64,000 nucleotides of DNA, from the NCBI RefSeq assembly GCF_900095305.1, contig NZ_FMDO01000007.1, positions 248,001 through 312,000 on the forward strand. The letters run 5' to 3'. Under the pieces are notes generated by a model, which was not told the origin of the DNA, searched no databases, and saw only the letters and a program-made list of their open reading frames with translations. The stretch is from Proteiniborus sp. DW1 (lineage in GTDB: Bacteria; Bacillota; Clostridia; Tissierellales; Proteiniboraceae). Of the stretch, positions 1 to 64,000 are shown piece by piece (position 1 is the first letter of the stretch; every line of letters starts with the position of its first letter). The position numbers were made by a program, and so were the translations under genes.

Positions 1-198
1 GCTATTTCAGAGAAAGAGGGAATTGAAGCTACAGAAGAAGAACTAAATAAGGAACTTGAAGATTTTGCTAAGAGCTATAACCAGGATGCTGACAAATTTA
101 AAGCTAGCTTAAAGGCTAACGATTTAGAGTATATTAAAAAGGGTATAATTAAGAGAAAGACAGTTGAATTTTTAGTAAGGGAAGCTAAACTGTCTTAA
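1..198 (+). CDS. tig: Trigger factor, C-terminal fragment
   Basis: An open frame enters from the left edge and ends with TAA at 196-198. The 65 visible residues are charged and helical (ending FLVREAKLS) and match the C-terminal chaperone arm of trigger factor, the ribosome-bound peptidyl-prolyl isomerase and chaperone. The identification rests mainly on order: tig-clpP-clpX(-lon) is a classic Firmicute arrangement, and clpP starts 25 bases downstream. The N-terminal ribosome-binding and FKBP domains lie outside the window. Confidence 0.8.
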   Translation, partial: AISEKEGIEATEEELNKELEDFAKSYNQDADKFKASLKANDLEYIKKGIIKRKTVEFLVREAKLS

Positions 199-223
199 TT
201 AGAGTAATTAGGGAGGAGATAAC

Positions 224-808
224 ATGGCTTTAGTTCCAATGGTTGTTGAGCAAACAAACAGAGGGGAAAGATCATACGATATTTATTCAAGGCTTTTAAA
301 AGAAAGAATAATATTCATAAGCGATGAAATTAATGATGTTACAGCAAGCCTTGTAGTAGCACAACTTTTGTTTTTAGAAGCAGAAGATCCAGATAAGGAT
401 ATTCAGCTTTATATAAATAGCCCTGGTGGTTCCATTACTTCAGGCTTTGCAATATATGATACTATGCAATATATAAAGCCAGATGTTTCTACTATTTGCA
501 TTGGAATGGCAGCTAGTATGGGTGCATTTTTATTAGCAGCAGGAGCCAAAGGCAAAAGATATGCACTACCAAATGCGGAGGTTATGATACACCAGCCTTT
601 AGGTGGCACTAGGGGGCAGGCTGAAGATATTAAAATTCATGCTGAGAGAATATTAAAATCAAGGGATCAAATAAATAAGATATTAAGTGATAGGACTGGT
701 CAACCTCTAGAGAAAATTGCAAGGGATACAGACAGAGATAATTTTATGTCTGCTGAGCAAGCTAAAGAATATGGTATAATAGATGAAGTAATAGAATTTA
801 GGAAATAA
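224..808 (+). CDS. clpP: ATP-dependent Clp protease proteolytic subunit
   Basis: ClpP forms the double-heptamer serine protease chamber that degrades proteins unfolded by ClpX or ClpC in the cytosol. The 194-residue length is normal for the family. The catalytic triad is visible: Ser98 in GMAASMG, His123 in MIHQPLGG and Asp172 in TDRDNF. The GGSITSG oxyanion region is at about residue 68. The start is ATG with GGGAGGAG nine bases upstream. clpX follows after 22 bases, so the two are probably co-transcribed, and trigger factor lies just upstream. Nothing is unusual. Confidence 0.98.
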
Positions 809-830
809 AGTTAGTTAGGAGAGGTGAACC

Positions 831-2105
831 ATGCCAAAATATGAAGAAAAGCAGCTTAAGTGTTCATTTTGTGGTAAATCTCAAGAACAGGTAAGAAGAC
901 TTGTTGCAGGACCTAATGTGTATATATGCGATGAGTGTATTGAGTTATGTCAAGAAATAATTGACGAGGAATTTGAAGATACTTTCGAACTTGAGATGAA
1001 AGAACTACCAAAACCAGTAGATATTAAAAAGGTTTTGGATGAGTATGTAATTAAACAAGATAGAGCAAAGAGAGCTTTAGCTGTTGCAGTATATAATCAT
1101 TACAAGAGAATAAATAGAAAAGTAACATCTGATGATATAGACCTACAAAAAAGTAACATAGTTATGATAGGACCTACAGGTTCAGGAAAGACACTATTAG
1201 CGCAGACACTAGCGAAAATATTAAATGTTCCTTTTGCTATTGCGGATGCAACGTCTCTTACTGAAGCAGGGTATGTAGGCGAAGATGTTGAGAACATATT
1301 GCTAAAGCTTATTCAAGCTGCTGATTACGATATAGAGAGAGCAGAAAAAGGTATAGTATATATTGATGAGATTGACAAGATAGCTAGAAAATCAGAAAAT
1401 CCATCTATTACTAGGGATGTAAGTGGTGAAGGAGTTCAGCAGGCCTTGCTAAAGATACTTGAAGGGACAGTGGCAAGTGTTCCTCCACAAGGCGGAAGAA
1501 AACATCCTCATCAAGAGTTTATTCAAATAGACACTACAAATATTCTATTTATAGTTGGTGGAGCTTTTGATGGACTGGAAAATATTATCCAGAAAAGAAT
1601 AGGTAAAAAGGCAATGGGCTTTGGTGCTGATATACAAAGTAAAGAGATTAAGGATGTAGGAGAAGTACTAAAACACTTACAGCCTGAAGACTTGCTTAAG
1701 TTTGGACTGATACCAGAGTTTGTTGGTAGACTTCCAGTAATGGTTACTTTAAATCTCTTAGATAAGGAAGCTCTTATAGAGATATTAACTAAACCTAAGA
1801 ATGCTCTAGTCAAACAATATAAGGAGCTATTTATCATGGATGGTGTAGAGTTAGAAATAGACCATGAAGCCTTAGAAGTAGTAGCAGAAAAGGCCATTGA
1901 AAGAAAATCTGGAGCAAGAGGTCTTAGGGGAATACTAGAAGAGGTAATGCTTGATATAATGTATGATATACCTTCTAGAGAAGATATAGAAAAATGTATC
2001 ATCACAAAAGATACTATACTAAATAAAACAGAACCTACTCTACTTCTTTCTGATAAGAGAAAAAAGAAGAAAACTAAAAAATCTAATAAAGAAGAAACAG
2101 CATAA
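831..2105 (+). CDS. clpX: ATP-dependent Clp protease ATP-binding subunit ClpX
   Basis: ClpX is the AAA+ unfoldase that feeds substrates to ClpP. The 424-residue protein has an N-terminal zinc-binding domain with Cys11, Cys14, Cys33 and Cys36 (CSFC...CDEC). Walker A GPTGSGKT lies near residue 114 and Walker B VYIDEIDK near 178. The C-terminal small AAA domain contains the GARGLR sensor-2 region. It ends in a Lys-rich tail (KRKKKKTKK). The start ATG follows AGGAGAGG. A strong hairpin terminator immediately after the stop ends the tig-clpP-clpX group. Confidence 0.98.
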
Positions 2106-2137
2106 AAAATGTCGAGGAAATCATTCCTCGACATTTT
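2104..2137. terminator. Intrinsic terminator between clpX and speB, probably bidirectional
   Basis: A 15-bp inverted repeat (about AAAAATGTCGAGGAA, loop ATCA, then its complement) begins at the clpX stop codon. It is A-rich on the left and T-rich on the right, so it can act as a terminator for clpX on plus and for the polyamine operon on minus. Confidence 0.9.
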
Positions 2138-2138
2138 T

Positions 2139-2169
2139 GTCATCCTGAGCCTTGGCAAAGGATCTCAAG
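2139..2169. repeat. GTCATCCTGAGCC-type imperfect palindromic repeat
   Basis: The sequence GTCATCCTGAGCC-TT-GGCAAAGGATCTC is an imperfect palindrome: ATCCT (2142-2146) faces AGGAT (2159-2163) and GCC (2149-2151) faces GGC (2154-2156). It resembles the GTCATCCTGAGCGAAGCGAAGGATCTC family of intergenic elements that I recall from many Firmicute genomes. It sits between the terminator and the end of speB. Only one copy was noticed in this window. Confidence 0.55.
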
Positions 2170-2179
2170 AAGTAGATAT

Positions 2180-3043
2180 TTATTTATGCACTACTAATAA
2201 CAACTCTCTCAGCGTCTTTATAGCCACAGCAGTTGAAGAACCACTTGGGTCATAGTGAGGAGATAGTTCATTAATATCTGCACCTACTATATTTAATTCA
2301 GACATTTTTAAGATACAGTCTAAAAGAGTTTTGAAATCTACTCCACCTGGCTCAGGAGTTCCTGTTCCAGGGAAAACAGAAGGGTCTAATACATCTAGGT
2401 CAATGGTTACATAAACTGGTTTTCCTTTAGTTTGCTCTATAATATAATCTATTGTATCACAATTATATCTGCATTGATGCAAATGTTCCTTAGCCCATTC
2501 AAATTCAGATCTATCACCAGAACGTATACCCATCTGGAATATCTTCCCATCTCCTACAAGATCCCAAACTCTTCTCATTACAGTTGCATGAGATAATTCC
2601 CTACCGAAAAACTCATGACGTAAGTCAGTATGAGCATCAAAATGGATAACATGTAAATCAGGATATTTTTCTACCAAAGCTCTTACTGTTCCCAAGGTAA
2701 CTAAATGTTCTCCACCTATCATAACAGGTATCTTTTCATCAGATAGAACATCCCTAGTGAAATCTGAGATTATATCTAATATTAACTCGGGACCTCCATA
2801 TGGAAGTACTAAATCTCCATAATCACATACTGCTATTTCAGTTAAGTCCTTATCCTGATATGGACTATAAGATTCAAAGCCTAGAACACTTTCTGCTCTC
2901 ATTACCTTAGCTGCAAATCTAGTTCCAGGTCTATATGAAGTAGTTCCATCATAAGGAGCACCGAAAACAACTATATTTGCTTCATCATACGTTTTATCAC
3001 AGCCAATTAGATTTTGAACATTTTTATTTGTTTTCATAGTCAA
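2180..3043 (-). CDS. speB: Agmatinase (arginase/agmatinase family)
   Basis: Agmatinase hydrolyses agmatine to putrescine and urea using a binuclear manganese centre. The 287-residue protein shows the family metal-ligand motifs GGEH, HFDAHTD and TIDLDVLDPS, plus the C-terminal DINELSP segment. It is the last gene of the minus-strand operon speD-speA-speE-speB and overlaps speE by about 20 bases, which implies translational coupling. The start is either TTG at 3043 or ATG at 3037. The AAAGGA site lies 5 bases from the former and 11 from the latter, so the choice is open. Agmatinase is favoured over arginase because an arginine decarboxylase-type gene lies upstream. Confidence 0.93.
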   Translation of the reverse strand: MTMKTNKNVQNLIGCDKTYDEANIVVFGAPYDGTTSYRPGTRFAAKVMRAESVLGFESYSPYQDKDLTEIAVCDYGDLVLPYGGPELILDIISDFTRDVLSDEKIPVMIGGEHLVTLGTVRALVEKYPDLHVIHFDAHTDLRHEFFGRELSHATVMRRVWDLVGDGKIFQMGIRSGDRSEFEWAKEHLHQCRYNCDTIDYIIEQTKGKPVYVTIDLDVLDPSVFPGTGTPEPGGVDFKTLLDCILKMSELNIVGADINELSPHYDPSGSSTAVAIKTLRELLLVVHK

Positions 3044-3878
3044 TCATTTCCTTTACGTAGTTTGGCAATGCAAAAGAACCCTTATGTAGCTCTGTGTTGT
3101 AGTATTTTGTTTTAATGCCTAGAGAATTCCATCTATCAGCATCTAGGTCAGCCACAGGGTCTACCTTCTTTGAAGCAAATCCAAAAAGCCAGTGACCAGA
3201 TGGATATGTTGGTATATGAGCCTGATAAACCCTACATATAGGGAAAAGCTCTCTTATTCTCTTATGTGCTCTTTTCATTGAGTTAGCATATTCCTTATAA
3301 TATGGGCTTTCATGCTGGTTTACTAAGATACCTTCATCATTTAACGCCTTATAGCAATTCCCATAGAATTCTTTAGTAAATAACCCTTCTCCAGGACCAA
3401 TTGGATCTGTAGAATCTACAATAATAAGGTCATATTCATTTTCCTTAGAGCGTACAAATTTTAGTCCATCTTCAAAATACAATGTGACTCTCGGATCATC
3501 AAGTTTAGCAGCAGTTTGAGGCATATGTTCCTTACAAACCTCTACTACCATTTTATCTATTTCAACCATATCTATTTTTTCGATTGAGTCATAACGAGTG
3601 AGCTCTCTAACTGTTCCGCCGTCGCCTGCACCTATTACAAGTACCCTTTTGATATCAGGCTTTACTGCCATAGGTACATGGACAATCATATCGTGATAGA
3701 TGAATTCATCTTTTTCCGTTGCCATCATCAAACCATCAAGAGTGAGAAATCTACCAAATTCATCAGAGTCAAATATATCTATTTGTTGAAATGGACTTTC
3801 AGCGCTGTATATTTGCTTCTTTACCTTTATTGAAAACCTAACACTATCTGTATGCTCTTCTGTATACCATAATTCCAT
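3024..3878 (-). CDS. speE: Spermidine synthase (putrescine aminopropyltransferase)
   Basis: It transfers the aminopropyl group of decarboxylated S-adenosylmethionine to putrescine to give spermidine. The 284-residue protein shows the family hallmarks: LTLDGLMMATEKDEFIYHDM, the nucleotide-binding VLVIGAGDGGTVRE, and the catalytic VDSTDPIGPGEGLF. ATG at 3878 is preferred over a TTG one codon upstream because GGGAGG lies 8 bases before it. Its 3' end overlaps the start of speB, and speA ends 13 bases upstream. Partner genes for both substrates, putrescine (speA, speB) and decarboxylated SAM (speD), are in the same operon. Confidence 0.96.
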   Translation of the reverse strand: MELWYTEEHTDSVRFSIKVKKQIYSAESPFQQIDIFDSDEFGRFLTLDGLMMATEKDEFIYHDMIVHVPMAVKPDIKRVLVIGAGDGGTVRELTRYDSIEKIDMVEIDKMVVEVCKEHMPQTAAKLDDPRVTLYFEDGLKFVRSKENEYDLIIVDSTDPIGPGEGLFTKEFYGNCYKALNDEGILVNQHESPYYKEYANSMKRAHKRIRELFPICRVYQAHIPTYPSGHWLFGFASKKVDPVADLDADRWNSLGIKTKYYNTELHKGSFALPNYVKEMIDYENK

Positions 3879-3891
3879 CAATTACACCTCC

Positions 3892-5346
3892 CTAAATATC
3901 TAAAACATTTATATAACCTAGTTTCATATCTTCCATTCCTGTTACGAGACAGCCTTTTTCTTTTGAGTATAAAATATAATCTACAGATTCCCTTGTTATC
4001 ATCTCTCCGGGTGCCAATATCGGTATTCCAGGTGGATAGCACATAATAGATTCACCACTGATTTCACCAATGCTTTCTGATAGCTTTACCTTCTTCTTAT
4101 TAGCATAGAATGCTGTTTTAGGAGAAATCTTTACCACTGGTGTAATATACTCATGTTCAATCATATTAGATTTATCTTTTTTATTAGTTCTCTTTATTTC
4201 TGCAAGAGCAGATACTAATCTTTCAATAGCAAAATAACTATCACCTACTGAGATAATAGCAAGGAAATTAGCTAAATCTCCAAACTCTAGCTGTATAGAA
4301 TAGTCATCACGTAACATATCGTATACTTCGATGCCAGCAAGGCCTATGTTTAACGTATTTACACTAAGCTTAGTTTTATCAAAGGCATAGGTACTATCAC
4401 CATTTATGATTTCCTCTGAAAATGCATAATATCCACCAACTGAATTTATCTCTTTTCTAGCATATTCTGAAAGCTCTAATACCCTTGCAAATATTTCCTT
4501 ACCGTTTAAGGCTAGGTTTTTTCTAGCAATATCTAAAGAGGATAGTAAAAGGTAAGAAGCACTTGTAGTTTGAGTTAGGTTTATAATGGTCCTAATATAG
4601 CCAGGATTTATTCTTTCTGTATTTGCTAACAGCAAAGAACTTTGGGTTAGGGAGCCTCCAGTTTTATGAACGCTTACAGCAGCCATATCTGCACCTAAAT
4701 GCATAGCAGCAGGTGGAAGATTTTCGCCAAAGTAAAAATGTGTTCCATGTGCTTCATCTGCTAGCACAAGCATATTATGTTTATGAGCAAGCTCAATTAT
4801 ACTCTTTAAGTCTGAGCAAATACCATAATATGTTGGATTGTTGACAAAAACTGCTTTAGCATCTGGATTTTCAATTATTGCTTTTTCTACATCCTTAACA
4901 GACATGCCTAGTGGAATACCTAATTCTTTATTGATTCCAGGGCTCACATACACAGGTATAGCACCATTAAGTATTACAGCATTAATGGCACTTTTATGAA
5001 CATTCCTAGGCATTATAATTTTTTCACCTTCTTTGCAAGCACTCATTATCATGGTCTGTACTGCTGAAGATGTGCCATTTACCATAAAAAATGCTTTATC
5101 ACATTTAAAAGCATCTGCAGCTAGCTCTTCTGCCTCTTTAATAACAGATGTGGGGTGAGTTAGATTGTCTAATGGCTTCATTGAGTTAACATCTACAGAA
5201 AGACATTTATCTCCTAAAAAGTTTTTAAGCATAGTATTACCTTTTCCTTGTTTATGACCTGGAACATCAAAGGAGACAATTTTCGTATTCCTGTAGTCAA
5301 TTAGAGCATCATGTATTGGTGCAGCTTCATGTTTAATTTTGTCCAT
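3892..5346 (-). CDS. speA: Orn/Lys/Arg decarboxylase family, probable arginine decarboxylase
   Basis: A PLP-dependent aspartate-aminotransferase-fold decarboxylase of 484 residues, the short form typical of Bacillus SpeA/YaaO proteins that lack the N-terminal response-regulator-like domain. The Schiff-base lysine is Lys228 in SVHKTGGSLTQ. DEAHGTH (the PLP ring and phosphate region) and PGHKQGKG near the N-terminus are also clear. The start ATG follows GGGGTGATAAA. Substrate specificity cannot be read from the motifs alone, but speB (agmatinase) in the same operon makes arginine to agmatine the best reading. Lysine or ornithine decarboxylation is the alternative. Confidence 0.9.
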   Translation of the reverse strand: MDKIKHEAAPIHDALIDYRNTKIVSFDVPGHKQGKGNTMLKNFLGDKCLSVDVNSMKPLDNLTHPTSVIKEAEELAADAFKCDKAFFMVNGTSSAVQTMIMSACKEGEKIIMPRNVHKSAINAVILNGAIPVYVSPGINKELGIPLGMSVKDVEKAIIENPDAKAVFVNNPTYYGICSDLKSIIELAHKHNMLVLADEAHGTHFYFGENLPPAAMHLGADMAAVSVHKTGGSLTQSSLLLANTERINPGYIRTIINLTQTTSASYLLLSSLDIARKNLALNGKEIFARVLELSEYARKEINSVGGYYAFSEEIINGDSTYAFDKTKLSVNTLNIGLAGIEVYDMLRDDYSIQLEFGDLANFLAIISVGDSYFAIERLVSALAEIKRTNKKDKSNMIEHEYITPVVKISPKTAFYANKKKVKLSESIGEISGESIMCYPPGIPILAPGEMITRESVDYILYSKEKGCLVTGMEDMKLGYINVLDI

Positions 5347-5364
5347 TTTATCACCCCTAAAAAA

Positions 5365-6186
5365 TTATCTGTAAATATTCATTCCGTAATATATTTCAAT
5401 CATTTCACGAGAAATTTTATCTCTGATTTCGCGACGTTCATTAGGTGAAAGTTCACGAACATCTTTATTAAACAGATAATCGCTTAAGTTTATTTCGCTT
5501 AGCATCATCTTAGTGTGAAATATATTTGATTGATAAACATTAACATCAATTGCATCATATTTATTTAAAGTTTCTTTATCTATATAATTTTGTATAGAAT
5601 TAATATCATGATCTATATAATATTTATTTCCTTCCACGTCTCTTGTGAAGCCTCTAACTCTGTAGTCAATAGTTATGACGTCAGAATCAAAGCTTGATAT
5701 AAGATAATTTAAAGCGTTTAAAGGAGAAATTGTACCACAGGTAGAGACATCTATATCAACTCTGAATGTGGTAATTTCGTTATCAGGGTGAAACTCTGGG
5801 TAGGTATGTACAGTCACATGACTCTTATCTAAGTGCCCTACAACACTATCTCTTAAAGCAACACAATTTAAATTTCCTTTATTACAGCTTGGGTCAATTA
5901 CGTGAACTGGAATAGCCTCCTCAGTTATGAGAATAGTAACACTAGCTCCCTGAGGTTCATAATCCTGTTTTGAAATATTAAGCACATGCGCCCCTATAAT
6001 TTCAGTTACATCACATAAAATTTTAGTAAGGCGGTCAGAATTGTACTGTTCATCAATATAAGCAATATAATCCTGCTTATCCTTTTCCGTCTTTGCATAA
6101 CAAACATCATAGATATTAAAACTAAGTGTTTTTGTAAGATTATTAAAACCATAAAGTGTTATTTTATTCTCTTTCAACCCTACCAT
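5365..6186 (-). CDS. speD: S-adenosylmethionine decarboxylase proenzyme, E. coli SpeD type
   Basis: It makes decarboxylated SAM, the aminopropyl donor for spermidine synthase. The protein is a pyruvoyl enzyme that cleaves itself. The cleavage site is the Ser in [14 protein letters not shown] at about residue 122. Conserved blocks [45 protein letters not shown] and [11 protein letters not shown] align along the long (about 264-residue) E. coli-type family, not the 120-residue Bacillus SpeH type. The frame stays open upstream to 6360, but the ATG at 6186 has AAAGAAAGG six bases before it and gives the expected N-terminus. The product is 273 residues. First gene of the polyamine operon. Confidence 0.95.
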
Positions 6187-6580
6187 CAGCAACCTTTCTT
6201 TAATATATTTATCAAAATCGAGATAATTATATATAATATTATCCGAATATGCAAGCAAATATTGTGATAAAATCAAGAAGTAAACTAGGCGTTTTATACT
6301 AATTTCATAATTGGCTTGTTTGTGTATAATATACATACCCATATAATATATTTTTTTCATAAATATATTATTATTACTTAATAGAATCCTAGGCTTATTA
6401 TTTGGATAAGTGAATTTATTAATACAATTAAATTTATTTTATGACTCAACCAAACTTTTCGAAAGCTACTATATTAAATAAAGTGCAATGGCTCAGTAAC
6501 CTAGAAAAGAGGAAAAAACTTAATACTGTCGAATCTGTAAAATTATCTGTACAATTATTCCATATAGGAGTGGATAAAGA

Positions 6581-7477
6581 ATGACCATAAAACCTAAAAT
6601 CTTAGTTGTAGGAAGTATAAATATGGATTTAGTAACTATTGCAAAAAGAACACCAACCATAGGTGAGACCATAATTGGAGAAGATTTCAAAATGATACCT
6701 GGTGGGAAGGGAGCAAACCAAGCTGTTGCAGCTGCTAGAATGGGGGCAGAGGTAGCATTTATAGGCACTGTAGGTGAGGATATTTATGGAGAGAGGCTTA
6801 TAGAGACATTGGGAAATGAAGGCATAGATATAAGTGGAATTGCTAAGGTTAAAAATTTACCTACAGGTATAGCAAGTATTATAGTAGATGGGAAAGCAAA
6901 TAATTCCATAATAGTTGTACCAGGAGCTAATTTAATGGTTCAAGTTGAAAATCTATATGCAAATATGGAACTAATAGATTGGTGTGATATTATAGTATTA
7001 CAACTAGAAATCCCTTTAGAGACCGTAATAGAATGTATAATAGAAGGTAAAAAAAGGGGCAAGACAATAATATTCAATCCTGCACCAGTACAAAGCTTTG
7101 ATAAAAGCATCTTCAAATATATAGATTATTTAATAGTAAACGAAATAGAAGCAAAGCAGATTGCAGAAACAGACGAAGAGGATTATTCAAAGCTAGTGGA
7201 AAAGTTAATTGAAATAGGATTTAAAAATGTTTTAATAACTATAGGGGAAAAAGGTGTGTTGTTTAACGAAGAGGATGAAATAAAGCATATACCTGCTCTA
7301 AAGGTCAATGCCATAGATACAACAGCAGCGGGAGATTCATTTGTTGGGACTTTTGTTACATCTCTGGGAAGTGGAGCAAATAAAAATAATGCTGTTCAAA
7401 ATGCTGTAAGAGCAGCGGCTATTACAGTCACCAGAGTTGGTGCTCAAAGCTCGCTGCCATATAAGGATGAGATATAA
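6581..7477 (+). CDS. rbsK: Ribokinase (PfkB family)
   Basis: It phosphorylates D-ribose to ribose 5-phosphate with ATP. The 298-residue protein has the PfkB signature GGKGANQAVAAARMG near residue 38 and, near residue 245, the catalytic signature DTTAAGDSFVGTF with its anion hole and Asp base. The N-terminal ILVVGSINMDLV strand is typical of ribokinase. AGGAG lies about 11 bases before the ATG. No ribose transporter or rbsD is adjacent, so another sugar or nucleoside substrate of this family is possible. It is divergent from the polyamine operon; the 394-base gap between the two start codons should hold both promoters. Confidence 0.88.
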   Translation: MTIKPKILVVGSINMDLVTIAKRTPTIGETIIGEDFKMIPGGKGANQAVAAARMGAEVAFIGTVGEDIYGERLIETLGNEGIDISGIAKVKNLPTGIASIIVDGKANNSIIVVPGANLMVQVENLYANMELIDWCDIIVLQLEIPLETVIECIIEGKKRGKTIIFNPAPVQSFDKSIFKYIDYLIVNEIEAKQIAETDEEDYSKLVEKLIEIGFKNVLITIGEKGVLFNEEDEIKHIPALKVNAIDTTAAGDSFVGTFVTSLGSGANKNNAVQNAVRAAAITVTRVGAQSSLPYKDEI

Positions 7478-7535
7478 AATTTTTAGAATACAGCATATAT
7501 ATGTGAGAGTAAAAGGTTAGAATAATAAAACAAGG

Positions 7536-7565
7536 TTGACTACAGACCAATATTTAGGGTAACAT
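7536..7565 (+). promoter_or_regulatory. Candidate sigma-A promoter for lon
   Basis: TTGACT at 7536-7541 and TAACAT at 7560-7565 are separated by 18 bases in the 175-base gap before lon. The -10 is imperfect. No clear CtsR or HrcA-type inverted repeat was noticed nearby. Confidence 0.4.
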
Positions 7566-7652
7566 TTATATTAGCTTTAATAATAAAGACTAATGGAAGT
7601 AACTATTAATAGATAGCTATAGGCAAACATTGGAACAGAAGGAGTTGAGCAC

Positions 7653-10007
7653 ATGGGAAAAGATAATTATAAAGTAGAAAAAAGAACTATACCATTGATA
7701 CCCCTAAGGGGGCTAGCAATATTTCCATATATGGTCGTTCACTTTGATGTAGGTAGGGATAAGTCAGTAAATGCTTTAGAAGAATCAATGGTTAATGATT
7801 CACTAATATTTTTAACGGCTCAAAAAGAAGCTGAAGTAGATATACCAGGACCTAATGATTTCTATCATGTTGGAACGGTTTGCAAGATAAAGCAGTTATT
7901 AAAGCTTCCGGGAGATAATATAAGAGTGCTAGTAGAGGGGATTAACAGAGCAAGAGTTACTGATGTTATTATGGAAGAGCCGTATTTCCAAGTAGAGATA
8001 GAAGAACTAATCTATGATGAAGAAATTATCAAAGACAAAAAAATAGAAGCTCTTATGAGAATGGTAATTAATTCATTTGAAGACTATATAAGTATTGGAA
8101 ACAGAGTGTCCACAGAGGCTCTAGTAAATGTGTCAAAAATAGAGGAACCAGGTAGACTAGCAGATGTAATTACATCCTATATTTTTTTAACGCTTGAAAA
8201 TAAGCAAAAAATACTAGAAGCATTCCATCCATATAAACGTTTGGAAACATTGCAGGTTATTTTAAGGGAAGAAATAGAAATATTAAAGCTAGAGGAAAAG
8301 ATAAGCCAAAGAGTAAAAAAACAGATAAATAAAGTCCAAAAGGAATATTACCTAAGAGAGCAGCTAAAGGCTATACAGTACGAACTTGGAGAAGATGATG
8401 AGCTTATAGAAGAAGTTGATAGATATAGGGAGAAAATTGAAGAGCTGAAAATGCCTGAAGAAGTGAAGGAAAAGGCTCTTAAAGAGGTTGATAGACTACT
8501 TAAAATGTCATCTTCATCTGCCGAATCAGGTGTTATCAGAACTTATCTCGATTGGATTGTGGAATTGCCTTGGGATAAGGAAACTAAGGATAGAATAGAT
8601 ATTAAGAAATCAAGAGAAATATTAGATGCAGACCACTATGGACTTGAGGATGTTAAAGAAAGAATATTAGAGTACTTAGCAGTTAGAAAGCTAGCCAAGG
8701 GAATAAAAGGTCCTATACTTTGCCTAGTAGGACCTCCAGGAGTAGGTAAAACATCTATTGCTAAGTCTATTGCAAGTTCTCTTAATAGAAAATTTGTTAG
8801 AATGTCCTTAGGTGGAGTAAGAGATGAAGCAGAAATAAGAGGCCATAGAAGGACTTATGTAGGTGCTATTCCAGGTAGAATAATATCATCTATAAAAAAG
8901 GTTGGTTCAAAAAATCCTGTATTCCTTTTTGATGAGATAGATAAATTAAGCAGCGATTTTAGAGGAGATCCAGCTTCAGCACTACTTGAAGTATTAGATC
9001 CAGAACAAAACAGTACATTTACAGACCATTTTCTAGAAGCCCCATTTGATCTTTCAAAGGTGATGTTCATAACTACAGCTAATACTACTGCTTCCATACC
9101 CGGACCACTTTTAGACAGAATGGAAGTAATTAGGATATCAGGATATACAGAGGAGGAAAAGCTTCAGATTGCTCTTAGATATTTACTACCTAAGCAAATG
9201 AAAGAGCATGGTTTAAAGAAGGAAAATATTCATATATCTGAAAATACCATAAGAGATATAATAAATAAATATACAGGAGAATCTGGAGTAAGAAACCTTG
9301 AAAGGAATATAGCCAGTTTATGTAGAAAGGCTGCTAAAAAGATAGTAGAAGATAAAGTAAAGACAGTGAGAATCAATAGTGGAAACTTAGAAAAATATCT
9401 AGGAATTCCAAGATATAGGCATGAAAAGGCTCAGGAGGAGCATCAAGTAGGTATAGCTACAGGCTTAGCTTGGACTGCAGTAGGAGGAGAGACTCTATCA
9501 ATAGAAGTTACACCAATGCCTGGAACTGGAAAGTTTCAGCTTACAGGCCAGCTAGGCGATGTAATGAAGGAATCAGCTATGGCTGGAATCAGCTATATAA
9601 GGTCAAAGACTCAGGAATTTAATATAGATGAAAATTTCTATAAAGATAAGGATATTCACATACATGTACCAGAGGGAGCTATTCCAAAAGATGGTCCTTC
9701 TGCAGGTATTACCATAGCAACAGCTGTTATTTCTGCCCTTTCTAATGTGCCAGTAAACAGGAATGTCGCCATGACTGGAGAGATTACACTAAGAGGAAGA
9801 GTACTTCCTATAGGCGGAGTAAAGGAAAAGGTACTAGCAGCCAATAGAGCAGGCATTAAAAAGGTACTTCTACCAATAGACAATAAAAAAGACGCAGAAG
9901 AAATTCCAGATAAGGTTAGGAGAAAAATGGAGTTCGTATTTGTTAAATCTATGGATGAAGTTCTAAGCCATGCCTTAGTCAAAGAGGATGATAATAATGA
10001 AAATTAG
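7653..10007 (+). CDS. lon: ATP-dependent protease La (Lon)
   Basis: A cytosolic AAA+ serine protease that degrades misfolded and regulatory proteins. The 784-residue protein has an N-terminal substrate-binding LON domain ([13 protein letters not shown] start) and a coiled-coil stretch. Walker A GPPGVGKT is near residue 360 and Walker [10 protein letters not shown] near 425. The C-terminal peptidase domain has the Ser-Lys dyad Ser683 (DGPSAG) and Lys726 (GGVKEK). The start ATG follows AGAAGGAG. The 3' end overlaps engB, the usual lonA-ysxC order in Firmicutes. Confidence 0.98.
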
Positions 10008-10629
10008 AAAAGTAGAATTAGAGTCAGTAGCAGCAAAGCCTATTCAATATCCAGAAGAAGGGCTGACGGAAATTGCACTGGCAGGTAGATCAAATGTAGG
10101 AAAATCTTCTTTAATAAATACTCTGATTAATAGAAACAATTTTGCCAGAACTAGTGGTCAGCCAGGAAAGACTCAAACTATAAACTTCTACAATATAAAT
10201 GGTGAGTTTAGAATAGTAGATTTGCCAGGATATGGATATGCAAAGGTATCTATGACTGAAAGACAAAGATGGGCAGATATGATAGAGAAATATCTGACTA
10301 CTAGGGAAAGTCTTAAGGAAGTAGTACTTCTTATAGACATAAGACACGAGCCTGGAGAACACGACAAGATGATGTATGATTGGATAAAATCCTTTGGATA
10401 CAAAGGCTACATTATAGCCACGAAGGCAGACAAAATATCAAAGGGGCAATGGCAAAAACACACAAGTATAATCAAGAAAAGTCTTGAAGTGGCGAGTACA
10501 GATTTAATCATACCTTTTTCAGCAGCTAAGAAATTGAATGTTGATAAGGTGTGGGGGACTATAGAGAGTATCTTGGAGCTACATGAAGAGAGTATAGATG
10601 AAGATGATATACAGCCTGAGGAAGAGTAA
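9997..10629 (+). CDS. engB: Ribosome biogenesis GTP-binding protein EngB/YsxC
   Basis: A TRAFAC-class GTPase needed for assembly of the large ribosomal subunit. G1 [10 protein letters not shown]3 DLPGYGYA and G4 TKADK are all visible in the 210-residue protein. ATG at 9997 is chosen over ATG at 9988 because GAGG at 9984-9987 lies 9 bases before the former and directly abuts the latter. The gene overlaps the last 11 bases of lon, so translation is probably coupled. The acidic C-terminal tail ([14 protein letters not shown]) is encoded partly by the left arm of the terminator. Confidence 0.96.
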
Positions 10630-10655
10630 TTTCCTCAGGTTTTCTTTATTTTTTC
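10615..10655 (+). terminator. Intrinsic terminator after lon-engB
   Basis: CCTGAGGAA (10615-10623) pairs with TTCCTCAGG (10631-10639), followed by a T-rich run. The left arm lies inside the end of engB. Confidence 0.85.
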
Positions 10656-10673
10656 TTTATTATTAAGTCAGAT

Positions 10674-12104
10674 TCAAATCGCAAACAAGGTATTATTAGC
10701 CTCTTCAATTTCTTCATCAGTCAGAGCACTTAAAAGTATTTGAATATCGTTAAGTTCATTTAAACCTTCTTCAATTTCATCTGCTACATTTACAGTTATC
10801 ATTCTAAATTCTTTTTTTTCTTTTACCAGCTTAAATCTTTCAACAAATTCTGGATCGATATATGCCTTTCCATCGGTTATAAAGACTATATCTGCATATT
10901 TATATCTAGCGCTGCTTATAAGCTCAATAGATTTTTCCAAGGGCTCTATGAAGTTGGTCCCACTTCCATAGAAGAAGGTAGCTAGTTCATATAGCTTACT
11001 AGGTTCTATTCTATGCTTTGTGAATTCAAGGACTTTATAGACCTTATTAGAGAACATAACTGCAACAAATTCCCTTTTTTGCTTAATGGCTATATCTAAA
11101 AGTGATATGGCCACAGACTTTGACCAAACCTCACGTTCACCTTCCATAGACCCAGATGTATCTATACAGCATATAATAGGACCTTTAGACTTCGCCCGGT
11201 TATTTTTATATTTATAAGACAGCAATTCTTTTTGGCTAAGCTTTTTATAGAAGCTTCTTTTAGTACTTTCCTTAGCTAGAAATAGTTTTTCAGAAGGTAA
11301 GACCTTGTGTATTTCATCTCCTAGCTCAACTCCACAAACCTCTAGACCCTCCTCTTTTACCTTTTTCCTTTGAAGTTCAGAGGCAGATTCTTTGAACCTA
11401 CCAGCCATTTCAGAAATATCCTTTACTTTCCTTAATGTTCTTAGCTTTGCACTGACTTCAATTTTTTCTTCATAAGAGGTAGGGGTCAACCTGTTGTCAT
11501 CAAAGCCCCATGTAGCTATAGTTTTAAACGTAGCTAAAAAACTCTTTAAAGTTTCAGAAACACTGGTGTAAATCAAGTTATAATCTGAAATATATTTATC
11601 TATTTCATGAATATTGTTTGAGATTTTATTTTTTATAGTTTCTAAGGAACTTGTATTTTTTATTGTTAAACTTTTTTCCTTTCTATATTCCTCAATATAT
11701 TTTTCATGATTTTCTAACTTAATACCAAAAGGCTTATTATTTATAGAAAGTTCCTTAAAGCTTTTTATAAGCTCCTGGCTTAATAAATCTGTAGCTAATA
11801 TGGATTTGAAGAAGTTCAAAGTACAGATTTCCTTTAAGTCCTCAAACTCATCTATTTCATATAGCTTTTTAATTATAATATAGTTTAACCAATATACAGG
11901 ACTTATTCTTTCCATAGGTTCTAATTCAATATTCTTCTTAAACAAAGACAGGTACATATCTTCGCTTAGTTTTTCAGATGTACTAATTGTCTTTTTAAAG
12001 TTTTCCATATTTTCAATGATTCTAGGTGAGTTCTGAAATATATTATTATATATATCTAAATCTAATTCGAAAAAGTCCACAGCATTACAGAGTAAAGTAT
12101 CCAT
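10674..12104 (-). CDS. ViaA-like von Willebrand factor A domain protein
   Basis: A 476-residue cytosolic protein with a long helical N-terminal region (residues 1-300) and a C-terminal VWA domain starting near residue 308. The metal-ion-dependent adhesion site is intact: DTSGS at 315-319, a GSGTN motif and ITDGK. The gene lies 21 bases downstream of a MoxR-family AAA+ ATPase, exactly the RavA-ViaA arrangement. In E. coli that pair works as a chaperone-like complex linked to respiratory complexes and aminoglycoside sensitivity. No signal peptide or membrane segment is seen. The partner relationship is well supported by order; the client proteins in this organism are unknown. Confidence 0.85.
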   Translation of the reverse strand: MDTLLCNAVDFFELDLDIYNNIFQNSPRIIENMENFKKTISTSEKLSEDMYLSLFKKNIELEPMERISPVYWLNYIIIKKLYEIDEFEDLKEICTLNFFKSILATDLLSQELIKSFKELSINNKPFGIKLENHEKYIEEYRKEKSLTIKNTSSLETIKNKISNNIHEIDKYISDYNLIYTSVSETLKSFLATFKTIATWGFDDNRLTPTSYEEKIEVSAKLRTLRKVKDISEMAGRFKESASELQRKKVKEEGLEVCGVELGDEIHKVLPSEKLFLAKESTKRSFYKKLSQKELLSYKYKNNRAKSKGPIICCIDTSGSMEGEREVWSKSVAISLLDIAIKQKREFVAVMFSNKVYKVLEFTKHRIEPSKLYELATFFYGSGTNFIEPLEKSIELISSARYKYADIVFITDGKAYIDPEFVERFKLVKEKKEFRMITVNVADEIEEGLNELNDIQILLSALTDEEIEEANNTLFAI

Positions 12105-12125
12105 TTTTACACCCTCTTAAAGCTT

Positions 12126-13295
12126 CTATGCACCAAACATCAGCATGTCATCATCATCAATTTGTTTAGATAATGTATCTAAATAATTTTTAATCTCTTT
12201 TTCCAGCATAGACAACTTATTCTTAGTATCTTTCTCCACTAGTTCAGGTTGTTTTAAGAGTCTATTAGCTTTTTCATAAAGGTATTCAAGAGAATTTTTT
12301 ATTTCAATAATTATCCTAGTATCATTCATGCTTCCAGTGGATGAGACTAGTTCCTTGTACTGCTTTTTAATACTGTTGTATTCTTTTTGATAAGGAGATA
12401 CTATTTTCTCCTTTAGGATTTCATCTATTTTTTCAATATCGTCTAAATTACTCCAGAGAACATCTCTAAGAGATTTAAGGTCAGTTAATATGACTTCATA
12501 TCTTTTGTCCAATAGTGCAGTTGCTCTTAAAACATTTAGGCATTCATTTTGTCTTCTGTCAGATATTACAATTCCATTTTGATAAAGAAGATTTATTAGC
12601 GAAATATATTCTTTTAAAATAGAGTCAGGTATTTTTACCTCTCCTAAAGCTTCTTTTAGTAACCTTAACTCATCCAAGGATATAGTAGTATATTTATCAG
12701 TTTTATTATTTTTGTTTAAGAAGTTATTAAACATCTTCATTTTGTTTTGTATGTCTCCTATATAATCAACATACATTCTAAACATCATTCTGTCATATAG
12801 CGCCATTAATGAATCCTCTTCAGGAAACTCGTTTGATGCTGCAAATAATGTTATTAAAGGTACATCAACTGCTTGTCCATCATTGTAGAATAGCTTTTCA
12901 TTTATAATTGGTAGCAATATATTTAAGGTTGGCTCATTACATTTAAATACTTCATCAAGAAAGGCTATTTCTGATTCAGGCAGTTTACCTTTAGTTACTC
13001 TTAAAAATCTATCGTTTTCCATTTCCTTAATACTAAATGGACCTAATATTTCTGCTGGGTCAGAACTTCTGTTTAGTAGCCAAGAAAAATATCTAGCATT
13101 TTCAATTCTACAGCACAGCGCATTAGTCATGGCGCTTTTAGCAGTCCCAGGGGGGCCTATTAATAAGACAGCCTGTCCAGTTATTAAAGCCTTAATGCTG
13201 TTTTCTACAACTCTCTCTCTTTCCACAAATATATCATTTAATTCCTTAGAAATATTATTTAATTTATCAATTGCAGCTTCTACCTGCATATTCAT
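12126..13295 (-). CDS. ravA: MoxR-family AAA+ ATPase, RavA-like
   Basis: An AAA+ ATPase expected to act as a hexamer with the VWA partner downstream. Walker A GPPGTAKSA lies near residue 46, Walker B IAFLDEVFK and a MoxR-type sensor segment FAASNEFPEED follow, and then a helical C-terminal region with several Lys/Glu-rich coiled-coil stretches. RavA-type features include RYFSWLLNRSSDPAEILGP. The ATG at 13295 is preferred over the ATG at 13301 because GGAGGG then has an 8-base rather than 2-base spacing. The product is 389 residues. It heads a two-gene minus-strand operon. Confidence 0.88.
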   Translation of the reverse strand: MNMQVEAAIDKLNNISKELNDIFVERERVVENSIKALITGQAVLLIGPPGTAKSAMTNALCCRIENARYFSWLLNRSSDPAEILGPFSIKEMENDRFLRVTKGKLPESEIAFLDEVFKCNEPTLNILLPIINEKLFYNDGQAVDVPLITLFAASNEFPEEDSLMALYDRMMFRMYVDYIGDIQNKMKMFNNFLNKNNKTDKYTTISLDELRLLKEALGEVKIPDSILKEYISLINLLYQNGIVISDRRQNECLNVLRATALLDKRYEVILTDLKSLRDVLWSNLDDIEKIDEILKEKIVSPYQKEYNSIKKQYKELVSSTGSMNDTRIIIEIKNSLEYLYEKANRLLKQPELVEKDTKNKLSMLEKEIKNYLDTLSKQIDDDDMLMFGA

Positions 13296-13393
13296 TTGCA
13301 TTCCCTCCTAATCACATAGAATATGTTATACTACATATCTATATTTTTCAACATTTTTTCTGTTACCTTATTGCTTTATTTTATTATATATAA

Positions 13394-13434
13394 ATAAAAA
13401 AACAACTGAGAAAGAATATTCCTTCTCAGTTGTT
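13394..13434 (-). terminator. Intrinsic terminator of the rubredoxin gene
   Basis: AACAACTGAGAA (13401-13412) pairs with TTCTCAGTTGTT (13423-13434). On the minus strand the hairpin is followed by a run of T (A at 13396-13400 on plus). Confidence 0.88.
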
Positions 13435-13455
13435 TATGTACTTATGTAGTTTAAA

Positions 13456-13617
13456 TTATTCTTCTATTTCAAAATCATCTTTTCCTGCTCCACATACTGG
13501 ACATACCCAGTCATCTGGCAACTCTGCAAATGGAGTTCCTGGAGCTATTCCATTGTCTGGATCCCCCTCAGCTGGATCATAAACATATCCACATGGTATA
13601 CATACATATTTGTCCAT
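13456..13617 (-). CDS. Rubredoxin
   Basis: A 53-residue single-domain iron protein that carries one electron on an Fe(Cys)4 centre. The two knuckles are [14 protein letters not shown] and [11 protein letters not shown], with the conserved Asp-Gly and Trp-Val residues between them ([17 protein letters not shown]). Translated by hand from the minus strand, ATG at 13617 and TAA at 13456. It is preceded by GGGGAA and followed by its own terminator, so it is monocistronic. Rubredoxins in strict anaerobes typically serve superoxide reductase, rubrerythrin or flavodiiron proteins; none of these is next to it here. Confidence 0.97.
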
Positions 13618-13896
13618 AATAATTCCCCTTTCATATATGTTTATTGTACAATTTAATGATACCCAAAAAAGAGATTTCTAAACCTAATAGGTTTTATATA
13701 TTATATACTTTTTTCACAAAGATTTATACAATTTTTTGATTAAAATTTCAAATAAAATAAAAATTATGGTATAATAATAACGGCTATTCTTTAAACTATA
13801 CACTAATAGAGAACTTATACTGATTAAAGAAACTTTTTTGGGGTAAAATCATTATAGATACAGTATTTCATTATATATAGATAGAAGGGATCTACC

Positions 13897-14283
13897 TTGA
13901 ATTTTAGAATAAGACAGACAATTAAAAGCGATTTATTTAATATTAAACTAACAATGGAAGATATATTAAAAGACCTATGCAAAATAATTGAGGACGAGTC
14001 CCTATTATTTGATATTAGGCTTATATTAAATGAACTTGTAGTAAACAGTGCATTACATGGAAATAATTGTGATTCTGATAAGTTTATTAAGTTGCTTTTA
14101 GAAATACGTGATAAAAGAATTAGAATTGAGGTAGTTGATGAAGGCTGTGGATTTATATATGATAAAAACGATTATAATCCTTTAGAGCTCAAATGCTGCG
14201 GAAGAGGTCTTGTTATAGTGGATGGGCTTAGTGATGAATTTTATGTTGATAAAAATAAGGTAGTCTCAATAAAGTATATATAA
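13897..14283 (+). CDS. RsbW-like histidine-kinase-type ATPase domain protein
   Basis: A 128-residue stand-alone HATPase_c (GHKL) domain. The N box ELVVNSALHGN near residue 46 and the G1 box DEGCGF near 88 are visible, and the G2-like CGRGLVIVDGLSDEF follows. Stand-alone domains of this size are usually anti-sigma factor kinases (RsbW, SpoIIAB) or their relatives. No sigma factor or anti-anti-sigma (STAS) gene is adjacent, so the partner cannot be named. TTG at 13897 with AGAAGGGA upstream is the likely start. It has its own terminator and lies 209 bases before the chemotaxis transducer fusion. Confidence 0.75.
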   Translation: MNFRIRQTIKSDLFNIKLTMEDILKDLCKIIEDESLLFDIRLILNELVVNSALHGNNCDSDKFIKLLLEIRDKRIRIEVVDEGCGFIYDKNDYNPLELKCCGRGLVIVDGLSDEFYVDKNKVVSIKYI

Positions 14284-14313
14284 ACTCTCCTAATATGGGG
14301 AGTTTATTTTTTT
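14282..14313 (+). terminator. Intrinsic terminator after the RsbW-like gene
   Basis: AAACTCTCC (14282-14290) pairs with GGGGAGTTT (14297-14305) across a TAATAT loop, followed by a run of seven or more T after one A. Confidence 0.88.
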
Positions 14314-14492
14314 ATAATCTAACTAGATTTTTTGAATGTTTATAGAAAATTAAAGAATCTCAGAAAATTTATGGTGAAATAAAGTAGGGTTTGATGTTGA
14401 AAATCTTGCATTTATGTAGCAACTAGTATAAACTAGAATAAATAGTTAAAAACTGGGGTAATAGGAAGATTATAAGGTTTGGGGGGATATTA

Positions 14493-16952
14493 TTGATTAG
14501 TACTTGGAAAAACATTTTGAAGAAAAACAAGGAAGAAAATGTAATTAGACTAGTTACGAATGAAGAAAAAAACAAAGTATCTTCAAAGCTTAGCTTTATT
14601 AAGCAAAATGAAGTAAATTTACTTAAAAGACTAGGCATAAGAATAGAAAATTCCAGTAGTCAAGTAGAGAATCTAGTCAATATTATTGAAGCAATTTCTA
14701 AAAGAGTAGAGGAACAGACAAAGGCAATTTCGGAGGTAGTATCTGAAATCAGTAATTATTCAGCTATGGCTGAGGAGCTAAATGCTAGCTCCAGTATGTC
14801 ATATCAAACTGCTCAGGACACCTTAGGGGTGGTAGAAGAGGGTAGCATTGCCGTACATAACACAATTGAAGCAATGAAGGAAATAAATGAATCTACATCT
14901 TCCGTAATGGAAGAGATAAACGGACTTAAAGGCAGTACTGCTCAAATAGATAATATTTTAAATATAATAAAAGATATAGCCAGCCAAACTAACTTATTAG
15001 CCTTAAATGCTGCAATAGAAGCCGCTAGAGCAGGGGATGCAGGTAGAGGGTTTGCTGTTGTAGCAAATGAAGTCAAAGAATTAGCCAATAGAAGTGCAAA
15101 GTCAGCAAATGAAATATCTGAAATTATTAATGACATAAATACTAACGTAAATAAAACCATTAACGCAATAGAAAAAAGTAATGAAAAAATAATTGAGGGT
15201 TCAAATATTGCAGAGAAAACTAATTCCGCGTTTATCAAGATTGAAGAAGCAATTAAGATAATGATTGAAACCATAGGAGAAATAAATAGGGCAATAACAG
15301 TTCAGACTACTAGTCTTGAAGCCATAGTTCTTTCTACGGATGAAATGTCTAAAATTTCTGACAAAGCCATGTCTATGGTAGAGAGTGCCCTTATGAATAC
15401 TCAATCAACAAAAGCTGCATTAGAAGCATTAGGAAGAGTTTCTGATTTACTTAATAATATAACAATGGAATTACTAAGTGAAACAGTACATACGGAAAAA
15501 GAGAAAATAATTTTAAGATGCAATTTTGGTGAAATAGCTACACTAGATCCAGCAGTGGGAAATGCTGTAGAAACTATTAGATTCCTAAATAATATACATG
15601 CTAGCCTACTGGCTACTAGTGATTCAGGGGATGTACTACCACTTCTAGCAAAAAATTGGCATGTAGAGGATGACAACTTAACCTGGATATTTAATCTAAG
15701 AAATGATGCAACCTTCCATAATGGAAAAAGAGTTCGTGCTAAGGATGTAAAATTTTCATTAGAGAGAATGCTTTCTCCAAAATTAAAATCTCCAAATACT
15801 TGGTTTATAGATTATATAGAAGGTGCTAAGGAGTTTATGGCTGGACAAGCTAGGGAGGTAAGTGGAATAAAAATTATAAATGATTATTGTATATCTATTA
15901 AATTGACTATACCATTTAATGGTTTTCTATTATCTATATCTCAATATTGTTGTGCAATAATGGATTCAGAGGAACTAGAAAAAGGTAACTTAGTAGGTTG
16001 TGGTCCTTATAAACTAGTAGAGACTAAGGGTAATCTATATAGATTAGAGGCATTTGAAAATTATTTAGGAGGAAGACCGTATTGTGATGTGTTAGAGATA
16101 ACAAGTGAAGATAAAGATGCTATTAATAACTTCATTGATGGAAAATATGATCTTTATCTTGTGAAGAATAAAAAGGACCTTGAAGCCATTAAGAATACCC
16201 CGTACTATAAAAACTTCAAAACTACAGAATTATTATCTATATTTTATTTAGGCTTTAAAACTAAAAATACAGACTCCCCTTATACACAGAAAAGGGTAAG
16301 ACAGGCTATCAATCATGCAATTAATAAGAGAAGATTAGTTAATGAAATGCTAGGTGGACTTGCAGCTGAGGCAAAATGCGTTATTCCAAAAGGTTTAGTC
16401 CCTACTGACCATGTGAGAGGCTATGATTATAATCCTCAAAAAGCAAAAGAAATTCTTAGGAGAGAAAAAGTAGATTTAAGTAGACCTTTTATTATCCTTT
16501 GTGGTGAAACAATTAATCCTACTCTGAAGTTTATTGAAGAGGACTTGGAGGTCATAGGTATAACTTGCCAATATAAACAAGTATCCAATAAAGAGTTCTC
16601 TCAATCAGTGAATCTCCAAAAAGGATATGATGCTTTTATTTACGGTTGGGTAGCAGATGCCATGGAACCATCTTCATTTATTGAGCCTTTATTTGCACCA
16701 GATAGTTCTTCTAATTATACTGGATATGAAAATCTTGAGATGATGAAGCTTCTTGAAATGGCAAAATACACTGTCAATCCTATTAAAAGATTAGAGTTAT
16801 ACATGGAAATCCAAAGCATATTATTTGAAGATGCGCCTTGTGTTCCCCTATACCATTCTCATAATGGAATCTGCACGAAAGACGGTATCATTAGCAATAG
16901 ACTATCACCTTTAGGAATGCTAAAATATGATAATATAATAAAAGAAAAGTAA
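14493..16952 (+). CDS. Cytosolic methyl-accepting chemotaxis transducer fused to an OppA-type (SBP_bac_5) binding domain
   Basis: An 819-residue fusion. Residues about 45-335 form the MCP signalling coiled coil with the hairpin tip [20 protein letters not shown] (161-180) and [15 protein letters not shown], the CheA/CheW contact region. Residues about 337-819 match family-5 extracellular solute-binding proteins ([56 protein letters not shown]). There is no signal peptide and no transmembrane segment anywhere, so the binding domain should be in the cytosol. TTG at 14493 is the start, with GGGGGG six bases before it. It appears monocistronic, with a terminator after it. The ligand is unknown: a peptide or a similar small molecule is likely from the family. 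Confidence 0.9.
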
Positions 16953-17026
16953 GCTATAGAGCTATTTCTTTATATTATTTAAATAATGACGACCGATTAT
17001 TGATAAAATGTCTATTAAACATATGG

Positions 17027-17057
17027 GCTCCTAACTAATATTGGTTAGGAGCTTTTT
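17027..17057 (+). terminator. Intrinsic terminator after the transducer fusion
   Basis: GCTCCTAAC (17027-17035) pairs with GTTAGGAGC (17044-17052), followed by TTTTT. Confidence 0.9.
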
Positions 17058-17145
17058 GAACTTCAAATTAGTATTGTTGAAGATTAGCGTAATAGCTGAT
17101 AATATTAATTTAAAAAGGATTTGAAATCTAAAAAGAAGGTGAATT

Positions 17146-17820
17146 ATGAAAGATAAAAGCAGGAACTTTATAATTGCATCATCTACATTAGCTTGCATTA
17201 TACTATATTTTATAGAACAAGTATTAGTAATGAGTTATTTAGTTAAAACTCTAAGTAAAATAGCTTTTTTTATAGCAATCCCATATGTTTATAGCTTCTC
17301 AATCAACAGGACATCATCATCGAACCGAATAAAGCTAAACAAAAAAGAATTATATATAGGAACTGGACTAGGCATATTATGCTTCGTAGTCCTCATGTTA
17401 GCATATTTAATTCTAAGGGATGTTATAGATTTAAATACTATAGCCAATGAACTACAAACCAAATCAAAGGTAAACCCAACTAATTTCCTTTTTGTAGCCT
17501 CTTATATAACATTTATTAACTCTTTTCTAGAAGAATTTTTCTTTAGAGGCTTTGTTTTCTTGAACTTACTCGTACTTGGATATAAAAAGTTGGCATATAT
17601 ATTTTCATCAGTTTTATTTGCAATATATCATATAGGTATTTTCAAGAACTGGTTTAATCCGTGGCTTATAGCACTAGCCATATTTGGGCTTGTTTCAGTA
17701 GGAGTTATCTTTAACTACATAGATTCAAAATCAAGGAGCTTCATCAATTCGTGGATAGTACACATACTAGCTGATGCGGCCATAATGTTAATAGGAATGA
17801 GGATGTTTGGGATTATTTAG
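17146..17820 (+). CDS. CPBP-family intramembrane metalloprotease
   Basis: A 224-residue multi-pass membrane protein of the CPBP (Abi/CAAX prenyl protease-like) family. The family motifs are present: Glu129-Glu130 and Arg134 in LEEFFFRGF, an IYHIG histidine motif near residue 161, and a C-terminal SWIVHILADA helix with a further histidine. About seven hydrophobic segments are visible. The start ATG follows AAGAAGGTG. It stands 38 bases before the membrane MutS-like gene on the same strand and may be co-transcribed. The substrate is not known; members act in prenyl-protein processing, bacteriocin immunity or signalling. Confidence 0.85.
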   Translation: MKDKSRNFIIASSTLACIILYFIEQVLVMSYLVKTLSKIAFFIAIPYVYSFSINRTSSSNRIKLNKKELYIGTGLGILCFVVLMLAYLILRDVIDLNTIANELQTKSKVNPTNFLFVASYITFINSFLEEFFFRGFVFLNLLVLGYKKLAYIFSSVLFAIYHIGIFKNWFNPWLIALAIFGLVSVGVIFNYIDSKSRSFINSWIVHILADAAIMLIGMRMFGII

Positions 17821-17858
17821 TTTTATAGACTCAATAATATAAGAATAGGATGATGGTT

Positions 17859-19658
17859 ATGATTAAAGATAAGTTTAATATAAGAATACAAGAACATAGT
17901 GAAAATATAGAGAAGCATAATAAAATATCTAACTTACTTAGCACCGCTAGAATTATTACTTTTTTATTAGCTATATATTTTATATACACATCTATTAAAG
18001 CTGGTTTTTCTAAAATCTATATAATATTAGGAAGTATTTTATTTATATTATTTATCTGCTTGATAATATATCACAATACAATAAAAGAGAAACTAAGGTT
18101 TTCAAAGGGAATTGTAGATATAAATAATAGATATATAGCTAGAGTAGATGGGAGCTGGATTGATTTCAATGATACAGGAGAAAAATTTATAGATCGACAA
18201 CATAGGTATTCTTTTGATTTAGACGTAGTAGGTAAAGGTTCTTTATTTCAGCTTATTAACATAACTAATACTTGGAATGGAAGAAAAAAGCTAGCTCATA
18301 CCTTATTACAGGCTAGATATGATAAAAATGAAATAATTGAAAGACAAGAAGCTGTTAAAGAACTAAGTGAAAAATTAGATTTTTGTCAAAAGGTAGAATA
18401 CATATCAGGTAAGTATAGTGAAAAGCTGCAAAACCCTGAAAAACTAATAAAGTATGCAGAAAGCAAAGAAACACTATTAAACTCAAAGAGGTTAAGGAAT
18501 CTGGTACGCTTTCTTCCCATAATTTCTACACCCTTATTTTTTGCAATTCTTATATTTAAAATTGACAAACTATATGTACTGGCTATGTCCTTGATTGCTT
18601 TACATTACATATTATGGCTTCTAGGTTTTTCTAAAAATATTATGATTTTAAGTTCGGTAGGAAGTTTTAATTATAACCTTGAAACCTATAAAAATATTTT
18701 AGAGCAAATAGAAAAAGAAGATTTTAAATCTAAAAAGCTAAACAACATAAAAAAGATTTTATTTGAAGGGAAAAATTCATCGATATTAGCTATAAAGGAA
18801 ATAGATAAGATTACACAAAGAATTAATTTGAAACATAGCCATCTAATATACTTTTTGTTAAATGGGTTATTGTTGTGGGATTATGAGTGTGTTTTTTCAC
18901 TAGAGGATTGGAGAGATAAATATGGAGCGGAGGTGAAAAAGTGGATAGAGGCCATAGGTAAGGTAGAATGTCTCATGAGTCTTAGTGTTCCACTACAGAT
19001 AGATGAAAGTGTGACTTTTCCAAGCATAGATGATTCTAGACTAAGTGTTAGAGCCATATCTCTAGGCCACCCACTTATAGCTAGTAAGGATAGGGTACTA
19101 AATGATGTAGAGCTAGATGACAGTATTTTTGTAATCACTGGCTCAAATATGTCTGGGAAGACTACTTTCTTAAGAACCCTAGGCATTAATTTAGTATTAG
19201 CATATAGTGGTGCACCTGTATATGCTTCTGAAATGACCTGTGCAATAATGGACATATTTACATGTATGAGAGTGACAGATGATTTGAAGAATGGTATATC
19301 AACTTTTTATGCAGAGCTTCTTAGAATTAAAGAAATCATTGCCCATGCTGAAAAAAATAATAATTTAATTTTCTTTATAGATGAGATTTTTAGGGGGACT
19401 AATTCTGCTGACAGAATACTAGGAGCAAAAAATGTCCTTGCAAATCTTAATGAAATAGGAGCAATTGGAGCCATAACAACCCATGATTTAGAACTATGTC
19501 AGCTAGATAAATATGATAGAATAAAGAACTATAATTTTTCTGAACACTATAAAAATAATAAAATTTACTTTGATTATAAGCTTAGAGAAGGAAAGTCTAC
19601 TACAACAAATGCCAAGTATTTAATGAAGCTGGTAGGTATAAGCATACTAGAAGATTAG
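17859..19658 (+). CDS. Membrane-anchored MutS-family ATPase
   Basis: A 599-residue protein with two adjacent N-terminal hydrophobic segments (about residues 30-70) and another pair near 230-265. It ends in a MutS-type ABC ATPase domain: Walker A GSNMSGKTT near residue 428, a signature-like segment ISTFYAELLRIKEI and Walker B LIFFIDEIFRGTNS. The MutS mismatch-recognition domains are not apparent. It belongs to the poorly characterised membrane MutS-like group found in Firmicutes and Bacteroidetes, not to MutS1 or MutS2. ATG at 17859 (AGGA, 8-base spacing) is preferred over ATG at 17850. A role in mismatch repair is doubtful. Confidence 0.85.
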   Translation: MIKDKFNIRIQEHSENIEKHNKISNLLSTARIITFLLAIYFIYTSIKAGFSKIYIILGSILFILFICLIIYHNTIKEKLRFSKGIVDINNRYIARVDGSWIDFNDTGEKFIDRQHRYSFDLDVVGKGSLFQLINITNTWNGRKKLAHTLLQARYDKNEIIERQEAVKELSEKLDFCQKVEYISGKYSEKLQNPEKLIKYAESKETLLNSKRLRNLVRFLPIISTPLFFAILIFKIDKLYVLAMSLIALHYILWLLGFSKNIMILSSVGSFNYNLETYKNILEQIEKEDFKSKKLNNIKKILFEGKNSSILAIKEIDKITQRINLKHSHLIYFLLNGLLLWDYECVFSLEDWRDKYGAEVKKWIEAIGKVECLMSLSVPLQIDESVTFPSIDDSRLSVRAISLGHPLIASKDRVLNDVELDDSIFVITGSNMSGKTTFLRTLGINLVLAYSGAPVYASEMTCAIMDIFTCMRVTDDLKNGISTFYAELLRIKEIIAHAEKNNNLIFFIDEIFRGTNSADRILGAKNVLANLNEIGAIGAITTHDLELCQLDKYDRIKNYNFSEHYKNNKIYFDYKLREGKSTTTNAKYLMKLVGISILED

Positions 19659-19682
19659 GGGAGGAAGAGTTCTCCCCTTTTT
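19657..19682 (+). terminator. Intrinsic terminator between convergent genes
   Basis: AGGGGAG (19657-19663) pairs with CTCCCCT (19672-19678), then TTTTT. It overlaps the stop codon of the MutS-like gene and faces the convergent regulator gene. Confidence 0.82.
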
Positions 19683-19687
19683 GTATA

Positions 19688-20233
19688 TCATTCCGATTTT
19701 CTTCTATATATGCCGTCCTTTCTTTCCATAAGTCCGAAGCCTACTAAATCCCTTCTTATTGTGCAAAAATCATCATGAAAATCAGCAATAATCAGATTGA
19801 CTTCTTTTTCTGTATAATTTCTATCTTTTTCAAAGCTTTCTACAATTTTTTCTAATATGATCTGTTTCTTTTTATTCTGTACTGGTATTCCTTTTAACTT
19901 GCCATATTGAAAGAATGATTTTAAAACCCCGTCCCTGTACTTTTCTTCTCTTTGATTTAATACATCTTCTTCATTTCTATTATCCTTTACCAAATCTTTT
20001 AGCTTCTTTGAAAATAAATCTTCATTTAGACTATAGATTGTATAGTATTGTTCTTTTTTTGAAGAGACTATACCTGCTTCCATCAATTTTTTAAGATGAA
20101 AGGATACAGTTGATGTAGAGAGATTGAGTCTTTCTGCTAACAGCTCAACATACATAGGCTCTATCATTAGACTATTTATTATATTCAATCTTGAACTATC
20201 AGATAGGCATTTAAATATTTTTATGGAGTCCAA
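19688..20233 (-). CDS. ArsR-type helix-turn-helix regulator with C-terminal DUF2087 domain
   Basis: A 181-residue DNA-binding protein. Residues 1-85 form a winged helix of the ArsR type (LLAERLNLSTSTVSFHLKKLMEAGIV). Residues about 105-180 match DUF2087 (GKLKGIPVQNKKKQIILEKI, YTEKEVNLIIADFHDDF, RRDLVGFGLMERK). No cysteine metal-site pair is seen. TTG at 20233 with GAGGTG six bases upstream is the start. It is the second gene of a minus-strand pair and is divergent from the M29-like gene. Two similar palindromes in the shared intergenic region are its probable operators. Confidence 0.85.
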   Translation of the reverse strand: MDSIKIFKCLSDSSRLNIINSLMIEPMYVELLAERLNLSTSTVSFHLKKLMEAGIVSSKKEQYYTIYSLNEDLFSKKLKDLVKDNRNEEDVLNQREEKYRDGVLKSFFQYGKLKGIPVQNKKKQIILEKIVESFEKDRNYTEKEVNLIIADFHDDFCTIRRDLVGFGLMERKDGIYRRKSE

Positions 20234-20247
20234 CTACATCACCTCTT

Positions 20248-20622
20248 TTACTTAGCTTCTATTTGCTTATAGTATTTAACAAATTTTGATTTTAGTTCCT
20301 CTGCTTCTTGGATCTTAATGTCTTCAATTATTGCTTCCTGCTCTTTTCCAAATTCTTTAGCCTTAATTTTATTTATATGCCAAGGATTAGTTATTTTATC
20401 AAAAAAACTTAAGTATTTTTCTCTTAAAGCATCACAGTTATTAGTCATACTGATATTAAACATCTTGGAAAAGATGTCAACTATATTGAGTCTTATTTTT
20501 TCCAAGTTAGCCTCATCTACTCGGTCATTTTTTGATAAATCTTCAATAGAAAGGCTTATATTGCTTTGCTTGTTTTTTAGGTAATCTAGATAAGATTCTA
20601 TTAACCAATTTATATCCTTCAT
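20248..20622 (-). CDS. Uncharacterised small helical protein paired with the DUF2087 regulator
   Basis: I do not recognise this 124-residue protein. It is charged and mostly helical, with no signal peptide, membrane segment or cysteine motif beyond a single Cys. The start ATG has GGAGGG upstream with good spacing, and the stop lies 14 bases before the regulator start, so the two genes form an operon. Tight coupling with a regulator suggests either an accessory or ligand-sensing protein, or simply a co-regulated enzyme-associated protein. No function is assigned. Confidence 0.75.
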   Translation of the reverse strand: MKDINWLIESYLDYLKNKQSNISLSIEDLSKNDRVDEANLEKIRLNIVDIFSKMFNISMTNNCDALREKYLSFFDKITNPWHINKIKAKEFGKEQEAIIEDIKIQEAEELKSKFVKYYKQIEAK

Positions 20623-20656
20623 ACTTTCCCTCCTAAATATGTATAGTTGCTTTTCA

Positions 20657-20673
20657 TTGATATTCTATATCAA
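20657..20673. promoter_or_regulatory. Candidate operator 1 (TTGATAT-TCT-ATATCAA)
   Basis: A perfect 7-bp inverted repeat with a 3-base centre, 35 bases upstream of the small gene that heads the regulator operon. A related palindrome lies near the divergent M29-like gene. Confidence 0.5.
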
Positions 20674-20772
20674 AAATAATATTACTTCAATAACTATGCA
20701 GATAAATTTCAAAAATTATTTCTATAACTATAAAAATAGATTGCCTTTGTAAAAATTATATGTTAATATTAT

Positions 20773-20788
20773 TTCGATATATATCAAA
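20773..20788. promoter_or_regulatory. Candidate operator 2 (GATATATATC core)
   Basis: A palindrome related to operator 1 (shared GATAT and ATATCAAA), about 24 bases upstream of the M29-like start codon. Being AT-rich, it could arise by chance, but its pairing with operator 1 on the other side of a divergent promoter region favours a regulatory site. Confidence 0.45.
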
Positions 20789-20811
20789 ATAAAAAATCAG
20801 GAGGTATTAGC

Positions 20812-21813
20812 ATGGAGTTTATTAACTTAATCCCCAATATTTGTGAGGGGCTTCCTTTTGAAAAGGGAGATTTAGTTTTACTGAATTTTTGGGGAGATAA
20901 TGAAGACATAGAGATTTTAGAACTAATTTCAGAAACTTTAAGTAAAAAGGGAGTAATTTCATTTAGACAACAATGTTCAAAAAGGTTTTTAGAAAAGGTA
21001 ATTCTTAATTTTGCCAGAAACAATAATCATATTTCTAAAGAATATTTTGAATTTCTATCTTCTTTTAAGAATATTGTAGATATATTCATGTACCCTCCAA
21101 GTCTTCCAGAAGGAATATTAGAAGAAGAGATACCTATGTTTAGGAAAAATATAGGAGAGTTATTTAATGCATTAGTTAGCAATAAGAAATACTACATTCA
21201 GCTGAATATACCTACAGAAGCTAATGCTTCTACAGCAGGTATTGAATACGAGATATATAGACATTTACTATTAAATGCTTTAGCTGTAGACTATAAGGAA
21301 TTGAAAGAAGCATGTAGAGATAAAATTGAGAGGATTAAGGAGGCAAAAAGTATAGAGATATTTACTGGAGAAGAATACTCATTGAAACTAGATATCAGTG
21401 GGAGGCATTGGTATGCAGATGATGGATGTGGTGACTTTCCATCAGGTGAGGTCTATATTGCACCTATAGAAAGTGGAAGTAATGGTGAACTATTTGTTCC
21501 ACAAATCATTTTCAATGGGCAAATATATAAAAATGTACATATGACTTTTATAGAAGGAAGACTTGTTAAATGCTCAGCAGAGCCACTTGAAAAGTTTTTA
21601 TTTTCCTTACCTGATAATCATAGGATTCTATGTGAGTTTGGTATTGGACTTAATCCAAGAATTAAAGAATTAACTGGGCATAGTTTATTTGATGAAAAGG
21701 CTCTAGGAACTTATCACATAGCATTAGGAATGAATAATTTATTTGGAGGAAGAAATGAATGTCGGTTCCATATGGACTTTGTCTTTAGTAGCGAAAAAGT
21801 TATTTTTAAGTAA
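20812..21813 (+). CDS. M29-family aminopeptidase-like protein
   Basis: A 333-residue protein related to thermophilic M29 metallopeptidases (AmpS/PepS). The C-terminal metal-binding half carries the family signs: a Glu in GDFPSGEVYIAPIE, ELCEFGIGLNP-like CEFGIGLNPRI, DEKALGTYHIALGMNN and RFHMDFVFSS (His and Asp). The protein is shorter than typical M29 enzymes (about 400 residues), mainly in the N-terminal half, so it may be a diverged peptidase with altered specificity. The start ATG follows CAGGAGG. It is divergent from the DUF2087 regulator operon, which probably controls it. Confidence 0.75.
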   Translation: MEFINLIPNICEGLPFEKGDLVLLNFWGDNEDIEILELISETLSKKGVISFRQQCSKRFLEKVILNFARNNNHISKEYFEFLSSFKNIVDIFMYPPSLPEGILEEEIPMFRKNIGELFNALVSNKKYYIQLNIPTEANASTAGIEYEIYRHLLLNALAVDYKELKEACRDKIERIKEAKSIEIFTGEEYSLKLDISGRHWYADDGCGDFPSGEVYIAPIESGSNGELFVPQIIFNGQIYKNVHMTFIEGRLVKCSAEPLEKFLFSLPDNHRILCEFGIGLNPRIKELTGHSLFDEKALGTYHIALGMNNLFGGRNECRFHMDFVFSSEKVIFK

Positions 21814-21841
21814 ATATGCTCTCTTTCATAAGGAACTTTCC

Positions 21842-21878
21842 ATTCTATTAATACGTCTTAAAGTATAATTAATAGAAT
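21842..21878 (+). promoter_or_regulatory. Inverted repeat in the leader of the YcdB-SLH gene
   Basis: ATTCTATTAAT (21842-21852) and ATTAATAGAAT (21868-21878) are perfect 11-bp arms around a 15-base spacer, ending five bases before the ribosome binding site AGGAGGG. It could be a regulator site or an mRNA 5' hairpin. Confidence 0.45.
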
Positions 21879-21895
21879 ATATAGGAGGGTTTAGT

Positions 21896-23998
21896 GTGAA
21901 AAGGAGTTTGAGTCTAATTTTGACATTATTGATGGTACTCACGTTTGCAATTCCAGCCAGTGGTCTTGAAGGGTATGATAAGGAGTTGGAAAATGCAATT
22001 GTAAAGGCAAAATCTGTGTTCAATATTACTGATGAATTCGATAAGTTTGAATATCATATTAACAGTTACTCATCAAATCTAGAGTTTTATTTGAGATGGT
22101 ATGATAGTACTGAAAAGACGGGTGGAATAGAGGTAACTATTGACACTGACGGAATGATAAAGAGTTACTATAAGTACAACTACAATGTAGAAAGAAATGA
22201 AAATGCTCTTCCTAATATTAGTAAGGAAGAAGGGCTAGATATTGCAAATAATTTCTTAAAGAAAGTAGTTCCTGAGCTAGTAGATAAAGTAATGTATGTA
22301 GAAAGCAATGAACCATTAAATGTATACGACAGGGTGTACTATTTTAACTATTATAGAATAGAGAATGGGATTCCTTTTTATCAAAACAATGTTTATGTAA
22401 ATGTAGATAATATGACTGGAGAAGTACAAAGCTTTAATTGCTATTGGGATAAGAATATTAAGTTTGACAGTAAGGATGGAATAATAGGACTAAAAGATGC
22501 CCAAAAAGCCTATGCCGATAAAATAGGGTTAAAACTAGTATATAAGCTTGATTACAGTGATAGACAAGTGACTCCTTATGTAGTTTATACAAGTCTATAT
22601 AGCGAAAAATCCATAGATGCAAAAACTGGAGAGGCAGTAAGCTTCAATGACTATATAAGATATGGGGATGAGATAGCTACTAAAGAAATGGCTGCAGATA
22701 ATTCAGTAAGTGGAGCAACCCTTACTCCTGAAGAGCTAGAAGCAATTTCAAAGGCTAAGGACATAATCAGCAAGGAAGAAGCAGAAAAAACGGCAAGACA
22801 AATTCTTCAAGTGAGTGATGAATATAAAATAAGCAACATAAATCTATATTCTGTATGGAATGAGAAGGATAGCTTTATATGGAATATGTATTTTACTAAT
22901 AAAGATGAAAGCAGTATTAGCATATCCATAGATGCAAAAAATAAAGAGCTTATAAGCTTTTATAAATATATTCCTTATGAAGAAAAAGCAGAGGTAAAAT
23001 ACAATAGAGAGCAATTACAAAAGAAGGCAGAAGAATTTATTAAGAAGGTGCAAAAAGATAAATTTAACTCAGTTGAGTTAATGGATATAAGTGAGCCAAT
23101 AATTAGACCTTTATCAGAAGAAATGCCAAGACAACAGTATTTTACATTTACTAGAAAAGTAGGAGATGCTTATTTCCAAGGAAATGGCTTCAATTTAAAT
23201 GTAAATGCAATAACAGGAGAAATTATAAGCTATGACTACAACTGGTATAAAGGTCAACTTCCATCAACAGCAAAAGCTATAGGATTAGATAAAGCATATG
23301 AAATTTTATTTGGTAGAATAGGCATAGAACTTCAGTATGTAAAAGACAACCATGTAGCATATGACGAGCAAGAAAAAGAACAGAATGCTAAGCTAGTTTA
23401 TACTATTAAAAATGATAAACCGTTGAATATAGATGCTTTTAACGGAGACCTTCTATATGGATTAAATAGACCATATAAGGATAGCACAGTTTCTCAATAT
23501 ACTGATATTGAAGATAGCTATGCAAAGATCCAAATAGAGACACTTGCAAAGTATGGAATAGGATTCGCAGGAGACAAATTTAATCCTAAAGCAAACATTA
23601 AACAAAAGGAATTCTTATACTTGCTATTAAAGGCTAAAAGCTATTACTATGATATCTCTGATCAAGACAAGGGTTTTGTTGAAAAGCTATATAAGTATAT
23701 GATTAATGAAAAAATAGTAAAAGAAAATGAAAAATCACCTGAGTCCATAGTTACAAAGGAAGAGGCGGCAAAATATATAGTAAGAGCACTTGGATATGAA
23801 AAGGTAGCAAATATAGAAGGTATTTACAAGTTAAGCTTTAAAGATGTAAATAAGGTATCGTCAGAGTTTATGGGATATGTGGCTATAGCAACAGGCTTAG
23901 GAATAATAGAATCAGAAGGAAATAACTTAAATCCTTCAGCCAATATGACGAGAGAGCAGGCAGCAGTTATGATTTATAATTTACTAAATATAAAGTAG
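21896..23998 (+). CDS. Exported YcdB/YcdC-repeat protein with C-terminal S-layer homology domains
   Basis: A 700-residue cell-surface protein. It starts with a signal peptide (KRSL then a hydrophobic stretch ending AIPASG, about 1-23). Two similar halves follow (about 25-260 and 285-510), each containing YcdB/PepSY-like repeats: EGLDIANNFLKKVVPE, the GIPFYQNNVYVNVDNMTGEV type and AYxxxYGI-like segments. The last 190 residues hold SLH modules (YTDIEDSYAKIQIETLAKYG, FKDVNKVSSEFMGYVAIATGLG, LNPSANMTREQAAVMIYNLL), which bind secondary cell-wall polymer. GTG at 21896 is the start, with AGGAGGG before it. Function is unknown; a protease-inhibitor-like or cell-wall role is typical speculation for YcdB proteins. 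Confidence 0.85.
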   Translation: MKRSLSLILTLLMVLTFAIPASGLEGYDKELENAIVKAKSVFNITDEFDKFEYHINSYSSNLEFYLRWYDSTEKTGGIEVTIDTDGMIKSYYKYNYNVERNENALPNISKEEGLDIANNFLKKVVPELVDKVMYVESNEPLNVYDRVYYFNYYRIENGIPFYQNNVYVNVDNMTGEVQSFNCYWDKNIKFDSKDGIIGLKDAQKAYADKIGLKLVYKLDYSDRQVTPYVVYTSLYSEKSIDAKTGEAVSFNDYIRYGDEIATKEMAADNSVSGATLTPEELEAISKAKDIISKEEAEKTARQILQVSDEYKISNINLYSVWNEKDSFIWNMYFTNKDESSISISIDAKNKELISFYKYIPYEEKAEVKYNREQLQKKAEEFIKKVQKDKFNSVELMDISEPIIRPLSEEMPRQQYFTFTRKVGDAYFQGNGFNLNVNAITGEIISYDYNWYKGQLPSTAKAIGLDKAYEILFGRIGIELQYVKDNHVAYDEQEKEQNAKLVYTIKNDKPLNIDAFNGDLLYGLNRPYKDSTVSQYTDIEDSYAKIQIETLAKYGIGFAGDKFNPKANIKQKEFLYLLLKAKSYYYDISDQDKGFVEKLYKYMINEKIVKENEKSPESIVTKEEAAKYIVRALGYEKVANIEGIYKLSFKDVNKVSSEFMGYVAIATGLGIIESEGNNLNPSANMTREQAAVMIYNLLNIK

Positions 23999-24135
23999 AT
24001 TAGAGACAGAGAGTTGTTAAGTTAAATATAATGAGTTGAGTAAATCGAATTGTGGGTTGAGGTCTTAAAATATATTTTTTGTTCTGGTCTCTTAGTTTAG
24101 TTTGAGACTAGAATTAAGAAATAGGGGGAGAGAAG

Positions 24136-24632
24136 GTGAAAAAGTTATTTTTTTAAATAATAGTGTTGCTATTGCTAGCAATTCTATTTGTTAGTAATTA
24201 TAGGGAAAAGGAACGTTTAAGGAATTAATATTAGAAAAGTATGTTGCAAAAGAATTTGATAAAATAGTTATTCATGATAAAGATGCTGTGGGAAAAGCAG
24301 ATAAAAATATAGATAAAATTAATCAATTTATGTCCAATTTCAATGAATATAACCTTAGCAAACGTAATAAATATGATGAAAACAAGGATGTTCCGCATTA
24401 TATTATTTCACTATACAATCATGATACTGGAGAATATATGCAGATTATGCCATTAGATAAGGACATTATGCAAGTTACTATGAATACTCTTTTGATAATT
24501 GAAGACAAGGAAAACAAGATTACTAATTATAAACATTCAAAAACACGTGGCATATATAAAATCACAAATAAGTGTATAGACTTTGATTATTTAAGTGATT
24601 TATATAATTCTCTTAGTGAAACCTATGACTAA
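24136..24632 (+). pseudogene. Decayed gene for a small exported protein
   Basis: GTG at 24136 with GGGGGAGAG upstream would start KKLFF, then an in-frame TAA at 24154-24156 interrupts a clear signal or membrane segment that continues in the same frame (IIVLLLLAILFVSNYRE). That frame stops after RLRN, while the frame two bases off continues from about 24205 as KGTFKELILEKYVAKEFDK and runs open to TGA-free end at 24632. So one nonsense and one frameshift separate the parts. The reconstructed product would be about 160 residues: an N-terminal anchor and a soluble domain. I do not recognise the family. Confidence 0.7.
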
Positions 24633-24654
24633 ATCATTTGAATAGAAATAAAAT

Positions 24655-24696
24655 AAGATGCAGGATAAGGAAGGAAGCTACCTTATCCTGCATCTT
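24655..24696. terminator. Bidirectional hairpin terminator
   Basis: AAGATGCAGGATAAGG (24655-24670) pairs perfectly with CCTTATCCTGCATCTT (24681-24696). It lies between the decayed gene on plus and the small gene on minus. Confidence 0.8.
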
Positions 24697-24701
24697 ATTA
24701 A

Positions 24702-24941
24702 TTAAACTTGTATCCAGCCGCCATCAGTATGAACAGCTTTAATGTAGTTAACGTCAGTATGTGTGACAAAACGTATATTTTCATCTGGATATTCTATGAA
24801 CCCCATTTCAATTTTAATCAAATCATATTGGCTATTTTCACTAAACCACTCATGAATTGTAAGCAAATCAAAGGATGAAATTTTTACATTACTGGATATT
24901 GATGACGATAGGTAGCTTATTCCAAAATTATAATGTGTCAT
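24702..24941 (-). CDS. Small uncharacterised protein
   Basis: A 79-residue open frame ending six bases from a shared terminator. It is not recognised. The sequence has a plausible globular composition (LTIHEWFSENSQYDLIKIEM, ending DGGWIQV) and no signal peptide or membrane segment. The ATG at 24941 has no clear ribosome binding site, so it may be a remnant of a longer gene or start elsewhere. It reads like a real protein end because of the adjacent terminator on its strand. Confidence 0.5.
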   Translation of the reverse strand: MTHYNFGISYLSSSISSNVKISSFDLLTIHEWFSENSQYDLIKIEMGFIEYPDENIRFVTHTDVNYIKAVHTDGGWIQV

Positions 24942-25013
24942 TTATATTTATATAATTTTCTAGTATAATGTAATAAAAAGCATTAAAATAACTTTTAAAC
25001 ACAAATTCATCTT

Positions 25014-25043
25014 TTGTCACCATAATAGTAAAAAATGTATAAT
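25014..25043 (+). promoter_or_regulatory. Candidate promoter of the LtaS-like gene
   Basis: TTGTCA (25014-25019), 18 bases, TATAAT (25038-25043). It would give a leader of about 90 bases containing GAGG-AACTTCCGA-CCTC (25056-25072), a small hairpin of unknown role. Confidence 0.6.
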
Positions 25044-25138
25044 AAGTTGGAGTTAGAGGAACTTCCGACCTCGCTCAATAAGGCATAGAAGCTTAATTTA
25101 TACACAATAGTAGTATACTTAGTTTGGGGGATAAACTT

Positions 25139-26971
25139 ATGATTAAAAATATTTTTCAGTTCAAAAACAAGTACCTAGAAAAGATATTTACTGTATTTGT
25201 TTTGTTAGGATTAAGTTTTTTAATAATGTCCATTACCTTTGTTTTTTCTAGTTCAAAATGGAATATGCCAATGTTTTTGAGCTATTTTAATAGTGCGAAG
25301 CTTATGCTTATGAATTTCATTCCAATTTTTATATTTATGACATTTGTATACCTGCTATCCAATAGATTGTGGGTAGGATTTCTTTCAACCTGGGCATTAT
25401 TTGTTACAATGTCTATCGTAAACAAGTTCAAGCTTACCTTTAGAGATGACCCATTTACTTTTTTGGATATTACACTAATCAAAGAATCTATGGAGATGAA
25501 AACTAAATACGAGATACATTTGACACGAAATATGATAATACTATTTATTGGATTGATTATGATTACAGTAATTCTAAAAATACTTATGAATTACAAAATC
25601 AGTTCTAGAAAAATAAGATGGTCTCTTTTAGGCTGTATCTGCGTATTGAGTATAATTATTTTTGGGAAACCTTATTTTGATTATGAAACCTATGCTAGTG
25701 TAGGGGACAAGTCTCTTATAAATATATGGTCAGAGTCTCAGCAATACCAATCAAAAGGCTTTATATATCCATTTATCTATAGTATAAAAAATGCTAGAGA
25801 TGTAAAGCTTGAAGGTTATGATGAGGCCAAAGCCAAAGAACAATTAAGCAAGTATAGCTATGAAGATATTCCTGAGGATAGAAAAGTTAATGTCATAGCT
25901 ATTATGCTTGAGGCATATAATGACTTTTCAAAATTTGATGATGTAGAGTTTGGAATTGATCCTTATAAAAATTTTCATGAACTTCAAAAGGAGTCCTTAC
26001 ATGGAACTTTAGTAACTAATATTTTTGCAGGTGGAACGGTTGATACAGAAAGAGCTTTTTTGACTGGGTTTAGTACTCACCCTAGATACTTGAAGAATAC
26101 TAATTCATTTGTAAGATACTTTAAGGAACAAGGATACAGAACAGAAGCAATGCACCCTATTTATGGATGGTTTTATAATAGACGTAATATAAATGAATTT
26201 TTAGGATTTGATTCCTTTGATTACTATGAAAATAAGTACCAAGCCTTACAGGAAGCTTTTTATGAGGACATGGAGTTTTTTGACTTTATAATAGAAGGAT
26301 ATGAGAATAGCAAGAAGAACAATCAGCCATACTTTAATTTTACTGTAACCTATCAGAATCATGGTCCTTATTCTAATGAAAAATACTCAGAAGACCAATA
26401 CTTAGCTAAGAAGAGTCATTATGATGAAGAAAACTATAACATTGTAAATAACTATCTTTCAGGCATATATAAGACCGACTTTGCTATGAAAAAGCTTGTA
26501 GATTATTTTAGAAATGAAGATGAGCCAACAGTAGTTATATTTTTCGGAGATCACAATCCATGGCTTGGAGAATCTTCCTTAGGCTATAGTATGCTAGATA
26601 TAAGCCTAGATATGTCAAGTGAAGAAGGATTTTTAAATTATTTTGAAACACCTTACATAATTTGGGGGAATGATGCTGCAAAGGAAGTTCTAAATAAGGA
26701 CTTTACAGGTCAAGGCAATGTCATAAGCCCTATGTTCCTAATGCCAGAAATATTCCAATATTTCCAATGGGAAGGCAATGAATATATGCAGTTTCTAACA
26801 GAGTTTAAGGCTAGTGTTGATGTAATTAATAAAGTATATTTTAAAGAAAATGGAAAATATACACCGGAACTATCTCCTGAGGCTCAAAAAAGATATGATG
26901 ATTTTAGGAATTTAGAATATTACTATAGCCGTAACTTTTTTCAGAACAAGTCCAAAAATGATTCAAATTAG
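25139..26971 (+). CDS. LTA synthase family protein (membrane sulfatase-fold phosphoglycerol transferase)
   Basis: A 610-residue membrane enzyme with five N-terminal transmembrane segments (about residues 10-190) and a large extracellular sulfatase-type domain. Catalytic-domain signs include NVIAIMLEAYNDFS (first metal motif), the nucleophile region GGTVDTERAFLTG with the Thr expected to carry the phosphoglycerol intermediate, TYQNHGPY and FFGDHNPWLG. LtaS-type proteins polymerise or transfer glycerol phosphate from phosphatidylglycerol onto surface glycolipid. The exact branch (synthase, primase or another glycan modifier) is not clear. ATG at 25139 with GGGGGA at 8-base spacing is preferred over an upstream TTG. 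Confidence 0.87.
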   Translation: MIKNIFQFKNKYLEKIFTVFVLLGLSFLIMSITFVFSSSKWNMPMFLSYFNSAKLMLMNFIPIFIFMTFVYLLSNRLWVGFLSTWALFVTMSIVNKFKLTFRDDPFTFLDITLIKESMEMKTKYEIHLTRNMIILFIGLIMITVILKILMNYKISSRKIRWSLLGCICVLSIIIFGKPYFDYETYASVGDKSLINIWSESQQYQSKGFIYPFIYSIKNARDVKLEGYDEAKAKEQLSKYSYEDIPEDRKVNVIAIMLEAYNDFSKFDDVEFGIDPYKNFHELQKESLHGTLVTNIFAGGTVDTERAFLTGFSTHPRYLKNTNSFVRYFKEQGYRTEAMHPIYGWFYNRRNINEFLGFDSFDYYENKYQALQEAFYEDMEFFDFIIEGYENSKKNNQPYFNFTVTYQNHGPYSNEKYSEDQYLAKKSHYDEENYNIVNNYLSGIYKTDFAMKKLVDYFRNEDEPTVVIFFGDHNPWLGESSLGYSMLDISLDMSSEEGFLNYFETPYIIWGNDAAKEVLNKDFTGQGNVISPMFLMPEIFQYFQWEGNEYMQFLTEFKASVDVINKVYFKENGKYTPELSPEAQKRYDDFRNLEYYYSRNFFQNKSKNDSN

Positions 26972-27025
26972 TCAGAATTAGTTCATGAAGTTTACTAACT
27001 TAGAAAAGTATATTTTAGATTATCT

Positions 27026-27053
27026 CCCTCAGACTTAGGTCTGAGGGATTTTT
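27026..27053 (+). terminator. Intrinsic terminator after the LtaS-like gene
   Basis: CCCTCAGAC (27026-27034), loop TTAG, GTCTGAGGG (27039-27047), then ATTTTT. Confidence 0.93.
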
Positions 27054-27187
27054 ATATCTAATCCTAATGACATAAATATATTGACTTAGAAATAATTTGC
27101 CAGGTTTAGTCATAGGAACCTTTTAAAGCAGTTAGCATAGAATATTAATAGAAATGCTATAAAAACCCCTTAAAAAAATAGATATAT

Positions 27188-27249
27188 GATCAGGCCATGC
27201 ATAAAAGCATGTGCCGGGCCTTAATTGGCAGCAGGAATAAAAACCTGTG
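27188..27249 (+). promoter_or_regulatory. Candidate transition-metal (NiCo/czcD-type) riboswitch aptamer
   Basis: Between the upstream terminator and the CDF gene lies a structured stretch: CAGG (27191-27194), a CATGC/GCATG hairpin, GCCGGGC, then GGCAGCAGG (27227-27235). The CAGG, GCCGGGC and GGCAGCAGG blocks resemble, from memory, the conserved junction of the NiCo riboswitch. CAGG can pair with CCTG (27244-27247), which is also the left arm of the following terminator. Closing that helix on metal binding would release the terminator and turn on an efflux gene. The class assignment is tentative. Confidence 0.55.
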
Positions 27250-27280
27250 GGACTATAAATGTATAGTTTCACAGGTTTTT
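27239..27280 (+). terminator. Riboswitch expression-platform terminator
   Basis: AAAAACCTGTG (27239-27249) pairs with CACAGGTTTTT (27270-27280), with an inner ACTATA/TATAGT helix. The 3' arm ends in the T run. It lies 36 bases before the CDF start codon, so it must be bypassed for expression. Confidence 0.9.
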
Positions 27281-27316
27281 ATAGTATAGGGGGTTTGCTA
27301 TAAAGGGGGAAGTTGT

Positions 27317-28189
27317 GTGAGTAGTGACTTTAAAAAAGTAAAGCAGATACTATTAATAATTCTATTTACTAATTTACTAGTTGCAGTACTAAAGATTATT
27401 ATGGGAAATATTATTAATAGCACTAGTATGACTGCAGACGGATTTCATTCATTAACAGATGGCTCTTCTAATATTATCGGATTAATAGGAATACATTTTG
27501 CTTCTAAACCTGTAGATGAAGAACATCCCTATGGGCACAAAAAATTTGAAATACTTGCAGGATTATTTATTTCAGTTATGTTATTTTTAATTGGAGCTAA
27601 AGTAGTTTTAGAGGCTATTAATAGACTATTTAATCCTGTTATGCTAAAAATAACCTTAGAAAGCCTTCTAGTCATTTTATTAACCTTATTCATAAATGTT
27701 ATTGTATGTTTTTTTGAATACAGAAGAGGTAAAAAGTTAAATAGTCAGATTTTGATTTCTGATTCTATGCATACTAGAAGTGATGTATATATATCACTTG
27801 GAGTTTTAATTTCTATTATATGTATTAAGTTAGGTTTGCCATCAGTAATTGATCCAATTGTATCATTTGTAGTAGCAGGGTTTATCTTTCATACTGCCTA
27901 TGAAATTTTCATATATAACAGTGGCATTTTAGTAGATAAGGCAGTAGTTGATACAGAAACCATAAGAAATATTGTATTGAGCTTTGAAGAGGTTAAGGAT
28001 ATTCACAAAATAAGAAGCAGAGGTATTGAAAACGACCTTCATATTGATATGCATATTATGATAGAACCCAATATAAGTGTAGAAGCTTCACATCAGCTAA
28101 TTCACAGCATAGAAGAAAAAATAAGACAGGATATTAACAGCAATATACAGCTCATTGCACATCTTGAGCCTTATAAGAATAATCATTGA
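27317..28189 (+). CDS. Cation diffusion facilitator family metal transporter
   Basis: A 290-residue membrane protein with six transmembrane segments, then a cytosolic domain of about 85 residues. Metal-site motifs of the CDF family are visible: TADGFHSLTDG in helix 2 and SDSMHTRSDVYIS in helix 5 (HxxxD pairs), plus the positively charged HPYGHKKFE loop. It exports divalent cations (Zn, Co, Ni, Fe or Mn) by proton exchange. The start is GTG at 27317 with GGGGGAAG upstream. A metal-responsive riboswitch and terminator just upstream make Ni/Co a reasonable guess for the substrate. Confidence 0.92.
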   Translation: MSSDFKKVKQILLIILFTNLLVAVLKIIMGNIINSTSMTADGFHSLTDGSSNIIGLIGIHFASKPVDEEHPYGHKKFEILAGLFISVMLFLIGAKVVLEAINRLFNPVMLKITLESLLVILLTLFINVIVCFFEYRRGKKLNSQILISDSMHTRSDVYISLGVLISIICIKLGLPSVIDPIVSFVVAGFIFHTAYEIFIYNSGILVDKAVVDTETIRNIVLSFEEVKDIHKIRSRGIENDLHIDMHIMIEPNISVEASHQLIHSIEEKIRQDINSNIQLIAHLEPYKNNH

Positions 28190-28198
28190 CAGGATTTT

Positions 28199-28235
28199 AA
28201 GCCATGTTAACCTAATATTGGTAGCGTGGCTTTTT
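28199..28235 (+). terminator. Intrinsic terminator after the CDF gene
   Basis: AGCCATG (28200-28206) pairs with CGTGGCT (28225-28231, one G-T pair), with inner pairing ACC/GGT, then TTTTT. Confidence 0.75.
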
Positions 28236-28338
28236 AATTTACAAAAAAATTTAAAATAAATAAAACTATTTATAAATTTATTACGGATATAATAATAGAC
28301 AAGCATAGATTATAAAGCATAAGAGTAGATGGTGAAAT

Positions 28339-28884
28339 ATGGACAGAGAGAAGAAATTAATAAAACGTATTAAGAAAAATTCAGATAAGACTGCTGCTAG
28401 TGAACTTGTAGCTATTTATTATAAAGAAGTATATGCCTATGTATATAAGCAGATCATGGATAAAGAATTATCTATGGATTTAACTCAGGAAATTTTTATA
28501 AGCATATTAAAATCCATATATAGTTTTGATGAAAAAAAAGCTTCTTTCAGAACTTGGATATATAAAATAGCTACTTATCGTCTAATAGATTATTATCGTT
28601 CTAAAAATTACAAGTACAACAGCAGGATAGTTCCTATTGATGATGTTGAGCTATACCATGATGAAGACATTGAGATTGCAGCAGAAAACAAAGAAGAGCT
28701 AGAAAGGATAATTTGCTTAGTAGATAGTCTAGATATTAGCTTACAGCAGATATTTAGACTAAAGATATTTGCAGATTATACATTTTTAGAGATATCAAAT
28801 ATATTAGGGATACCAGAGTCTACAGTTAAGACTAGGTATTATTCAACCCTTAAAAAAATTAGAGAAAGTTTAAAGGAGGGATAG
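28339..28884 (+). CDS. ECF-type RNA polymerase sigma factor
   Basis: A 181-residue sigma-70-family factor with region 2 (VYKQIMDKELSMDLTQEIFI, TWIYKIATYRLIDYYRSKN) and region 4 (LDISLQQIFRLKIFADYTFLEISNILGIPESTVKTR). There is no region 1.1 or 3, as is normal for ECF factors. It heads a five-gene block: sigma factor, membrane protein, ABC ATPase and two ABC-2-type membrane proteins. The next gene starts two bases after its stop. ECF factors placed with ABC exporters usually control a cell-envelope or antimicrobial-peptide response, probably including their own operon. Confidence 0.92.
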   Translation: MDREKKLIKRIKKNSDKTAASELVAIYYKEVYAYVYKQIMDKELSMDLTQEIFISILKSIYSFDEKKASFRTWIYKIATYRLIDYYRSKNYKYNSRIVPIDDVELYHDEDIEIAAENKEELERIICLVDSLDISLQQIFRLKIFADYTFLEISNILGIPESTVKTRYYSTLKKIRESLKEG

Positions 28885-28886
28885 CA

Positions 28887-29633
28887 GTGAAAGTGAATAT
28901 GCCAAATGAAAAGGAGATAAAGTCTGAAATAGACTTTATTGTAACACAGGGCTTGGGGAAAAGAGAATCGTTTTATTCCTGTTTAAAAAATATGTACAGG
29001 CAAATTGGAATTAGATACTTATTTCGTGATGAGCTAGAGATTATATTTACTATATTATTAGTATCTTCTATTCTGTTTTCAGTAATTATAGATAGGAATA
29101 TATACTTTTCAGAAAATATTAAAGCTATATATGCTTATCTGTTTACAGTATCTCCAATATTATATCTGTCAATGTCTATTTTAAATCTTATAATTGCAAA
29201 ACAGAATAAAACTTACGAAGTAGAAATGACATGTAAATATAACATATATCAAATATCAGCTTTTAGAATGCTTGTATTTAGTATTATATGTATTTTATTT
29301 AACTCTTTCTTTGTATATGCGGCCACTTGTTTTTATGAAGATATAAATTATCTAAAGGCTTTTGTAATTTCAATAGCATCATTATTTTTATTTTCTACAA
29401 TTTTCTTATTTGCATTAGCTAAAGTTAAAAACAGATCAATAAAGTACTTTATTACATTAGGCTGGATAGGGTTCAATTTAATTCTATTTATTTTAAAAGT
29501 AGATTTTTATATTCAGCTACTAAATAAAGTATCTATATATACATGGACTATAGTAGCTATTGGTTCTTTAATTATATATGTAAAAAATCTTAAAACACTT
29601 ATTGTATTTAGGAATATGGAGGGGATTATATAA
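28887..29633 (+). CDS. Six-helix membrane protein, candidate anti-sigma or transporter accessory protein
   Basis: A 248-residue protein with a 50-residue cytosolic N-terminus followed by six hydrophobic segments in three pairs. The N-terminal region (EKEIKSEIDFIVTQGL...YSCLKNMYRQ) resembles the position of an anti-sigma segment but has no zinc-binding HxxxCxxC motif. GTG at 28887 with GGAGGG six bases before it is the start; it begins two bases after the sigma factor and ends directly before the ABC ATPase. From order alone, it may restrain the sigma factor or support the transporter. The family is not recognised. Confidence 0.7.
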   Translation: MKVNMPNEKEIKSEIDFIVTQGLGKRESFYSCLKNMYRQIGIRYLFRDELEIIFTILLVSSILFSVIIDRNIYFSENIKAIYAYLFTVSPILYLSMSILNLIIAKQNKTYEVEMTCKYNIYQISAFRMLVFSIICILFNSFFVYAATCFYEDINYLKAFVISIASLFLFSTIFLFALAKVKNRSIKYFITLGWIGFNLILFILKVDFYIQLLNKVSIYTWTIVAIGSLIIYVKNLKTLIVFRNMEGII

Positions 29634-30509
29634 ATGCTAATAGTGAACAATGTAAGCAAAAGTTATGGTAAGTTTTCAGTTCTAGAAGACATAAACATTG
29701 AATTTACAAATGGTGTATATGGTTTATTGGCACCAAATGGAGCAGGTAAGACTACTTTAATTAAGATGTTGACTAGCTTGCTTTTTCCAACTGAAGGACA
29801 GATACTCTATAATGGTACAGATATATTTTCCTTAGGAGATGATTATAGGGATATATTAGGTTATTTGCCTCAAGAGTTTGGTTATTATAAAAATTACAGT
29901 CCTAGAAAGTTTCTTCAATATTTATCTGCATTGAAAGGGTTAGATAAGAACAATGCAAAAAAGAAAATAGATGAGCTTTTAGAATTAGTTGGTCTAGAAA
30001 ATGTAAGAGGCAAAAAGATGAAAAAATTCTCAGGAGGGATGATTCAGAGAGTTGGTATAGCTCAAGCCATGCTTAATGACCCTAAAATTCTCATACTAGA
30101 TGAACCTACAGCTGGACTAGACCCTAAGGAGAGAGTTCGATTTAGAAATCTACTAGCAGAATTGGCTAGGGATAGAATAGTTATTCTTTCTACTCATATT
30201 GTTTCTGATATAGAATCAATAGCTAATGAAATTATCATGATAAAAGACAAAAGGGTTTTATATAAAGACAGTTTGAACAATATATGCAAGATTCTTGAAG
30301 GTAAAGTTTATGAAACCGAAGTTGCCTTTGACAAAGTTTCAAACTTCAGAAATAAGTACTTTTCTTTATCAGAGAGACAGGAAGGCGATAAGATGAAAAT
30401 CAGATTTATATCAGAATACAAGTCAGAAGATTTTTGGACTTCTGTAAATCCAAGCATAGAAGATGTATTCTTGTATGTCTATAAAGATGAAGTCATTAAG
30501 GAGGAGTAA
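29634..30509 (+). CDS. ABC transporter ATP-binding protein (ABC-2 export type)
   Basis: A 291-residue ATPase with Walker A APNGAGKTT near residue 36, Q-loop YLPQEFG, signature FSGGMIQRVG, Walker B ILILDEPTAGLD and switch His in STHIVSD. The extra 80-residue C-terminal region is common in BcrA/YtrB-like exporters. It powers the two downstream membrane proteins. The start directly follows the preceding stop codon, with GGAGGGG upstream. Substrate is unknown; related systems move antimicrobial peptides, lipids or hydrophobic drugs. Confidence 0.92.
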   Translation: MLIVNNVSKSYGKFSVLEDINIEFTNGVYGLLAPNGAGKTTLIKMLTSLLFPTEGQILYNGTDIFSLGDDYRDILGYLPQEFGYYKNYSPRKFLQYLSALKGLDKNNAKKKIDELLELVGLENVRGKKMKKFSGGMIQRVGIAQAMLNDPKILILDEPTAGLDPKERVRFRNLLAELARDRIVILSTHIVSDIESIANEIIMIKDKRVLYKDSLNNICKILEGKVYETEVAFDKVSNFRNKYFSLSERQEGDKMKIRFISEYKSEDFWTSVNPSIEDVFLYVYKDEVIKEE

Positions 30510-30517
30510 GCACAATA

Positions 30518-31777
30518 ATGGACATAAAAATAAATGAATTTAAAAAGGTAATAACTTCTCCTGTTATAATAGGACTTTTGGTTTTATTTATAATTTTTAA
30601 TTCCATTAAAATATTTGAAAATTCATACTTCAAAGACGAGCTAAAAGTATTAAATAAGATAGTGGATAGGGTTGGTTATAAAATAGACGACGAAATGATA
30701 AATAGATTTAAAGAATACTATGATGAACAGCTAGAAGAATTAAATAAAATCACAAAAGAAAAAAATTCAAAAGAATATAGTAGTATATCTGAATTTTATG
30801 CTGATCATAGGTATGGTATTGAAGAGACTTATGACAAAGAAGAAGTAGAATTTATTAAAGATTTCAGGATAATGGAAGCCTATTACTATAAGATTCAGGA
30901 AATAGATGAGTTTTATTCAAGTATTGATATTATGGAAAGAGCTGAAAATGAAATACTCAAATATGGGCTTAGTGGCAAGGCTGCAGATATAGTAAGGAAG
31001 CAGTATAAGGCTCTTAATGAAAGATTTCATCAGCTAGTCAGTAATAATGAGCATAAGAATCTATTTTTCATAGGAAAAGCTTATCAAATGCACTCTTTAC
31101 TATTTAGAAACATATTAAAGACTATTATATTTGAAATAATCATATTAGTAGTTCTTATTACAGCATACTTAGTGAACTACGAATTTGATAACAGTACAGA
31201 AAATATAGTCTATTCAACAAAAAAAGGCAGGAATTTAGTTTTAGACAAGCTGCAGATAACCATGGCTTCAAGTATAATAGTAGCCACTATTATTTTGATT
31301 ACTGGATTAGGTTTATATTTTATAGTTTTCGATTATTCAGGACTTTGGAATGTTCCTATAAGTAGTTATTATAACAGAGACTATAATTTTCCCTACTTGT
31401 CCTGGTGGAATATGTCCTTTGTACAGTATTTATTTTTTAGTGTAGGACTTGTTTACTTAATTGCATTGCTTTTTAATGGCATTGCCTTTATAATTGCAAG
31501 GTCTATAAAAAATACCTATTTTGCATTCTTTGTCTTTGCAATAATATTTGGACTATTTTTAATTGTTCCAGGGATGGCTCCTAGAGACAGTATTACTATT
31601 TTTATAGGAGGCTTTACACCTTTTTTCTTAATTATAAATCCCCATATGTGGTTTATGGAAAGTGGAGCTTTTACAACTTTTAAGTATTATGAATTGGCTA
31701 CAGTAGCTATATGGTCATTAGCATTATTGGCTCTCGGGGCATTATCAATTAATAGATTTAAAAGACAGGATATATAG
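30518..31777 (+). CDS. ABC-2-type transporter membrane protein 1
   Basis: A 419-residue protein with one N-terminal transmembrane segment (about 13-30), an extracytoplasmic region of about 170 residues rich in charged helices, then six further segments (about 200-410). This layout is typical of ABC-2 permeases that carry a large extracellular domain. It follows the ATPase by eight bases. It shares its architecture, and weakly its motifs (NYEFDNSTENIVYSTKKGR versus YLRDNKDKVNYLQYTSKTGR), with the next gene, so the pair probably forms a heterodimeric pore. Confidence 0.82.
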   Translation: MDIKINEFKKVITSPVIIGLLVLFIIFNSIKIFENSYFKDELKVLNKIVDRVGYKIDDEMINRFKEYYDEQLEELNKITKEKNSKEYSSISEFYADHRYGIEETYDKEEVEFIKDFRIMEAYYYKIQEIDEFYSSIDIMERAENEILKYGLSGKAADIVRKQYKALNERFHQLVSNNEHKNLFFIGKAYQMHSLLFRNILKTIIFEIIILVVLITAYLVNYEFDNSTENIVYSTKKGRNLVLDKLQITMASSIIVATIILITGLGLYFIVFDYSGLWNVPISSYYNRDYNFPYLSWWNMSFVQYLFFSVGLVYLIALLFNGIAFIIARSIKNTYFAFFVFAIIFGLFLIVPGMAPRDSITIFIGGFTPFFLIINPHMWFMESGAFTTFKYYELATVAIWSLALLALGALSINRFKRQDI

Positions 31778-31790
31778 TGAGGTGAACAAA

Positions 31791-32930
31791 GTGGACATTA
31801 TCTTAAATGAATTAAAAAAGATATTTAATATAAAATCTGTTATTTTACTAGTGTTGATAAATATAGTCATGTATTTTTTATTTATTGAATTTGAAATAAC
31901 TTATTTTCCAAATGGCAGACCTGCCTTAAATATTTATAATATGTTTGTAGAAATGGAAAGTAGTTATGGTGAATTTATGGATGAAGAGGAATTTGAGGAT
32001 TTCAAACTAAAATATGAAGAGGCAATAAAAGAAGCAGATGAGTATATTCAGTCTAGAGAAGATTTCAAGAGAGCAGGCATAAATAGTTATGAAGACTTTG
32101 CAAATATGGATCATGAAAACGAGGATTTGTATGAGCTTTATCGTGATGTAGTTTTCAAAAAGAAAATAGACGTATTTTGGGAGCTGCCTTGGAGGGAAGA
32201 GTATATTAGCTACTATAAAAATAAAGAAGAACTTATGATGGCACAGGCAAAAAATGAAAAACAAGAATTAAGAATTAAAGAAATATTAGAAAAAGACTTA
32301 GAGACTTCTGTCTTTAATGATGTTATATTTTATAACTATAATGAATTAATAAAGTCTGTAGCTAAAACTATATTGTTAAGTGTAATGTTTTTGATAACAC
32401 CAATATACTTAAGAGATAATAAAGACAAAGTAAATTATCTTCAATACACATCTAAAACAGGAAGAAGTATATTTAAAAAGAAGATAATTGCAGGACTATT
32501 GGCATCTTTCATATTAGTGACTTTACAGTTTATATGTTTTTTCATAATGTATTCTACAAATAATACATCTATGTTTTTTAACTGTAATATAAATTCCATA
32601 TACAATACTATTACCTCTTGGTATGACTTAACATTCATTCAATATATAGCTCTTACAGTAATAGGGACTTACATATTAGCTTTTGTATTTACATTGATAC
32701 CTATGCTGGTTTCAAGTATTAGTAAAAACTACATAACTGCAATAGCTATTCAATTGCCTATAGCCTTATTTGCTTTCACTATACTGTTAAGATATTTGAT
32801 TCATTATATGACAAATATCTGGTATTCAAAATATTTTACTGGGATACTATATATGATATTAATTTTTATTAGCACTATATCTATAATAATAAGGTGGAAA
32901 AGAGAGAAAAAAGCTGATATTCTATATTAG
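31791..32930 (+). CDS. ABC-2-type transporter membrane protein 2
   Basis: A 379-residue paralogue of the preceding protein: an N-terminal hydrophobic segment (residues about 12-32), an extracytoplasmic region of about 150 residues with acidic helices, then six segments. GTG at 31791 is chosen over GTG at 31782 because GAGGTG lies six bases before it. It is the last transporter gene of the sigma-factor block. Function follows from the ATPase partner; substrate unknown. Confidence 0.8.
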   Translation: MDIILNELKKIFNIKSVILLVLINIVMYFLFIEFEITYFPNGRPALNIYNMFVEMESSYGEFMDEEEFEDFKLKYEEAIKEADEYIQSREDFKRAGINSYEDFANMDHENEDLYELYRDVVFKKKIDVFWELPWREEYISYYKNKEELMMAQAKNEKQELRIKEILEKDLETSVFNDVIFYNYNELIKSVAKTILLSVMFLITPIYLRDNKDKVNYLQYTSKTGRSIFKKKIIAGLLASFILVTLQFICFFIMYSTNNTSMFFNCNINSIYNTITSWYDLTFIQYIALTVIGTYILAFVFTLIPMLVSSISKNYITAIAIQLPIALFAFTILLRYLIHYMTNIWYSKYFTGILYMILIFISTISIIIRWKREKKADILY

Positions 32931-32984
32931 AAAATGGGGTTGCAATTTGTCAAGTTTGGGTGGTAAAAGGAGGTAGATGATACT

Positions 32985-33482
32985 TTGAGTATAGTGCATT
33001 TATTAGCTTATGATTTTTCTTTGCCAGAGATAGATATGAGAGTTTTTAAAGAAAAGATTGCTGGTAAATCAACAATTGGATTTGTACAAGGTTTTTCAGT
33101 GTCAAATTGTTATTGGTCAAAGGATGATATAGAAGTATCCAATTTTATTACTGGACAGTATTTGTATGATGTGGATTTAACAGAAGAAGATTCGTGTATA
33201 GAGAATTTTAAGAATTACTTGTTTAGATATATGAAGCCTAATAGTGAGATAGAGTTATGGAGTATCTGGCTTGGAGGAGATGATTCAAAACACTATACAA
33301 TAATGCCAAGATTAAACAATGTGCCTTCAGAAGATGTGTCAATGGTTAATGATGAGATAGGTTATTTTGCTGAACATTATTTCAAACCTGTTAAAAGGGG
33401 AATAGAATTATCTTTGCTGAGTAAAAAGGATATTTTATTTGTACTAGAAAATACAGGAGTTTGCCTTATTATTAAGAATTAA
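32985..33482 (+). CDS. Uncharacterised protein
   Basis: I do not recognise this 165-residue protein. It is soluble, acidic and rich in aromatic residues (NCYWSKDDIEVSN, IELWSIWLGGDDSKHY), with no signal peptide or membrane segment. TTG at 32985 with AGGAGGT ten bases upstream is the likely start. It lies 54 bases after the ABC-2 block and may be its last gene, or may be independent. Its sequence looks like an intact small cytosolic enzyme or immunity-type protein, but no function is assigned. Confidence 0.7.
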   Translation: MSIVHLLAYDFSLPEIDMRVFKEKIAGKSTIGFVQGFSVSNCYWSKDDIEVSNFITGQYLYDVDLTEEDSCIENFKNYLFRYMKPNSEIELWSIWLGGDDSKHYTIMPRLNNVPSEDVSMVNDEIGYFAEHYFKPVKRGIELSLLSKKDILFVLENTGVCLIIKN

Positions 33483-33670
33483 AGAGTGCTTGTAGATATG
33501 AACTTTTAAGAGGAATTGCAAGATTATTACTTATTAGCATACTAGGTGAAAAATCCTTAAATAAGGGAAATTATATACAACATAAAGAAGTTATCAAAAA
33601 TGTAACAAGATATTTTATTGACAAAAATTTATTTTTGAAATATACTAAGTTCGATAAGACAATTAAATAG
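33483..33670 (+). other. Gap with possible gene remnant overlapping the riboswitch 1 promoter
   Basis: The frame from 33482 to TAG at 33668-33670 is open for about 62 codons (ELLRGIARLLLISILGEKS, then KGNYIQHKEVIKNVTRYFID) but has no start codon with a ribosome binding site. It could be the tail of a degraded gene. The promoter for riboswitch 1 lies inside it. Confidence 0.3.
33618..33646 (+). promoter_or_regulatory. Sigma-A promoter for the cobalamin operon
   Basis: TTGACA (33618-33623), 17 bases, TATACT (33641-33646): near-consensus. Transcription would start near 33653, just ahead of the riboswitch. Confidence 0.8.
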
Positions 33671-33674
33671 TTTC

Positions 33675-33860
33675 AGGGTGCTTCTTTAAAAAGGAGTTAA
33701 AAGGGAAAGAGGTGTAAATCCTCTACAGCCCCCGCTACTGTAAACAGGGATGAAATCTTCTATAATCCACTAGGAAACTGGGAAGGAGAAGAGAGTAAAG
33801 TGAACTGTAAGTCAGGAAACCTGCCATGAAACGAGGTAACAACTGTTCCGGAGGGGAGCA
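33675..33860 (+). promoter_or_regulatory. Cobalamin riboswitch 1
   Basis: Conserved blocks are present: GGTGCTTC near 33678, AAAAGGGAA, GCCCCCGCTACTGTAA (33728-33743) and the B12 box AAGTCAGGAAACCTGCC (33809-33825). It sits between a strong promoter and an intrinsic terminator in front of cobQ. Adenosylcobalamin binding is expected to favour termination and lower expression of the operon. Confidence 0.95.
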
Positions 33861-33884
33861 TGTGAATTTCATTATATGAACTTA

Positions 33885-33914
33885 ACACATAGGGCGCCCT
33901 ATGTGTATTTTTTT
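33885..33914 (+). terminator. Expression-platform terminator of riboswitch 1
   Basis: ACACATAGG, loop GCGC, CCTATGTGT (33885-33906), then A and seven T. Very strong hairpin. Confidence 0.92.
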
Positions 33915-34002
33915 ATGACCTAACCCGATTATTTCGGATGCTTTTATATTCCTCCCCTTTGAAATAGTTTTGTATTTAACTTAACTAGGGGAGGTGATTT
34001 TT

Positions 34003-34899
34003 TTGACAAAAAATATAATGCTTCAAGGAACTGCTTCATCAGTTGGCAAAAGCATATTGACTGCAATATTGTGCAGGATTCTGAAGCAGGATGGATACAG
34101 TGTAGCCCCATTTAAATCTCAGAACATGTCTTCAAAGTCAATTTTAATAGAAGATAACAAAGAAATATCCATAGCTCAGGCTATTCAGGCAGAAGCTGCA
34201 ATGATAGAGCCTAACGAGAGCATGAATCCTATACTATTAAAGCCAATGAGTGATATTGGAAGTTTAGTAGTATTGAATGGATTGCCTTATAAAGTTATGA
34301 CTGCATCAGAATATCATAAAATGAAGCTAGAGCTTAAGTGGGCAATAAAAGAGGCTTACAATAAACTGGCTCAACGCTTTGACATAATTGTTATTGAAGG
34401 TGCTGGCAGCCCTGCTGAAATCAATTTAAGAGATAACGATATTGTAAACATGGGTTTAGCAGAGTTAGTGGATGCTCCAGTAATTCTCATTGGAGACATC
34501 GACAGAGGTGGTGTTTTTGCATCTATATATGGAACTCTTATGCTTATGCCAGAAAGAGAAAGAAATAGGGTAAAGGGCTTTATAATAAATAAGTTTAGAG
34601 GGGATGTAGAATTATTAAAGCCTGGAATTAAAATGATTGAAGAGCTAGTAGATAAGCCATGTTTTGGAGTAGTTCCTTATATGCAGGTAGATTTAGAAGA
34701 GGAAGACAGTCTAATTGTAAAAAATGATTATAAAGAGTGGCAGAATCCCACTATGTCTATGGATATGAAACAAGAAGAGCCTAGCTTGAATCTTCAACGA
34801 GAGTATAGAGAACTAAGAAATAGAGAGTTTGAAAGACTTGCACATATAGTTAGAAATAGCATTGATATAGATAAGATTAAAGAAATAATGAGGTTATAA
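34003..34899 (+). CDS. cobQ: Cobyric acid synthase lacking the glutaminase domain
   Basis: CobQ/CbiP amidates the b, d, e and g side chains of adenosylcobyrinic acid a,c-diamide. The synthetase domain is intact: P-loop [33 protein letters not shown] and [14 protein letters not shown]. Normal enzymes have about 490-510 residues with a C-terminal class I glutaminase (GATase_3). Here the protein has 298. After [16 protein letters not shown] the sequence passes through a short linker straight to the family's C-terminal tail ([17 protein letters not shown]). No glutaminase Cys or His motif is present. TTG at 34003 fits GGGGAGG spacing. It may use free ammonia or a separate glutaminase, or be inactive. 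Confidence 0.88.
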
Positions 34900-34900
34900 A

Positions 34901-35860
34901 ATGTTAAATAGTATTATCCTAATTACCTCAGTAATTTTAGATTTTATATTAGGAGATCCACCTAATTGGCCACATCCTATAAGGTTTATAGGAATAGTTA
35001 TAAAAAAGTACGAAAAGGTTGTGAGAAATGTAAAGTGGTTGGATCTAAAAATAGGTGGATTTGTACTAACTGCATCTACAATAGTTACAGTTTTAGCATT
35101 GTCTAGTCTTATTTTATACATGGCAGGATTAGTACATCCATTTCTGAGAACAGCTCTAGAAATATACCTTATATACACATTATTAGCTGCAAAATGTCTA
35201 GCAGTAGAAGCTATGAAAGTATATAAGGTTTTAGAATCAAATGACATAACTAAAGGAAGACAATTACTTTCCTATCTAGTTGGTAGAGATACTAGTCAGC
35301 TAAACAAGGAAGATATAGTAAGAGGTACTGTTGAAACTGTAGCTGAAAACACAATAGATGGGGTGCTTGCTCCACTCTTTTACTTAGGAATAGGCTTTTG
35401 TTTTAATATTCCAGTTCAAATTATTCTCTTGTATAAAACAATAAACACCCTAGACTCTATGGTAGGCTATATACAGGAACCTTATACTAAGATAGGCTTT
35501 GCATCTGCCAAACTTGATGATATAGCTAACTTTGTACCAGCTAGAATTGGAAGTGTATTTATGGTACTAGCTGGAGCACTACTAGGATATAAGGGCAAGA
35601 AGGGAATTCAAATACTAGCAAGAGATAGAAAAAATCACAAAAGCCCAAACTGTGGATATCCAGAATCAGCAGTGGCAGGGTTGTTGGAAGTACAGCTTGG
35701 CGGTACAAATATATATTTTGGACAAAGAGTATATAAGCCTACTATAGGAGATGCCCATAAAAGCCTTGAACCAGTACATATAAAAGATACCATAAAGATA
35801 ATGTATGGTTCAGAGATTATTATGGTGCTCTTTATGATAGTCATATTTAATATTATCTAA
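34901..35860 (+). CDS. cbiB: Adenosylcobinamide-phosphate synthase CbiB
   Basis: An integral membrane protein that joins (R)-1-amino-2-propanol O-2-phosphate to adenosylcobyric acid. The 319-residue protein shows the family start DFILGDPPNWPHPIRFIG, then LVGRDTSQLNKEDI, ETVAENTIDGVLAPLFY and the HKSPNCGYPESAVAGLLEVQLGG block. About five hydrophobic segments are visible. It begins one base after cobQ, and cobD, which supplies its substrate, follows 25 bases later. Confidence 0.95.
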   Translation: MLNSIILITSVILDFILGDPPNWPHPIRFIGIVIKKYEKVVRNVKWLDLKIGGFVLTASTIVTVLALSSLILYMAGLVHPFLRTALEIYLIYTLLAAKCLAVEAMKVYKVLESNDITKGRQLLSYLVGRDTSQLNKEDIVRGTVETVAENTIDGVLAPLFYLGIGFCFNIPVQIILLYKTINTLDSMVGYIQEPYTKIGFASAKLDDIANFVPARIGSVFMVLAGALLGYKGKKGIQILARDRKNHKSPNCGYPESAVAGLLEVQLGGTNIYFGQRVYKPTIGDAHKSLEPVHIKDTIKIMYGSEIIMVLFMIVIFNII

Positions 35861-35885
35861 ACACATAAATAAGGAGAAATTCTTA

Positions 35886-36932
35886 ATGAATAAACACGGT
35901 GGATATTATGGAGATGATTATGAAGAAATAGCAGATTTTAGTGTTAATATAAATCCACTAGGAGTACCAGAAAAGCTAATTGAAGCACTTAAAGAAGAAC
36001 TTGAAAAAATGAAAAGATATCCTGAAATAGATGGCATAAGCGGAAAAGAAGTTTTAGGTCAATACTTAGGAATTCATAGTGAAAACATTATACTTGGAAA
36101 TGGGGCAACGGAGCTTATTTATTTATATGCTAGGAGCCTAAGGCCAGAAAAGGTACTCATTGTGGAGCCCACATTTAATGAGTATAGTAAAGCTTTTAAA
36201 GTTGCTGGGAGCAATATATATAACTACTATACTGATGAAGAAGAGAACTTCAAGATACAAGTTGAAAAGCTTATTTCTAAAATAGACGATATAAATCCAA
36301 ATGTATTAGTTATCTGTAATCCAAACAATCCAACAGGAGTGTTTACAGATACAGATAAACTGCTCCTTATACTCCATAAGCTTAATGAAATAAATGCATA
36401 TTTATTTGTAGATGAGTCTTTTATAGATTTTGCTGATAAAGATTCACTCATACCTCTGGTAGAGAAATATAACATATTTATACTTAGATCAATGACTAAG
36501 ATTTTTGCAGTACCAGGATTAAGAATAGGCTACGGTATAGGGAAAAGGGATACCATATTTCAGTTAAATCAGCTAAAAGAGCCGTGGACAATAAATAGTC
36601 TTGCTCTTAGGAGTATACCAGTGCTTCTAGAAGACAGTGATTATTTAAAAAAGACTCAAGGCTGGTATCATGAGGAAAAACAATTTTTATATAATGAATT
36701 AAAAAATATACCCAATATCAAGGTAATTGAAAGTGAAACAAACTTTTTTCTAATTAAGCTTTTAAAAGGTGATGCAAATTCCCTAAGGAAGTATTTATTA
36801 AATAAGAAAATCTACATTAGAAGCTGTGATGATTTTCAAGGATTATCAAATAAATATATTAGGATAGCTGTGAGAATAAGAAGAGAAAATTCCAAACTCA
36901 TAAAAGAGCTAAAGCAATATATGAAAGACTAG
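35886..36932 (+). CDS. cobD: Threonine-phosphate decarboxylase (CobD), class I PLP fold
   Basis: It makes (R)-1-amino-2-propanol O-2-phosphate from threonine phosphate for the nucleotide loop. The 348-residue protein belongs to the histidinol-phosphate aminotransferase group: N-terminal HGGYYGDDYEEIADFSVNINPLG-type segment, GNGATELIY, CNPNNPTG, VDESFIDF, and the PLP Lys in RSMTKIFAVPGLRIGYG. The N-terminal HGG plus DFSVNINP signature and the position after cbiB separate it from HisC. No C-terminal zinc-finger extension is present. No threonine kinase (PduX-like) was seen in the window. Confidence 0.92.
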   Translation: MNKHGGYYGDDYEEIADFSVNINPLGVPEKLIEALKEELEKMKRYPEIDGISGKEVLGQYLGIHSENIILGNGATELIYLYARSLRPEKVLIVEPTFNEYSKAFKVAGSNIYNYYTDEEENFKIQVEKLISKIDDINPNVLVICNPNNPTGVFTDTDKLLLILHKLNEINAYLFVDESFIDFADKDSLIPLVEKYNIFILRSMTKIFAVPGLRIGYGIGKRDTIFQLNQLKEPWTINSLALRSIPVLLEDSDYLKKTQGWYHEEKQFLYNELKNIPNIKVIESETNFFLIKLLKGDANSLRKYLLNKKIYIRSCDDFQGLSNKYIRIAVRIRRENSKLIKELKQYMKD

Positions 36933-36950
36933 GAACAGGAGGTTAATACA

Positions 36951-38192
36951 ATGAAAAAAGTATCTAAGTTATTGTTGATTTCAATCTTAATAACTGCTCT
37001 ATTTTCAAGCTCAGTATTTGCTTCAGCTACTACTTTAAAGATTGATGGTAGTACAAAAACCTTAACTACACAACTAAAGGAAGGAAGGAATTTTGTAGCA
37101 GGCAGTAGCTTGAAAAGTCTTGGATTAGACTATGCTTTAAATCAAAACACTGCAATATTAAAGAATAAAGAAGTAGAGTTTAAATTCACATTAAACACAA
37201 ACAAAGTTAAAGTAAATAATACAGACTTCACACTAGATTCAAAGTCATATAAAAATGGACAAGAAGCATATTTGCCACTTAGATTCATACTTGAAACATT
37301 AGGCTATGATGTTACTTGGGATAAAAGCACTAATGGATTAAAAGCTACTAAGCAAAGTAAAATAACATATCCAGTGACAATAGAAAACAATGGGGTTAAA
37401 TATACAGTATCAAAAGAACCAAGCACTATAGTATCCTTAGCTCCAGATGTGACAGAGACATTATTTGCCATAGGTGCAGGAGACAAAATAAAGGGAAGAA
37501 CTCAATACTGTAACTATCCGGCAGGGGTTTCAGCTATAAAGAATGTAGGTAGCATGACTGAACCAAGTATAGAAACTATAGTAGACATAAATCCAGAACT
37601 TATAATAGCAGCTACTCACTATAAGGAAGAAGTACTTAAAAAGATACAAACAGCTAAGATAGGAATAGTAGCTAAAGATTCACCAAATACATTAGAAGAG
37701 ATGTATGCAGATATATTGAAATTAGGAGCTATAGTAAACAGAAACTATGAAGCTAGGGCCTTAGCTTCAAGCATGAAGTCAAAGGTAGAGACAGTAAATA
37801 TGTATACCAATAATATTAAGAATAAACCAACAGCTTATTATGTTGTCGGAACAGGTCAGCATGGAGAATATACAGCAGGCAAGGATACCTTTGTAGCAGA
37901 ATTAATTAGAGTAGCAGGCGGAATAAATGCAGCAGATGATGTTACAGGCTGGAAGTATAGTTTAGAAAAGCTTATAGATAAAAACCCAGATATTATATTC
38001 GGTTCAGAATGGGATATTGATACTATGACTACAAGCCCTAACTATAAAGGATTAAAGGCTATTAAAAACAAAAATTTTAAAGCAGTAAGTGTGGATTTAT
38101 TTAGCAGACCTTCAGCAAGAGCAACAGATGAAGGACTGAAGCTCTTAGTTGAAATGTTCCATAAAGACATAGCTAAAAAGTTAAGCTTCTAA
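36951..38192 (+). CDS. BtuF-like binding protein with an N-terminal copper-amine-oxidase-N-like domain
   Basis: A 413-residue exported protein. A signal peptide (about 1-25, ending SSVFASA) has no lipobox cysteine. Residues about 28-125 match the Cu_amine_oxidN1-like module common in clostridial surface proteins (AYLPLRFILETLGYDVTWD). Residues about 145-410 form a Peripla_BP_2/BtuF domain (IVSLAPDVTETLFAIGAGDKI, EPSIETIVDINPELIIA, SLEKLIDKNPDIIFGSEWD). It should bind a corrinoid for the permease encoded next. Without a lipid anchor, the N-terminal module may hold it in the cell wall. The start ATG follows GGAGG. Confidence 0.88.
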   Translation: MKKVSKLLLISILITALFSSSVFASATTLKIDGSTKTLTTQLKEGRNFVAGSSLKSLGLDYALNQNTAILKNKEVEFKFTLNTNKVKVNNTDFTLDSKSYKNGQEAYLPLRFILETLGYDVTWDKSTNGLKATKQSKITYPVTIENNGVKYTVSKEPSTIVSLAPDVTETLFAIGAGDKIKGRTQYCNYPAGVSAIKNVGSMTEPSIETIVDINPELIIAATHYKEEVLKKIQTAKIGIVAKDSPNTLEEMYADILKLGAIVNRNYEARALASSMKSKVETVNMYTNNIKNKPTAYYVVGTGQHGEYTAGKDTFVAELIRVAGGINAADDVTGWKYSLEKLIDKNPDIIFGSEWDIDTMTTSPNYKGLKAIKNKNFKAVSVDLFSRPSARATDEGLKLLVEMFHKDIAKKLSF

Positions 38193-38216
38193 ATACTTTA
38201 AGGTATGTGATATTTC

Positions 38217-39260
38217 ATGAGGAAAAATAACAACAGGATAAAGATTTTAATACTATTAGTTATATTAGTTTTTTTAATGCTGTTTTCCATAACCCTTGGT
38301 TCAGTAAAGATACCTTTAAATGAAACAGTGAGAATAGTACTTAGCAAGATTAGATATCTAGATTCTATAATTGATATTAGCAATGTTAAAGAATCAAATA
38401 TATTCATTGTGTTAAGTATAAGGCTTCCTAGGATATTACTTGCTACTTTAGTCGGGAGTGTTTTAGCAGTTGTAGGCAGCTCTTATCAGGCCATATTTAA
38501 AAATCCAATGGCTGACCCTTATGTTATGGGTGTATCATCTGGGGCTGCCTTTGGAGCAACCGTTGGGATATTGTTAAAGCTTAATGTAGGTCTCCTTGGT
38601 TTTGGTGCTACTTCAATACTAGCCTTTGCTGGTGCATTAATTACTACATTTGTAGTTTATAATTTAGCTAGAATAGGAAATAAAATATCCACTACATCAA
38701 TACTTCTTGCAGGTATTGTAATGAACGCTATTTTATCTTCTGGAATATCTATAATGATGATATTCAATCATGATGAGCTAGCAAGAATAGTGAATTGGAC
38801 TATGGGAAGCTTTAATAGTGCTAGCTGGGAGCAAATAGGAGTAATAATCATTCCCATAGCTTTAGGGCTCGTATTTCTAATATCTCTTTCAAGAGAAATG
38901 AATGCTATAGTTTTGGGAGAAGAAGATGCTCAGAATATAGGAGTAAATGTAGAGCGAGTTAAGAAAGTCATATTAATTACTGCATCTTTGTTAGCAGCAT
39001 GTGTTGTATCAGTAAGCGGGATAATAGGCTTTGTTGGTATAATAGTACCACATCTATTTAGGATAATCTTTGGTTCAGACCATAAAGTGATTTTACCTGT
39101 ATCAGCTATTGGTGGAGGTATATTTCTACTAGTTAGCGATACTCTTGCAAGAACTATAGTGCCTGGAGTTGAAATACCTGTGGGGGTGATTACATCATTA
39201 TTTGGTGGACCATTTTTCTTGTATCTGTTAAAAAAATCTAAAAGTAGGAAGTTAATATGA
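38217..39260 (+). CDS. btuC: FecCD/BtuC-type ABC permease, cobalamin uptake
   Basis: A 347-residue membrane protein with about ten hydrophobic segments. Family signatures: LRLPRILLATLVGSVLAVVG-like SIRLPRILLATLVGS, NPMADPYVMGVSSGAAFGA, the ATPase-contact loop with GIIGFVGIIVPHLFR, and the C-terminal EIPVGVITSLFGGPFFLYLL. It lies 24 bases after the BtuF-like gene. Its ATPase is four genes downstream, so the transporter genes are split by cobU, cobS and two salvage genes. Corrinoid is the likely substrate from the riboswitch and surrounding genes. Confidence 0.92.
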   Translation: MRKNNNRIKILILLVILVFLMLFSITLGSVKIPLNETVRIVLSKIRYLDSIIDISNVKESNIFIVLSIRLPRILLATLVGSVLAVVGSSYQAIFKNPMADPYVMGVSSGAAFGATVGILLKLNVGLLGFGATSILAFAGALITTFVVYNLARIGNKISTTSILLAGIVMNAILSSGISIMMIFNHDELARIVNWTMGSFNSASWEQIGVIIIPIALGLVFLISLSREMNAIVLGEEDAQNIGVNVERVKKVILITASLLAACVVSVSGIIGFVGIIVPHLFRIIFGSDHKVILPVSAIGGGIFLLVSDTLARTIVPGVEIPVGVITSLFGGPFFLYLLKKSKSRKLI

Positions 39261-39269
39261 GGTGGTTAA

Positions 39270-39830
39270 ATGGCTGAAATTATTGTAATTACAGGTGGAG
39301 CTAGAAGTGGTAAAAGCAGCCTAGCAGAGACAAAGGCTAAAGAACTTGGATGCAAGGTAGTGTATATTGCTACTGCCATAGCCTTTGATGAAGGGATGAA
39401 AGATAGAATATCTAAGCATAAAGCTTCAAGACCAAATACCTGGACTACTATTGAAATGTATAAGAATTTTAGTGAATTAGAGAAAAATCAAGACTTCATC
39501 GAAGCCGACTTGATTCTTCTGGATTGTATGACTTTAATGGTATCTAATATTCTTTTGGATAGTGGTATAGACTTTGACAAATGCTCTATGGATGAAATAG
39601 AACTTATAGAAAAGAATATTTTAAATGAAGTAATAGGGCTACTTGAAATAGTTGCTAAACTCGGAAAGAAGCTTATTATAGTAACTAATGAAGTAGGAAT
39701 GGGATTGGTACCTTCATATAGACTAGGAAACATATTTAGAGATATTGCTGGTAGAGTGAATCAGTATTTGGCAAAGCAAGCTAATGAGGTATACATTACA
39801 GTGTCAGGCATCCCTATAAAGATTAAATAG
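39270..39830 (+). CDS. cobU: Adenosylcobinamide kinase / adenosylcobinamide-phosphate guanylyltransferase
   Basis: A bifunctional enzyme that phosphorylates adenosylcobinamide and then makes adenosylcobinamide-GDP. The 186-residue length is normal. P-loop GGARSGKSSLAE at residue 8; YIATA and the DRISKHKASRPNTW segment contain the guanylyl-accepting histidine region; LLDCMTLMVSNIL, VTNEVGMGLVP and FRDIAGRVNQYLA are conserved. It starts ten bases after the permease gene. It acts on cobinamide made by CbiB or imported by the adjacent transporter. Confidence 0.96.
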   Translation: MAEIIVITGGARSGKSSLAETKAKELGCKVVYIATAIAFDEGMKDRISKHKASRPNTWTTIEMYKNFSELEKNQDFIEADLILLDCMTLMVSNILLDSGIDFDKCSMDEIELIEKNILNEVIGLLEIVAKLGKKLIIVTNEVGMGLVPSYRLGNIFRDIAGRVNQYLAKQANEVYITVSGIPIKIK

Positions 39831-39884
39831 GGACAAGTAAGGACTGAGAGTTTCACAGTATAAAAAAATATAACGAGGTTTATT

Positions 39885-40619
39885 ATGAAAAGCATATTAT
39901 TGATGATAACCTTTTTTACAAGGATACCAGTAACATATAACTATGAATACAATGAAGAGGATTTTATTAGAGGAATTAAATTTCTCCCCCTTATTGGCTT
40001 GATAGTAGGGGCTATCATGTATATTCCTGTATTTCTTCAGAACGTTATTCATGGTCCTATAATAGCCTTATTAACGTGGGTTATTTATATAGGCATAACA
40101 GGTGGTCTTCATATAGATGGACTAGCAGATACTTTTGATGGATTATTTAGCAACCGAGATAAAAAAAAGATTCTAGAAATAATGAGGGACAGTAGAATAG
40201 GCACTTTTGGGGTTCTAGGAATATTACTCTTGATAATATGGAATCTAGTATTTACAAGTTACATAGACCTAGGGTTCATTATTTTAGTTCCTGTAGTAGG
40301 ACGGAGCGCAGCTATTTTGTCAGCGTCAATTAGTCAATATGCTAGAGAAGGACAGGGGATGGGAAAAGCATTTGTCGAAAATTGTGGAACAAGTGAAGCG
40401 GTTTTGGCAGTTATATCTAGTTATTTACTTGGAATTTTGTTTTTTAAGTTACAGGTTTTAATTGTACTGACTATTACATACTTAGTAGTACTTATATCTA
40501 CTGAGAACATAAAACAGAAAATTGGCGGAATGACAGGCGACACTATAGGCTTTATAATAGAGTTTTCCCAAGGAATATTTATATTTGTCTTATATTTTTC
40601 TAATGTATTGATGTCATGA
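39885..40619 (+). CDS. cobS: Adenosylcobinamide-GDP ribazoletransferase
   Basis: Cobalamin synthase, a membrane enzyme of 244 residues that joins adenosylcobinamide-GDP to alpha-ribazole or its phosphate. The motifs ITGGLHIDGLADTFDGLF with its acidic residues, KKILEIMRDSRIGTFG, and GGMTGDTIGF near the C-terminus are clear. About six hydrophobic segments. It follows cobU. The start ATG has AACGAGG nearby. It is a convergence point for the pathway and for alpha-ribazole from the two genes that follow. Confidence 0.95.
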   Translation: MKSILLMITFFTRIPVTYNYEYNEEDFIRGIKFLPLIGLIVGAIMYIPVFLQNVIHGPIIALLTWVIYIGITGGLHIDGLADTFDGLFSNRDKKKILEIMRDSRIGTFGVLGILLLIIWNLVFTSYIDLGFIILVPVVGRSAAILSASISQYAREGQGMGKAFVENCGTSEAVLAVISSYLLGILFFKLQVLIVLTITYLVVLISTENIKQKIGGMTGDTIGFIIEFSQGIFIFVLYFSNVLMS

Positions 40620-40659
40620 AAACTTATTTAATATTTTACTAAAAATTGGAGAGGTAATA

Positions 40660-41169
40660 ATGAAGACAACTGAAAATTCTTATAGCAATAATATCATCAG
40701 ATTAACATATTGTGGAATGCTTATTGGTTTATCAGCAGTTGGAGCTATGATAAAGGTAAGTGGAAGTATTGCATTTGATTCTATGCCAGGATTTTTTGCT
40801 GCACTATTTTTAGGACCTGTACAAGGTGCAATAGTAGCAGCACTTGGGCATTTACTTACAGCAGCAACGAGTGGTTTCCCAATGACACTGCCTATGCATA
40901 TATTTTTAATTATAGAGATGGGGTTAATAGCTTATTTATTTGGAGTTATATATAAGAAAAGAGGAGCAATTGTTTCTTCTGTTGTTGCTATAGTATTAAA
41001 TGGACCAGTGGGCACTTTAATTGCAGTACCGTTATCAATTATTTTTGGTCTCCCATTCAATGGCTGGCCTCTTTTTAGTACTCTTATCGTGCCTCTTACA
41101 TTAGCATCAGTAGCTAATGTATTCTTGGCTATGTTAGTTTTTAAAGCACTCAATAAAAGAATGAACTAG
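40660..41169 (+). CDS. ECF transporter S component, probable alpha-ribazole transporter (CblT-like)
   Basis: A 169-residue protein with about five membrane segments and the ECF-S fold start (RLTYCGMLIGLSAVGAMIKV, then FDSMPGFFAALFLGPVQGAIVAALGHL). Alone it binds a substrate and would share an energising EcfA/EcfT module encoded elsewhere. It is flanked by cobS and a PurM/AIR-synthase-like gene. In Listeria and Geobacillus, a transporter CblT and kinase CblS supply alpha-ribazole phosphate when cobT is absent, and no cobT is seen in this window. That supports a CblT role, but cobalt or dimethylbenzimidazole is an alternative. Confidence 0.75.
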   Translation: MKTTENSYSNNIIRLTYCGMLIGLSAVGAMIKVSGSIAFDSMPGFFAALFLGPVQGAIVAALGHLLTAATSGFPMTLPMHIFLIIEMGLIAYLFGVIYKKRGAIVSSVVAIVLNGPVGTLIAVPLSIIFGLPFNGWPLFSTLIVPLTLASVANVFLAMLVFKALNKRMN

Positions 41170-41179
41170 GACTGGTATT

Positions 41180-41923
41180 ATGAAGATAAGCAAATTTAGA
41201 GATTTAACCTTTATCGATATAAATCAAAATCAAACCATTGTCATAGCCTGTGATTCGTCTGGAGCCATAGGAAACAAAGAAAGGGATTTAGTTCAAGTAG
41301 AACCAGAGATCTTAGGGGATTTAACAGCTCAAGTGGCTCTTAAGGAGATATTAGCCATTGGAGCAGAACCTATAACTATAGTTAATACCCTGTCAGTAGA
41401 GATGAATGATACGGGAGAAAGAATAATTAAAGGAATTAAGAAGGCTACAGCACCATTAGGTTTACCTGATACTCAAATAATTACAGGGAGCACAGAAGAA
41501 AATTTTCCAACATGTCAAACTGGCATGGGAATAACTATAATTGGCATTATAGACAAGAATAATTGGAAGCAACCAAGAGCTGTACTAGGCTCATTAGCTG
41601 TAGTAGTTGGAATCCCAAAGGTGGGCTATGAAATACTGGAGGAACAAGGGGATATATTATCTATTCATCATTTATTAGAGCTGAAAAAGAACCCTAGAAT
41701 ATATGAAATTTTACCAGTAGGCTCAAAGGGTATATTTTATGAGCTGAGGGAAATAGCAAGGGCTAATAATCTAACATTCAGTTTAGATGATTATCTAAAA
41801 ATAGACCTAAATAAGTCAGCAGGACCTGCAACATGTGCCATAATTTCTATAGAAGAAAATGAATACACAAAATTGAAGAATTCTTTTCCGATACCTGTAA
41901 ATAAAATTGGTAGATTTATATAA
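41180..41923 (+). CDS. AIR synthase (PurM/ThiL-like) protein, candidate alpha-ribazole kinase (CblS-like)
   Basis: A 247-residue protein of the PurM ATP-binding fold. The first half has the N-terminal AIRS signs (IVIACDSSGAIG, DLTAQVALKEILAIGAEPITIVNTLS), and the second half has TGSTEENFPTCQTGMGITIIG and the C-terminal AIRS-like LKNSFPIPVNKIG. It begins ten bases after the ECF S component. Its likely job is phosphorylation of alpha-ribazole for cobalamin synthase. The assignment relies on fold and neighbours; other PurM-like kinases (thiamine phosphate kinase) cannot be excluded, but no thiamine gene is near. Confidence 0.7.
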   Translation: MKISKFRDLTFIDINQNQTIVIACDSSGAIGNKERDLVQVEPEILGDLTAQVALKEILAIGAEPITIVNTLSVEMNDTGERIIKGIKKATAPLGLPDTQIITGSTEENFPTCQTGMGITIIGIIDKNNWKQPRAVLGSLAVVVGIPKVGYEILEEQGDILSIHHLLELKKNPRIYEILPVGSKGIFYELREIARANNLTFSLDDYLKIDLNKSAGPATCAIISIEENEYTKLKNSFPIPVNKIGRFI

Positions 41924-41945
41924 AACTTATCTTGAGGTGTACATT

Positions 41946-42722
41946 ATGAATACTGCAGTGCTTATAGAGAATCTAACATTTAAATACGATATAGATGAAG
42001 TGTTAAAGAACACTAATATGGATATTCCCAAAGGCAGCTTTGTAAGCATATTAGGACCAAATGGTTCTGGCAAGACTACCCTTTTAAAAAATATATGCAA
42101 TATCTTAAAGCCGAACAGTGGAAACATACTAATAAACAATAGAAATGTATCTAATATTAAATACAAAGACCTAGCTAAGATAATAGCAGTTGTTCACCAA
42201 AGTGCGGATATTCAGTTTGATTTTTCTGTTTTTGATGTGGTACTTATGGGAAGGTATCCTTATATAGGCAGATTCAAAAGTGAAAGCAAAAAAGACGTAG
42301 AGATAGCTAAGGAAGCTATGATAAATACTGGAGTTTGGGAACTTAGAGATAAAGGCATCAATGAAATAAGTGGTGGAGAAAAGCAGAGAGTTATGATAGC
42401 TAGAGCTCTTGCCCAAGAACCAGAAATACTCATATTAGATGAGCCAATATCTAATTTGGATATAAAATATCAGGTTGGAATATTGGAGCTATGTAGGAAG
42501 CTTAACAGAGAAAAAAAGTTGACTATAATAATGACTTTACATGATATAAACCTTGCAGGAAGATATAGTGATTATCTTATACTCTTAGATAAAGGGGAAG
42601 TTAGAATCATGGATACTCCTGAAAAGGTACTGACTCAGGAAAATATATCAACCGTATATGATATTAAAGTAGACATATTAAGAAGAAATGGAGATAAGAC
42701 TCCATATATTATACCTGTTTAA
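41946..42722 (+). CDS. btuD: FecE/BtuD-type ABC transporter ATPase
   Basis: A 258-residue ATPase with Walker A GPNGSGKTTLL, Q-loop AVVHQSADIQ, the FecE-like VLMGRYPYIGRF, signature ISGGEKQRVMIARAL, Walker B ILILDEPISNLD and switch His in TLHDINLAGRYSD. It is the energy subunit for the BtuF-like and BtuC proteins encoded 3-5 kb upstream. ATG at 41946 follows GAGGTG with 6-base spacing; an in-frame upstream codon at 41907 lies inside the preceding gene and is unlikely. Confidence 0.92.
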   Translation: MNTAVLIENLTFKYDIDEVLKNTNMDIPKGSFVSILGPNGSGKTTLLKNICNILKPNSGNILINNRNVSNIKYKDLAKIIAVVHQSADIQFDFSVFDVVLMGRYPYIGRFKSESKKDVEIAKEAMINTGVWELRDKGINEISGGEKQRVMIARALAQEPEILILDEPISNLDIKYQVGILELCRKLNREKKLTIIMTLHDINLAGRYSDYLILLDKGEVRIMDTPEKVLTQENISTVYDIKVDILRRNGDKTPYIIPV

Positions 42723-42777
42723 TAGGCGGACTTTTACAAATAAGTCTTAGTTTATTTTGCTAAAGGGGGCAAAAACA

Positions 42778-44136
42778 ATGAAAAGAATAGTAATAGCTGG
42801 AACTCATAGCGGTTGTGGAAAAACCACATTAAGCTTAGGAATTATGGCAGCACTTACTAGGAGAGGAAAAAAGGTTGCACCCTTTAAGGTTGGACCCGAC
42901 TATATAGACCCTAGCTTTCATAAGTTTGTAACAGGAAATCCTTCATATAACCTAGATAGCTGGCTTTTAGACAACAATACTGTAAAATATTTGTTCAATA
43001 AGGGCAATCAGAACATGGACATATCCATTATTGAAGGTGTCATGGGAATGTATGATGGCTTTGGAATAGATAAAAGCAATGGAAGTACAGCTCATGTAGC
43101 CAAAGTTATTAAGGCACCAGTAATATTAGTAGTTGAAGGAAACGCTATGTCTACAAGTGCAGCGGCCCTTGTAATGGGTTATATGATGTATGACAAGGAT
43201 GTAGACCTTAAGGGTGTAATATTTAACAAGGTCTGTGGTGAAAAGCACTACGAGATGATGAGGCTTGTGGTTGAGAGGGATTTAGGAATAAAATGTCTAG
43301 GATATTTACCCAAGAATATAGGAGTATCTTTACAAAGCAGACATTTAGGTCTGATACCTGCAGATGAAGTGGAAGAGCTAAGCAAAAAAACAGATATGTT
43401 GGTAGAGCTTGTTGAGAAATATATTGACTTAGATGCTTTAGAAGATATAGCAAATGTAGGAGATATTGAACCAGGTGCAAATCCTGCTAAAGATATACAT
43501 ATGAAATATAAGGGGCTTAAAATAGGTATAGCAATGGATACTGCTTTTAGCTTTTACTATGAGCATAATCTACAGCTAATGAAGGAAGCAGGAGTTCAGC
43601 TTTTACCCTTTAGCCCTATAAAGGATACTAAACTTCCTGATGAACTAGATGGTCTTTATATAGGAGGAGGCTTTCCAGAAATATTTGCAGAGAAGCTGGA
43701 AGAAAACTTATCCATGAGAAAAAACATTAAAGAATGGCTAGATAAAGGGCTTCCTGCCTTTGCAGAATGTGGAGGATTGATGTATCTGACTAAGGGGATA
43801 GTAGACTTACAGGGAAAATGTCATGAAATGGTTGGTTTCTTTGATACCAAAGCTATGATGACTAATAGACTAAATCGATTTGGATATGTAAATATTGAGA
43901 CTAAAACAGGAATAAGGATACGAGGTCATGAGTTCCACAGATCCTGTATAGAAGAAAATGATGGACTGGATTACTACTATCATATAAGTAAGTATAGAGA
44001 AAAATTCATAGGAGAGTGGAAGTGCGGATTAACAAAGAACAATGTAGTAGCAGGATATCCTCATATTCACTTCTATAGTAATTTAGATTTTTTAGAAGAA
44101 TTCTTAAATAAATGTTTAGATTATAAAGGTAGATAA
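42778..44136 (+). CDS. cbiA: Cobyrinate a,c-diamide synthase
   Basis: It amidates the a and c acetate side chains of cobyrinic acid using glutamine. The 452-residue protein keeps both domains: an N-terminal synthetase with AGTHSGCGKTTLS and PFKVGPDYIDPSFH, EGVMGMYDG; and a C-terminal class I glutaminase with nucleophile Cys in AFAECGGLMYL and His in RGHEFHRS. This intact glutaminase contrasts with the missing one in the neighbouring CobQ. ATG at 42778 follows AAGGGGG; the in-frame codon at 42757 has no ribosome binding site. Confidence 0.96.
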   Translation: MKRIVIAGTHSGCGKTTLSLGIMAALTRRGKKVAPFKVGPDYIDPSFHKFVTGNPSYNLDSWLLDNNTVKYLFNKGNQNMDISIIEGVMGMYDGFGIDKSNGSTAHVAKVIKAPVILVVEGNAMSTSAAALVMGYMMYDKDVDLKGVIFNKVCGEKHYEMMRLVVERDLGIKCLGYLPKNIGVSLQSRHLGLIPADEVEELSKKTDMLVELVEKYIDLDALEDIANVGDIEPGANPAKDIHMKYKGLKIGIAMDTAFSFYYEHNLQLMKEAGVQLLPFSPIKDTKLPDELDGLYIGGGFPEIFAEKLEENLSMRKNIKEWLDKGLPAFAECGGLMYLTKGIVDLQGKCHEMVGFFDTKAMMTNRLNRFGYVNIETKTGIRIRGHEFHRSCIEENDGLDYYYHISKYREKFIGEWKCGLTKNNVVAGYPHIHFYSNLDFLEEFLNKCLDYKGR

Positions 44137-44151
44137 ATTGGAGGAGGGCAA

Positions 44152-44667
44152 ATGGACAAGGGATATGTACATGTATACACTGGAAACGGTAAAGGTAAGA
44201 CCACAGCAGCCTTAGGTTTATCTCTAAGGGCAGTATGTGCAGGGAAGAAGGTGTATTTTGGGCAGTTTATAAAAGGAATGAAATATAGTGAGCTTGAGAG
44301 TCAAGGATTATTGCCTAATTTTGAAATACACCAATTTGGGCGAGATTGCTTTATATTCAATAAACCTACTAAGGAAGATATACGGCTGGCTAAGGATGGA
44401 TTAGAAACTTGTAAAAAAATCTTAACAGAAGGAAAACATGATTTAGTGGTATTAGATGAACTGAATATAGCCATATTTTATGGGCTTTTTACTGTAGAAG
44501 AGGCTATTGATGTTATAAAAAGCAGGGCTCCACATGTGGAGGTAATAATAACAGGTAGATATGCAGATGAAAAGCTAATAGAGTTTGCTGATTTAGTTAC
44601 TGAAATGAAAGAGATAAAGCACTATTATAAACAGGGAGTACCTGCTAGAAAGGGAATAGAAAACTGA
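44152..44667 (+). CDS. cobO: Cob(I)yrinic acid a,c-diamide adenosyltransferase (CobA/BtuR type)
   Basis: It attaches the 5'-deoxyadenosyl group from ATP to cobalt(I) corrinoids. The 171-residue protein has the P-loop GNGKGKTTAALGLSLRA at residue 11, LDELNIAIFYGL (Walker B-like) and TGRYADEKLIEFADLVTEM, and ends in the family tail VPARKGIE. The start ATG follows GGAGGAGGG. The cbiC remnant begins immediately after its TGA in the same frame, with no intergenic ribosome binding site, consistent with a deletion at this junction. Confidence 0.96.
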   Translation: MDKGYVHVYTGNGKGKTTAALGLSLRAVCAGKKVYFGQFIKGMKYSELESQGLLPNFEIHQFGRDCFIFNKPTKEDIRLAKDGLETCKKILTEGKHDLVVLDELNIAIFYGLFTVEEAIDVIKSRAPHVEVIITGRYADEKLIEFADLVTEMKEIKHYYKQGVPARKGIEN

Positions 44668-44700
44668 TACTATCTAATATTCCTATATACTGGAGCTTTA

Positions 44701-45015
44701 TTAGAGTGCCTCAAAGCTGTTAGTAATCGGAAGATTAGGTCCATGATAGCCTTAGAAAAGGCAGCTTTAGACAAAAATATAAGGATATTTGCAGTAGGAA
44801 ATGCCCCTACAGCATTGTTTACTTTAAAAAGGCTAATAGAAGAGGGAAAAACAAAGCCTGACTTAATAATTGGAGTACCTGTGGGATTTGTCGGTGCAGC
44901 AGAGTCTAAGGAGTCCATCAGAGATTTAGGCATACCTTATATAATAACTAGAGGTAGAAAAGGTGGAAGTACTGTTGCAGCAGCAATAATCAATGCCCTT
45001 TTGTACATGATGTAG
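44701..45015 (+). pseudogene. cbiC: Precorrin-8X / cobalt-precorrin-8 methylmutase, N-terminally truncated
   Basis: CbiC/CobH moves a methyl group from C11 to C12 to give cobyrinic acid. Only the C-terminal half remains: KIRSMIALEKAALDKNIRIF, GNAPTALFTLKRLIEEG, PDLIIGVPVGFVGAAESKES and TRGRKGGSTVAAAIINAL. Complete proteins have about 205-215 residues; here about 90-105 can be read, and the first half, with the catalytic His of the HTTADFD-type motif, is absent. The 75 bases between the cobO stop and the recognisable part encode no CbiC sequence. ATG at 44743 could start a short product, but its ribosome binding site is poor. Confidence 0.87.
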
Positions 45016-45025
45016 AGGATAAGCT

Positions 45026-46141
45026 ATGCTAGAAAGGTATGTAGTTAAAGACGGAAAGAAGCTTAGATATGGATATACTACAGGCTCCTGTGCAGCAGCT
45101 GCTGCAAAAGCTGCGACGGAAATGCTTTTTTCTCAAAGAGTCTTAGATTTTATAGAAATAGATACTCCTAAGGGATGGAGACTTAAGCTTAAGGTTGAGG
45201 AGCCATCATTTAATAATGCCAGTGCAACTTGCTGTATAAAAAAAGATGCTGGAGATGATCCAGATTCTACTGATGGTCTTAGAATATATGCAGAGGTTAC
45301 CAGAAACTATGAAGGAAATATAAATTTAACAGGTGGACTAGGTATAGGTTTAGTTACTAAGCCAGGATTGTCAGTACCTGTAGGAGAATATGCCATAAAT
45401 CCAGTACCTAGAGAAATGATATTATCAGAGGTTAAAAAGGTTCTTCCTGATGGTGAAGGTGTAAATATCAAAATATTTGCACCAGATGGAGTCGAGATAG
45501 CTAAAAAAACATTCAATCCTAAGTTGGGTATTGAAGGAGGTATATCCATAATAGGAACATCTGGAATAGTTGAGCCTATGTCAGAGGAAGCGCTTAAAAG
45601 CTCCTTAGAGCTAGAACTATCCATATTAAAGGAGCAGGGTGTTAAAAAAATTATTTTTTCACCAGGAAACTATGGAAAGGATTTTGGGACAAAGTACGAT
45701 TTGAACGAAAAAGTGCTAATTAAGACTAGCAATTATATAGGATTTATGATAGACAAAGCAGTTGAATACAATATGGAAGAAATCTTTTTTGTAGGACATA
45801 TAGGCAAGCTCATCAAGGTTGCTGCTGGAATATTTAATACACATAGCAAGGTAGCAGATGGCAGACTAGAAACTCTTGCAGCAAACTGTGCACTCCTTGG
45901 AGGTTCTAGACAGCTTGTAAGAAACATAATGGAGAGCAATACTACAGAAGAAGCTGTAGATTTTATCCTACAAAATAATATGGAAAATGTATTTGAATTT
46001 ATCGCACAGAAGATAAGTCAAAAATGTGAAGAGAGAGCTCATGGGCAGATTAAGTTCGGAACATTAATTTTTTCTTTAAAACATGGTGTTTTGGGCATAT
46101 GTAGCCAAGGTAGTCTAATGTTGGAGGAGTTCAAGGTATGA
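45026..46141 (+). CDS. cbiD: Cobalt-precorrin-5B C1-methyltransferase
   Basis: It methylates C1 during ring contraction in the anaerobic pathway. The 371-residue protein starts with LRYGYTTGSCAAAAAKAA and has DDPDSTDG, GIGLVTKPGL, NPVPREMI, GGISIIGTSGIVEPMSEEAL and FVGHIGKLIKVAAGIFNTHSK, all family hallmarks. It starts eleven bases after the cbiC remnant and overlaps cbiE by four bases (ATGA). Its presence marks the oxygen-independent, early-cobalt route. Confidence 0.97.
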   Translation: MLERYVVKDGKKLRYGYTTGSCAAAAAKAATEMLFSQRVLDFIEIDTPKGWRLKLKVEEPSFNNASATCCIKKDAGDDPDSTDGLRIYAEVTRNYEGNINLTGGLGIGLVTKPGLSVPVGEYAINPVPREMILSEVKKVLPDGEGVNIKIFAPDGVEIAKKTFNPKLGIEGGISIIGTSGIVEPMSEEALKSSLELELSILKEQGVKKIIFSPGNYGKDFGTKYDLNEKVLIKTSNYIGFMIDKAVEYNMEEIFFVGHIGKLIKVAAGIFNTHSKVADGRLETLAANCALLGGSRQLVRNIMESNTTEEAVDFILQNNMENVFEFIAQKISQKCEERAHGQIKFGTLIFSLKHGVLGICSQGSLMLEEFKV

Positions 46142-46758
46142 ATAAAATATCAGTAGTTGGGCTTGGACCAGGTCATCCTGATTATATATTACCTAAGGCG
46201 GTTAGCATTATTGCTCAGTCAGATATAATAATTGCAGGAAAAAGAAATCTTGAAAGTATTGATATAACAGATAAATCTGTTTTTATAGTAGGAAATAACT
46301 TATCCCAGATGGTAGATTTTATAAAAGAAAACAGAAATAGTAAAAGAGTATGTATAGTGGTTTCAGGAGATACAGGATTTTATAGTATGCTTAGATATCT
46401 AAAGAAACATTTTGATTCTGAGGAACTGGAAGTAATAACAGGAATTAGCTCTATGCAGTATATGTTTGCAAGGATAGGACAAAGCTGGGAAGATGCTTAT
46501 TTAGGAAGCTTACATGGCAGAGAAAATGAATTTGTTGAAAAGGTTAAAGAATATGGGAAAGTAGGTCTGCTTACTGATAATAAGTGGACTCCGGATAGAA
46601 TTGCTTCTGAGTTGTTGAGAAATGGAATTGACAATAAGATAATGTATGTGGGAGAGAATCTATCGTATGAAAATGAAAAAGTAACTAAGGGAAGTATTAA
46701 AGATTTTGTTGAGAAAAGGGAGTACCATATTTGTGTGGTGGTGATTAGCAATGAATAG
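46138..46758 (+). CDS. cbiE: Cobalt-precorrin-7 C5-methyltransferase
   Basis: A SAM-dependent tetrapyrrole methylase of 206 residues. Signature GLGPGHPDYILPKAV at the N-terminus, VSGDTGFYSML and a SAM-binding ITGISSMQYMFARIG segment. It is a separate protein from CbiT here, whereas many organisms have a CbiET/CobL fusion. It overlaps cbiD by four bases and cbiT by eight, so translation is coupled. Confidence 0.94.
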   Translation: MNKISVVGLGPGHPDYILPKAVSIIAQSDIIIAGKRNLESIDITDKSVFIVGNNLSQMVDFIKENRNSKRVCIVVSGDTGFYSMLRYLKKHFDSEELEVITGISSMQYMFARIGQSWEDAYLGSLHGRENEFVEKVKEYGKVGLLTDNKWTPDRIASELLRNGIDNKIMYVGENLSYENEKVTKGSIKDFVEKREYHICVVVISNE

Positions 46759-47341
46759 ATGGGTTTATGCCACATCAGGGATACCTGATAACTTATTTAA
46801 GCGTGGGAAGGTGCCTATGACTAAAGAAGAAGTAAGAGCTATTACCATAAGCAAACTAAGACTTAAAAATACAGATTTAGTAGTGGATATAGGTGCAGGG
46901 ACCGGGTCTATATCTATAGAGGCTGCTTTAATAGCTAATGAGGGAAAGGTATATGCAGTAGAGAAGAATAGTGAAGGAATACAGCTTATAAAGGAAAATA
47001 TGAGTATTTTTGGAATGAGTAATATAGATGTAGTAGAAGGAGTAGCTCCAGAAGTTTTAACCCAAATAGGAAAAGTTGATAAGGTAGTCTTAGGAGGAAC
47101 TGGTGGAAATATAATAGGTATATTTGAATGGGTAGCACAAAACTTAAAGCCAACAGGAAGGATAGTAGTCAATGCCATTACGATAGAAAACTTGTATAGA
47201 TCACAAGAGCTTATGAAGTCAAGTGGATTTGAAAATATAGAGGTAATATGTGTATCCATATCAAAAGGAAGAACAGTAGGCAGTTTAACTATGATGGAGG
47301 CTCAAAATCCAACATACATTATATCTGCAGATAAGAAGTAA
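46751..47341 (+). CDS. cbiT: Cobalt-precorrin-6B C15-methyltransferase (decarboxylating)
   Basis: A Rossmann-fold methyltransferase of 196 residues that methylates C15 and decarboxylates the C12 acetate. N-terminal GIPDNLFKRGKVPMTKEEVR is the CbiT signature; the SAM site is VVDIGAGTGSISIEAAL, followed by VYAVEKN and KVVLGGTGGN. It overlaps cbiE. cbiL, which often follows it in clostridial cbi operons, is missing here: cbiF starts 18 bases later. Confidence 0.95.
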   Translation: MNRWVYATSGIPDNLFKRGKVPMTKEEVRAITISKLRLKNTDLVVDIGAGTGSISIEAALIANEGKVYAVEKNSEGIQLIKENMSIFGMSNIDVVEGVAPEVLTQIGKVDKVVLGGTGGNIIGIFEWVAQNLKPTGRIVVNAITIENLYRSQELMKSSGFENIEVICVSISKGRTVGSLTMMEAQNPTYIISADKK

Positions 47342-47359
47342 AAGTGAGGCGAGTCTAAT

Positions 47360-48115
47360 ATGAGCAAAGTATATTTTATAGGTGCAGGGCCTGGAGATCC
47401 AGAGCTTATAACTATAAAAGGTAAAAAAATAATAGATGATTCCGATGTAATCATATATGCTGGTTCTCTTGTAAATGAACAGGTGCTTCAAGGGAGAAAA
47501 GCAGGAAGCCCAGTATATAATAGTGCTTCTATGACATTGGAAGAAGTAATAGAAGTAATAGATAAAAGCATTAAAGAAGGTAAAAAAGTAGCTAGAGTTC
47601 ATACAGGAGACCCTAGTATATATGGGGCAATAAGAGAGCAAATAGACGCTCTTGAAAAGCTAGGAATAGACAGTGAGGTAATACCTGGAGTTAGCTCCTT
47701 TGTAGCATCAGCTGCAGCTATAAAAAAGGAGTTTACACTTCCGAATGTTTCGCAGACAATAATATGCACCAGACTAGAAGGACGAACTAAGGTGCCTGAA
47801 AGAGAAAGTCTTGAGAGCTTGGCGTCACATAAGGCTTCTATGACTATATTTCTATCTGTACATATGATAGATGAGGTTGCAGATAGGCTGAAGAAGCACT
47901 ATGGAGAAGATACGCCAGTTGCAGTTATACAAAAAGCTAGCTGGGATGACCAAAAAATAGTGATAGGAAATCTTAGCAATATAGCTGAAAAAGTGAAGGC
48001 AGAGGGAATAACTAAGACTGCACAGATATTAGTTGGAGACTTCTTAGGTGATGAGTATGAATTATCTAAACTATATGATAAGAACTTTAGCCATGAATAT
48101 AGGAGTGCAAAATGA
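47360..48115 (+). CDS. cbiF: Cobalt-precorrin-4 C11-methyltransferase
   Basis: A tetrapyrrole methylase of 251 residues. N-terminal VYFIGAGPGDPELITIKGKK, AGSLVNEQVL, RVHTGDPSIYGAIREQID and PGVSSFVASAAAI match CbiF/CobM rather than CbiL: CbiF methylates C11, and the AGSLV plus HTGDPSIYG combination is characteristic. Start ATG follows GTGAGGCGAG. It overlaps cbiG by four bases. Confidence 0.95.
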   Translation: MSKVYFIGAGPGDPELITIKGKKIIDDSDVIIYAGSLVNEQVLQGRKAGSPVYNSASMTLEEVIEVIDKSIKEGKKVARVHTGDPSIYGAIREQIDALEKLGIDSEVIPGVSSFVASAAAIKKEFTLPNVSQTIICTRLEGRTKVPERESLESLASHKASMTIFLSVHMIDEVADRLKKHYGEDTPVAVIQKASWDDQKIVIGNLSNIAEKVKAEGITKTAQILVGDFLGDEYELSKLYDKNFSHEYRSAK

Positions 48116-49125
48116 ACTGGGCAGTAGTTACCTTAACTAAAGGAGGAACTCAGCAAGCCAAGAAAGTAAAGAGGCTGCTAGGTGATATAAGCTTAGATAT
48201 TTATACTTTAGAAAAATGGGCTGATGAGGAAACAATAGTAATAAACAAAAATCTTGATGAATTTATAGGAAGTATATTTTATAGTTATGATATTATACTT
48301 TTTATCATGGCCACTGGAATAGTAGTTAGAAGCATAGCAAAGTATATAGTAGATAAGACCACAGACCCTGGTATACTAGTTATGGATGAAAAAGGACAGT
48401 TTATAATAAGTTTGCTATCAGGGCATTTAGGAGGAGCAAATAAAGCTTCTAAGCTATTGGCAGATAAAATAGGAGGACAGCCTGTAATAACCACAGCATC
48501 AGATGTCAATGGGTTGATAGCAGTAGATACCTTAGCAGAAGAATTAGAATGTTGCATATCTAGTATGGATAATGCTAAAAAGGTTACAGCGCTCATAGTA
48601 AATAATGAGCCAGTCCGCATAGAATCAGATATTAATATTGACATAAAGCTTCCTGATAACATAGTAACAGAAGGAGAGGCAAAGGGGACAATCTATATAA
48701 CTAACAAACTTTTGAATATTAATCATATGTACCAGGTTCAGCTAATACCTAAAAATATAATAATAGGAATTGGCTGTAGGGCAGGCACTAGTAGTAAAGC
48801 CATAATAAATGCAATAGATGAAGCATTAAGATCTTTGAACATTGACTGTAGAAGTATACTGCATTTTGCAACAGTAGATGTAAAACAGAACGAGACGGGA
48901 ATATTTGAAGCTGCAGAGCACTATAAAACCATTGTTAAAATAGTAGGAAGAGAAGAAATAAAGGCTATAGAGAGTAAATTCCAATGTTCAGAGTTTGTTA
49001 GAAAAGCCATAGGAGTAGGTGCAGTTTGTGAGCCTTGTGCCAAACTTACAGCTACGAAAGGACATTTTTTAATGAGAAAAAAATCCTATGGTGGAATAAC
49101 CTTATCTATATGGGAGGAAGTATAG
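48112..49125 (+). CDS. cbiG: Cobalt-precorrin-5A hydrolase
   Basis: It opens the ring lactone and releases acetaldehyde during ring contraction. The 337-residue protein has the N-terminal domain (YDIILFIMATGIVVRSIAKYI, DPGILVMDEKGQFIISLLSGHLGGAN), a central region and the C-terminal domain (IIGIGCRAGTSSKAI, then KAIGVGAVCEPCAKL). It is a stand-alone CbiG, not a CbiGH fusion. Its stop directly abuts the cbiH start. It is specific to the anaerobic route. Confidence 0.95.
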   Translation: MNWAVVTLTKGGTQQAKKVKRLLGDISLDIYTLEKWADEETIVINKNLDEFIGSIFYSYDIILFIMATGIVVRSIAKYIVDKTTDPGILVMDEKGQFIISLLSGHLGGANKASKLLADKIGGQPVITTASDVNGLIAVDTLAEELECCISSMDNAKKVTALIVNNEPVRIESDINIDIKLPDNIVTEGEAKGTIYITNKLLNINHMYQVQLIPKNIIIGIGCRAGTSSKAIINAIDEALRSLNIDCRSILHFATVDVKQNETGIFEAAEHYKTIVKIVGREEIKAIESKFQCSEFVRKAIGVGAVCEPCAKLTATKGHFLMRKKSYGGITLSIWEEV

Positions 49126-49866
49126 ATGAACAAACTAGGTAAGATATATGTTGTAGGTATAGGGCCAGGAGATAGAGAGCATATGACTTCTCACGCTAAA
49201 ATCGCTATAGATAAATCAGACATAATAGTCGGATATAAGACTTACATTGACTTGTTGGAAGATATGATAAAAAATAAAGAAGTGGTTTCTAGCGGAATGA
49301 AAAAGGAAATAGAAAGATGCATAGAAGCCTTAGAATATGCAAAACAAGGAAAAATTGTATCATTAGTTAGCAGTGGAGATTCTGGTGTATATGGAATGGC
49401 TGGAATAATGCTAGAAGTAGTATTAAAGGATGGAAGTGATGTAGAGGTTGAGGTAGTGCCAGGAGTTACAGCTGCAAATGCAGCAGCAGCTTCTCTAGGA
49501 GCACCTATCATGCATGACTACGTCACTATAAGCTTAAGTGATTTGCTTACAGACTGGTCACTAATTGAAAGAAGGCTTCATTGTGTAGGAGAGGGAGATT
49601 TTGTAGTATGTTTGTATAATCCTAAAAGCAAGGGGAGACAGCAGCAAATAGAGATAGCTAGAGAGATACTTTTAAAATATAAAAGTAAAAATACAATAGT
49701 AGGCATAGTTAGAAATGCTAAAAGATATGGTGAATCAGTTATAGTGACCACCCTTGGTGATATGCTAAAATATGAAATAGATATGTTTACGACGGTTATT
49801 GTTGGAAATTCAAATACATACTCAGTAAAAAAAATGATGATAACTCCTAGGGGCTATAGGCTATGA
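49126..49866 (+). CDS. cbiH: Cobalt-precorrin-3 C17-methyltransferase
   Basis: It methylates C17 and starts ring contraction. The 246-residue tetrapyrrole methylase shows YVVGIGPGDREHMTSHAKIA, GYKTYIDLLEDM, SSGDSGVYGMAG, PGVTAANAAAASLGAP and the CbiH-specific DYVTISLSDLLTDW and CLYNPKSKGR segments. It starts immediately after cbiG and overlaps cbiJ by four bases. Confidence 0.96.
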   Translation: MNKLGKIYVVGIGPGDREHMTSHAKIAIDKSDIIVGYKTYIDLLEDMIKNKEVVSSGMKKEIERCIEALEYAKQGKIVSLVSSGDSGVYGMAGIMLEVVLKDGSDVEVEVVPGVTAANAAAASLGAPIMHDYVTISLSDLLTDWSLIERRLHCVGEGDFVVCLYNPKSKGRQQQIEIAREILLKYKSKNTIVGIVRNAKRYGESVIVTTLGDMLKYEIDMFTTVIVGNSNTYSVKKMMITPRGYRL

Positions 49867-50627
49867 TACTGGTTTTGTCAGGAACATCTGATGGAAGAAA
49901 AATAATAGAATTGCTGGCAAGTACAGGTTACTCTGTAATAGTATCTACGGCAACAGAGTATGGAAAAATGCTAGCTGAAATTGATAAAAATATAACAGAG
50001 ATAATATCAGGTAGATTGGAAAAGCCTGATATGGAAAAGATAATAAGAGAAAAAGATATACAATATATAGTAGATGCTACCCATCCATATGCAGACAAGG
50101 TTTCAAAAAATGCTATTGCCGCAAGTAAATCTATGGGAATACAATATTTAAGATTTGAAAGAGAAGAGCATATATATGACGGAGCACACTATTTTCCGGA
50201 CTATAGCAGTGCAGTACTATATTTAAAGGAAACTCAAGGGAATGTTCTATTGACCATTGGTAGCAATAACCTACATATCTTCACATCTTCCCTTGATATA
50301 GATAGGCTATATACAAGAGTTCTTCCTACCTATGCTGTAGTGAAGAAATGCGAAGAGTTGGGATTACTTCCAAGGCAGATAATAGCAGTCCAAGGACCCT
50401 TTACAAAAGAGCTCAATAAAGCCATATACAAAAACTATAATATAAAGCATATGGTGACAAAAGATAGTGGAGACGCTGGAGGAACTAAAGAAAAGATTGA
50501 AGGAGCAATGGAAACAGGGGTAAATGTGATTCTGATACAGCGTCCTAACATAGACTATCCCAATATATGCAATAGTATAGAAGAAGTCATAGATAGCATA
50601 AAGAAAAATTATAAAAATTACAACTAA
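49863..50627 (+). CDS. cbiJ: Cobalt-precorrin-6A reductase
   Basis: It reduces cobalt-precorrin-6A with NAD(P)H. The 254-residue protein has the CbiJ/CobK N-terminal LVLSGTSDGRKIIELLASTG, VDATHPYADKVSKNA, YLRFERE, LTIGSNNLHIF, RVLPTYAVV and the C-terminal TKDSGDAGGTKEKIEGA. It is the last gene of the riboswitch 1 run. Riboswitch 2 starts 13 bases after the stop codon, with no terminator between. Confidence 0.95.
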   Translation: MILVLSGTSDGRKIIELLASTGYSVIVSTATEYGKMLAEIDKNITEIISGRLEKPDMEKIIREKDIQYIVDATHPYADKVSKNAIAASKSMGIQYLRFEREEHIYDGAHYFPDYSSAVLYLKETQGNVLLTIGSNNLHIFTSSLDIDRLYTRVLPTYAVVKKCEELGLLPRQIIAVQGPFTKELNKAIYKNYNIKHMVTKDSGDAGGTKEKIEGAMETGVNVILIQRPNIDYPNICNSIEEVIDSIKKNYKNYN

Positions 50628-50639
50628 ATAGCTAAACAT

Positions 50640-50830
50640 TACAGGTGCTTCTTTAGAAGGAAGTTAAAAGGGAAAGCGGTGAAAATCCGCTACAGCCCCC
50701 GCTACTGTAAGTGGGAACGAAATCATAATATGCCACTGGAGAAATTTCTCTGGGAAGGTTTGATAGTAGGGAGTACCACAAGTCAGGAGACCTGCCTGTA
50801 GATTTTATAAATAAGCCTTCGGTGGGAAGT
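50640..50830 (+). promoter_or_regulatory. Cobalamin riboswitch 2, inside the gene run
   Basis: Conserved ACAGGTGCTTC (50641), AAAAGGGAA, GCCCCCGCTACTGTAA (50695-50710) and B12 box AGTCAGGAGACCTGCC (50781-50796). No clear promoter was seen between cbiJ and the aptamer, so it probably acts on readthrough from the upstream operon and sets a second gate for cbiK and the chelatase/transport genes. A promoter inside cbiJ cannot be excluded. Confidence 0.95.
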
Positions 50831-50866
50831 GGTTATTTTAAGTATAGTTTATTATTTATACTATTG

Positions 50867-50896
50867 ACCATAGTTTGCAAAGGCTATGGTTTTTTG
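50867..50896 (+). terminator. Expression-platform terminator of riboswitch 2
   Basis: ACCATAG (50867-50873) pairs with CTATGGT (50884-50890), then six T. It precedes cbiK. Confidence 0.88.
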
Positions 50897-50954
50897 TTTG
50901 CTTAAAACTACAATCTCATTACAGAAGGGGAATATTAATCATGAGGAGGAGAAG

Positions 50955-51737
50955 ATGAAAAAAGGGATAATTGTAGCAAGCTTTGGGACTAGTTATGAAG
51001 AAACTAGAAAACTATGCATAGAAAGCGTAGAAAACAAAGTAAAAAGAGAGTTTTGTGAATACCAGGTAGAGAGGGCATTTACTTCTCAAATAGTGATCAA
51101 CAAGCTAAAAAAAGGAGATGGTATATTAGTAAACAATGTAACAGAGGCATTACAGAAAATGAATCAGGAAGGCATTGCTCAAGTGTTTGTACAGTCTCTT
51201 CACATAGTGCCTGGACATGAGTACAACAAGCTTTTAAATCAAGTGAATTTGTTTAAAGAAAAGAATGATGATATGACAATACACGTAGGAGCACCGCTAT
51301 TAAATGATGATACAGACTACAAAAAAGTAGTTGAGGCAATTGAGTTTAAGGCTCTAAATCAATACGAAGCTGTGGTTTTTATGGGACACGGAACTGACCA
51401 TGCCTCAGACAGCAGATATGATTTATTAGAGAAGTATTTTAGAAAAGAGTACTCAAATAATATATTTATTGGAACAGTAGAAGGAAGTGTTAAGTTAGAG
51501 GACATAATACCACAGCTTCTAGAGAAAAAAATAAGTAGTGTGAAGCTAATACCATTCATGCTTGTAGCAGGAGATCATGCATTAAATGATATGGCTGGTG
51601 ACGAAGAGGATTCATGGAAAAGCATGTTAATAAAAAATGGATTTCATGTAGAAGTAACTTTGAATGGATTAGGTGAAAATAAAAAAATTCAGGATATATT
51701 CTTATGCCATTTAAAGGATGCTATGAAAAATAGTTAA
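50955..51737 (+). CDS. cbiK: Sirohydrochlorin cobaltochelatase CbiK
   Basis: It inserts cobalt(II) into sirohydrochlorin, the first committed step of the anaerobic route. The 260-residue protein shows IIVASFGTSYEETRK, RAFTSQIVINKL, the metal-site His in QSLHIVPGHEYNKLL, FMGHGTDHASDSRYDLL and LIPFMLVAGDHALNDMAGDE. There is no signal peptide, so this is a cytosolic CbiK. ATG at 50955 follows GAGGAGGAG; an in-frame start at 50886 lies within the terminator region and is unlikely. It opens the riboswitch 2 operon, which also encodes a CobN-type chelatase. Confidence 0.95.
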   Translation: MKKGIIVASFGTSYEETRKLCIESVENKVKREFCEYQVERAFTSQIVINKLKKGDGILVNNVTEALQKMNQEGIAQVFVQSLHIVPGHEYNKLLNQVNLFKEKNDDMTIHVGAPLLNDDTDYKKVVEAIEFKALNQYEAVVFMGHGTDHASDSRYDLLEKYFRKEYSNNIFIGTVEGSVKLEDIIPQLLEKKISSVKLIPFMLVAGDHALNDMAGDEEDSWKSMLIKNGFHVEVTLNGLGENKKIQDIFLCHLKDAMKNS

Positions 51738-51762
51738 CTAAAAATAGTGGGAGGAATGAGCT

Positions 51763-52815
51763 ATGAAAAAATTAAGAGTATTATCACTTTTATTAGTTAT
51801 TGTAATGATTAATGCAATATTTACAGGCTGTAGCCAAAACAATAGAAAACAGGATGAGATGGTAAACAGTGCAAACGAAGTTAGCAATGGAGAAGTAAAA
51901 GCTAATGAGGACACAGAAACAAGTCAACCTGTATCTGAATATGGAATAACTATTAATGAGGACAATGTAGTATTTACAGATGCTAGAGGGGAAGAGGTAA
52001 CTATAAAAAAGAATCCTCAAAGAGTAGTTTGCTTATATAATTCCTATCTAGATATTTGGGATAGCTGTGGAGGAAAGGTAATAGGCAGAGTAGAGGAAGC
52101 AGAAGAAAAGCCTGTTGAAAACGCTATGTCAGCTGAAGTAGTTGGAACATCAGGATCTCCAAGTCTTGAAAAGGTTTTAGCATTAGAGCCGGATTTAGTT
52201 ATCTTATCTAACGGATTCAAGGTTCAGGCAGATATGGTTCCAGTACTAGAACAAAATAATATTCAGGTTATATCCTTAGCAAATGACTATCTAGAGGACT
52301 ATTATAAGTCAGTAAGACTCTTCACTGCAATAACAGAGAGAGAAGACTTATATGAAAAGCATATTAGCGAAGTTAAAAAGGGTGTAGATGCAATAGTAGA
52401 AAAAGCACCTAAGGATAAAAATTACAAGGTTTTAATCATATTTGCTTCAGCTAAAAGTATTACAGTTAGAAACTCAGAATCAATGGTAGGAGAAATGCTT
52501 AAAGATTTAAATACTATAAATATATCTGATACAGAAACAGATCCAGCAAGTGCTAAAGTTTTCAGCATGGAAAAAATAATTCAGGAGGACCCAGACTTTA
52601 TATTTGTACAAACTATGGGAAGTGACAAAGAAAAAATAATGGAAAGATTAAAGCAGGACGTTGAAGATAATCCAGCATGGTCATCTCTTACAGCTGTAAA
52701 GGAAGGAAGATACATAGTTCTGCCAAAGGATCTGTATTTATACAAACCGAATGCAAGATATGTAGAGGCATATGAAGGACTAGCAAAAATACTTTACCCA
52801 GAGGTATTTAATTAA
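51763..52815 (+). CDS. BtuF/FecB-type substrate-binding lipoprotein
   Basis: A 350-residue lipoprotein with signal peptide and lipobox FTGC (lipidated Cys23), a polar linker rich in Asn, Glu and Ser (about 24-60), and a Peripla_BP_2 domain (NPQRVVCLYNSYLDIWDSCGGKVIG, SLEKVLALEPDLVILS, NPAWSSLTAVKEGRYIVLP). It delivers its ligand to the FecCD-type permease encoded downstream. Candidate ligands are corrinoids, haem-like tetrapyrroles or metal chelates. A stable hairpin separates it from the permease, consistent with higher expression of the binding protein. Confidence 0.92.
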   Translation: MKKLRVLSLLLVIVMINAIFTGCSQNNRKQDEMVNSANEVSNGEVKANEDTETSQPVSEYGITINEDNVVFTDARGEEVTIKKNPQRVVCLYNSYLDIWDSCGGKVIGRVEEAEEKPVENAMSAEVVGTSGSPSLEKVLALEPDLVILSNGFKVQADMVPVLEQNNIQVISLANDYLEDYYKSVRLFTAITEREDLYEKHISEVKKGVDAIVEKAPKDKNYKVLIIFASAKSITVRNSESMVGEMLKDLNTINISDTETDPASAKVFSMEKIIQEDPDFIFVQTMGSDKEKIMERLKQDVEDNPAWSSLTAVKEGRYIVLPKDLYLYKPNARYVEAYEGLAKILYPEVFN

Positions 52816-52910
52816 TAATAGGGGCGTATAGTTGCTATTGAAGAAAGCCAATTACTTAATCTAATGAGAAATTAATTCATTGAAATCGCAAATGTAGACA
52901 ATTAAAGAAT

Positions 52911-52952
52911 AGTTTAACGGTAGCTTGATTACTATTCAGCTATCGTTAAACT
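52911..52952 (+). promoter_or_regulatory. Long intercistronic hairpin, candidate mRNA processing/stability element
   Basis: AGTTTAACGGTAGCT (52911-52925) pairs with AGCTATCGTTAAACT (52938-52952), 15 bp with one G-T pair and a 12-base loop. No T run follows, so it is not a typical terminator. It lies in the 196-base gap between the binding lipoprotein and permease genes; the rest of the gap shows no other feature. Confidence 0.6.
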
Positions 52953-53011
52953 TATACTACAAGGCTATACAGCCTATCTAAAATGCTAATAATCTAAGGG
53001 GAATAGAAACT

Positions 53012-54016
53012 ATGAACAGTAGTAATACAAAGAAAGAAACGATTAAAAAGAGCTTCATTTTATTTATTTTTATGTGTATTGCAGTAGTCAGCTTTTTTAT
53101 AAGTATAGGAAATGGAGCTGTAAATATATCACCTAAGGAGATAATAAATGCAGTTTTATTTGACAAATCTACAGTAAACTATCAGATAATATGGAATGTT
53201 AGATTACCTAGAACTATAGTAGCTGCATTTGTTGGCACATGTCTAGCCTTATCTGGAGCAATACTACAGGGAGTTATGAGAAATCCTTTAGCAGGACCTA
53301 ATATAATTGGTGTTTCATCTGGCGCAGGGCTTATGACATTAATCATTCTAATACTCTTGCCTGACTTGTATTATTTAGCACCTGTGGGAGCCTTTGTTGG
53401 TGCACTGCTGGCTACTCTATTCATATATTTCCTAGCATGGAAGGAAGGAGTGCAGCCAACTCGTTTGATACTAGCAGGTGTGGCAGTATCCTCATTATTA
53501 GGAGCTGGAACAAATGCAATAATGACTTTTTTTCCGAATAAAGTAGCTGGAGTCATTGGATTTATGGTAGGAGGCCTTTCTGCAACTAATTGGAAGCATG
53601 TAAACACCATATTTCCATACGCAACAGTGGGAATAATATTGCTTTTACTCATACCAAACAAGCTGAATATACTAATGCTAGGAGATGAAGTAGCAACAGG
53701 GCTAGGAGTAAATGTAGAAAAGACTAGATTCATCTTCATAATAATATCATCACTGTTAGCCGGTAGTGCAGTAAGTGTTGTAGGGCTTTTAGGCTTTGTA
53801 GGACTTATAGTCCCACACATGACTAGGCTGTTTATAGGCTCTGATTATAGATACCTACTGCCAGCGTCTATATTTACAGGTGCTAGCATAGTCATGCTAT
53901 GTGATACTATAGCAAGGCTTTTGTTTGCTCCTACGGAAATACCTGTAGGTATTATAATGTCAGCATTAGGAGCTCCGTTTTTCTTATACCTACTTAGAAG
54001 AAGAGGAGAATATTGA
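53012..54016 (+). CDS. FecCD/BtuC-type ABC permease (second system)
   Basis: A 334-residue permease with about ten membrane segments: NVRLPRTIVAAFVGTCLALSG, RNPLAGPNIIGVSSGAGLM, the loop GLLGFVGLIVPHMTRL and EIPVGIIMSALGAPFFLYLL. It is a paralogue of the permease at 38217-39260. The start ATG follows AAGGGG. The ATPase gene starts immediately after its stop. Substrate is the same open question as for the lipoprotein. Confidence 0.93.
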   Translation: MNSSNTKKETIKKSFILFIFMCIAVVSFFISIGNGAVNISPKEIINAVLFDKSTVNYQIIWNVRLPRTIVAAFVGTCLALSGAILQGVMRNPLAGPNIIGVSSGAGLMTLIILILLPDLYYLAPVGAFVGALLATLFIYFLAWKEGVQPTRLILAGVAVSSLLGAGTNAIMTFFPNKVAGVIGFMVGGLSATNWKHVNTIFPYATVGIILLLLIPNKLNILMLGDEVATGLGVNVEKTRFIFIIISSLLAGSAVSVVGLLGFVGLIVPHMTRLFIGSDYRYLLPASIFTGASIVMLCDTIARLLFAPTEIPVGIIMSALGAPFFLYLLRRRGEY

Positions 54017-54017
54017 T

Positions 54018-54800
54018 ATGAAAATGAAGATTGAAAACATAAGTGTAAATTATGGAGAGAAGGAAGCAGTTAAAAATCTTAGTTTTAAAATAGATTCTGG
54101 TCAGATAGTCACCATCATAGGACCTAACGGCTCAGGAAAGTCTACTTTGCTTAAAGCTATGAGCAGATGTTTAAAGCCATCAACAGGCAATATCTATATA
54201 GAAGGAATTAATATAAACGAGATAAATACTAAAGTAATTGCACAAAAATTGGCTATATTGCCACAGGTAAAAAATGTATCATCAGATATTTCTGTAGAAG
54301 AGCTAGTATCCTACGGAAGATATCCTCATTTAAAGTTTGGTAAAAGGCTAGGAAAGGAGGATAAGGAAATAATAGACTGGGCACTAGAAAAGACGGGACT
54401 TCGCTCCTTAAGAAAGAGATTTGTTGCTACACTTTCAGGAGGAGAAAGACAGAGAGCATGGATAGCTATGTCATTGGCGCAAAAGCCAAAAATACTTTTA
54501 CTTGACGAGCCTACAACATTTCTTGATATATCCTATCAGGTGGAGGTTTTAGAACTGGTAAAGGAATTAAATGAAACATTAAGTTTAACTGTAGTTATGG
54601 TTTTGCATGATTTGAACCAAGCAGCAAGATATTCAGATATGATTCTAGTTATGAAAGATGGCGAAATGTGCAAATTAGGAAGACCTAGTGAAATAATTAA
54701 GGAATGCTTATTAAAGGATGTCTTTAGGATAGAAGCAGATATATACGATGACAAGGTAAATAACTGTCCATACTTTATTCCCAAAAAAACTATTGCCTAA
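54018..54800 (+). CDS. FecE/BtuD-type ABC ATPase (second system)
   Basis: A 260-residue ATPase: Walker A GPNGSGKSTLLKAM, Q-loop AILPQVKNVSSD, VSYGRYPHLKFG, signature LSGGERQRAWIAMSLA, Walker B ILLLDEPTTFLDI and switch His VLHDLNQAARYSD. It completes the second importer with the lipoprotein and permease. The start follows AGAGGAG at the end of the permease gene. Confidence 0.94.
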   Translation: MKMKIENISVNYGEKEAVKNLSFKIDSGQIVTIIGPNGSGKSTLLKAMSRCLKPSTGNIYIEGININEINTKVIAQKLAILPQVKNVSSDISVEELVSYGRYPHLKFGKRLGKEDKEIIDWALEKTGLRSLRKRFVATLSGGERQRAWIAMSLAQKPKILLLDEPTTFLDISYQVEVLELVKELNETLSLTVVMVLHDLNQAARYSDMILVMKDGEMCKLGRPSEIIKECLLKDVFRIEADIYDDKVNNCPYFIPKKTIA

Positions 54801-54822
54801 ATAAATTTTTGGAAGTGATGAT

Positions 54823-55659
54823 GTGATACAAATAAAAAATGTTACAAAAAAATTTGATGATTTTATTGCCGTAAATAATATAAGCCTAAACATTGATAGT
54901 GGAGACTTTATAGGACTTCTAGGTCCAAATGGGGCTGGAAAAACTACAATTATAAAAATGCTTACAGGACTATTAAAGCCAACTGAAGGAGAGATTTACA
55001 TTAATGGGCAGAAAATGACTAGAAATAATAAAGACGCAAAAAAAATACTGGGAATAGTGCCTCAATATACTAATCTTGACAAAGAACTTACAGTATATGA
55101 GAATTTAGTATTTGCAGCTAAACTCTTTAGTATCAGAAGTTATAAACAAAAGATATCTGAACTATTAGAGTTTATAGAACTAGAGAGCTATAAGGATAGA
55201 AAAGCAATGAACCTATCTGGAGGTATGGCTAGACGATTAATGATTGCAAAGGCATTGATAAATGATCCAGAGATTATAATTTTGGACGAGCCTACTGTAG
55301 GCATAGATTTGAATGGCAGAAGAAAAATATGGGACATACTAAAGGCAATGAAGACTATGGGCAAAACTGTATTACTGACTACACATTATATTGAGGAAGC
55401 AGATTATCTTTGTAATAAGGTGTGTTTAATTGACAGAGGACAAATAATAGATAATAATACTCCTGATAATCTTAAGAAGGAACTGGGAGCTTATACTATG
55501 GAATACTTTGATAATGAGATGAAAACCATATACAAGCATTTTCAGAGTAAGGAAGAAGCAATAAATTACTCCAGCAAAATAATGAGCTTAAGCTATACCC
55601 TCAGAGAAACTACTCTAGAAGATGTATTTTATAACTTTACAAATAGGAAGGTAATATAA
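54823..55659 (+). CDS. ABC-2 exporter ATPase (NodI/CcmA-like)
   Basis: A 278-residue ATPase with Walker A GPNGAGKTTIIKML, Q-loop GIVPQYTNLDKELTVYEN, signature NLSGGMARRLMIAKALI, Walker B IIILDEPTVGIDLNGR and switch His TTHYIEEADYLCN. The short C-terminal extension fits drug- or polysaccharide-export ATPases rather than the importer family. GTG at 54823 with GGAAGTGAT upstream is the start. It pairs with the permease that begins two bases after its stop. Its place inside a cobalamin-riboswitch operon suggests export of a tetrapyrrole or metal-related compound, but this is inference. Confidence 0.9.
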   Translation: MIQIKNVTKKFDDFIAVNNISLNIDSGDFIGLLGPNGAGKTTIIKMLTGLLKPTEGEIYINGQKMTRNNKDAKKILGIVPQYTNLDKELTVYENLVFAAKLFSIRSYKQKISELLEFIELESYKDRKAMNLSGGMARRLMIAKALINDPEIIILDEPTVGIDLNGRRKIWDILKAMKTMGKTVLLTTHYIEEADYLCNKVCLIDRGQIIDNNTPDNLKKELGAYTMEYFDNEMKTIYKHFQSKEEAINYSSKIMSLSYTLRETTLEDVFYNFTNRKVI

Positions 55660-55660
55660 A

Positions 55661-56395
55661 ATGGAAGTACTTACTGTGATGTGGAGAGAGTTTATATTTT
55701 TCAAAAGAAGAATTGGAAAGATTACTGCTAGTGCTGTTATGAACCCTATTTTATATCTTATAGCCTTTGGCTGGGGACTTGGAAGGGATGTAGTAATAGA
55801 AGGCTCAACCTATATGCATTTCATAATACCAGGCATAATAGCTCTTTCTACTATGAATACCAGCTTTAATGCAGTAGCTACTAGAATAAATATATCTAAG
55901 TTGCATGAAAAAAGCTTTGAATATTACTTAACTGCCCCTGTCAGAATGCCATTGATGGCATTAGGGCATATATTATCAGGAGCACTAAGGGGTATGTATG
56001 CTGCCGCCCTCATAGTGTTTGTATCCTATATATTTGGAATTAAACTAGATGTGGATGTCTATTTTATAATAGTATGCTTCTTAAATAGCTTTCTATTTTC
56101 TGCCCTTGGCTATGGAGCAGCCTTGTCTATAGATAGTCATTATGATATGAACAGATTTACTACCTATATAATGATGCCAATGTCTTTTTTATGTGGAACT
56201 TTTTTTTCCTTGAACAACCTGCCCTTAGCCATAAAGAAAATAATAAGCATTTTGCCTCTTTCTCAAGCTTCTATCTCTCTTAGAGGAATTGTCTTAAGAG
56301 GTGAGTTTCATTACAAAGCTATTTTAGTGCTCCTTATATACTCTATTGGTCTTTATATTATCGGAGTTTACATGAGTTTTAGAGAAATGAAGTAG
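55661..56395 (+). CDS. ABC-2 exporter permease (NodJ-like)
   Basis: A 244-residue membrane protein with six segments, containing the ABC-2 elements [48 protein letters not shown] and [18 protein letters not shown]. It forms a half-transporter with the preceding ATPase. The next gene, a ChlI-type AAA+ ATPase, starts eight bases later, so exporter and chelatase genes form one operon. Confidence 0.9.
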
Positions 56396-56403
56396 AAAAG
56401 GAC

Positions 56404-57444
56404 GTGATTAAGCTGAATACAGAAAAGGTAAAAAATTATCCATTTACTGCCATAGTTGGTCAAGAGGAAATGAAAAAAGCATTGCTCCTTAACATAATTA
56501 ATCCTGCCATAGGAGGAGTTCTCATCAGAGGAGAAAAGGGAACAGGGAAATCTACAGCTGTTAGATCCATCGTAGACCTTTTACCCAGCAGAATAGAGGT
56601 AGAGGATTGTACGTATAGCTGTGATCCATTAGAGTTAAATAAAATGTGTGAAGAATGCAGACGCAAAGTAAGCATTGGTCAAAAGCTTGAAACAAGAGAA
56701 GGAAAAATGAAAGTAATAGAACTCCCTATAAATGCTACAGAGGATAGGGTGGCAGGTACACTAGATATACAGACAGCTATCAAAAAAGGCGAAAAGAAGT
56801 TTGAACCTGGAATACTTGCATTCGCCAACAGAAATATTCTCTATATAGATGAAATAAATCTTTTAGAGGATCATATAGTAGATATATTATTGGACGCTGC
56901 TGCCATGGGAGTAAACAACATAGAAAGAGAGGGCATATCCTACTCACATCCATCAAACTTTATTTTAGTAGGAACTATGAATCCGGAGGAGGGGGACATT
57001 AGACCTCAGCTTATAGATAGGTTTGGTTTAGTTGTAGATGTAATTGGGGAAAAGAGCAGTAAAAATAGAATAGAAGTAATAAATAGACGTATTAGCTACG
57101 AGAAGGCCCCACAGGCTTTTATAGATAGTTATGAGAGAGAAAACAAAGAGCTTACAGAAAAGATAATTATGGCAAAGAAAATATTACCTCAAGTAACATA
57201 TGGAGATGATATATTGGGGGCTACAGTTGAGATATGTATAAAGCTAGGACTAGATGGACATAGAGGCGATATAACTGCTATTAAAACTGCTACTGCAATA
57301 GCCGCCTTTAATGGTAGAGTTATAGTGACTAAAGAGGACTTAGCTGAAGCCCTGAAGCTTGTAATACCACATAGAATGAGAAAAAGACCCTTTGAAGAAG
57401 GAAGCTTAGATGTTGCAGTCATTCATGAGTTGCTAGGAAAGTAA
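56404..57444 (+). CDS. Magnesium-chelatase-type AAA+ ATPase, ChlI/BchI-like subunit
   Basis: A 346-residue AAA+ ATPase: Walker [14 protein letters not shown] near residue 39, an insertion with four cysteines (CTYSC...CEEC, about 70-90) that may bind zinc, [19 protein letters not shown], Walker [14 protein letters not shown] and sensor [19 protein letters not shown]. The I subunit drives ATP-dependent metal insertion with D and H/CobN partners, both encoded next. GTG at 56404 is the assumed start, although its AAGG is close. Bacteriochlorophyll genes are absent, so chlorophyll synthesis is not the role. Confidence 0.93.
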
Positions 57445-57458
57445 TAGGAGGCTTGAAA

Positions 57459-59324
57459 TTGAAGAGAACAATATATCCTTTTGCTGCAATAGTAGGTCAA
57501 GAAAAGTTGAAGAAGGCTATACTGCTGAATTTAGTAAATCCTAGAGTAGGCGGAGTGCTCATAAGTGGTGAAAAGGGAACGGGGAAAAGTACCATTGTAA
57601 GGTCTATACCATCAATATTTAACTCGGTTGAGATTGTAGACCTTCCTTTAAATATTACGGAAGACAGGCTAATAGGCACTGTAGATTTAGAAAAGGCAAT
57701 ATTATTTGGCAATAAGGAGCTCGAAGAAGGAATCCTTAAAAGAGCTGATGGAAACATACTCTATATAGATGAAGTGAATTTATTAGGGGACAGCATTATA
57801 AATACTGTATTACAGGTTGTAGCTTCAGGCTTTAACAATATTGAAAGAGAAGGAATATCTCATAAGCATAGCTCAAGGTTTGTACTTATAGGAACTATGA
57901 ATCCAGAGGAAGGAAGCCTAAAATCTATATTTTTAGATAAGTTTGGGTTATTTGTAACTGTAAAAGGAGAAATGGACTTAGAAAGCAGAAAAGAAATAAT
58001 TAGAAGAAGATTATTATATGAACAAGATAAGGTGAAATTTAATGAGCAATGGTTTGAAGAATGTATAGGAATAAGAGATAAAATAGAAAATGGAAGAAGG
58101 CTTCTAAATAAAGTCAAAGTGCCTAATGAACTGCTGAATATTATTGTCAGTACTTTAAATGATTGTGATTGTGAGGGAAATAGAACTGAAATAATAGTTA
58201 CAGAGACCGTAAAGGCAATAGCAGCACTAGATAATAGAATAGAGGCTAATGTAGAGGATATAAAAGAAGCTTTCGGATATGTTCTTCCTCATAGAATAAG
58301 AAAAAATCCAAAGGAAGACAATAGAGAGGATAATGACAAGAGTAAAGAAGAGAACGATAATTGTCAGAATGAAAAAGAAGATAAAGAAAATGATGATAGA
58401 GAAAAGGATTTAGATGACAGCGATGACCTAAATGACTTTGATAATTTTAATTCTAGCTCATTATCTTTGAACATAGAACTAATAGAGGATATTGGACACA
58501 CCTTCAAGACTAAAAGTATTAATTTTAGAAGCAAGGATAGAAAAGTAAGAAAAGGCTCTGGAAAAAGAAGCCTTACTAAGACTGATTCAAAGCAGGGTAG
58601 ATACATAAGATATATGTATAAAAATGATGAAATAAAAGACATATCTCTAGAGGGCACTCTTAGAGCTGCTGCACCATATCAAAAATTTAGACAAAAGAAT
58701 GAAGTAGCCATAGCCATAGAAAAAGGTGATTTAAGAGAAAAAATACGGGAAAAAAGAACGGGGACAACTATATTTTTCTTAGTAGATGCTAGTGGTTCTA
58801 TTTCTGCAAAGAAAAGGATGAAGGCAGTAAAAGGAGCCATAACGTCTCTATTGACAGATGCTTACGAAAAAAGAGATAAGGTATCCTTGATAGCATTTAG
58901 AAAAGAGTCGGCAGAGATTTTGCTACAGCCTACTAGAAGTGTAGAACTGGCAAGGAAACATTTAAAGGAACTACCGTCTGGAGGCAAGACACCTCTTTCA
59001 GCAGGAATGAATACAGCATATAATCAAATAAATAGTCAGATGATAAAAGATAAAGATATGATACCATTTCTTGTCATCATATCAGATGGAAGAGCAAATG
59101 TATCCTTAACAGGAGAGGAACCACTATGGGAAGCATTAAAAATCGCAGAAAAGATAAGAGAAAAGGAAATAAAGGTATTAGTAATAGATACTGAAAGTGG
59201 TTTTCTTAAATTTGGAGTTTTAAGAGAGCTTTCAAATGTATTAGGAGCAGAGTATCTAAATATAGAAGACCTAAGCGACAATATGATTTATGATTCTGTA
59301 AAGAATTTAGTAAATATGGATTAG
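57459..59324 (+). CDS. Magnesium-chelatase-type AAA+/VWA protein, ChlD/BchD-like subunit
   Basis: A 621-residue protein. Residues 1-270 are a second AAA+ domain with an intact Walker [14 protein letters not shown] and Walker B ILYIDEVNLLGDS. A very acidic, low-complexity linker rich in Asp, Glu, Lys and Asn covers about residues 285-340. Residues about 430-620 are a VWA domain with MIDAS DASGSIS and ISDGRAN. In the chelatase, D bridges the I ring and the H/CobN subunit. TTG at 57459 (GGAGG, 7-base spacing) is preferred over TTG at 57453. The intact ATPase site differs from many BchD proteins, where it is degraded. Confidence 0.93.
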   Translation: MKRTIYPFAAIVGQEKLKKAILLNLVNPRVGGVLISGEKGTGKSTIVRSIPSIFNSVEIVDLPLNITEDRLIGTVDLEKAILFGNKELEEGILKRADGNILYIDEVNLLGDSIINTVLQVVASGFNNIEREGISHKHSSRFVLIGTMNPEEGSLKSIFLDKFGLFVTVKGEMDLESRKEIIRRRLLYEQDKVKFNEQWFEECIGIRDKIENGRRLLNKVKVPNELLNIIVSTLNDCDCEGNRTEIIVTETVKAIAALDNRIEANVEDIKEAFGYVLPHRIRKNPKEDNREDNDKSKEENDNCQNEKEDKENDDREKDLDDSDDLNDFDNFNSSSLSLNIELIEDIGHTFKTKSINFRSKDRKVRKGSGKRSLTKTDSKQGRYIRYMYKNDEIKDISLEGTLRAAAPYQKFRQKNEVAIAIEKGDLREKIREKRTGTTIFFLVDASGSISAKKRMKAVKGAITSLLTDAYEKRDKVSLIAFRKESAEILLQPTRSVELARKHLKELPSGGKTPLSAGMNTAYNQINSQMIKDKDMIPFLVIISDGRANVSLTGEEPLWEALKIAEKIREKEIKVLVIDTESGFLKFGVLRELSNVLGAEYLNIEDLSDNMIYDSVKNLVNMD

Positions 59325-59354
59325 CTTGTAATAGCTAATGTGGAGGGGATAAAT

Positions 59355-62300
59355 ATGCTTAGATTAGTTGTAGTAAGTGTGTCAAACCCTGTTATAGCAG
59401 ATATTATAGATTCCAAGAGAAATTTAAAGGAAAGGTATGGGGATATTTTAGAATTAAAGCTTTTTTACGTTGGTAGAGGGACTGAAGGAGAGACTTTAAA
59501 AAGAATTGAGAATGCTATATTAGACAGTGATTTTGTCATACTTGATTTAATGGGAAGCGAAGAGGACGTAGGAAAGACTTGCTTTAATGCATGTAATTCT
59601 AGTAGTTGCAATACAGTTATAATAGGAAACATAGGAAGAAATAATTTAAGCTCTATTTCAAGACTAGGGGAATTTTCCGTAAGTGAAGTTACAAATAGAG
59701 CCAATAAGTCTGATAAAAAGTTTCCTACAGATGAATTGCTGAATATGGCGAAAGAAATAGAGCTTATAGATAAAGATATGCTGTCTAGGAAGCATAAAGA
59801 CATTATAAACTATGTGAACATAGGAAGGTACTGGAAAAATGCAGGCGTTGAAGAGATAACTAATATGCTTTACCTAATATTAAGAGACTATGGAGGATAT
59901 GAAAAGCTTCCAGAGCCTAAGGAGCCTAGCCAGTATAATCAAATATCAATATGCACACCTATAACCATGGAGAGATTTTCAACTATAGACGAGTATATTG
60001 CTTCTGGATATATAGAGTACAATAAGCCAACAGTTGTCATATTTTACTATGGCAACAGTGCACCTAATAGGATACAAAATGCCATAGCCAAAATATGCAG
60101 CAAAATATCTGAATTTGCAAATGTAATACCTATAGCATTCATGTCATATGGGAGAAGACATTTAAAGAAAATTGAGGAGGTTCTATTTTCTCCTAAGTCA
60201 CCAAAGACAGATTTTATAATAAATTTTATGTCATTTAGATTAGGCTCAGGTCCTATGGGAGAGGATGCGCAACAGGCTATGGAGCTTTTGACTAAGATAA
60301 ATGTTCCTTGCCTTCATCCCTTTTTCATGCCTAAAAGATATATTGAAGAATGGAAGGAATCAGAAAGAGGCATTAGTACTTCTGAGTTTTTAACTACTGT
60401 AATGCTTCCAGAGATAGATGGTTCAATAGAAACCTATCCTGTAGGTGCAATTACCAACCATAGATGGGATGAGGAATTTGATATTGAATTAATAGAAGTA
60501 GATATAATAGAGGATAGGGTTGAAAAGCTAATTAATAGGGTAAAAAAATGGATTGAACTAAGATATAAGAAAAATCAGGACAAAAAAGTGGCCATAATAT
60601 GCTACAATTATCCTCCATCTGAAGGCAATATATTTGGAGGAGCATTTTTAAACACGTTTGAATCTGTTGAGAATATACTTAATACACTTAAAGAAGAAGG
60701 CTATAGTGTAGATACGTTGACTAAAGAAGAACTAATGGACTACTTTACTGCTGGAAAAATAGTAAACTCAGGAAGATGGGGAGAAGATCAGATAAGTGCT
60801 CATATGATTAAGTATAGCTCAAAAGCTTATATAGAAGATATGAAGGATACCCTATCCTATAAGGAAACTTGTATTCAATGGGGAGAGGCTCCTGGAAACA
60901 TAATGACAGAGAGAGATGATTTTTTAATACCAGGTAAGATATTTCAAAATGTCTTCATAGGTCTGCAGCCTACTAGGGGAATACATGAAAATCCAGAAAA
61001 AGTATATCATGATAAGGCTCTAACACCACACCATCAATATCAGGCATACTATAAATGGTTAAAGGAAGAATTTAAAGCTGATATAATGATTCATGTTGGA
61101 ACCCATGGAACTCTTGAATTTTTAAAAGGTAAGGAATGTGGTATGTCCTCTGACTGCTATCCAGATATGCTCGTATATGATATTCCTCATGCATATATAT
61201 ATAACTGCACCAATCCAGCAGAATCTTCAATAGCAAAGAGAAGGGCTCATGCATTACTTATAAGCTATCAGCCGCCTCCATTTGTTCAAGGAGAACTGTA
61301 TGGAGACCTGCTGCTGATAGAGTCTTTAATAGATGAGTATCATAGTGCGGAGCAGACTGATCCTACTAAATGTGAGCAAATATTTAGTAAACTCAAAGAG
61401 AAGGCAAGAGATATAAATATTGAGCTAGAAGATTTGGATACCCTAGAAAATGAGATCTATAGAATGAAAAGAACCCTAGTGCCCTATGGGCTTCATACCT
61501 TTGGCAAAGGATACTCAGATATGGAAGCAGTAGAGTATATGAAGTTTATATTAAGATATGACAGAGCAGAAGTTAAATCTCTAAAAAGAATAGTATGTGA
61601 ACATGAAGGCTTAGACTATGATAAGCTTTTACAGGCTAATAATATTGATATACTGAAAAGACTGGATGAAAGAGCTTCTGAAATAGTAGATGATTTTTTA
61701 GAAGGCAAAGATTTAGACAGTATATATATCGACACCTTAGAGTACGGGAAAAAATGCATGGATAATGCAAAGCAGTGTAACGAAATGAAGGGCCTGCTTA
61801 AGGTATTAAATGGTGAATATTTGCCAGCAAAGCTTTGCGGAGATGTATTCAGAAATCCGGAGGTACTTCCTACAGGGTATAATCTATACCAATTTAATCC
61901 CCATTTAGTCCCTACTGAGGTTGCCTATGAAAGAGGATGGAGAATAGCAGAAAATACTATAGAAAAGTATATGAAGGAGAATGACACTTATCCTAACAAT
62001 GTAGCTATTGTTCTTTGGGGAATAGAAACATCAAGAACCCAAGGAGAGACATTAGGACAGATTTTAAGCTATTTAGGAGTGCGAATATTGAAAAACAAAA
62101 GCCAGTTTGGTTTTCAATATGAAATTATTCCTATTGAGGAGTTAGGCAGACCTAGAATAGATATAACTATTGATATGTCTGGCTTTTTTAGAGATATGTT
62201 CCCAAATATGGTTGATGAGCTAAATAATATTTTTAGAGAGGTTTATTTTTTAGAGGAGTCTGATGAATTAAACTACTTCAAGGCCAACAGTAAAAAGCTA

Positions 62301-63074
62301 TATAAAAAGCTTATTGAACAAGGCTATTCAGAGGAGGAGGCAGAGGAATTATCATATGCTAGGCTATTTGGACCTAGAGAAGGAGAATATGGTAATGGAG
62401 TGACTAAGCTAATAGAAACAAAGAACTGGAACATGGAAGAACAAATAGGAAATCTTTTCATACAAAACACAGGAAATGTATATACAAAAAATTATAGGGG
62501 GAAAAAAGTAAAAGGTTTATTTGAGGATATGCTATCTAAAGTAGATATAGTATCTCAAATAAGAAGCTACCATGGATATGAGGTTACAGATTTAGATGAT
62601 TTTTATGGGCATTTTGGTGGACTAGCTAAGGCGGTTGAAGTAACTAAGGGAGAAAAGGCAAAGATATATATCAATGATACTACTGGAGAGAAAATAGAAA
62701 CTGATAGTGTAGAAAAGTCTATAGAACGAGGTATAAGGACCAGATTATTAAATCCTAAATGGATAGAAGGAATGCTTCAAAACAAATATCATGGTGTTCA
62801 AAAGATAGAAAAAATATTTGAGAATCTAATAGGTCTTTCATCTACAACAAATGAAGTAAAAAGCTGGATATTTGATAGCTTGTATTCTACTTATATATCA
62901 GATGAGGATATGCGTGAAAGAATGAAAGAAAACAACAGATGTGCATATTTAGATATATTAGAAAGAATGCTAGAGGCTAAAGAAAGGGGATACTGGGCTG
63001 CTACAAAGGAACAACTGGAGGAGCTTAGAAAGGTATATTTTCAAATAGAGGGAAGTATAGAGGAGAAGATTTAG
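59355..63074 (+). CDS. CobN/BchH-type chelatase large subunit
   Basis: A 1239-residue porphyrin- or corrin-binding chelatase subunit. Signatures include NYPPSEGNIFGGAFLNTFESV, GLQPTRGIHENPEKVYHD, HVGTHGTLEFLKGKECGMS, NCTNPAESSIAKRRAHALL, LWGIETSRTQGETLGQILSYLG and RPRIDITIDMSGFFRDMFPN. CobN inserts cobalt into hydrogenobyrinic acid a,c-diamide in the aerobic pathway; relatives act on protoporphyrin (BchH) or have been linked to haem use (HmuS). Here an anaerobic cbi pathway with CbiK is present, so the substrate is uncertain. ATG at 59355 follows GGAGGGG; an in-frame GTG at 59340 is less likely. Confidence 0.92.
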   Translation: MLRLVVVSVSNPVIADIIDSKRNLKERYGDILELKLFYVGRGTEGETLKRIENAILDSDFVILDLMGSEEDVGKTCFNACNSSSCNTVIIGNIGRNNLSSISRLGEFSVSEVTNRANKSDKKFPTDELLNMAKEIELIDKDMLSRKHKDIINYVNIGRYWKNAGVEEITNMLYLILRDYGGYEKLPEPKEPSQYNQISICTPITMERFSTIDEYIASGYIEYNKPTVVIFYYGNSAPNRIQNAIAKICSKISEFANVIPIAFMSYGRRHLKKIEEVLFSPKSPKTDFIINFMSFRLGSGPMGEDAQQAMELLTKINVPCLHPFFMPKRYIEEWKESERGISTSEFLTTVMLPEIDGSIETYPVGAITNHRWDEEFDIELIEVDIIEDRVEKLINRVKKWIELRYKKNQDKKVAIICYNYPPSEGNIFGGAFLNTFESVENILNTLKEEGYSVDTLTKEELMDYFTAGKIVNSGRWGEDQISAHMIKYSSKAYIEDMKDTLSYKETCIQWGEAPGNIMTERDDFLIPGKIFQNVFIGLQPTRGIHENPEKVYHDKALTPHHQYQAYYKWLKEEFKADIMIHVGTHGTLEFLKGKECGMSSDCYPDMLVYDIPHAYIYNCTNPAESSIAKRRAHALLISYQPPPFVQGELYGDLLLIESLIDEYHSAEQTDPTKCEQIFSKLKEKARDINIELEDLDTLENEIYRMKRTLVPYGLHTFGKGYSDMEAVEYMKFILRYDRAEVKSLKRIVCEHEGLDYDKLLQANNIDILKRLDERASEIVDDFLEGKDLDSIYIDTLEYGKKCMDNAKQCNEMKGLLKVLNGEYLPAKLCGDVFRNPEVLPTGYNLYQFNPHLVPTEVAYERGWRIAENTIEKYMKENDTYPNNVAIVLWGIETSRTQGETLGQILSYLGVRILKNKSQFGFQYEIIPIEELGRPRIDITIDMSGFFRDMFPNMVDELNNIFREVYFLEESDELNYFKANSKKLYKKLIEQGYSEEEAEELSYARLFGPREGEYGNGVTKLIETKNWNMEEQIGNLFIQNTGNVYTKNYRGKKVKGLFEDMLSKVDIVSQIRSYHGYEVTDLDDFYGHFGGLAKAVEVTKGEKAKIYINDTTGEKIETDSVEKSIERGIRTRLLNPKWIEGMLQNKYHGVQKIEKIFENLIGLSSTTNEVKSWIFDSLYSTYISDEDMRERMKENNRCAYLDILERMLEAKERGYWAATKEQLEELRKVYFQIEGSIEEKI

Positions 63075-63123
63075 TGTACAGGAAATAATGAAGTATTTGT
63101 AATAATGGATTAAGATTACAATA

Positions 63124-63157
63124 AATAAATCCCTTTGCCAAGATAAAGGGATTTATT
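63124..63157 (+). terminator. Terminator after the chelatase operon
   Basis: AATAAATCCCTTT (63124-63136) pairs with AAAGGGATTTATT (63145-63157) across an 8-base loop. Confidence 0.8.
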
Positions 63158-63221
63158 CATTGTTTATGGGCCGTTTTGTAGGAATAAAAAATGCTGCTAA
63201 TAAGAAGGGAATAAAGAAATG

Positions 63222-63250
63222 TTGACAACAAGAATTAGAGATGATATATT
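63222..63250 (+). promoter_or_regulatory. Sigma-A promoter for riboswitch 3
   Basis: TTGACA (63222-63227), 17 bases, TATATT (63245-63250). Clear consensus and correct position before the aptamer. Confidence 0.82.
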
Positions 63251-63309
63251 CTAATTGAAATTGGAGTGAAAAATTGAATATTGTGGCTATTGGTGTAATT
63301 TTATTCATA

Positions 63310-63495
63310 AAATTACTTAAAAGGGAAGCTCGGTGAAATTCCGACACGGTCCCGCCACTGTAATGGATAGAACTTTACAGATACCACTGTACAATATGTA
63401 TGGGAAGGTGTAAGGTTTGTCATTCCTAAGTCAGGAGACCTGCCAATGGTAACAGCGCTGTTTATTACTCACGAGGATGAGGAGGTGTTATTTGA
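63310..63495 (+). promoter_or_regulatory. Cobalamin riboswitch 3
   Basis: AAAAGGGAAGCTCGGTGAAATTCCG (in pieces), GTCCCGCCACTGTAA (63349-63363) and B12 box AGTCAGGAGACCTGCC (63429-63444). It diverges from riboswitches 1 and 2 in the outer helices. It has its own promoter and is followed by two terminators and a broken transporter gene. Confidence 0.93.
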
Positions 63496-63540
63496 TAGTA
63501 GAACTTATATTCTATTTGTTCTGCTATGCACTAATAATGC

Positions 63541-63568
63541 CCTTTCTATTTATAAGAAAGGTTTTTTT
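63541..63568 (+). terminator. First terminator after riboswitch 3
   Basis: CCTTTCT (63541-63547) pairs with AGAAAGG (63555-63561), then seven T. Likely the riboswitch expression platform. Confidence 0.85.
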
Positions 63569-63593
63569 ATTGTGCAATAACTCATGTGTAATA

Positions 63594-63620
63594 AACTCAG
63601 CAAATTTCGCTGAGTTATTT
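63594..63620 (+). terminator. Second terminator after riboswitch 3
   Basis: AACTCAGC (63594-63601) pairs with GCTGAGTT (63609-63616), then ATTTTATTT. It lies only 10 bases before the ribosome binding site of the next gene. Confidence 0.7.
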
Positions 63621-63638
63621 TATTTGGAGGGATGACAT

Positions 63639-63998
63639 TTGAATTTTACGAAACTTGTAACAAATCCCATTTTACTTTTATTTCTCAATATTTAGGGAAG
63701 TTTTACAGGTTCTCTAGGCTCTACAGGAGGAGTACTTATTGTAGCATTAGGGTTGGGTAGTATTAAAAAGCTTGGACATCTAAGCCTCTGTATGAACAAA
63801 AACCAATTATCTACAGTAAGGGATATTTGCCTAAACATGTTTCTTGCTATAGTAAGGCTCAACTATGGCTATAGTGCCATAAATTTAATTAAGACACTAG
63901 GAGCTCAACTATTATTAGTGGGAGCGACTACATCAATTTTCAGTATACTAATAGGGTATATTGTTGGAAAGAGGATAATAAAGCTAAATACTATATAG
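63639..63998 (+). pseudogene. AspT/YidE-family transporter gene, broken; window ends here
   Basis: TTG at 63639 with GGAGGG eight bases upstream starts NFTKLVTNPILLLFLNI, then an in-frame TAG (63693-63695). The same frame continues as GSFTGSLGSTGGVLIVALGLG, then STVRDICLNMFLAIVRLNYG and LLLVGATTSIFSILIGYIVG, ending KLNTI before TAG at 63996-63998. This matches one repeat of the YidE/YbjL/AspT duplication domain (LGSTGGVL, LxxFLAxVGLxxG, LLLxGAxxTLxPLxxGYxxG). The glycine expected in the VGLNYG position is Arg. Complete family members have over 500 residues, so the rest should lie to the right, intact or not. The cobalamin riboswitch upstream suggests the ancestral gene was a B12-related transporter. 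Confidence 0.7.
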
Positions 63999-64000
63999 CT

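Follow-up and report, generated by a model that had tools for sequence, protein, structure and literature searches.

A cobalamin-riboswitch operon of Proteiniborus sp. DW1 encoding a candidate importer-coupled tetrapyrrole de-chelatase with a large subunit outside the CobN clade

A 64,000-nucleotide stretch of the Proteiniborus sp. DW1 genome (the window) was analyzed in this study, which revealed an operon combining a cobalamin riboswitch, an importer, a ChlI–ChlD motor and a large chelatase subunit that, judged by sequence, belongs to the CobN/ChlH superfamily and is not a classical CobN. We propose that the encoded complex may be an importer-coupled, ATP-driven chelatase that takes the metal (Co, Zn or Fe, depending on lineage) out of imported metallotetrapyrroles, a reading that we consider evenly balanced between right and wrong.

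Operon organization

The operon extends from 50626 to 63157, and all its genes lie on the + strand with intergenic gaps of 1–26 bp, the sole exception being the 196 bp between the substrate-binding protein (SBP) and permease genes. Profile searches (RF00174, CbiK, importer, ABC-2 exporter, ChlI, ChlD and CobN-Mg_chel) confirmed the content and single-strand arrangement given in a preliminary description of this DNA. The operon is governed by a Cobalamin riboswitch aptamer (50626..50813; Rfam RF00174, 141 bits, E 1.5e-35) that is separated from cbiK by a terminator-like expression platform (50866..50891; 11-pair stem and T-run), and both elements of a Cobalamin riboswitch operon are thus found upstream of the genes. 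The first gene, cbiK (50955..51737; PF06180, 284 bits), encodes a class II, ATP-independent sirohydrochlorin cobaltochelatase, the translation of which shows MGHGTDH and AGDHALNDMAGDEEDSW. Its start is likely the ATG at 50955, which is preceded by a ribosome-binding site; the start of the listed open reading frame at 50886 was rejected as too far upstream.

Genes encoding the importer follow: a lipoprotein SBP of the IsdE/siderophore-like type (51763..52815; PF01497, Peripla_BP_2), a FecCD/BtuC-family permease (53012..54016; PF01032, 328 bits) and a FecE/BtuD-type ATPase (54018..54800; PF00005; FecE, 298 bits). The ABC-2 exporter consists of a DrrA/NodI-like ATPase (54823..55659; TIGR01188, 271.7 bits), present again in related loci, and a permease (55661..56395; PF01061, 80 bits). 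Next to it are a ChlI-like AAA+ motor with intact Walker A/B (56404..57444; TIGR02442, 489 bits; TIGR02030, 415 bits), a ChlD-like AAA+ plus VWA subunit with intact Walker A/B and MIDAS (DASGS) (57453..59324; TIGR02442, 664 bits), and the 1244-aa large chelatase subunit (59340..63074). A 14-pair terminator-like stem (63124..63157, +) closes the operon, and a third riboswitch begins downstream of it at 63274. Gene order is kept in two congeners (L083 and L085), whose CobN proteins are 79–87% identical to that of the window.

Phylogenetic placement of the large subunit

The large subunit matches PF02514 (CobN-Mg_chel) with 1075 bits over residues 163–1226 (profile 2–1090). It fails the curated CobN model TIGR02257 (624.8 vs. 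a cut-off of 822.05; Sinorhizobium meliloti CobN, as control, scores 1804) and barely passes the BchH/ChlH model TIGR02025 (862.8 vs. 829), for which a true BchH scores 1892. In protein trees, the large subunit and its relatives form a clade distinct from those of CobN, BchH and HmuS-type proteins, the last represented by proxies (L088 and L091); the Dehalobacter operon-2 CobN is not among the tree rows. Grouping with CobN proteins of aerobic-pathway producers was rejected (AU test, p 6.6e-58). The nearest branch in the 30-row tree is BchH (95/94), to which the clade is sister but outside, so membership of BchH/ChlH by clade was discarded. The best PDB match is ChlH, and the motifs are of BchH type (GTHG..EF and NP(S/A)E..IAKRR) rather than CobN type (GKHG..EW and PGEGTQAKRR); catalytic H589, E593 and E628 are conserved. 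The name "CobN" holds for the superfamily of this protein and not for its subfamily.

Hydropathy does not exceed 1.6 in any 19-aa window of the protein, which has no visible signal peptide or hydrophobic segment and is predicted to be cytoplasmic. The HmuS-like character suggested earlier found no counterpart in clade, location or partners (FecBCD plus ChlI/ChlD), and HmuS membership was rejected; the proposed comparison of CobN, BchH and HmuS phylogenies thus set the protein outside the CobN clade but within neither of the others. The preliminary description had also read "CobN-like" as a cobalt insertase, and its puzzle of two opposed insertases in one operon rested on this label; it dissolves because the large subunit is not a classical CobN.

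Cobalamin biosynthesis in the genomes

Neither CobF nor CobG was found above cut-off in any of 59 genomes, that of strain DW1 included, by models of which that for CobG detects its target in one control genome and that for CobF in none. Together with the placement outside classical CobN, this leaves late cobalt insertion by the aerobic pathway unsupported. Classical insertion by a CobNST-type enzyme is accordingly extremely unlikely: PF02514 homology and the service of ChlI/ChlD to CobN in some species (PMC9227772) speak for it, but the CobN model failed, the CobN clade was rejected, CobF and CobG are absent from the 59 genomes, and cbiD/cbiG and CbiK are present. The earlier view that the complex is not a late cobalt insertase, which was to fall if the protein lay in the CobN clade, inserted cobalt in vitro and came from a genome encoding the aerobic enzymes, withstood the checks of clade and genome and also agrees with the control of orthologues by Zur and Fur described below.

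Across the sampled order, the presence of CobN-like genes goes with that of the anaerobic B12 pathway (CbiD in 15 of 17 genomes with them vs. 79 of 182, p 5e-4), and a purely B12-biosynthetic role may therefore hold in Clostridia. A rival reading is insertion instead of removal, in which the importer brings metal-free or early tetrapyrroles or corrinoids (e.g., hydrogenobyrinates) and CobN–ChlID inserts cobalt late, as salvage beside the CbiK route. This CbiD co-occurrence, the cobalamin riboswitch control, and the fact that all characterized ChlID/CobST-driven large subunits insert metal (PMC7689651) favor insertion, whereas the position outside the CobN clade, the BchH-type motifs, and the Zur and Fur control of Bacilli orthologues, mostly without CbiD, argue against it; we regard it as rather unlikely.

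Conservation of the module

Coupling of a FecBCD importer with ChlID and a CobN-like protein spans Clostridia, Bacilli and Chloroflexi. Of all partners, a dedicated importer recurs most consistently, even where CbiK and the exporter are missing. The context survey bears out a widespread importer–ChlID–CobN-like module but not cbiK and the ABC-2 exporter as its constant partners. The exporter, previously taken as the product remover of the system, is accessory and was dropped as a core component, being missing from Bacilli loci and several clostridial loci. The importer assignment stands, with an SBP nearer to the IsdE/siderophore type than to BtuF (94.7 bits against IsdE vs. 24.6 against BtuF); its nearest solved structures are siderophore SBPs. 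Such generic siderophore-type matches led us to set the SBP aside as a pointer to the ligand. Mirror-tree correlations among module genes are only moderate (Spearman 0.28–0.78), so importer swaps between modules may have occurred.

These patterns bear on a proofreading function, in which the complex would remove the wrong metal (Zn, Ni or Fe) where CbiK has placed it in pathway intermediates, and the exporter would expel dead-end rings. CbiK and the exporter are indeed co-operonic, but the constancy of the importer without either of them makes this improbable.

A further possibility is salvage of corrinoids or tetrapyrroles in which the ring and not the metal is wanted, with foreign or wrongly metallated rings being stripped and then re-metallated by CbiK. 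Several loci have cbiK adjoining the module, among them L077, L078, L079 and L068, where no further early cbi genes lie next to it. A similar B12-regulated gene content is known from operon-2 of Dehalobacter restrictus and the corresponding operon of Acetobacterium woodii, for which strong induction under corrinoid starvation was reported (PMC4285132). These share with the window operon the Cobalamin riboswitch, a FepBCD/BtuCD-type importer, and CobN plus Mg-chelatase subunits, but differ in the presence of two cbiZ and in a role read as corrinoid salvage. This ring salvage seems unlikely to us, since CbiZ is absent here, many module loci lack cbiK, and it leaves the Zur- and Fur-controlled versions unexplained. 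Given the D. restrictus report, the window operon is not wholly undescribed, contrary to the first impression.

Predicted regulation of orthologous modules in Bacilli

Bacilli share the importer–ChlI–ChlD–CobN-like module, usually without CbiD (missing in 10 of 12 genomes) and without the B12 riboswitch (0 of 17 loci). Boxes predicted from consensus indicate other regulators: Zur boxes in 18 of 25 upstream regions (p 2e-30; about 0.3 expected at 0.011 per locus) and Fur boxes in 3 of 25 (p 7e-4), compared with 0 of 16 and 1 of 16, respectively, at B12-type loci. At one locus (L205), the module comes immediately after a gene of the Fur family that itself follows a perfect Zur box, and COG0523 GTPase genes lie beside the module in two others (L104 and L155). 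On the protein tree, two changes suffice to account for the B12, Fur and Zur states. A wider sample of 397 Bacillaceae genomes gave three members, all previously in the set, so the Fur evidence was not enlarged and stays at three loci. We found no literature report of Zur/Fur wiring of the module or of the separate clade, which, unlike the B12-regulated operon, are apparently undescribed.

That close relatives respond, depending on the bacterium, to B12, zinc or iron regulation suggests that the module strips metal from imported rings rather than building B12. The substrate may differ in the window operon, since the relatives in which Zur/Fur boxes were seen are about 40–43% identical to its large subunit.

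Proposed function and comparison with known systems

The operon, its homologies, the clade, the conserved module and, in silico, the regulatory elements are observed; substrate, reaction direction, exporter cargo and the hand-over of cobalt to CbiK we infer as follows. The FecBCD-type importer would import a metal-bearing tetrapyrrole, which would be bound by the cytoplasmic CobN/ChlH-like subunit, and the ChlI–ChlD AAA+ motor would power release of the central metal, the reverse of Mg-chelatase. In the clostridial lineage, expression would occur when cobalamin is short, and the freed cobalt and/or ring could enter the anaerobic pathway, which begins with CbiK, the product of the first gene of the operon; the ABC-2 exporter might discard the ring after loss of its metal or send it out again as a carrier. 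The Bacilli module would serve zinc (Zur) or iron (Fur) instead. The metal removal or exchange on an imported tetrapyrrole suggested earlier thus fits the separate clade, the lack of CobF/CobG and the Zur/Fur orthologues, with demetallation itself a conjectured step. Against the proposal stand the chemistry, since cobalt is very difficult to take out of a corrin, and the precedent that all enzymes known to be driven by a ChlI/ChlD or CobS/CobT motor insert metal.

More tentatively, these modules may represent an unrecognized class of ATP-driven tetrapyrrole de-chelatases, made of an importer, ChlI–ChlD and a fourth CobN/ChlH clade and rewired between cobalamin, zinc and iron limitation, for which metallotetrapyrroles would be cobalt, zinc and iron sources and possibly shuttle metallophores that the ABC-2 exporter sends back out. 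Mg-chelatase (ChlIDH/BchIDH) shares the three-subunit make-up, ChlI/ChlD and large-subunit motifs but differs in clade, model score and its lack of importer/riboswitch context; CobNST shares the superfamily but differs in clade, motifs and model score, and no CobF/CobG was found above cut-off in the DW1 genome. HmuS (HmuS/BtuS; hmu operon of Bacteroidota; PMC12583661, PMC6460266) is a proven haem de-chelatase (PMC12583661) that works without a ChlI/ChlD or CobS/CobT motor. It resembles the window protein in superfamily, coupling to uptake and active-site His and Glu (window H589 and E628), but is membrane-anchored and NADH-linked, has TonB/ExbB/DUF2149 partners and no ChlID, and belongs to a separate clade; alignment is weak in the head/neck domains that hold its haem ligands Met-79 and His-254.

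Proteins of the present clade currently risk being annotated as Mg-chelatase H or CobN and then used to call chlorophyll or B12 pathways. If our proposal is true, they would be nutrient-metal scavengers, metallotetrapyrroles would serve microbes as a shared currency for zinc and cobalt, and chelatases with an AAA+ motor would run in reverse in nature. Unexplained Zur-regulated CobN-like genes would also be given a testable role, such as PA1923 of Pseudomonas aeruginosa, which lies in an HmuS-type setting and, as part of the Zur regulon, is 122-fold up on zinc starvation (PMC4542158).

Structure of the operon and identity of the large subunit

The operon is encoded entirely on the forward strand, beginning with a cobalamin riboswitch (50626-50813, 141 bits) and a terminator-like expression platform (50866-50891) and ending with a closing stem (63124-63157). 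Profile matches bore out the gene content of the preliminary description, namely cbiK (likely start ATG 50955), the importer genes for a substrate-binding protein (SBP), permease and ATPase, an ABC-2 ATPase and permease, ChlI, ChlD and a 1244-aa PF02514 protein (large subunit, 59340-63074). Gene order and the upstream riboswitch are shared by two congeners (L083 and L085; CobN identity 79% and 87%). Walker A/B motifs are kept in ChlI and ChlD, as is the MIDAS motif in ChlD, and the chelatase complex is predicted to be cytoplasmic because no hydrophobic segment was found in the large subunit. Further downstream, 63274-64000 contains a third cobalamin riboswitch and an associated terminator-like stem, followed by approximately 700 bp without an intact gene, in which reading frames resemble a decayed transporter. 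A NiCo riboswitch (27175-27257) lies upstream of a cation-diffusion-facilitator-like gene (27317-28189).

The large subunit scored 624.8 against the CobN model (cut-off 822) and 862.8 against the BchH model, narrowly over the cut-off of 829; true BchH and S. meliloti CobN reach 1892 and 1804 on their own models. PDB matches ranked ChlH first, CobN second and HmuS third. A 132-row FastTree placed it inside an 87-row clade (support 98) of Firmicutes, Chloroflexi, methanogens, Archaeoglobi, Asgard archaea and others, separate from CobN, BchH and Hmu-type proteins. In a 30-row IQ-TREE this clade adjoins BchH (95/94) from outside. A CobN grouping for its Firmicutes members was rejected by the AU test (p 6.6e-58). 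The active-site motifs are BchH-like (GTHGTLEF and NP(A/S)E..IAKRR), unlike those of CobN (GKHG..EW and PGEGTQAKRR). As mapped by alignment, not from a structure of the window protein, H589 and E628 match the His-538/Glu-577 pair discussed for HmuS (PMC12583661), and the ChlH positions that correspond to E593 and E628 are ones altered in solved mutants. Archaeal members of the clade (methanogens, ANME-like, Asgard) occur at L113, L114, L116, L120, L122-L127, L132 and L142, some carriers having two paralogues together with SBPs.

Corrinoid biosynthesis

The genome encodes a single PF02514 protein, but CbiD and full-length CbiK twice each. The second CbiD/CbiK pair is located in a near-complete, riboswitch-led cbi operon on contig 28 (L179, 5300-19901) containing CbiK, CbiC, CbiD, CbiE, CbiT, CbiF, CbiG, CbiH, CbiJ and its own SBP, permease and ATPase, which indicates from gene content that Proteiniborus sp. 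DW1 makes corrinoids by early insertion and that the window CbiK is not the sole copy. The earlier picture of two opposed insertases, one of the aerobic late type, was not sustained: the subunit falls outside CobN, and CobF and CobG, which mark the aerobic route with late insertion, stayed below cut-off in all 59 genomes with CobN-like genes, with a weak positive control (one control genome exceeded the cut-off for CobG and none did so for CobF). The CbiP genes seem truncated (window 33994-34899, 301 aa; L179 6786-7343, 185 aa). In the window CbiP, the nucleotide-binding domain at the N terminus is retained and the C-terminal tail is CbiP-like, but a Pfam search showed no glutaminase domain.

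Distribution and gene context

PF02514 proteins were identified in 17 of 199 genomes of the order and 34 of 299 of the phylum. In the order sample, CbiD is present in 15/17 carriers versus 79/182 non-carriers (p 5e-4). The FecBCD-type importer and ChlI/ChlD are recurrent partners in the window clade; cbiK and the ABC-2 exporter are variably present. A conserved lipoprotein of approximately 180 aa, for which no Pfam match was found, directly follows ChlD in several B12-type modules (L068 17074, L080 17721, L081 17851). The record L092 (MT837301.1), labelled "Bacteriophage sp." and most likely a bacterial contig, encodes a permease-ATPase-CobN-ChlI-ChlD module.

At other clostridial loci, of the B12 type, a CobN-side PF02514 protein occurs with CbiZ, a radical SAM protein and a nitrilase-family protein (carbon-nitrogen hydrolase), often with the same type of exporter (L050, L052, L058, L059, L061, L065 and L072), possibly forming a second corrinoid-processing system.

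Predicted regulation by cobalamin, zinc and iron

Clade modules in Clostridia lie downstream of cobalamin riboswitches. Members in Bacilli are arranged as SBP-permease-ATPase-ChlI-ChlD-CobN; no cobalamin riboswitch was found among 17 of these loci, and CbiD is missing from 10 of 12 Bacilli genomes with the module. Predicted Zur boxes (at least 12 of 14 matches to TCGTAATNATTACGA in the upstream 300 bp) are present in 18 of 25 Bacilli loci against 0.011 expected per locus (p 2e-30, a value that overstates independence because some loci are close relatives with near-identical promoters), spread over many Paenibacillaceae lineages and Gracilibacillus. Predicted Fur boxes occur in three of the 25 (p 7e-4). 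The B12-type loci have Zur boxes in 0/16 and Fur boxes in 1/16. At L205 the gene immediately before the module encodes a Fur-family regulator and itself follows a perfect Zur box, and at L104 and L155 the module adjoins a gene for a COG0523 GTPase, a frequent target of Zur (PMC2770081, PMC6103462). In a 43-row IQ-TREE the Bacilli form one 100/100 clade split into Fur and Zur groups, and two changes suffice for the B12, Fur and Zur states. The open-access papers searched contained no description of Zur or Fur control over the ChlID-importer module of this clade.

Proposed function

Because orthologues are predicted to respond to a shortage of cobalamin, zinc or iron and are tied to an importer, the simplest reading of the module is a (de)chelatase that releases metal from metallotetrapyrroles after their import. 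The importer would bring in a metallotetrapyrrole, from which metal would be released in an ATP-driven step; in the window operon, expressed at low cobalamin, this metal would be cobalt passed to CbiK, and the ABC-2 exporter would carry a cargo. Removal of haem iron by HmuS (PMC12583661) provides a precedent for metal release. It is also possible that the module inserts metal into imported rings, performs metal proofreading or serves ring salvage. An operon under B12 control that encodes an importer, CobN and subunits of Mg-chelatase has already been described in D. restrictus, where it is strongly induced by corrinoid starvation and was read as corrinoid salvage (PMC4285132). According to work cited in PMC6460266, BtuS/HmuS has been put forward as a third CobN type tied to metalloporphyrin salvage, and many superfamily clusters were still unassigned in an EMBO J survey (PMC12583661).

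A further precedent is PA1923, a CobN-like gene without a known role in a TonB/ExbD/DUF2149 setting, which is induced 122-fold by zinc starvation (PMC4542158, PMC9431628). On a Runella slithyformis plasmid (L091), an Hmu-type CobN-like gene with a TonB receptor, ExbB and DUF2149 lies among HypCDEF genes in a cluster that also has a urease-accessory-type gene, a setting hinting at a nickel version.
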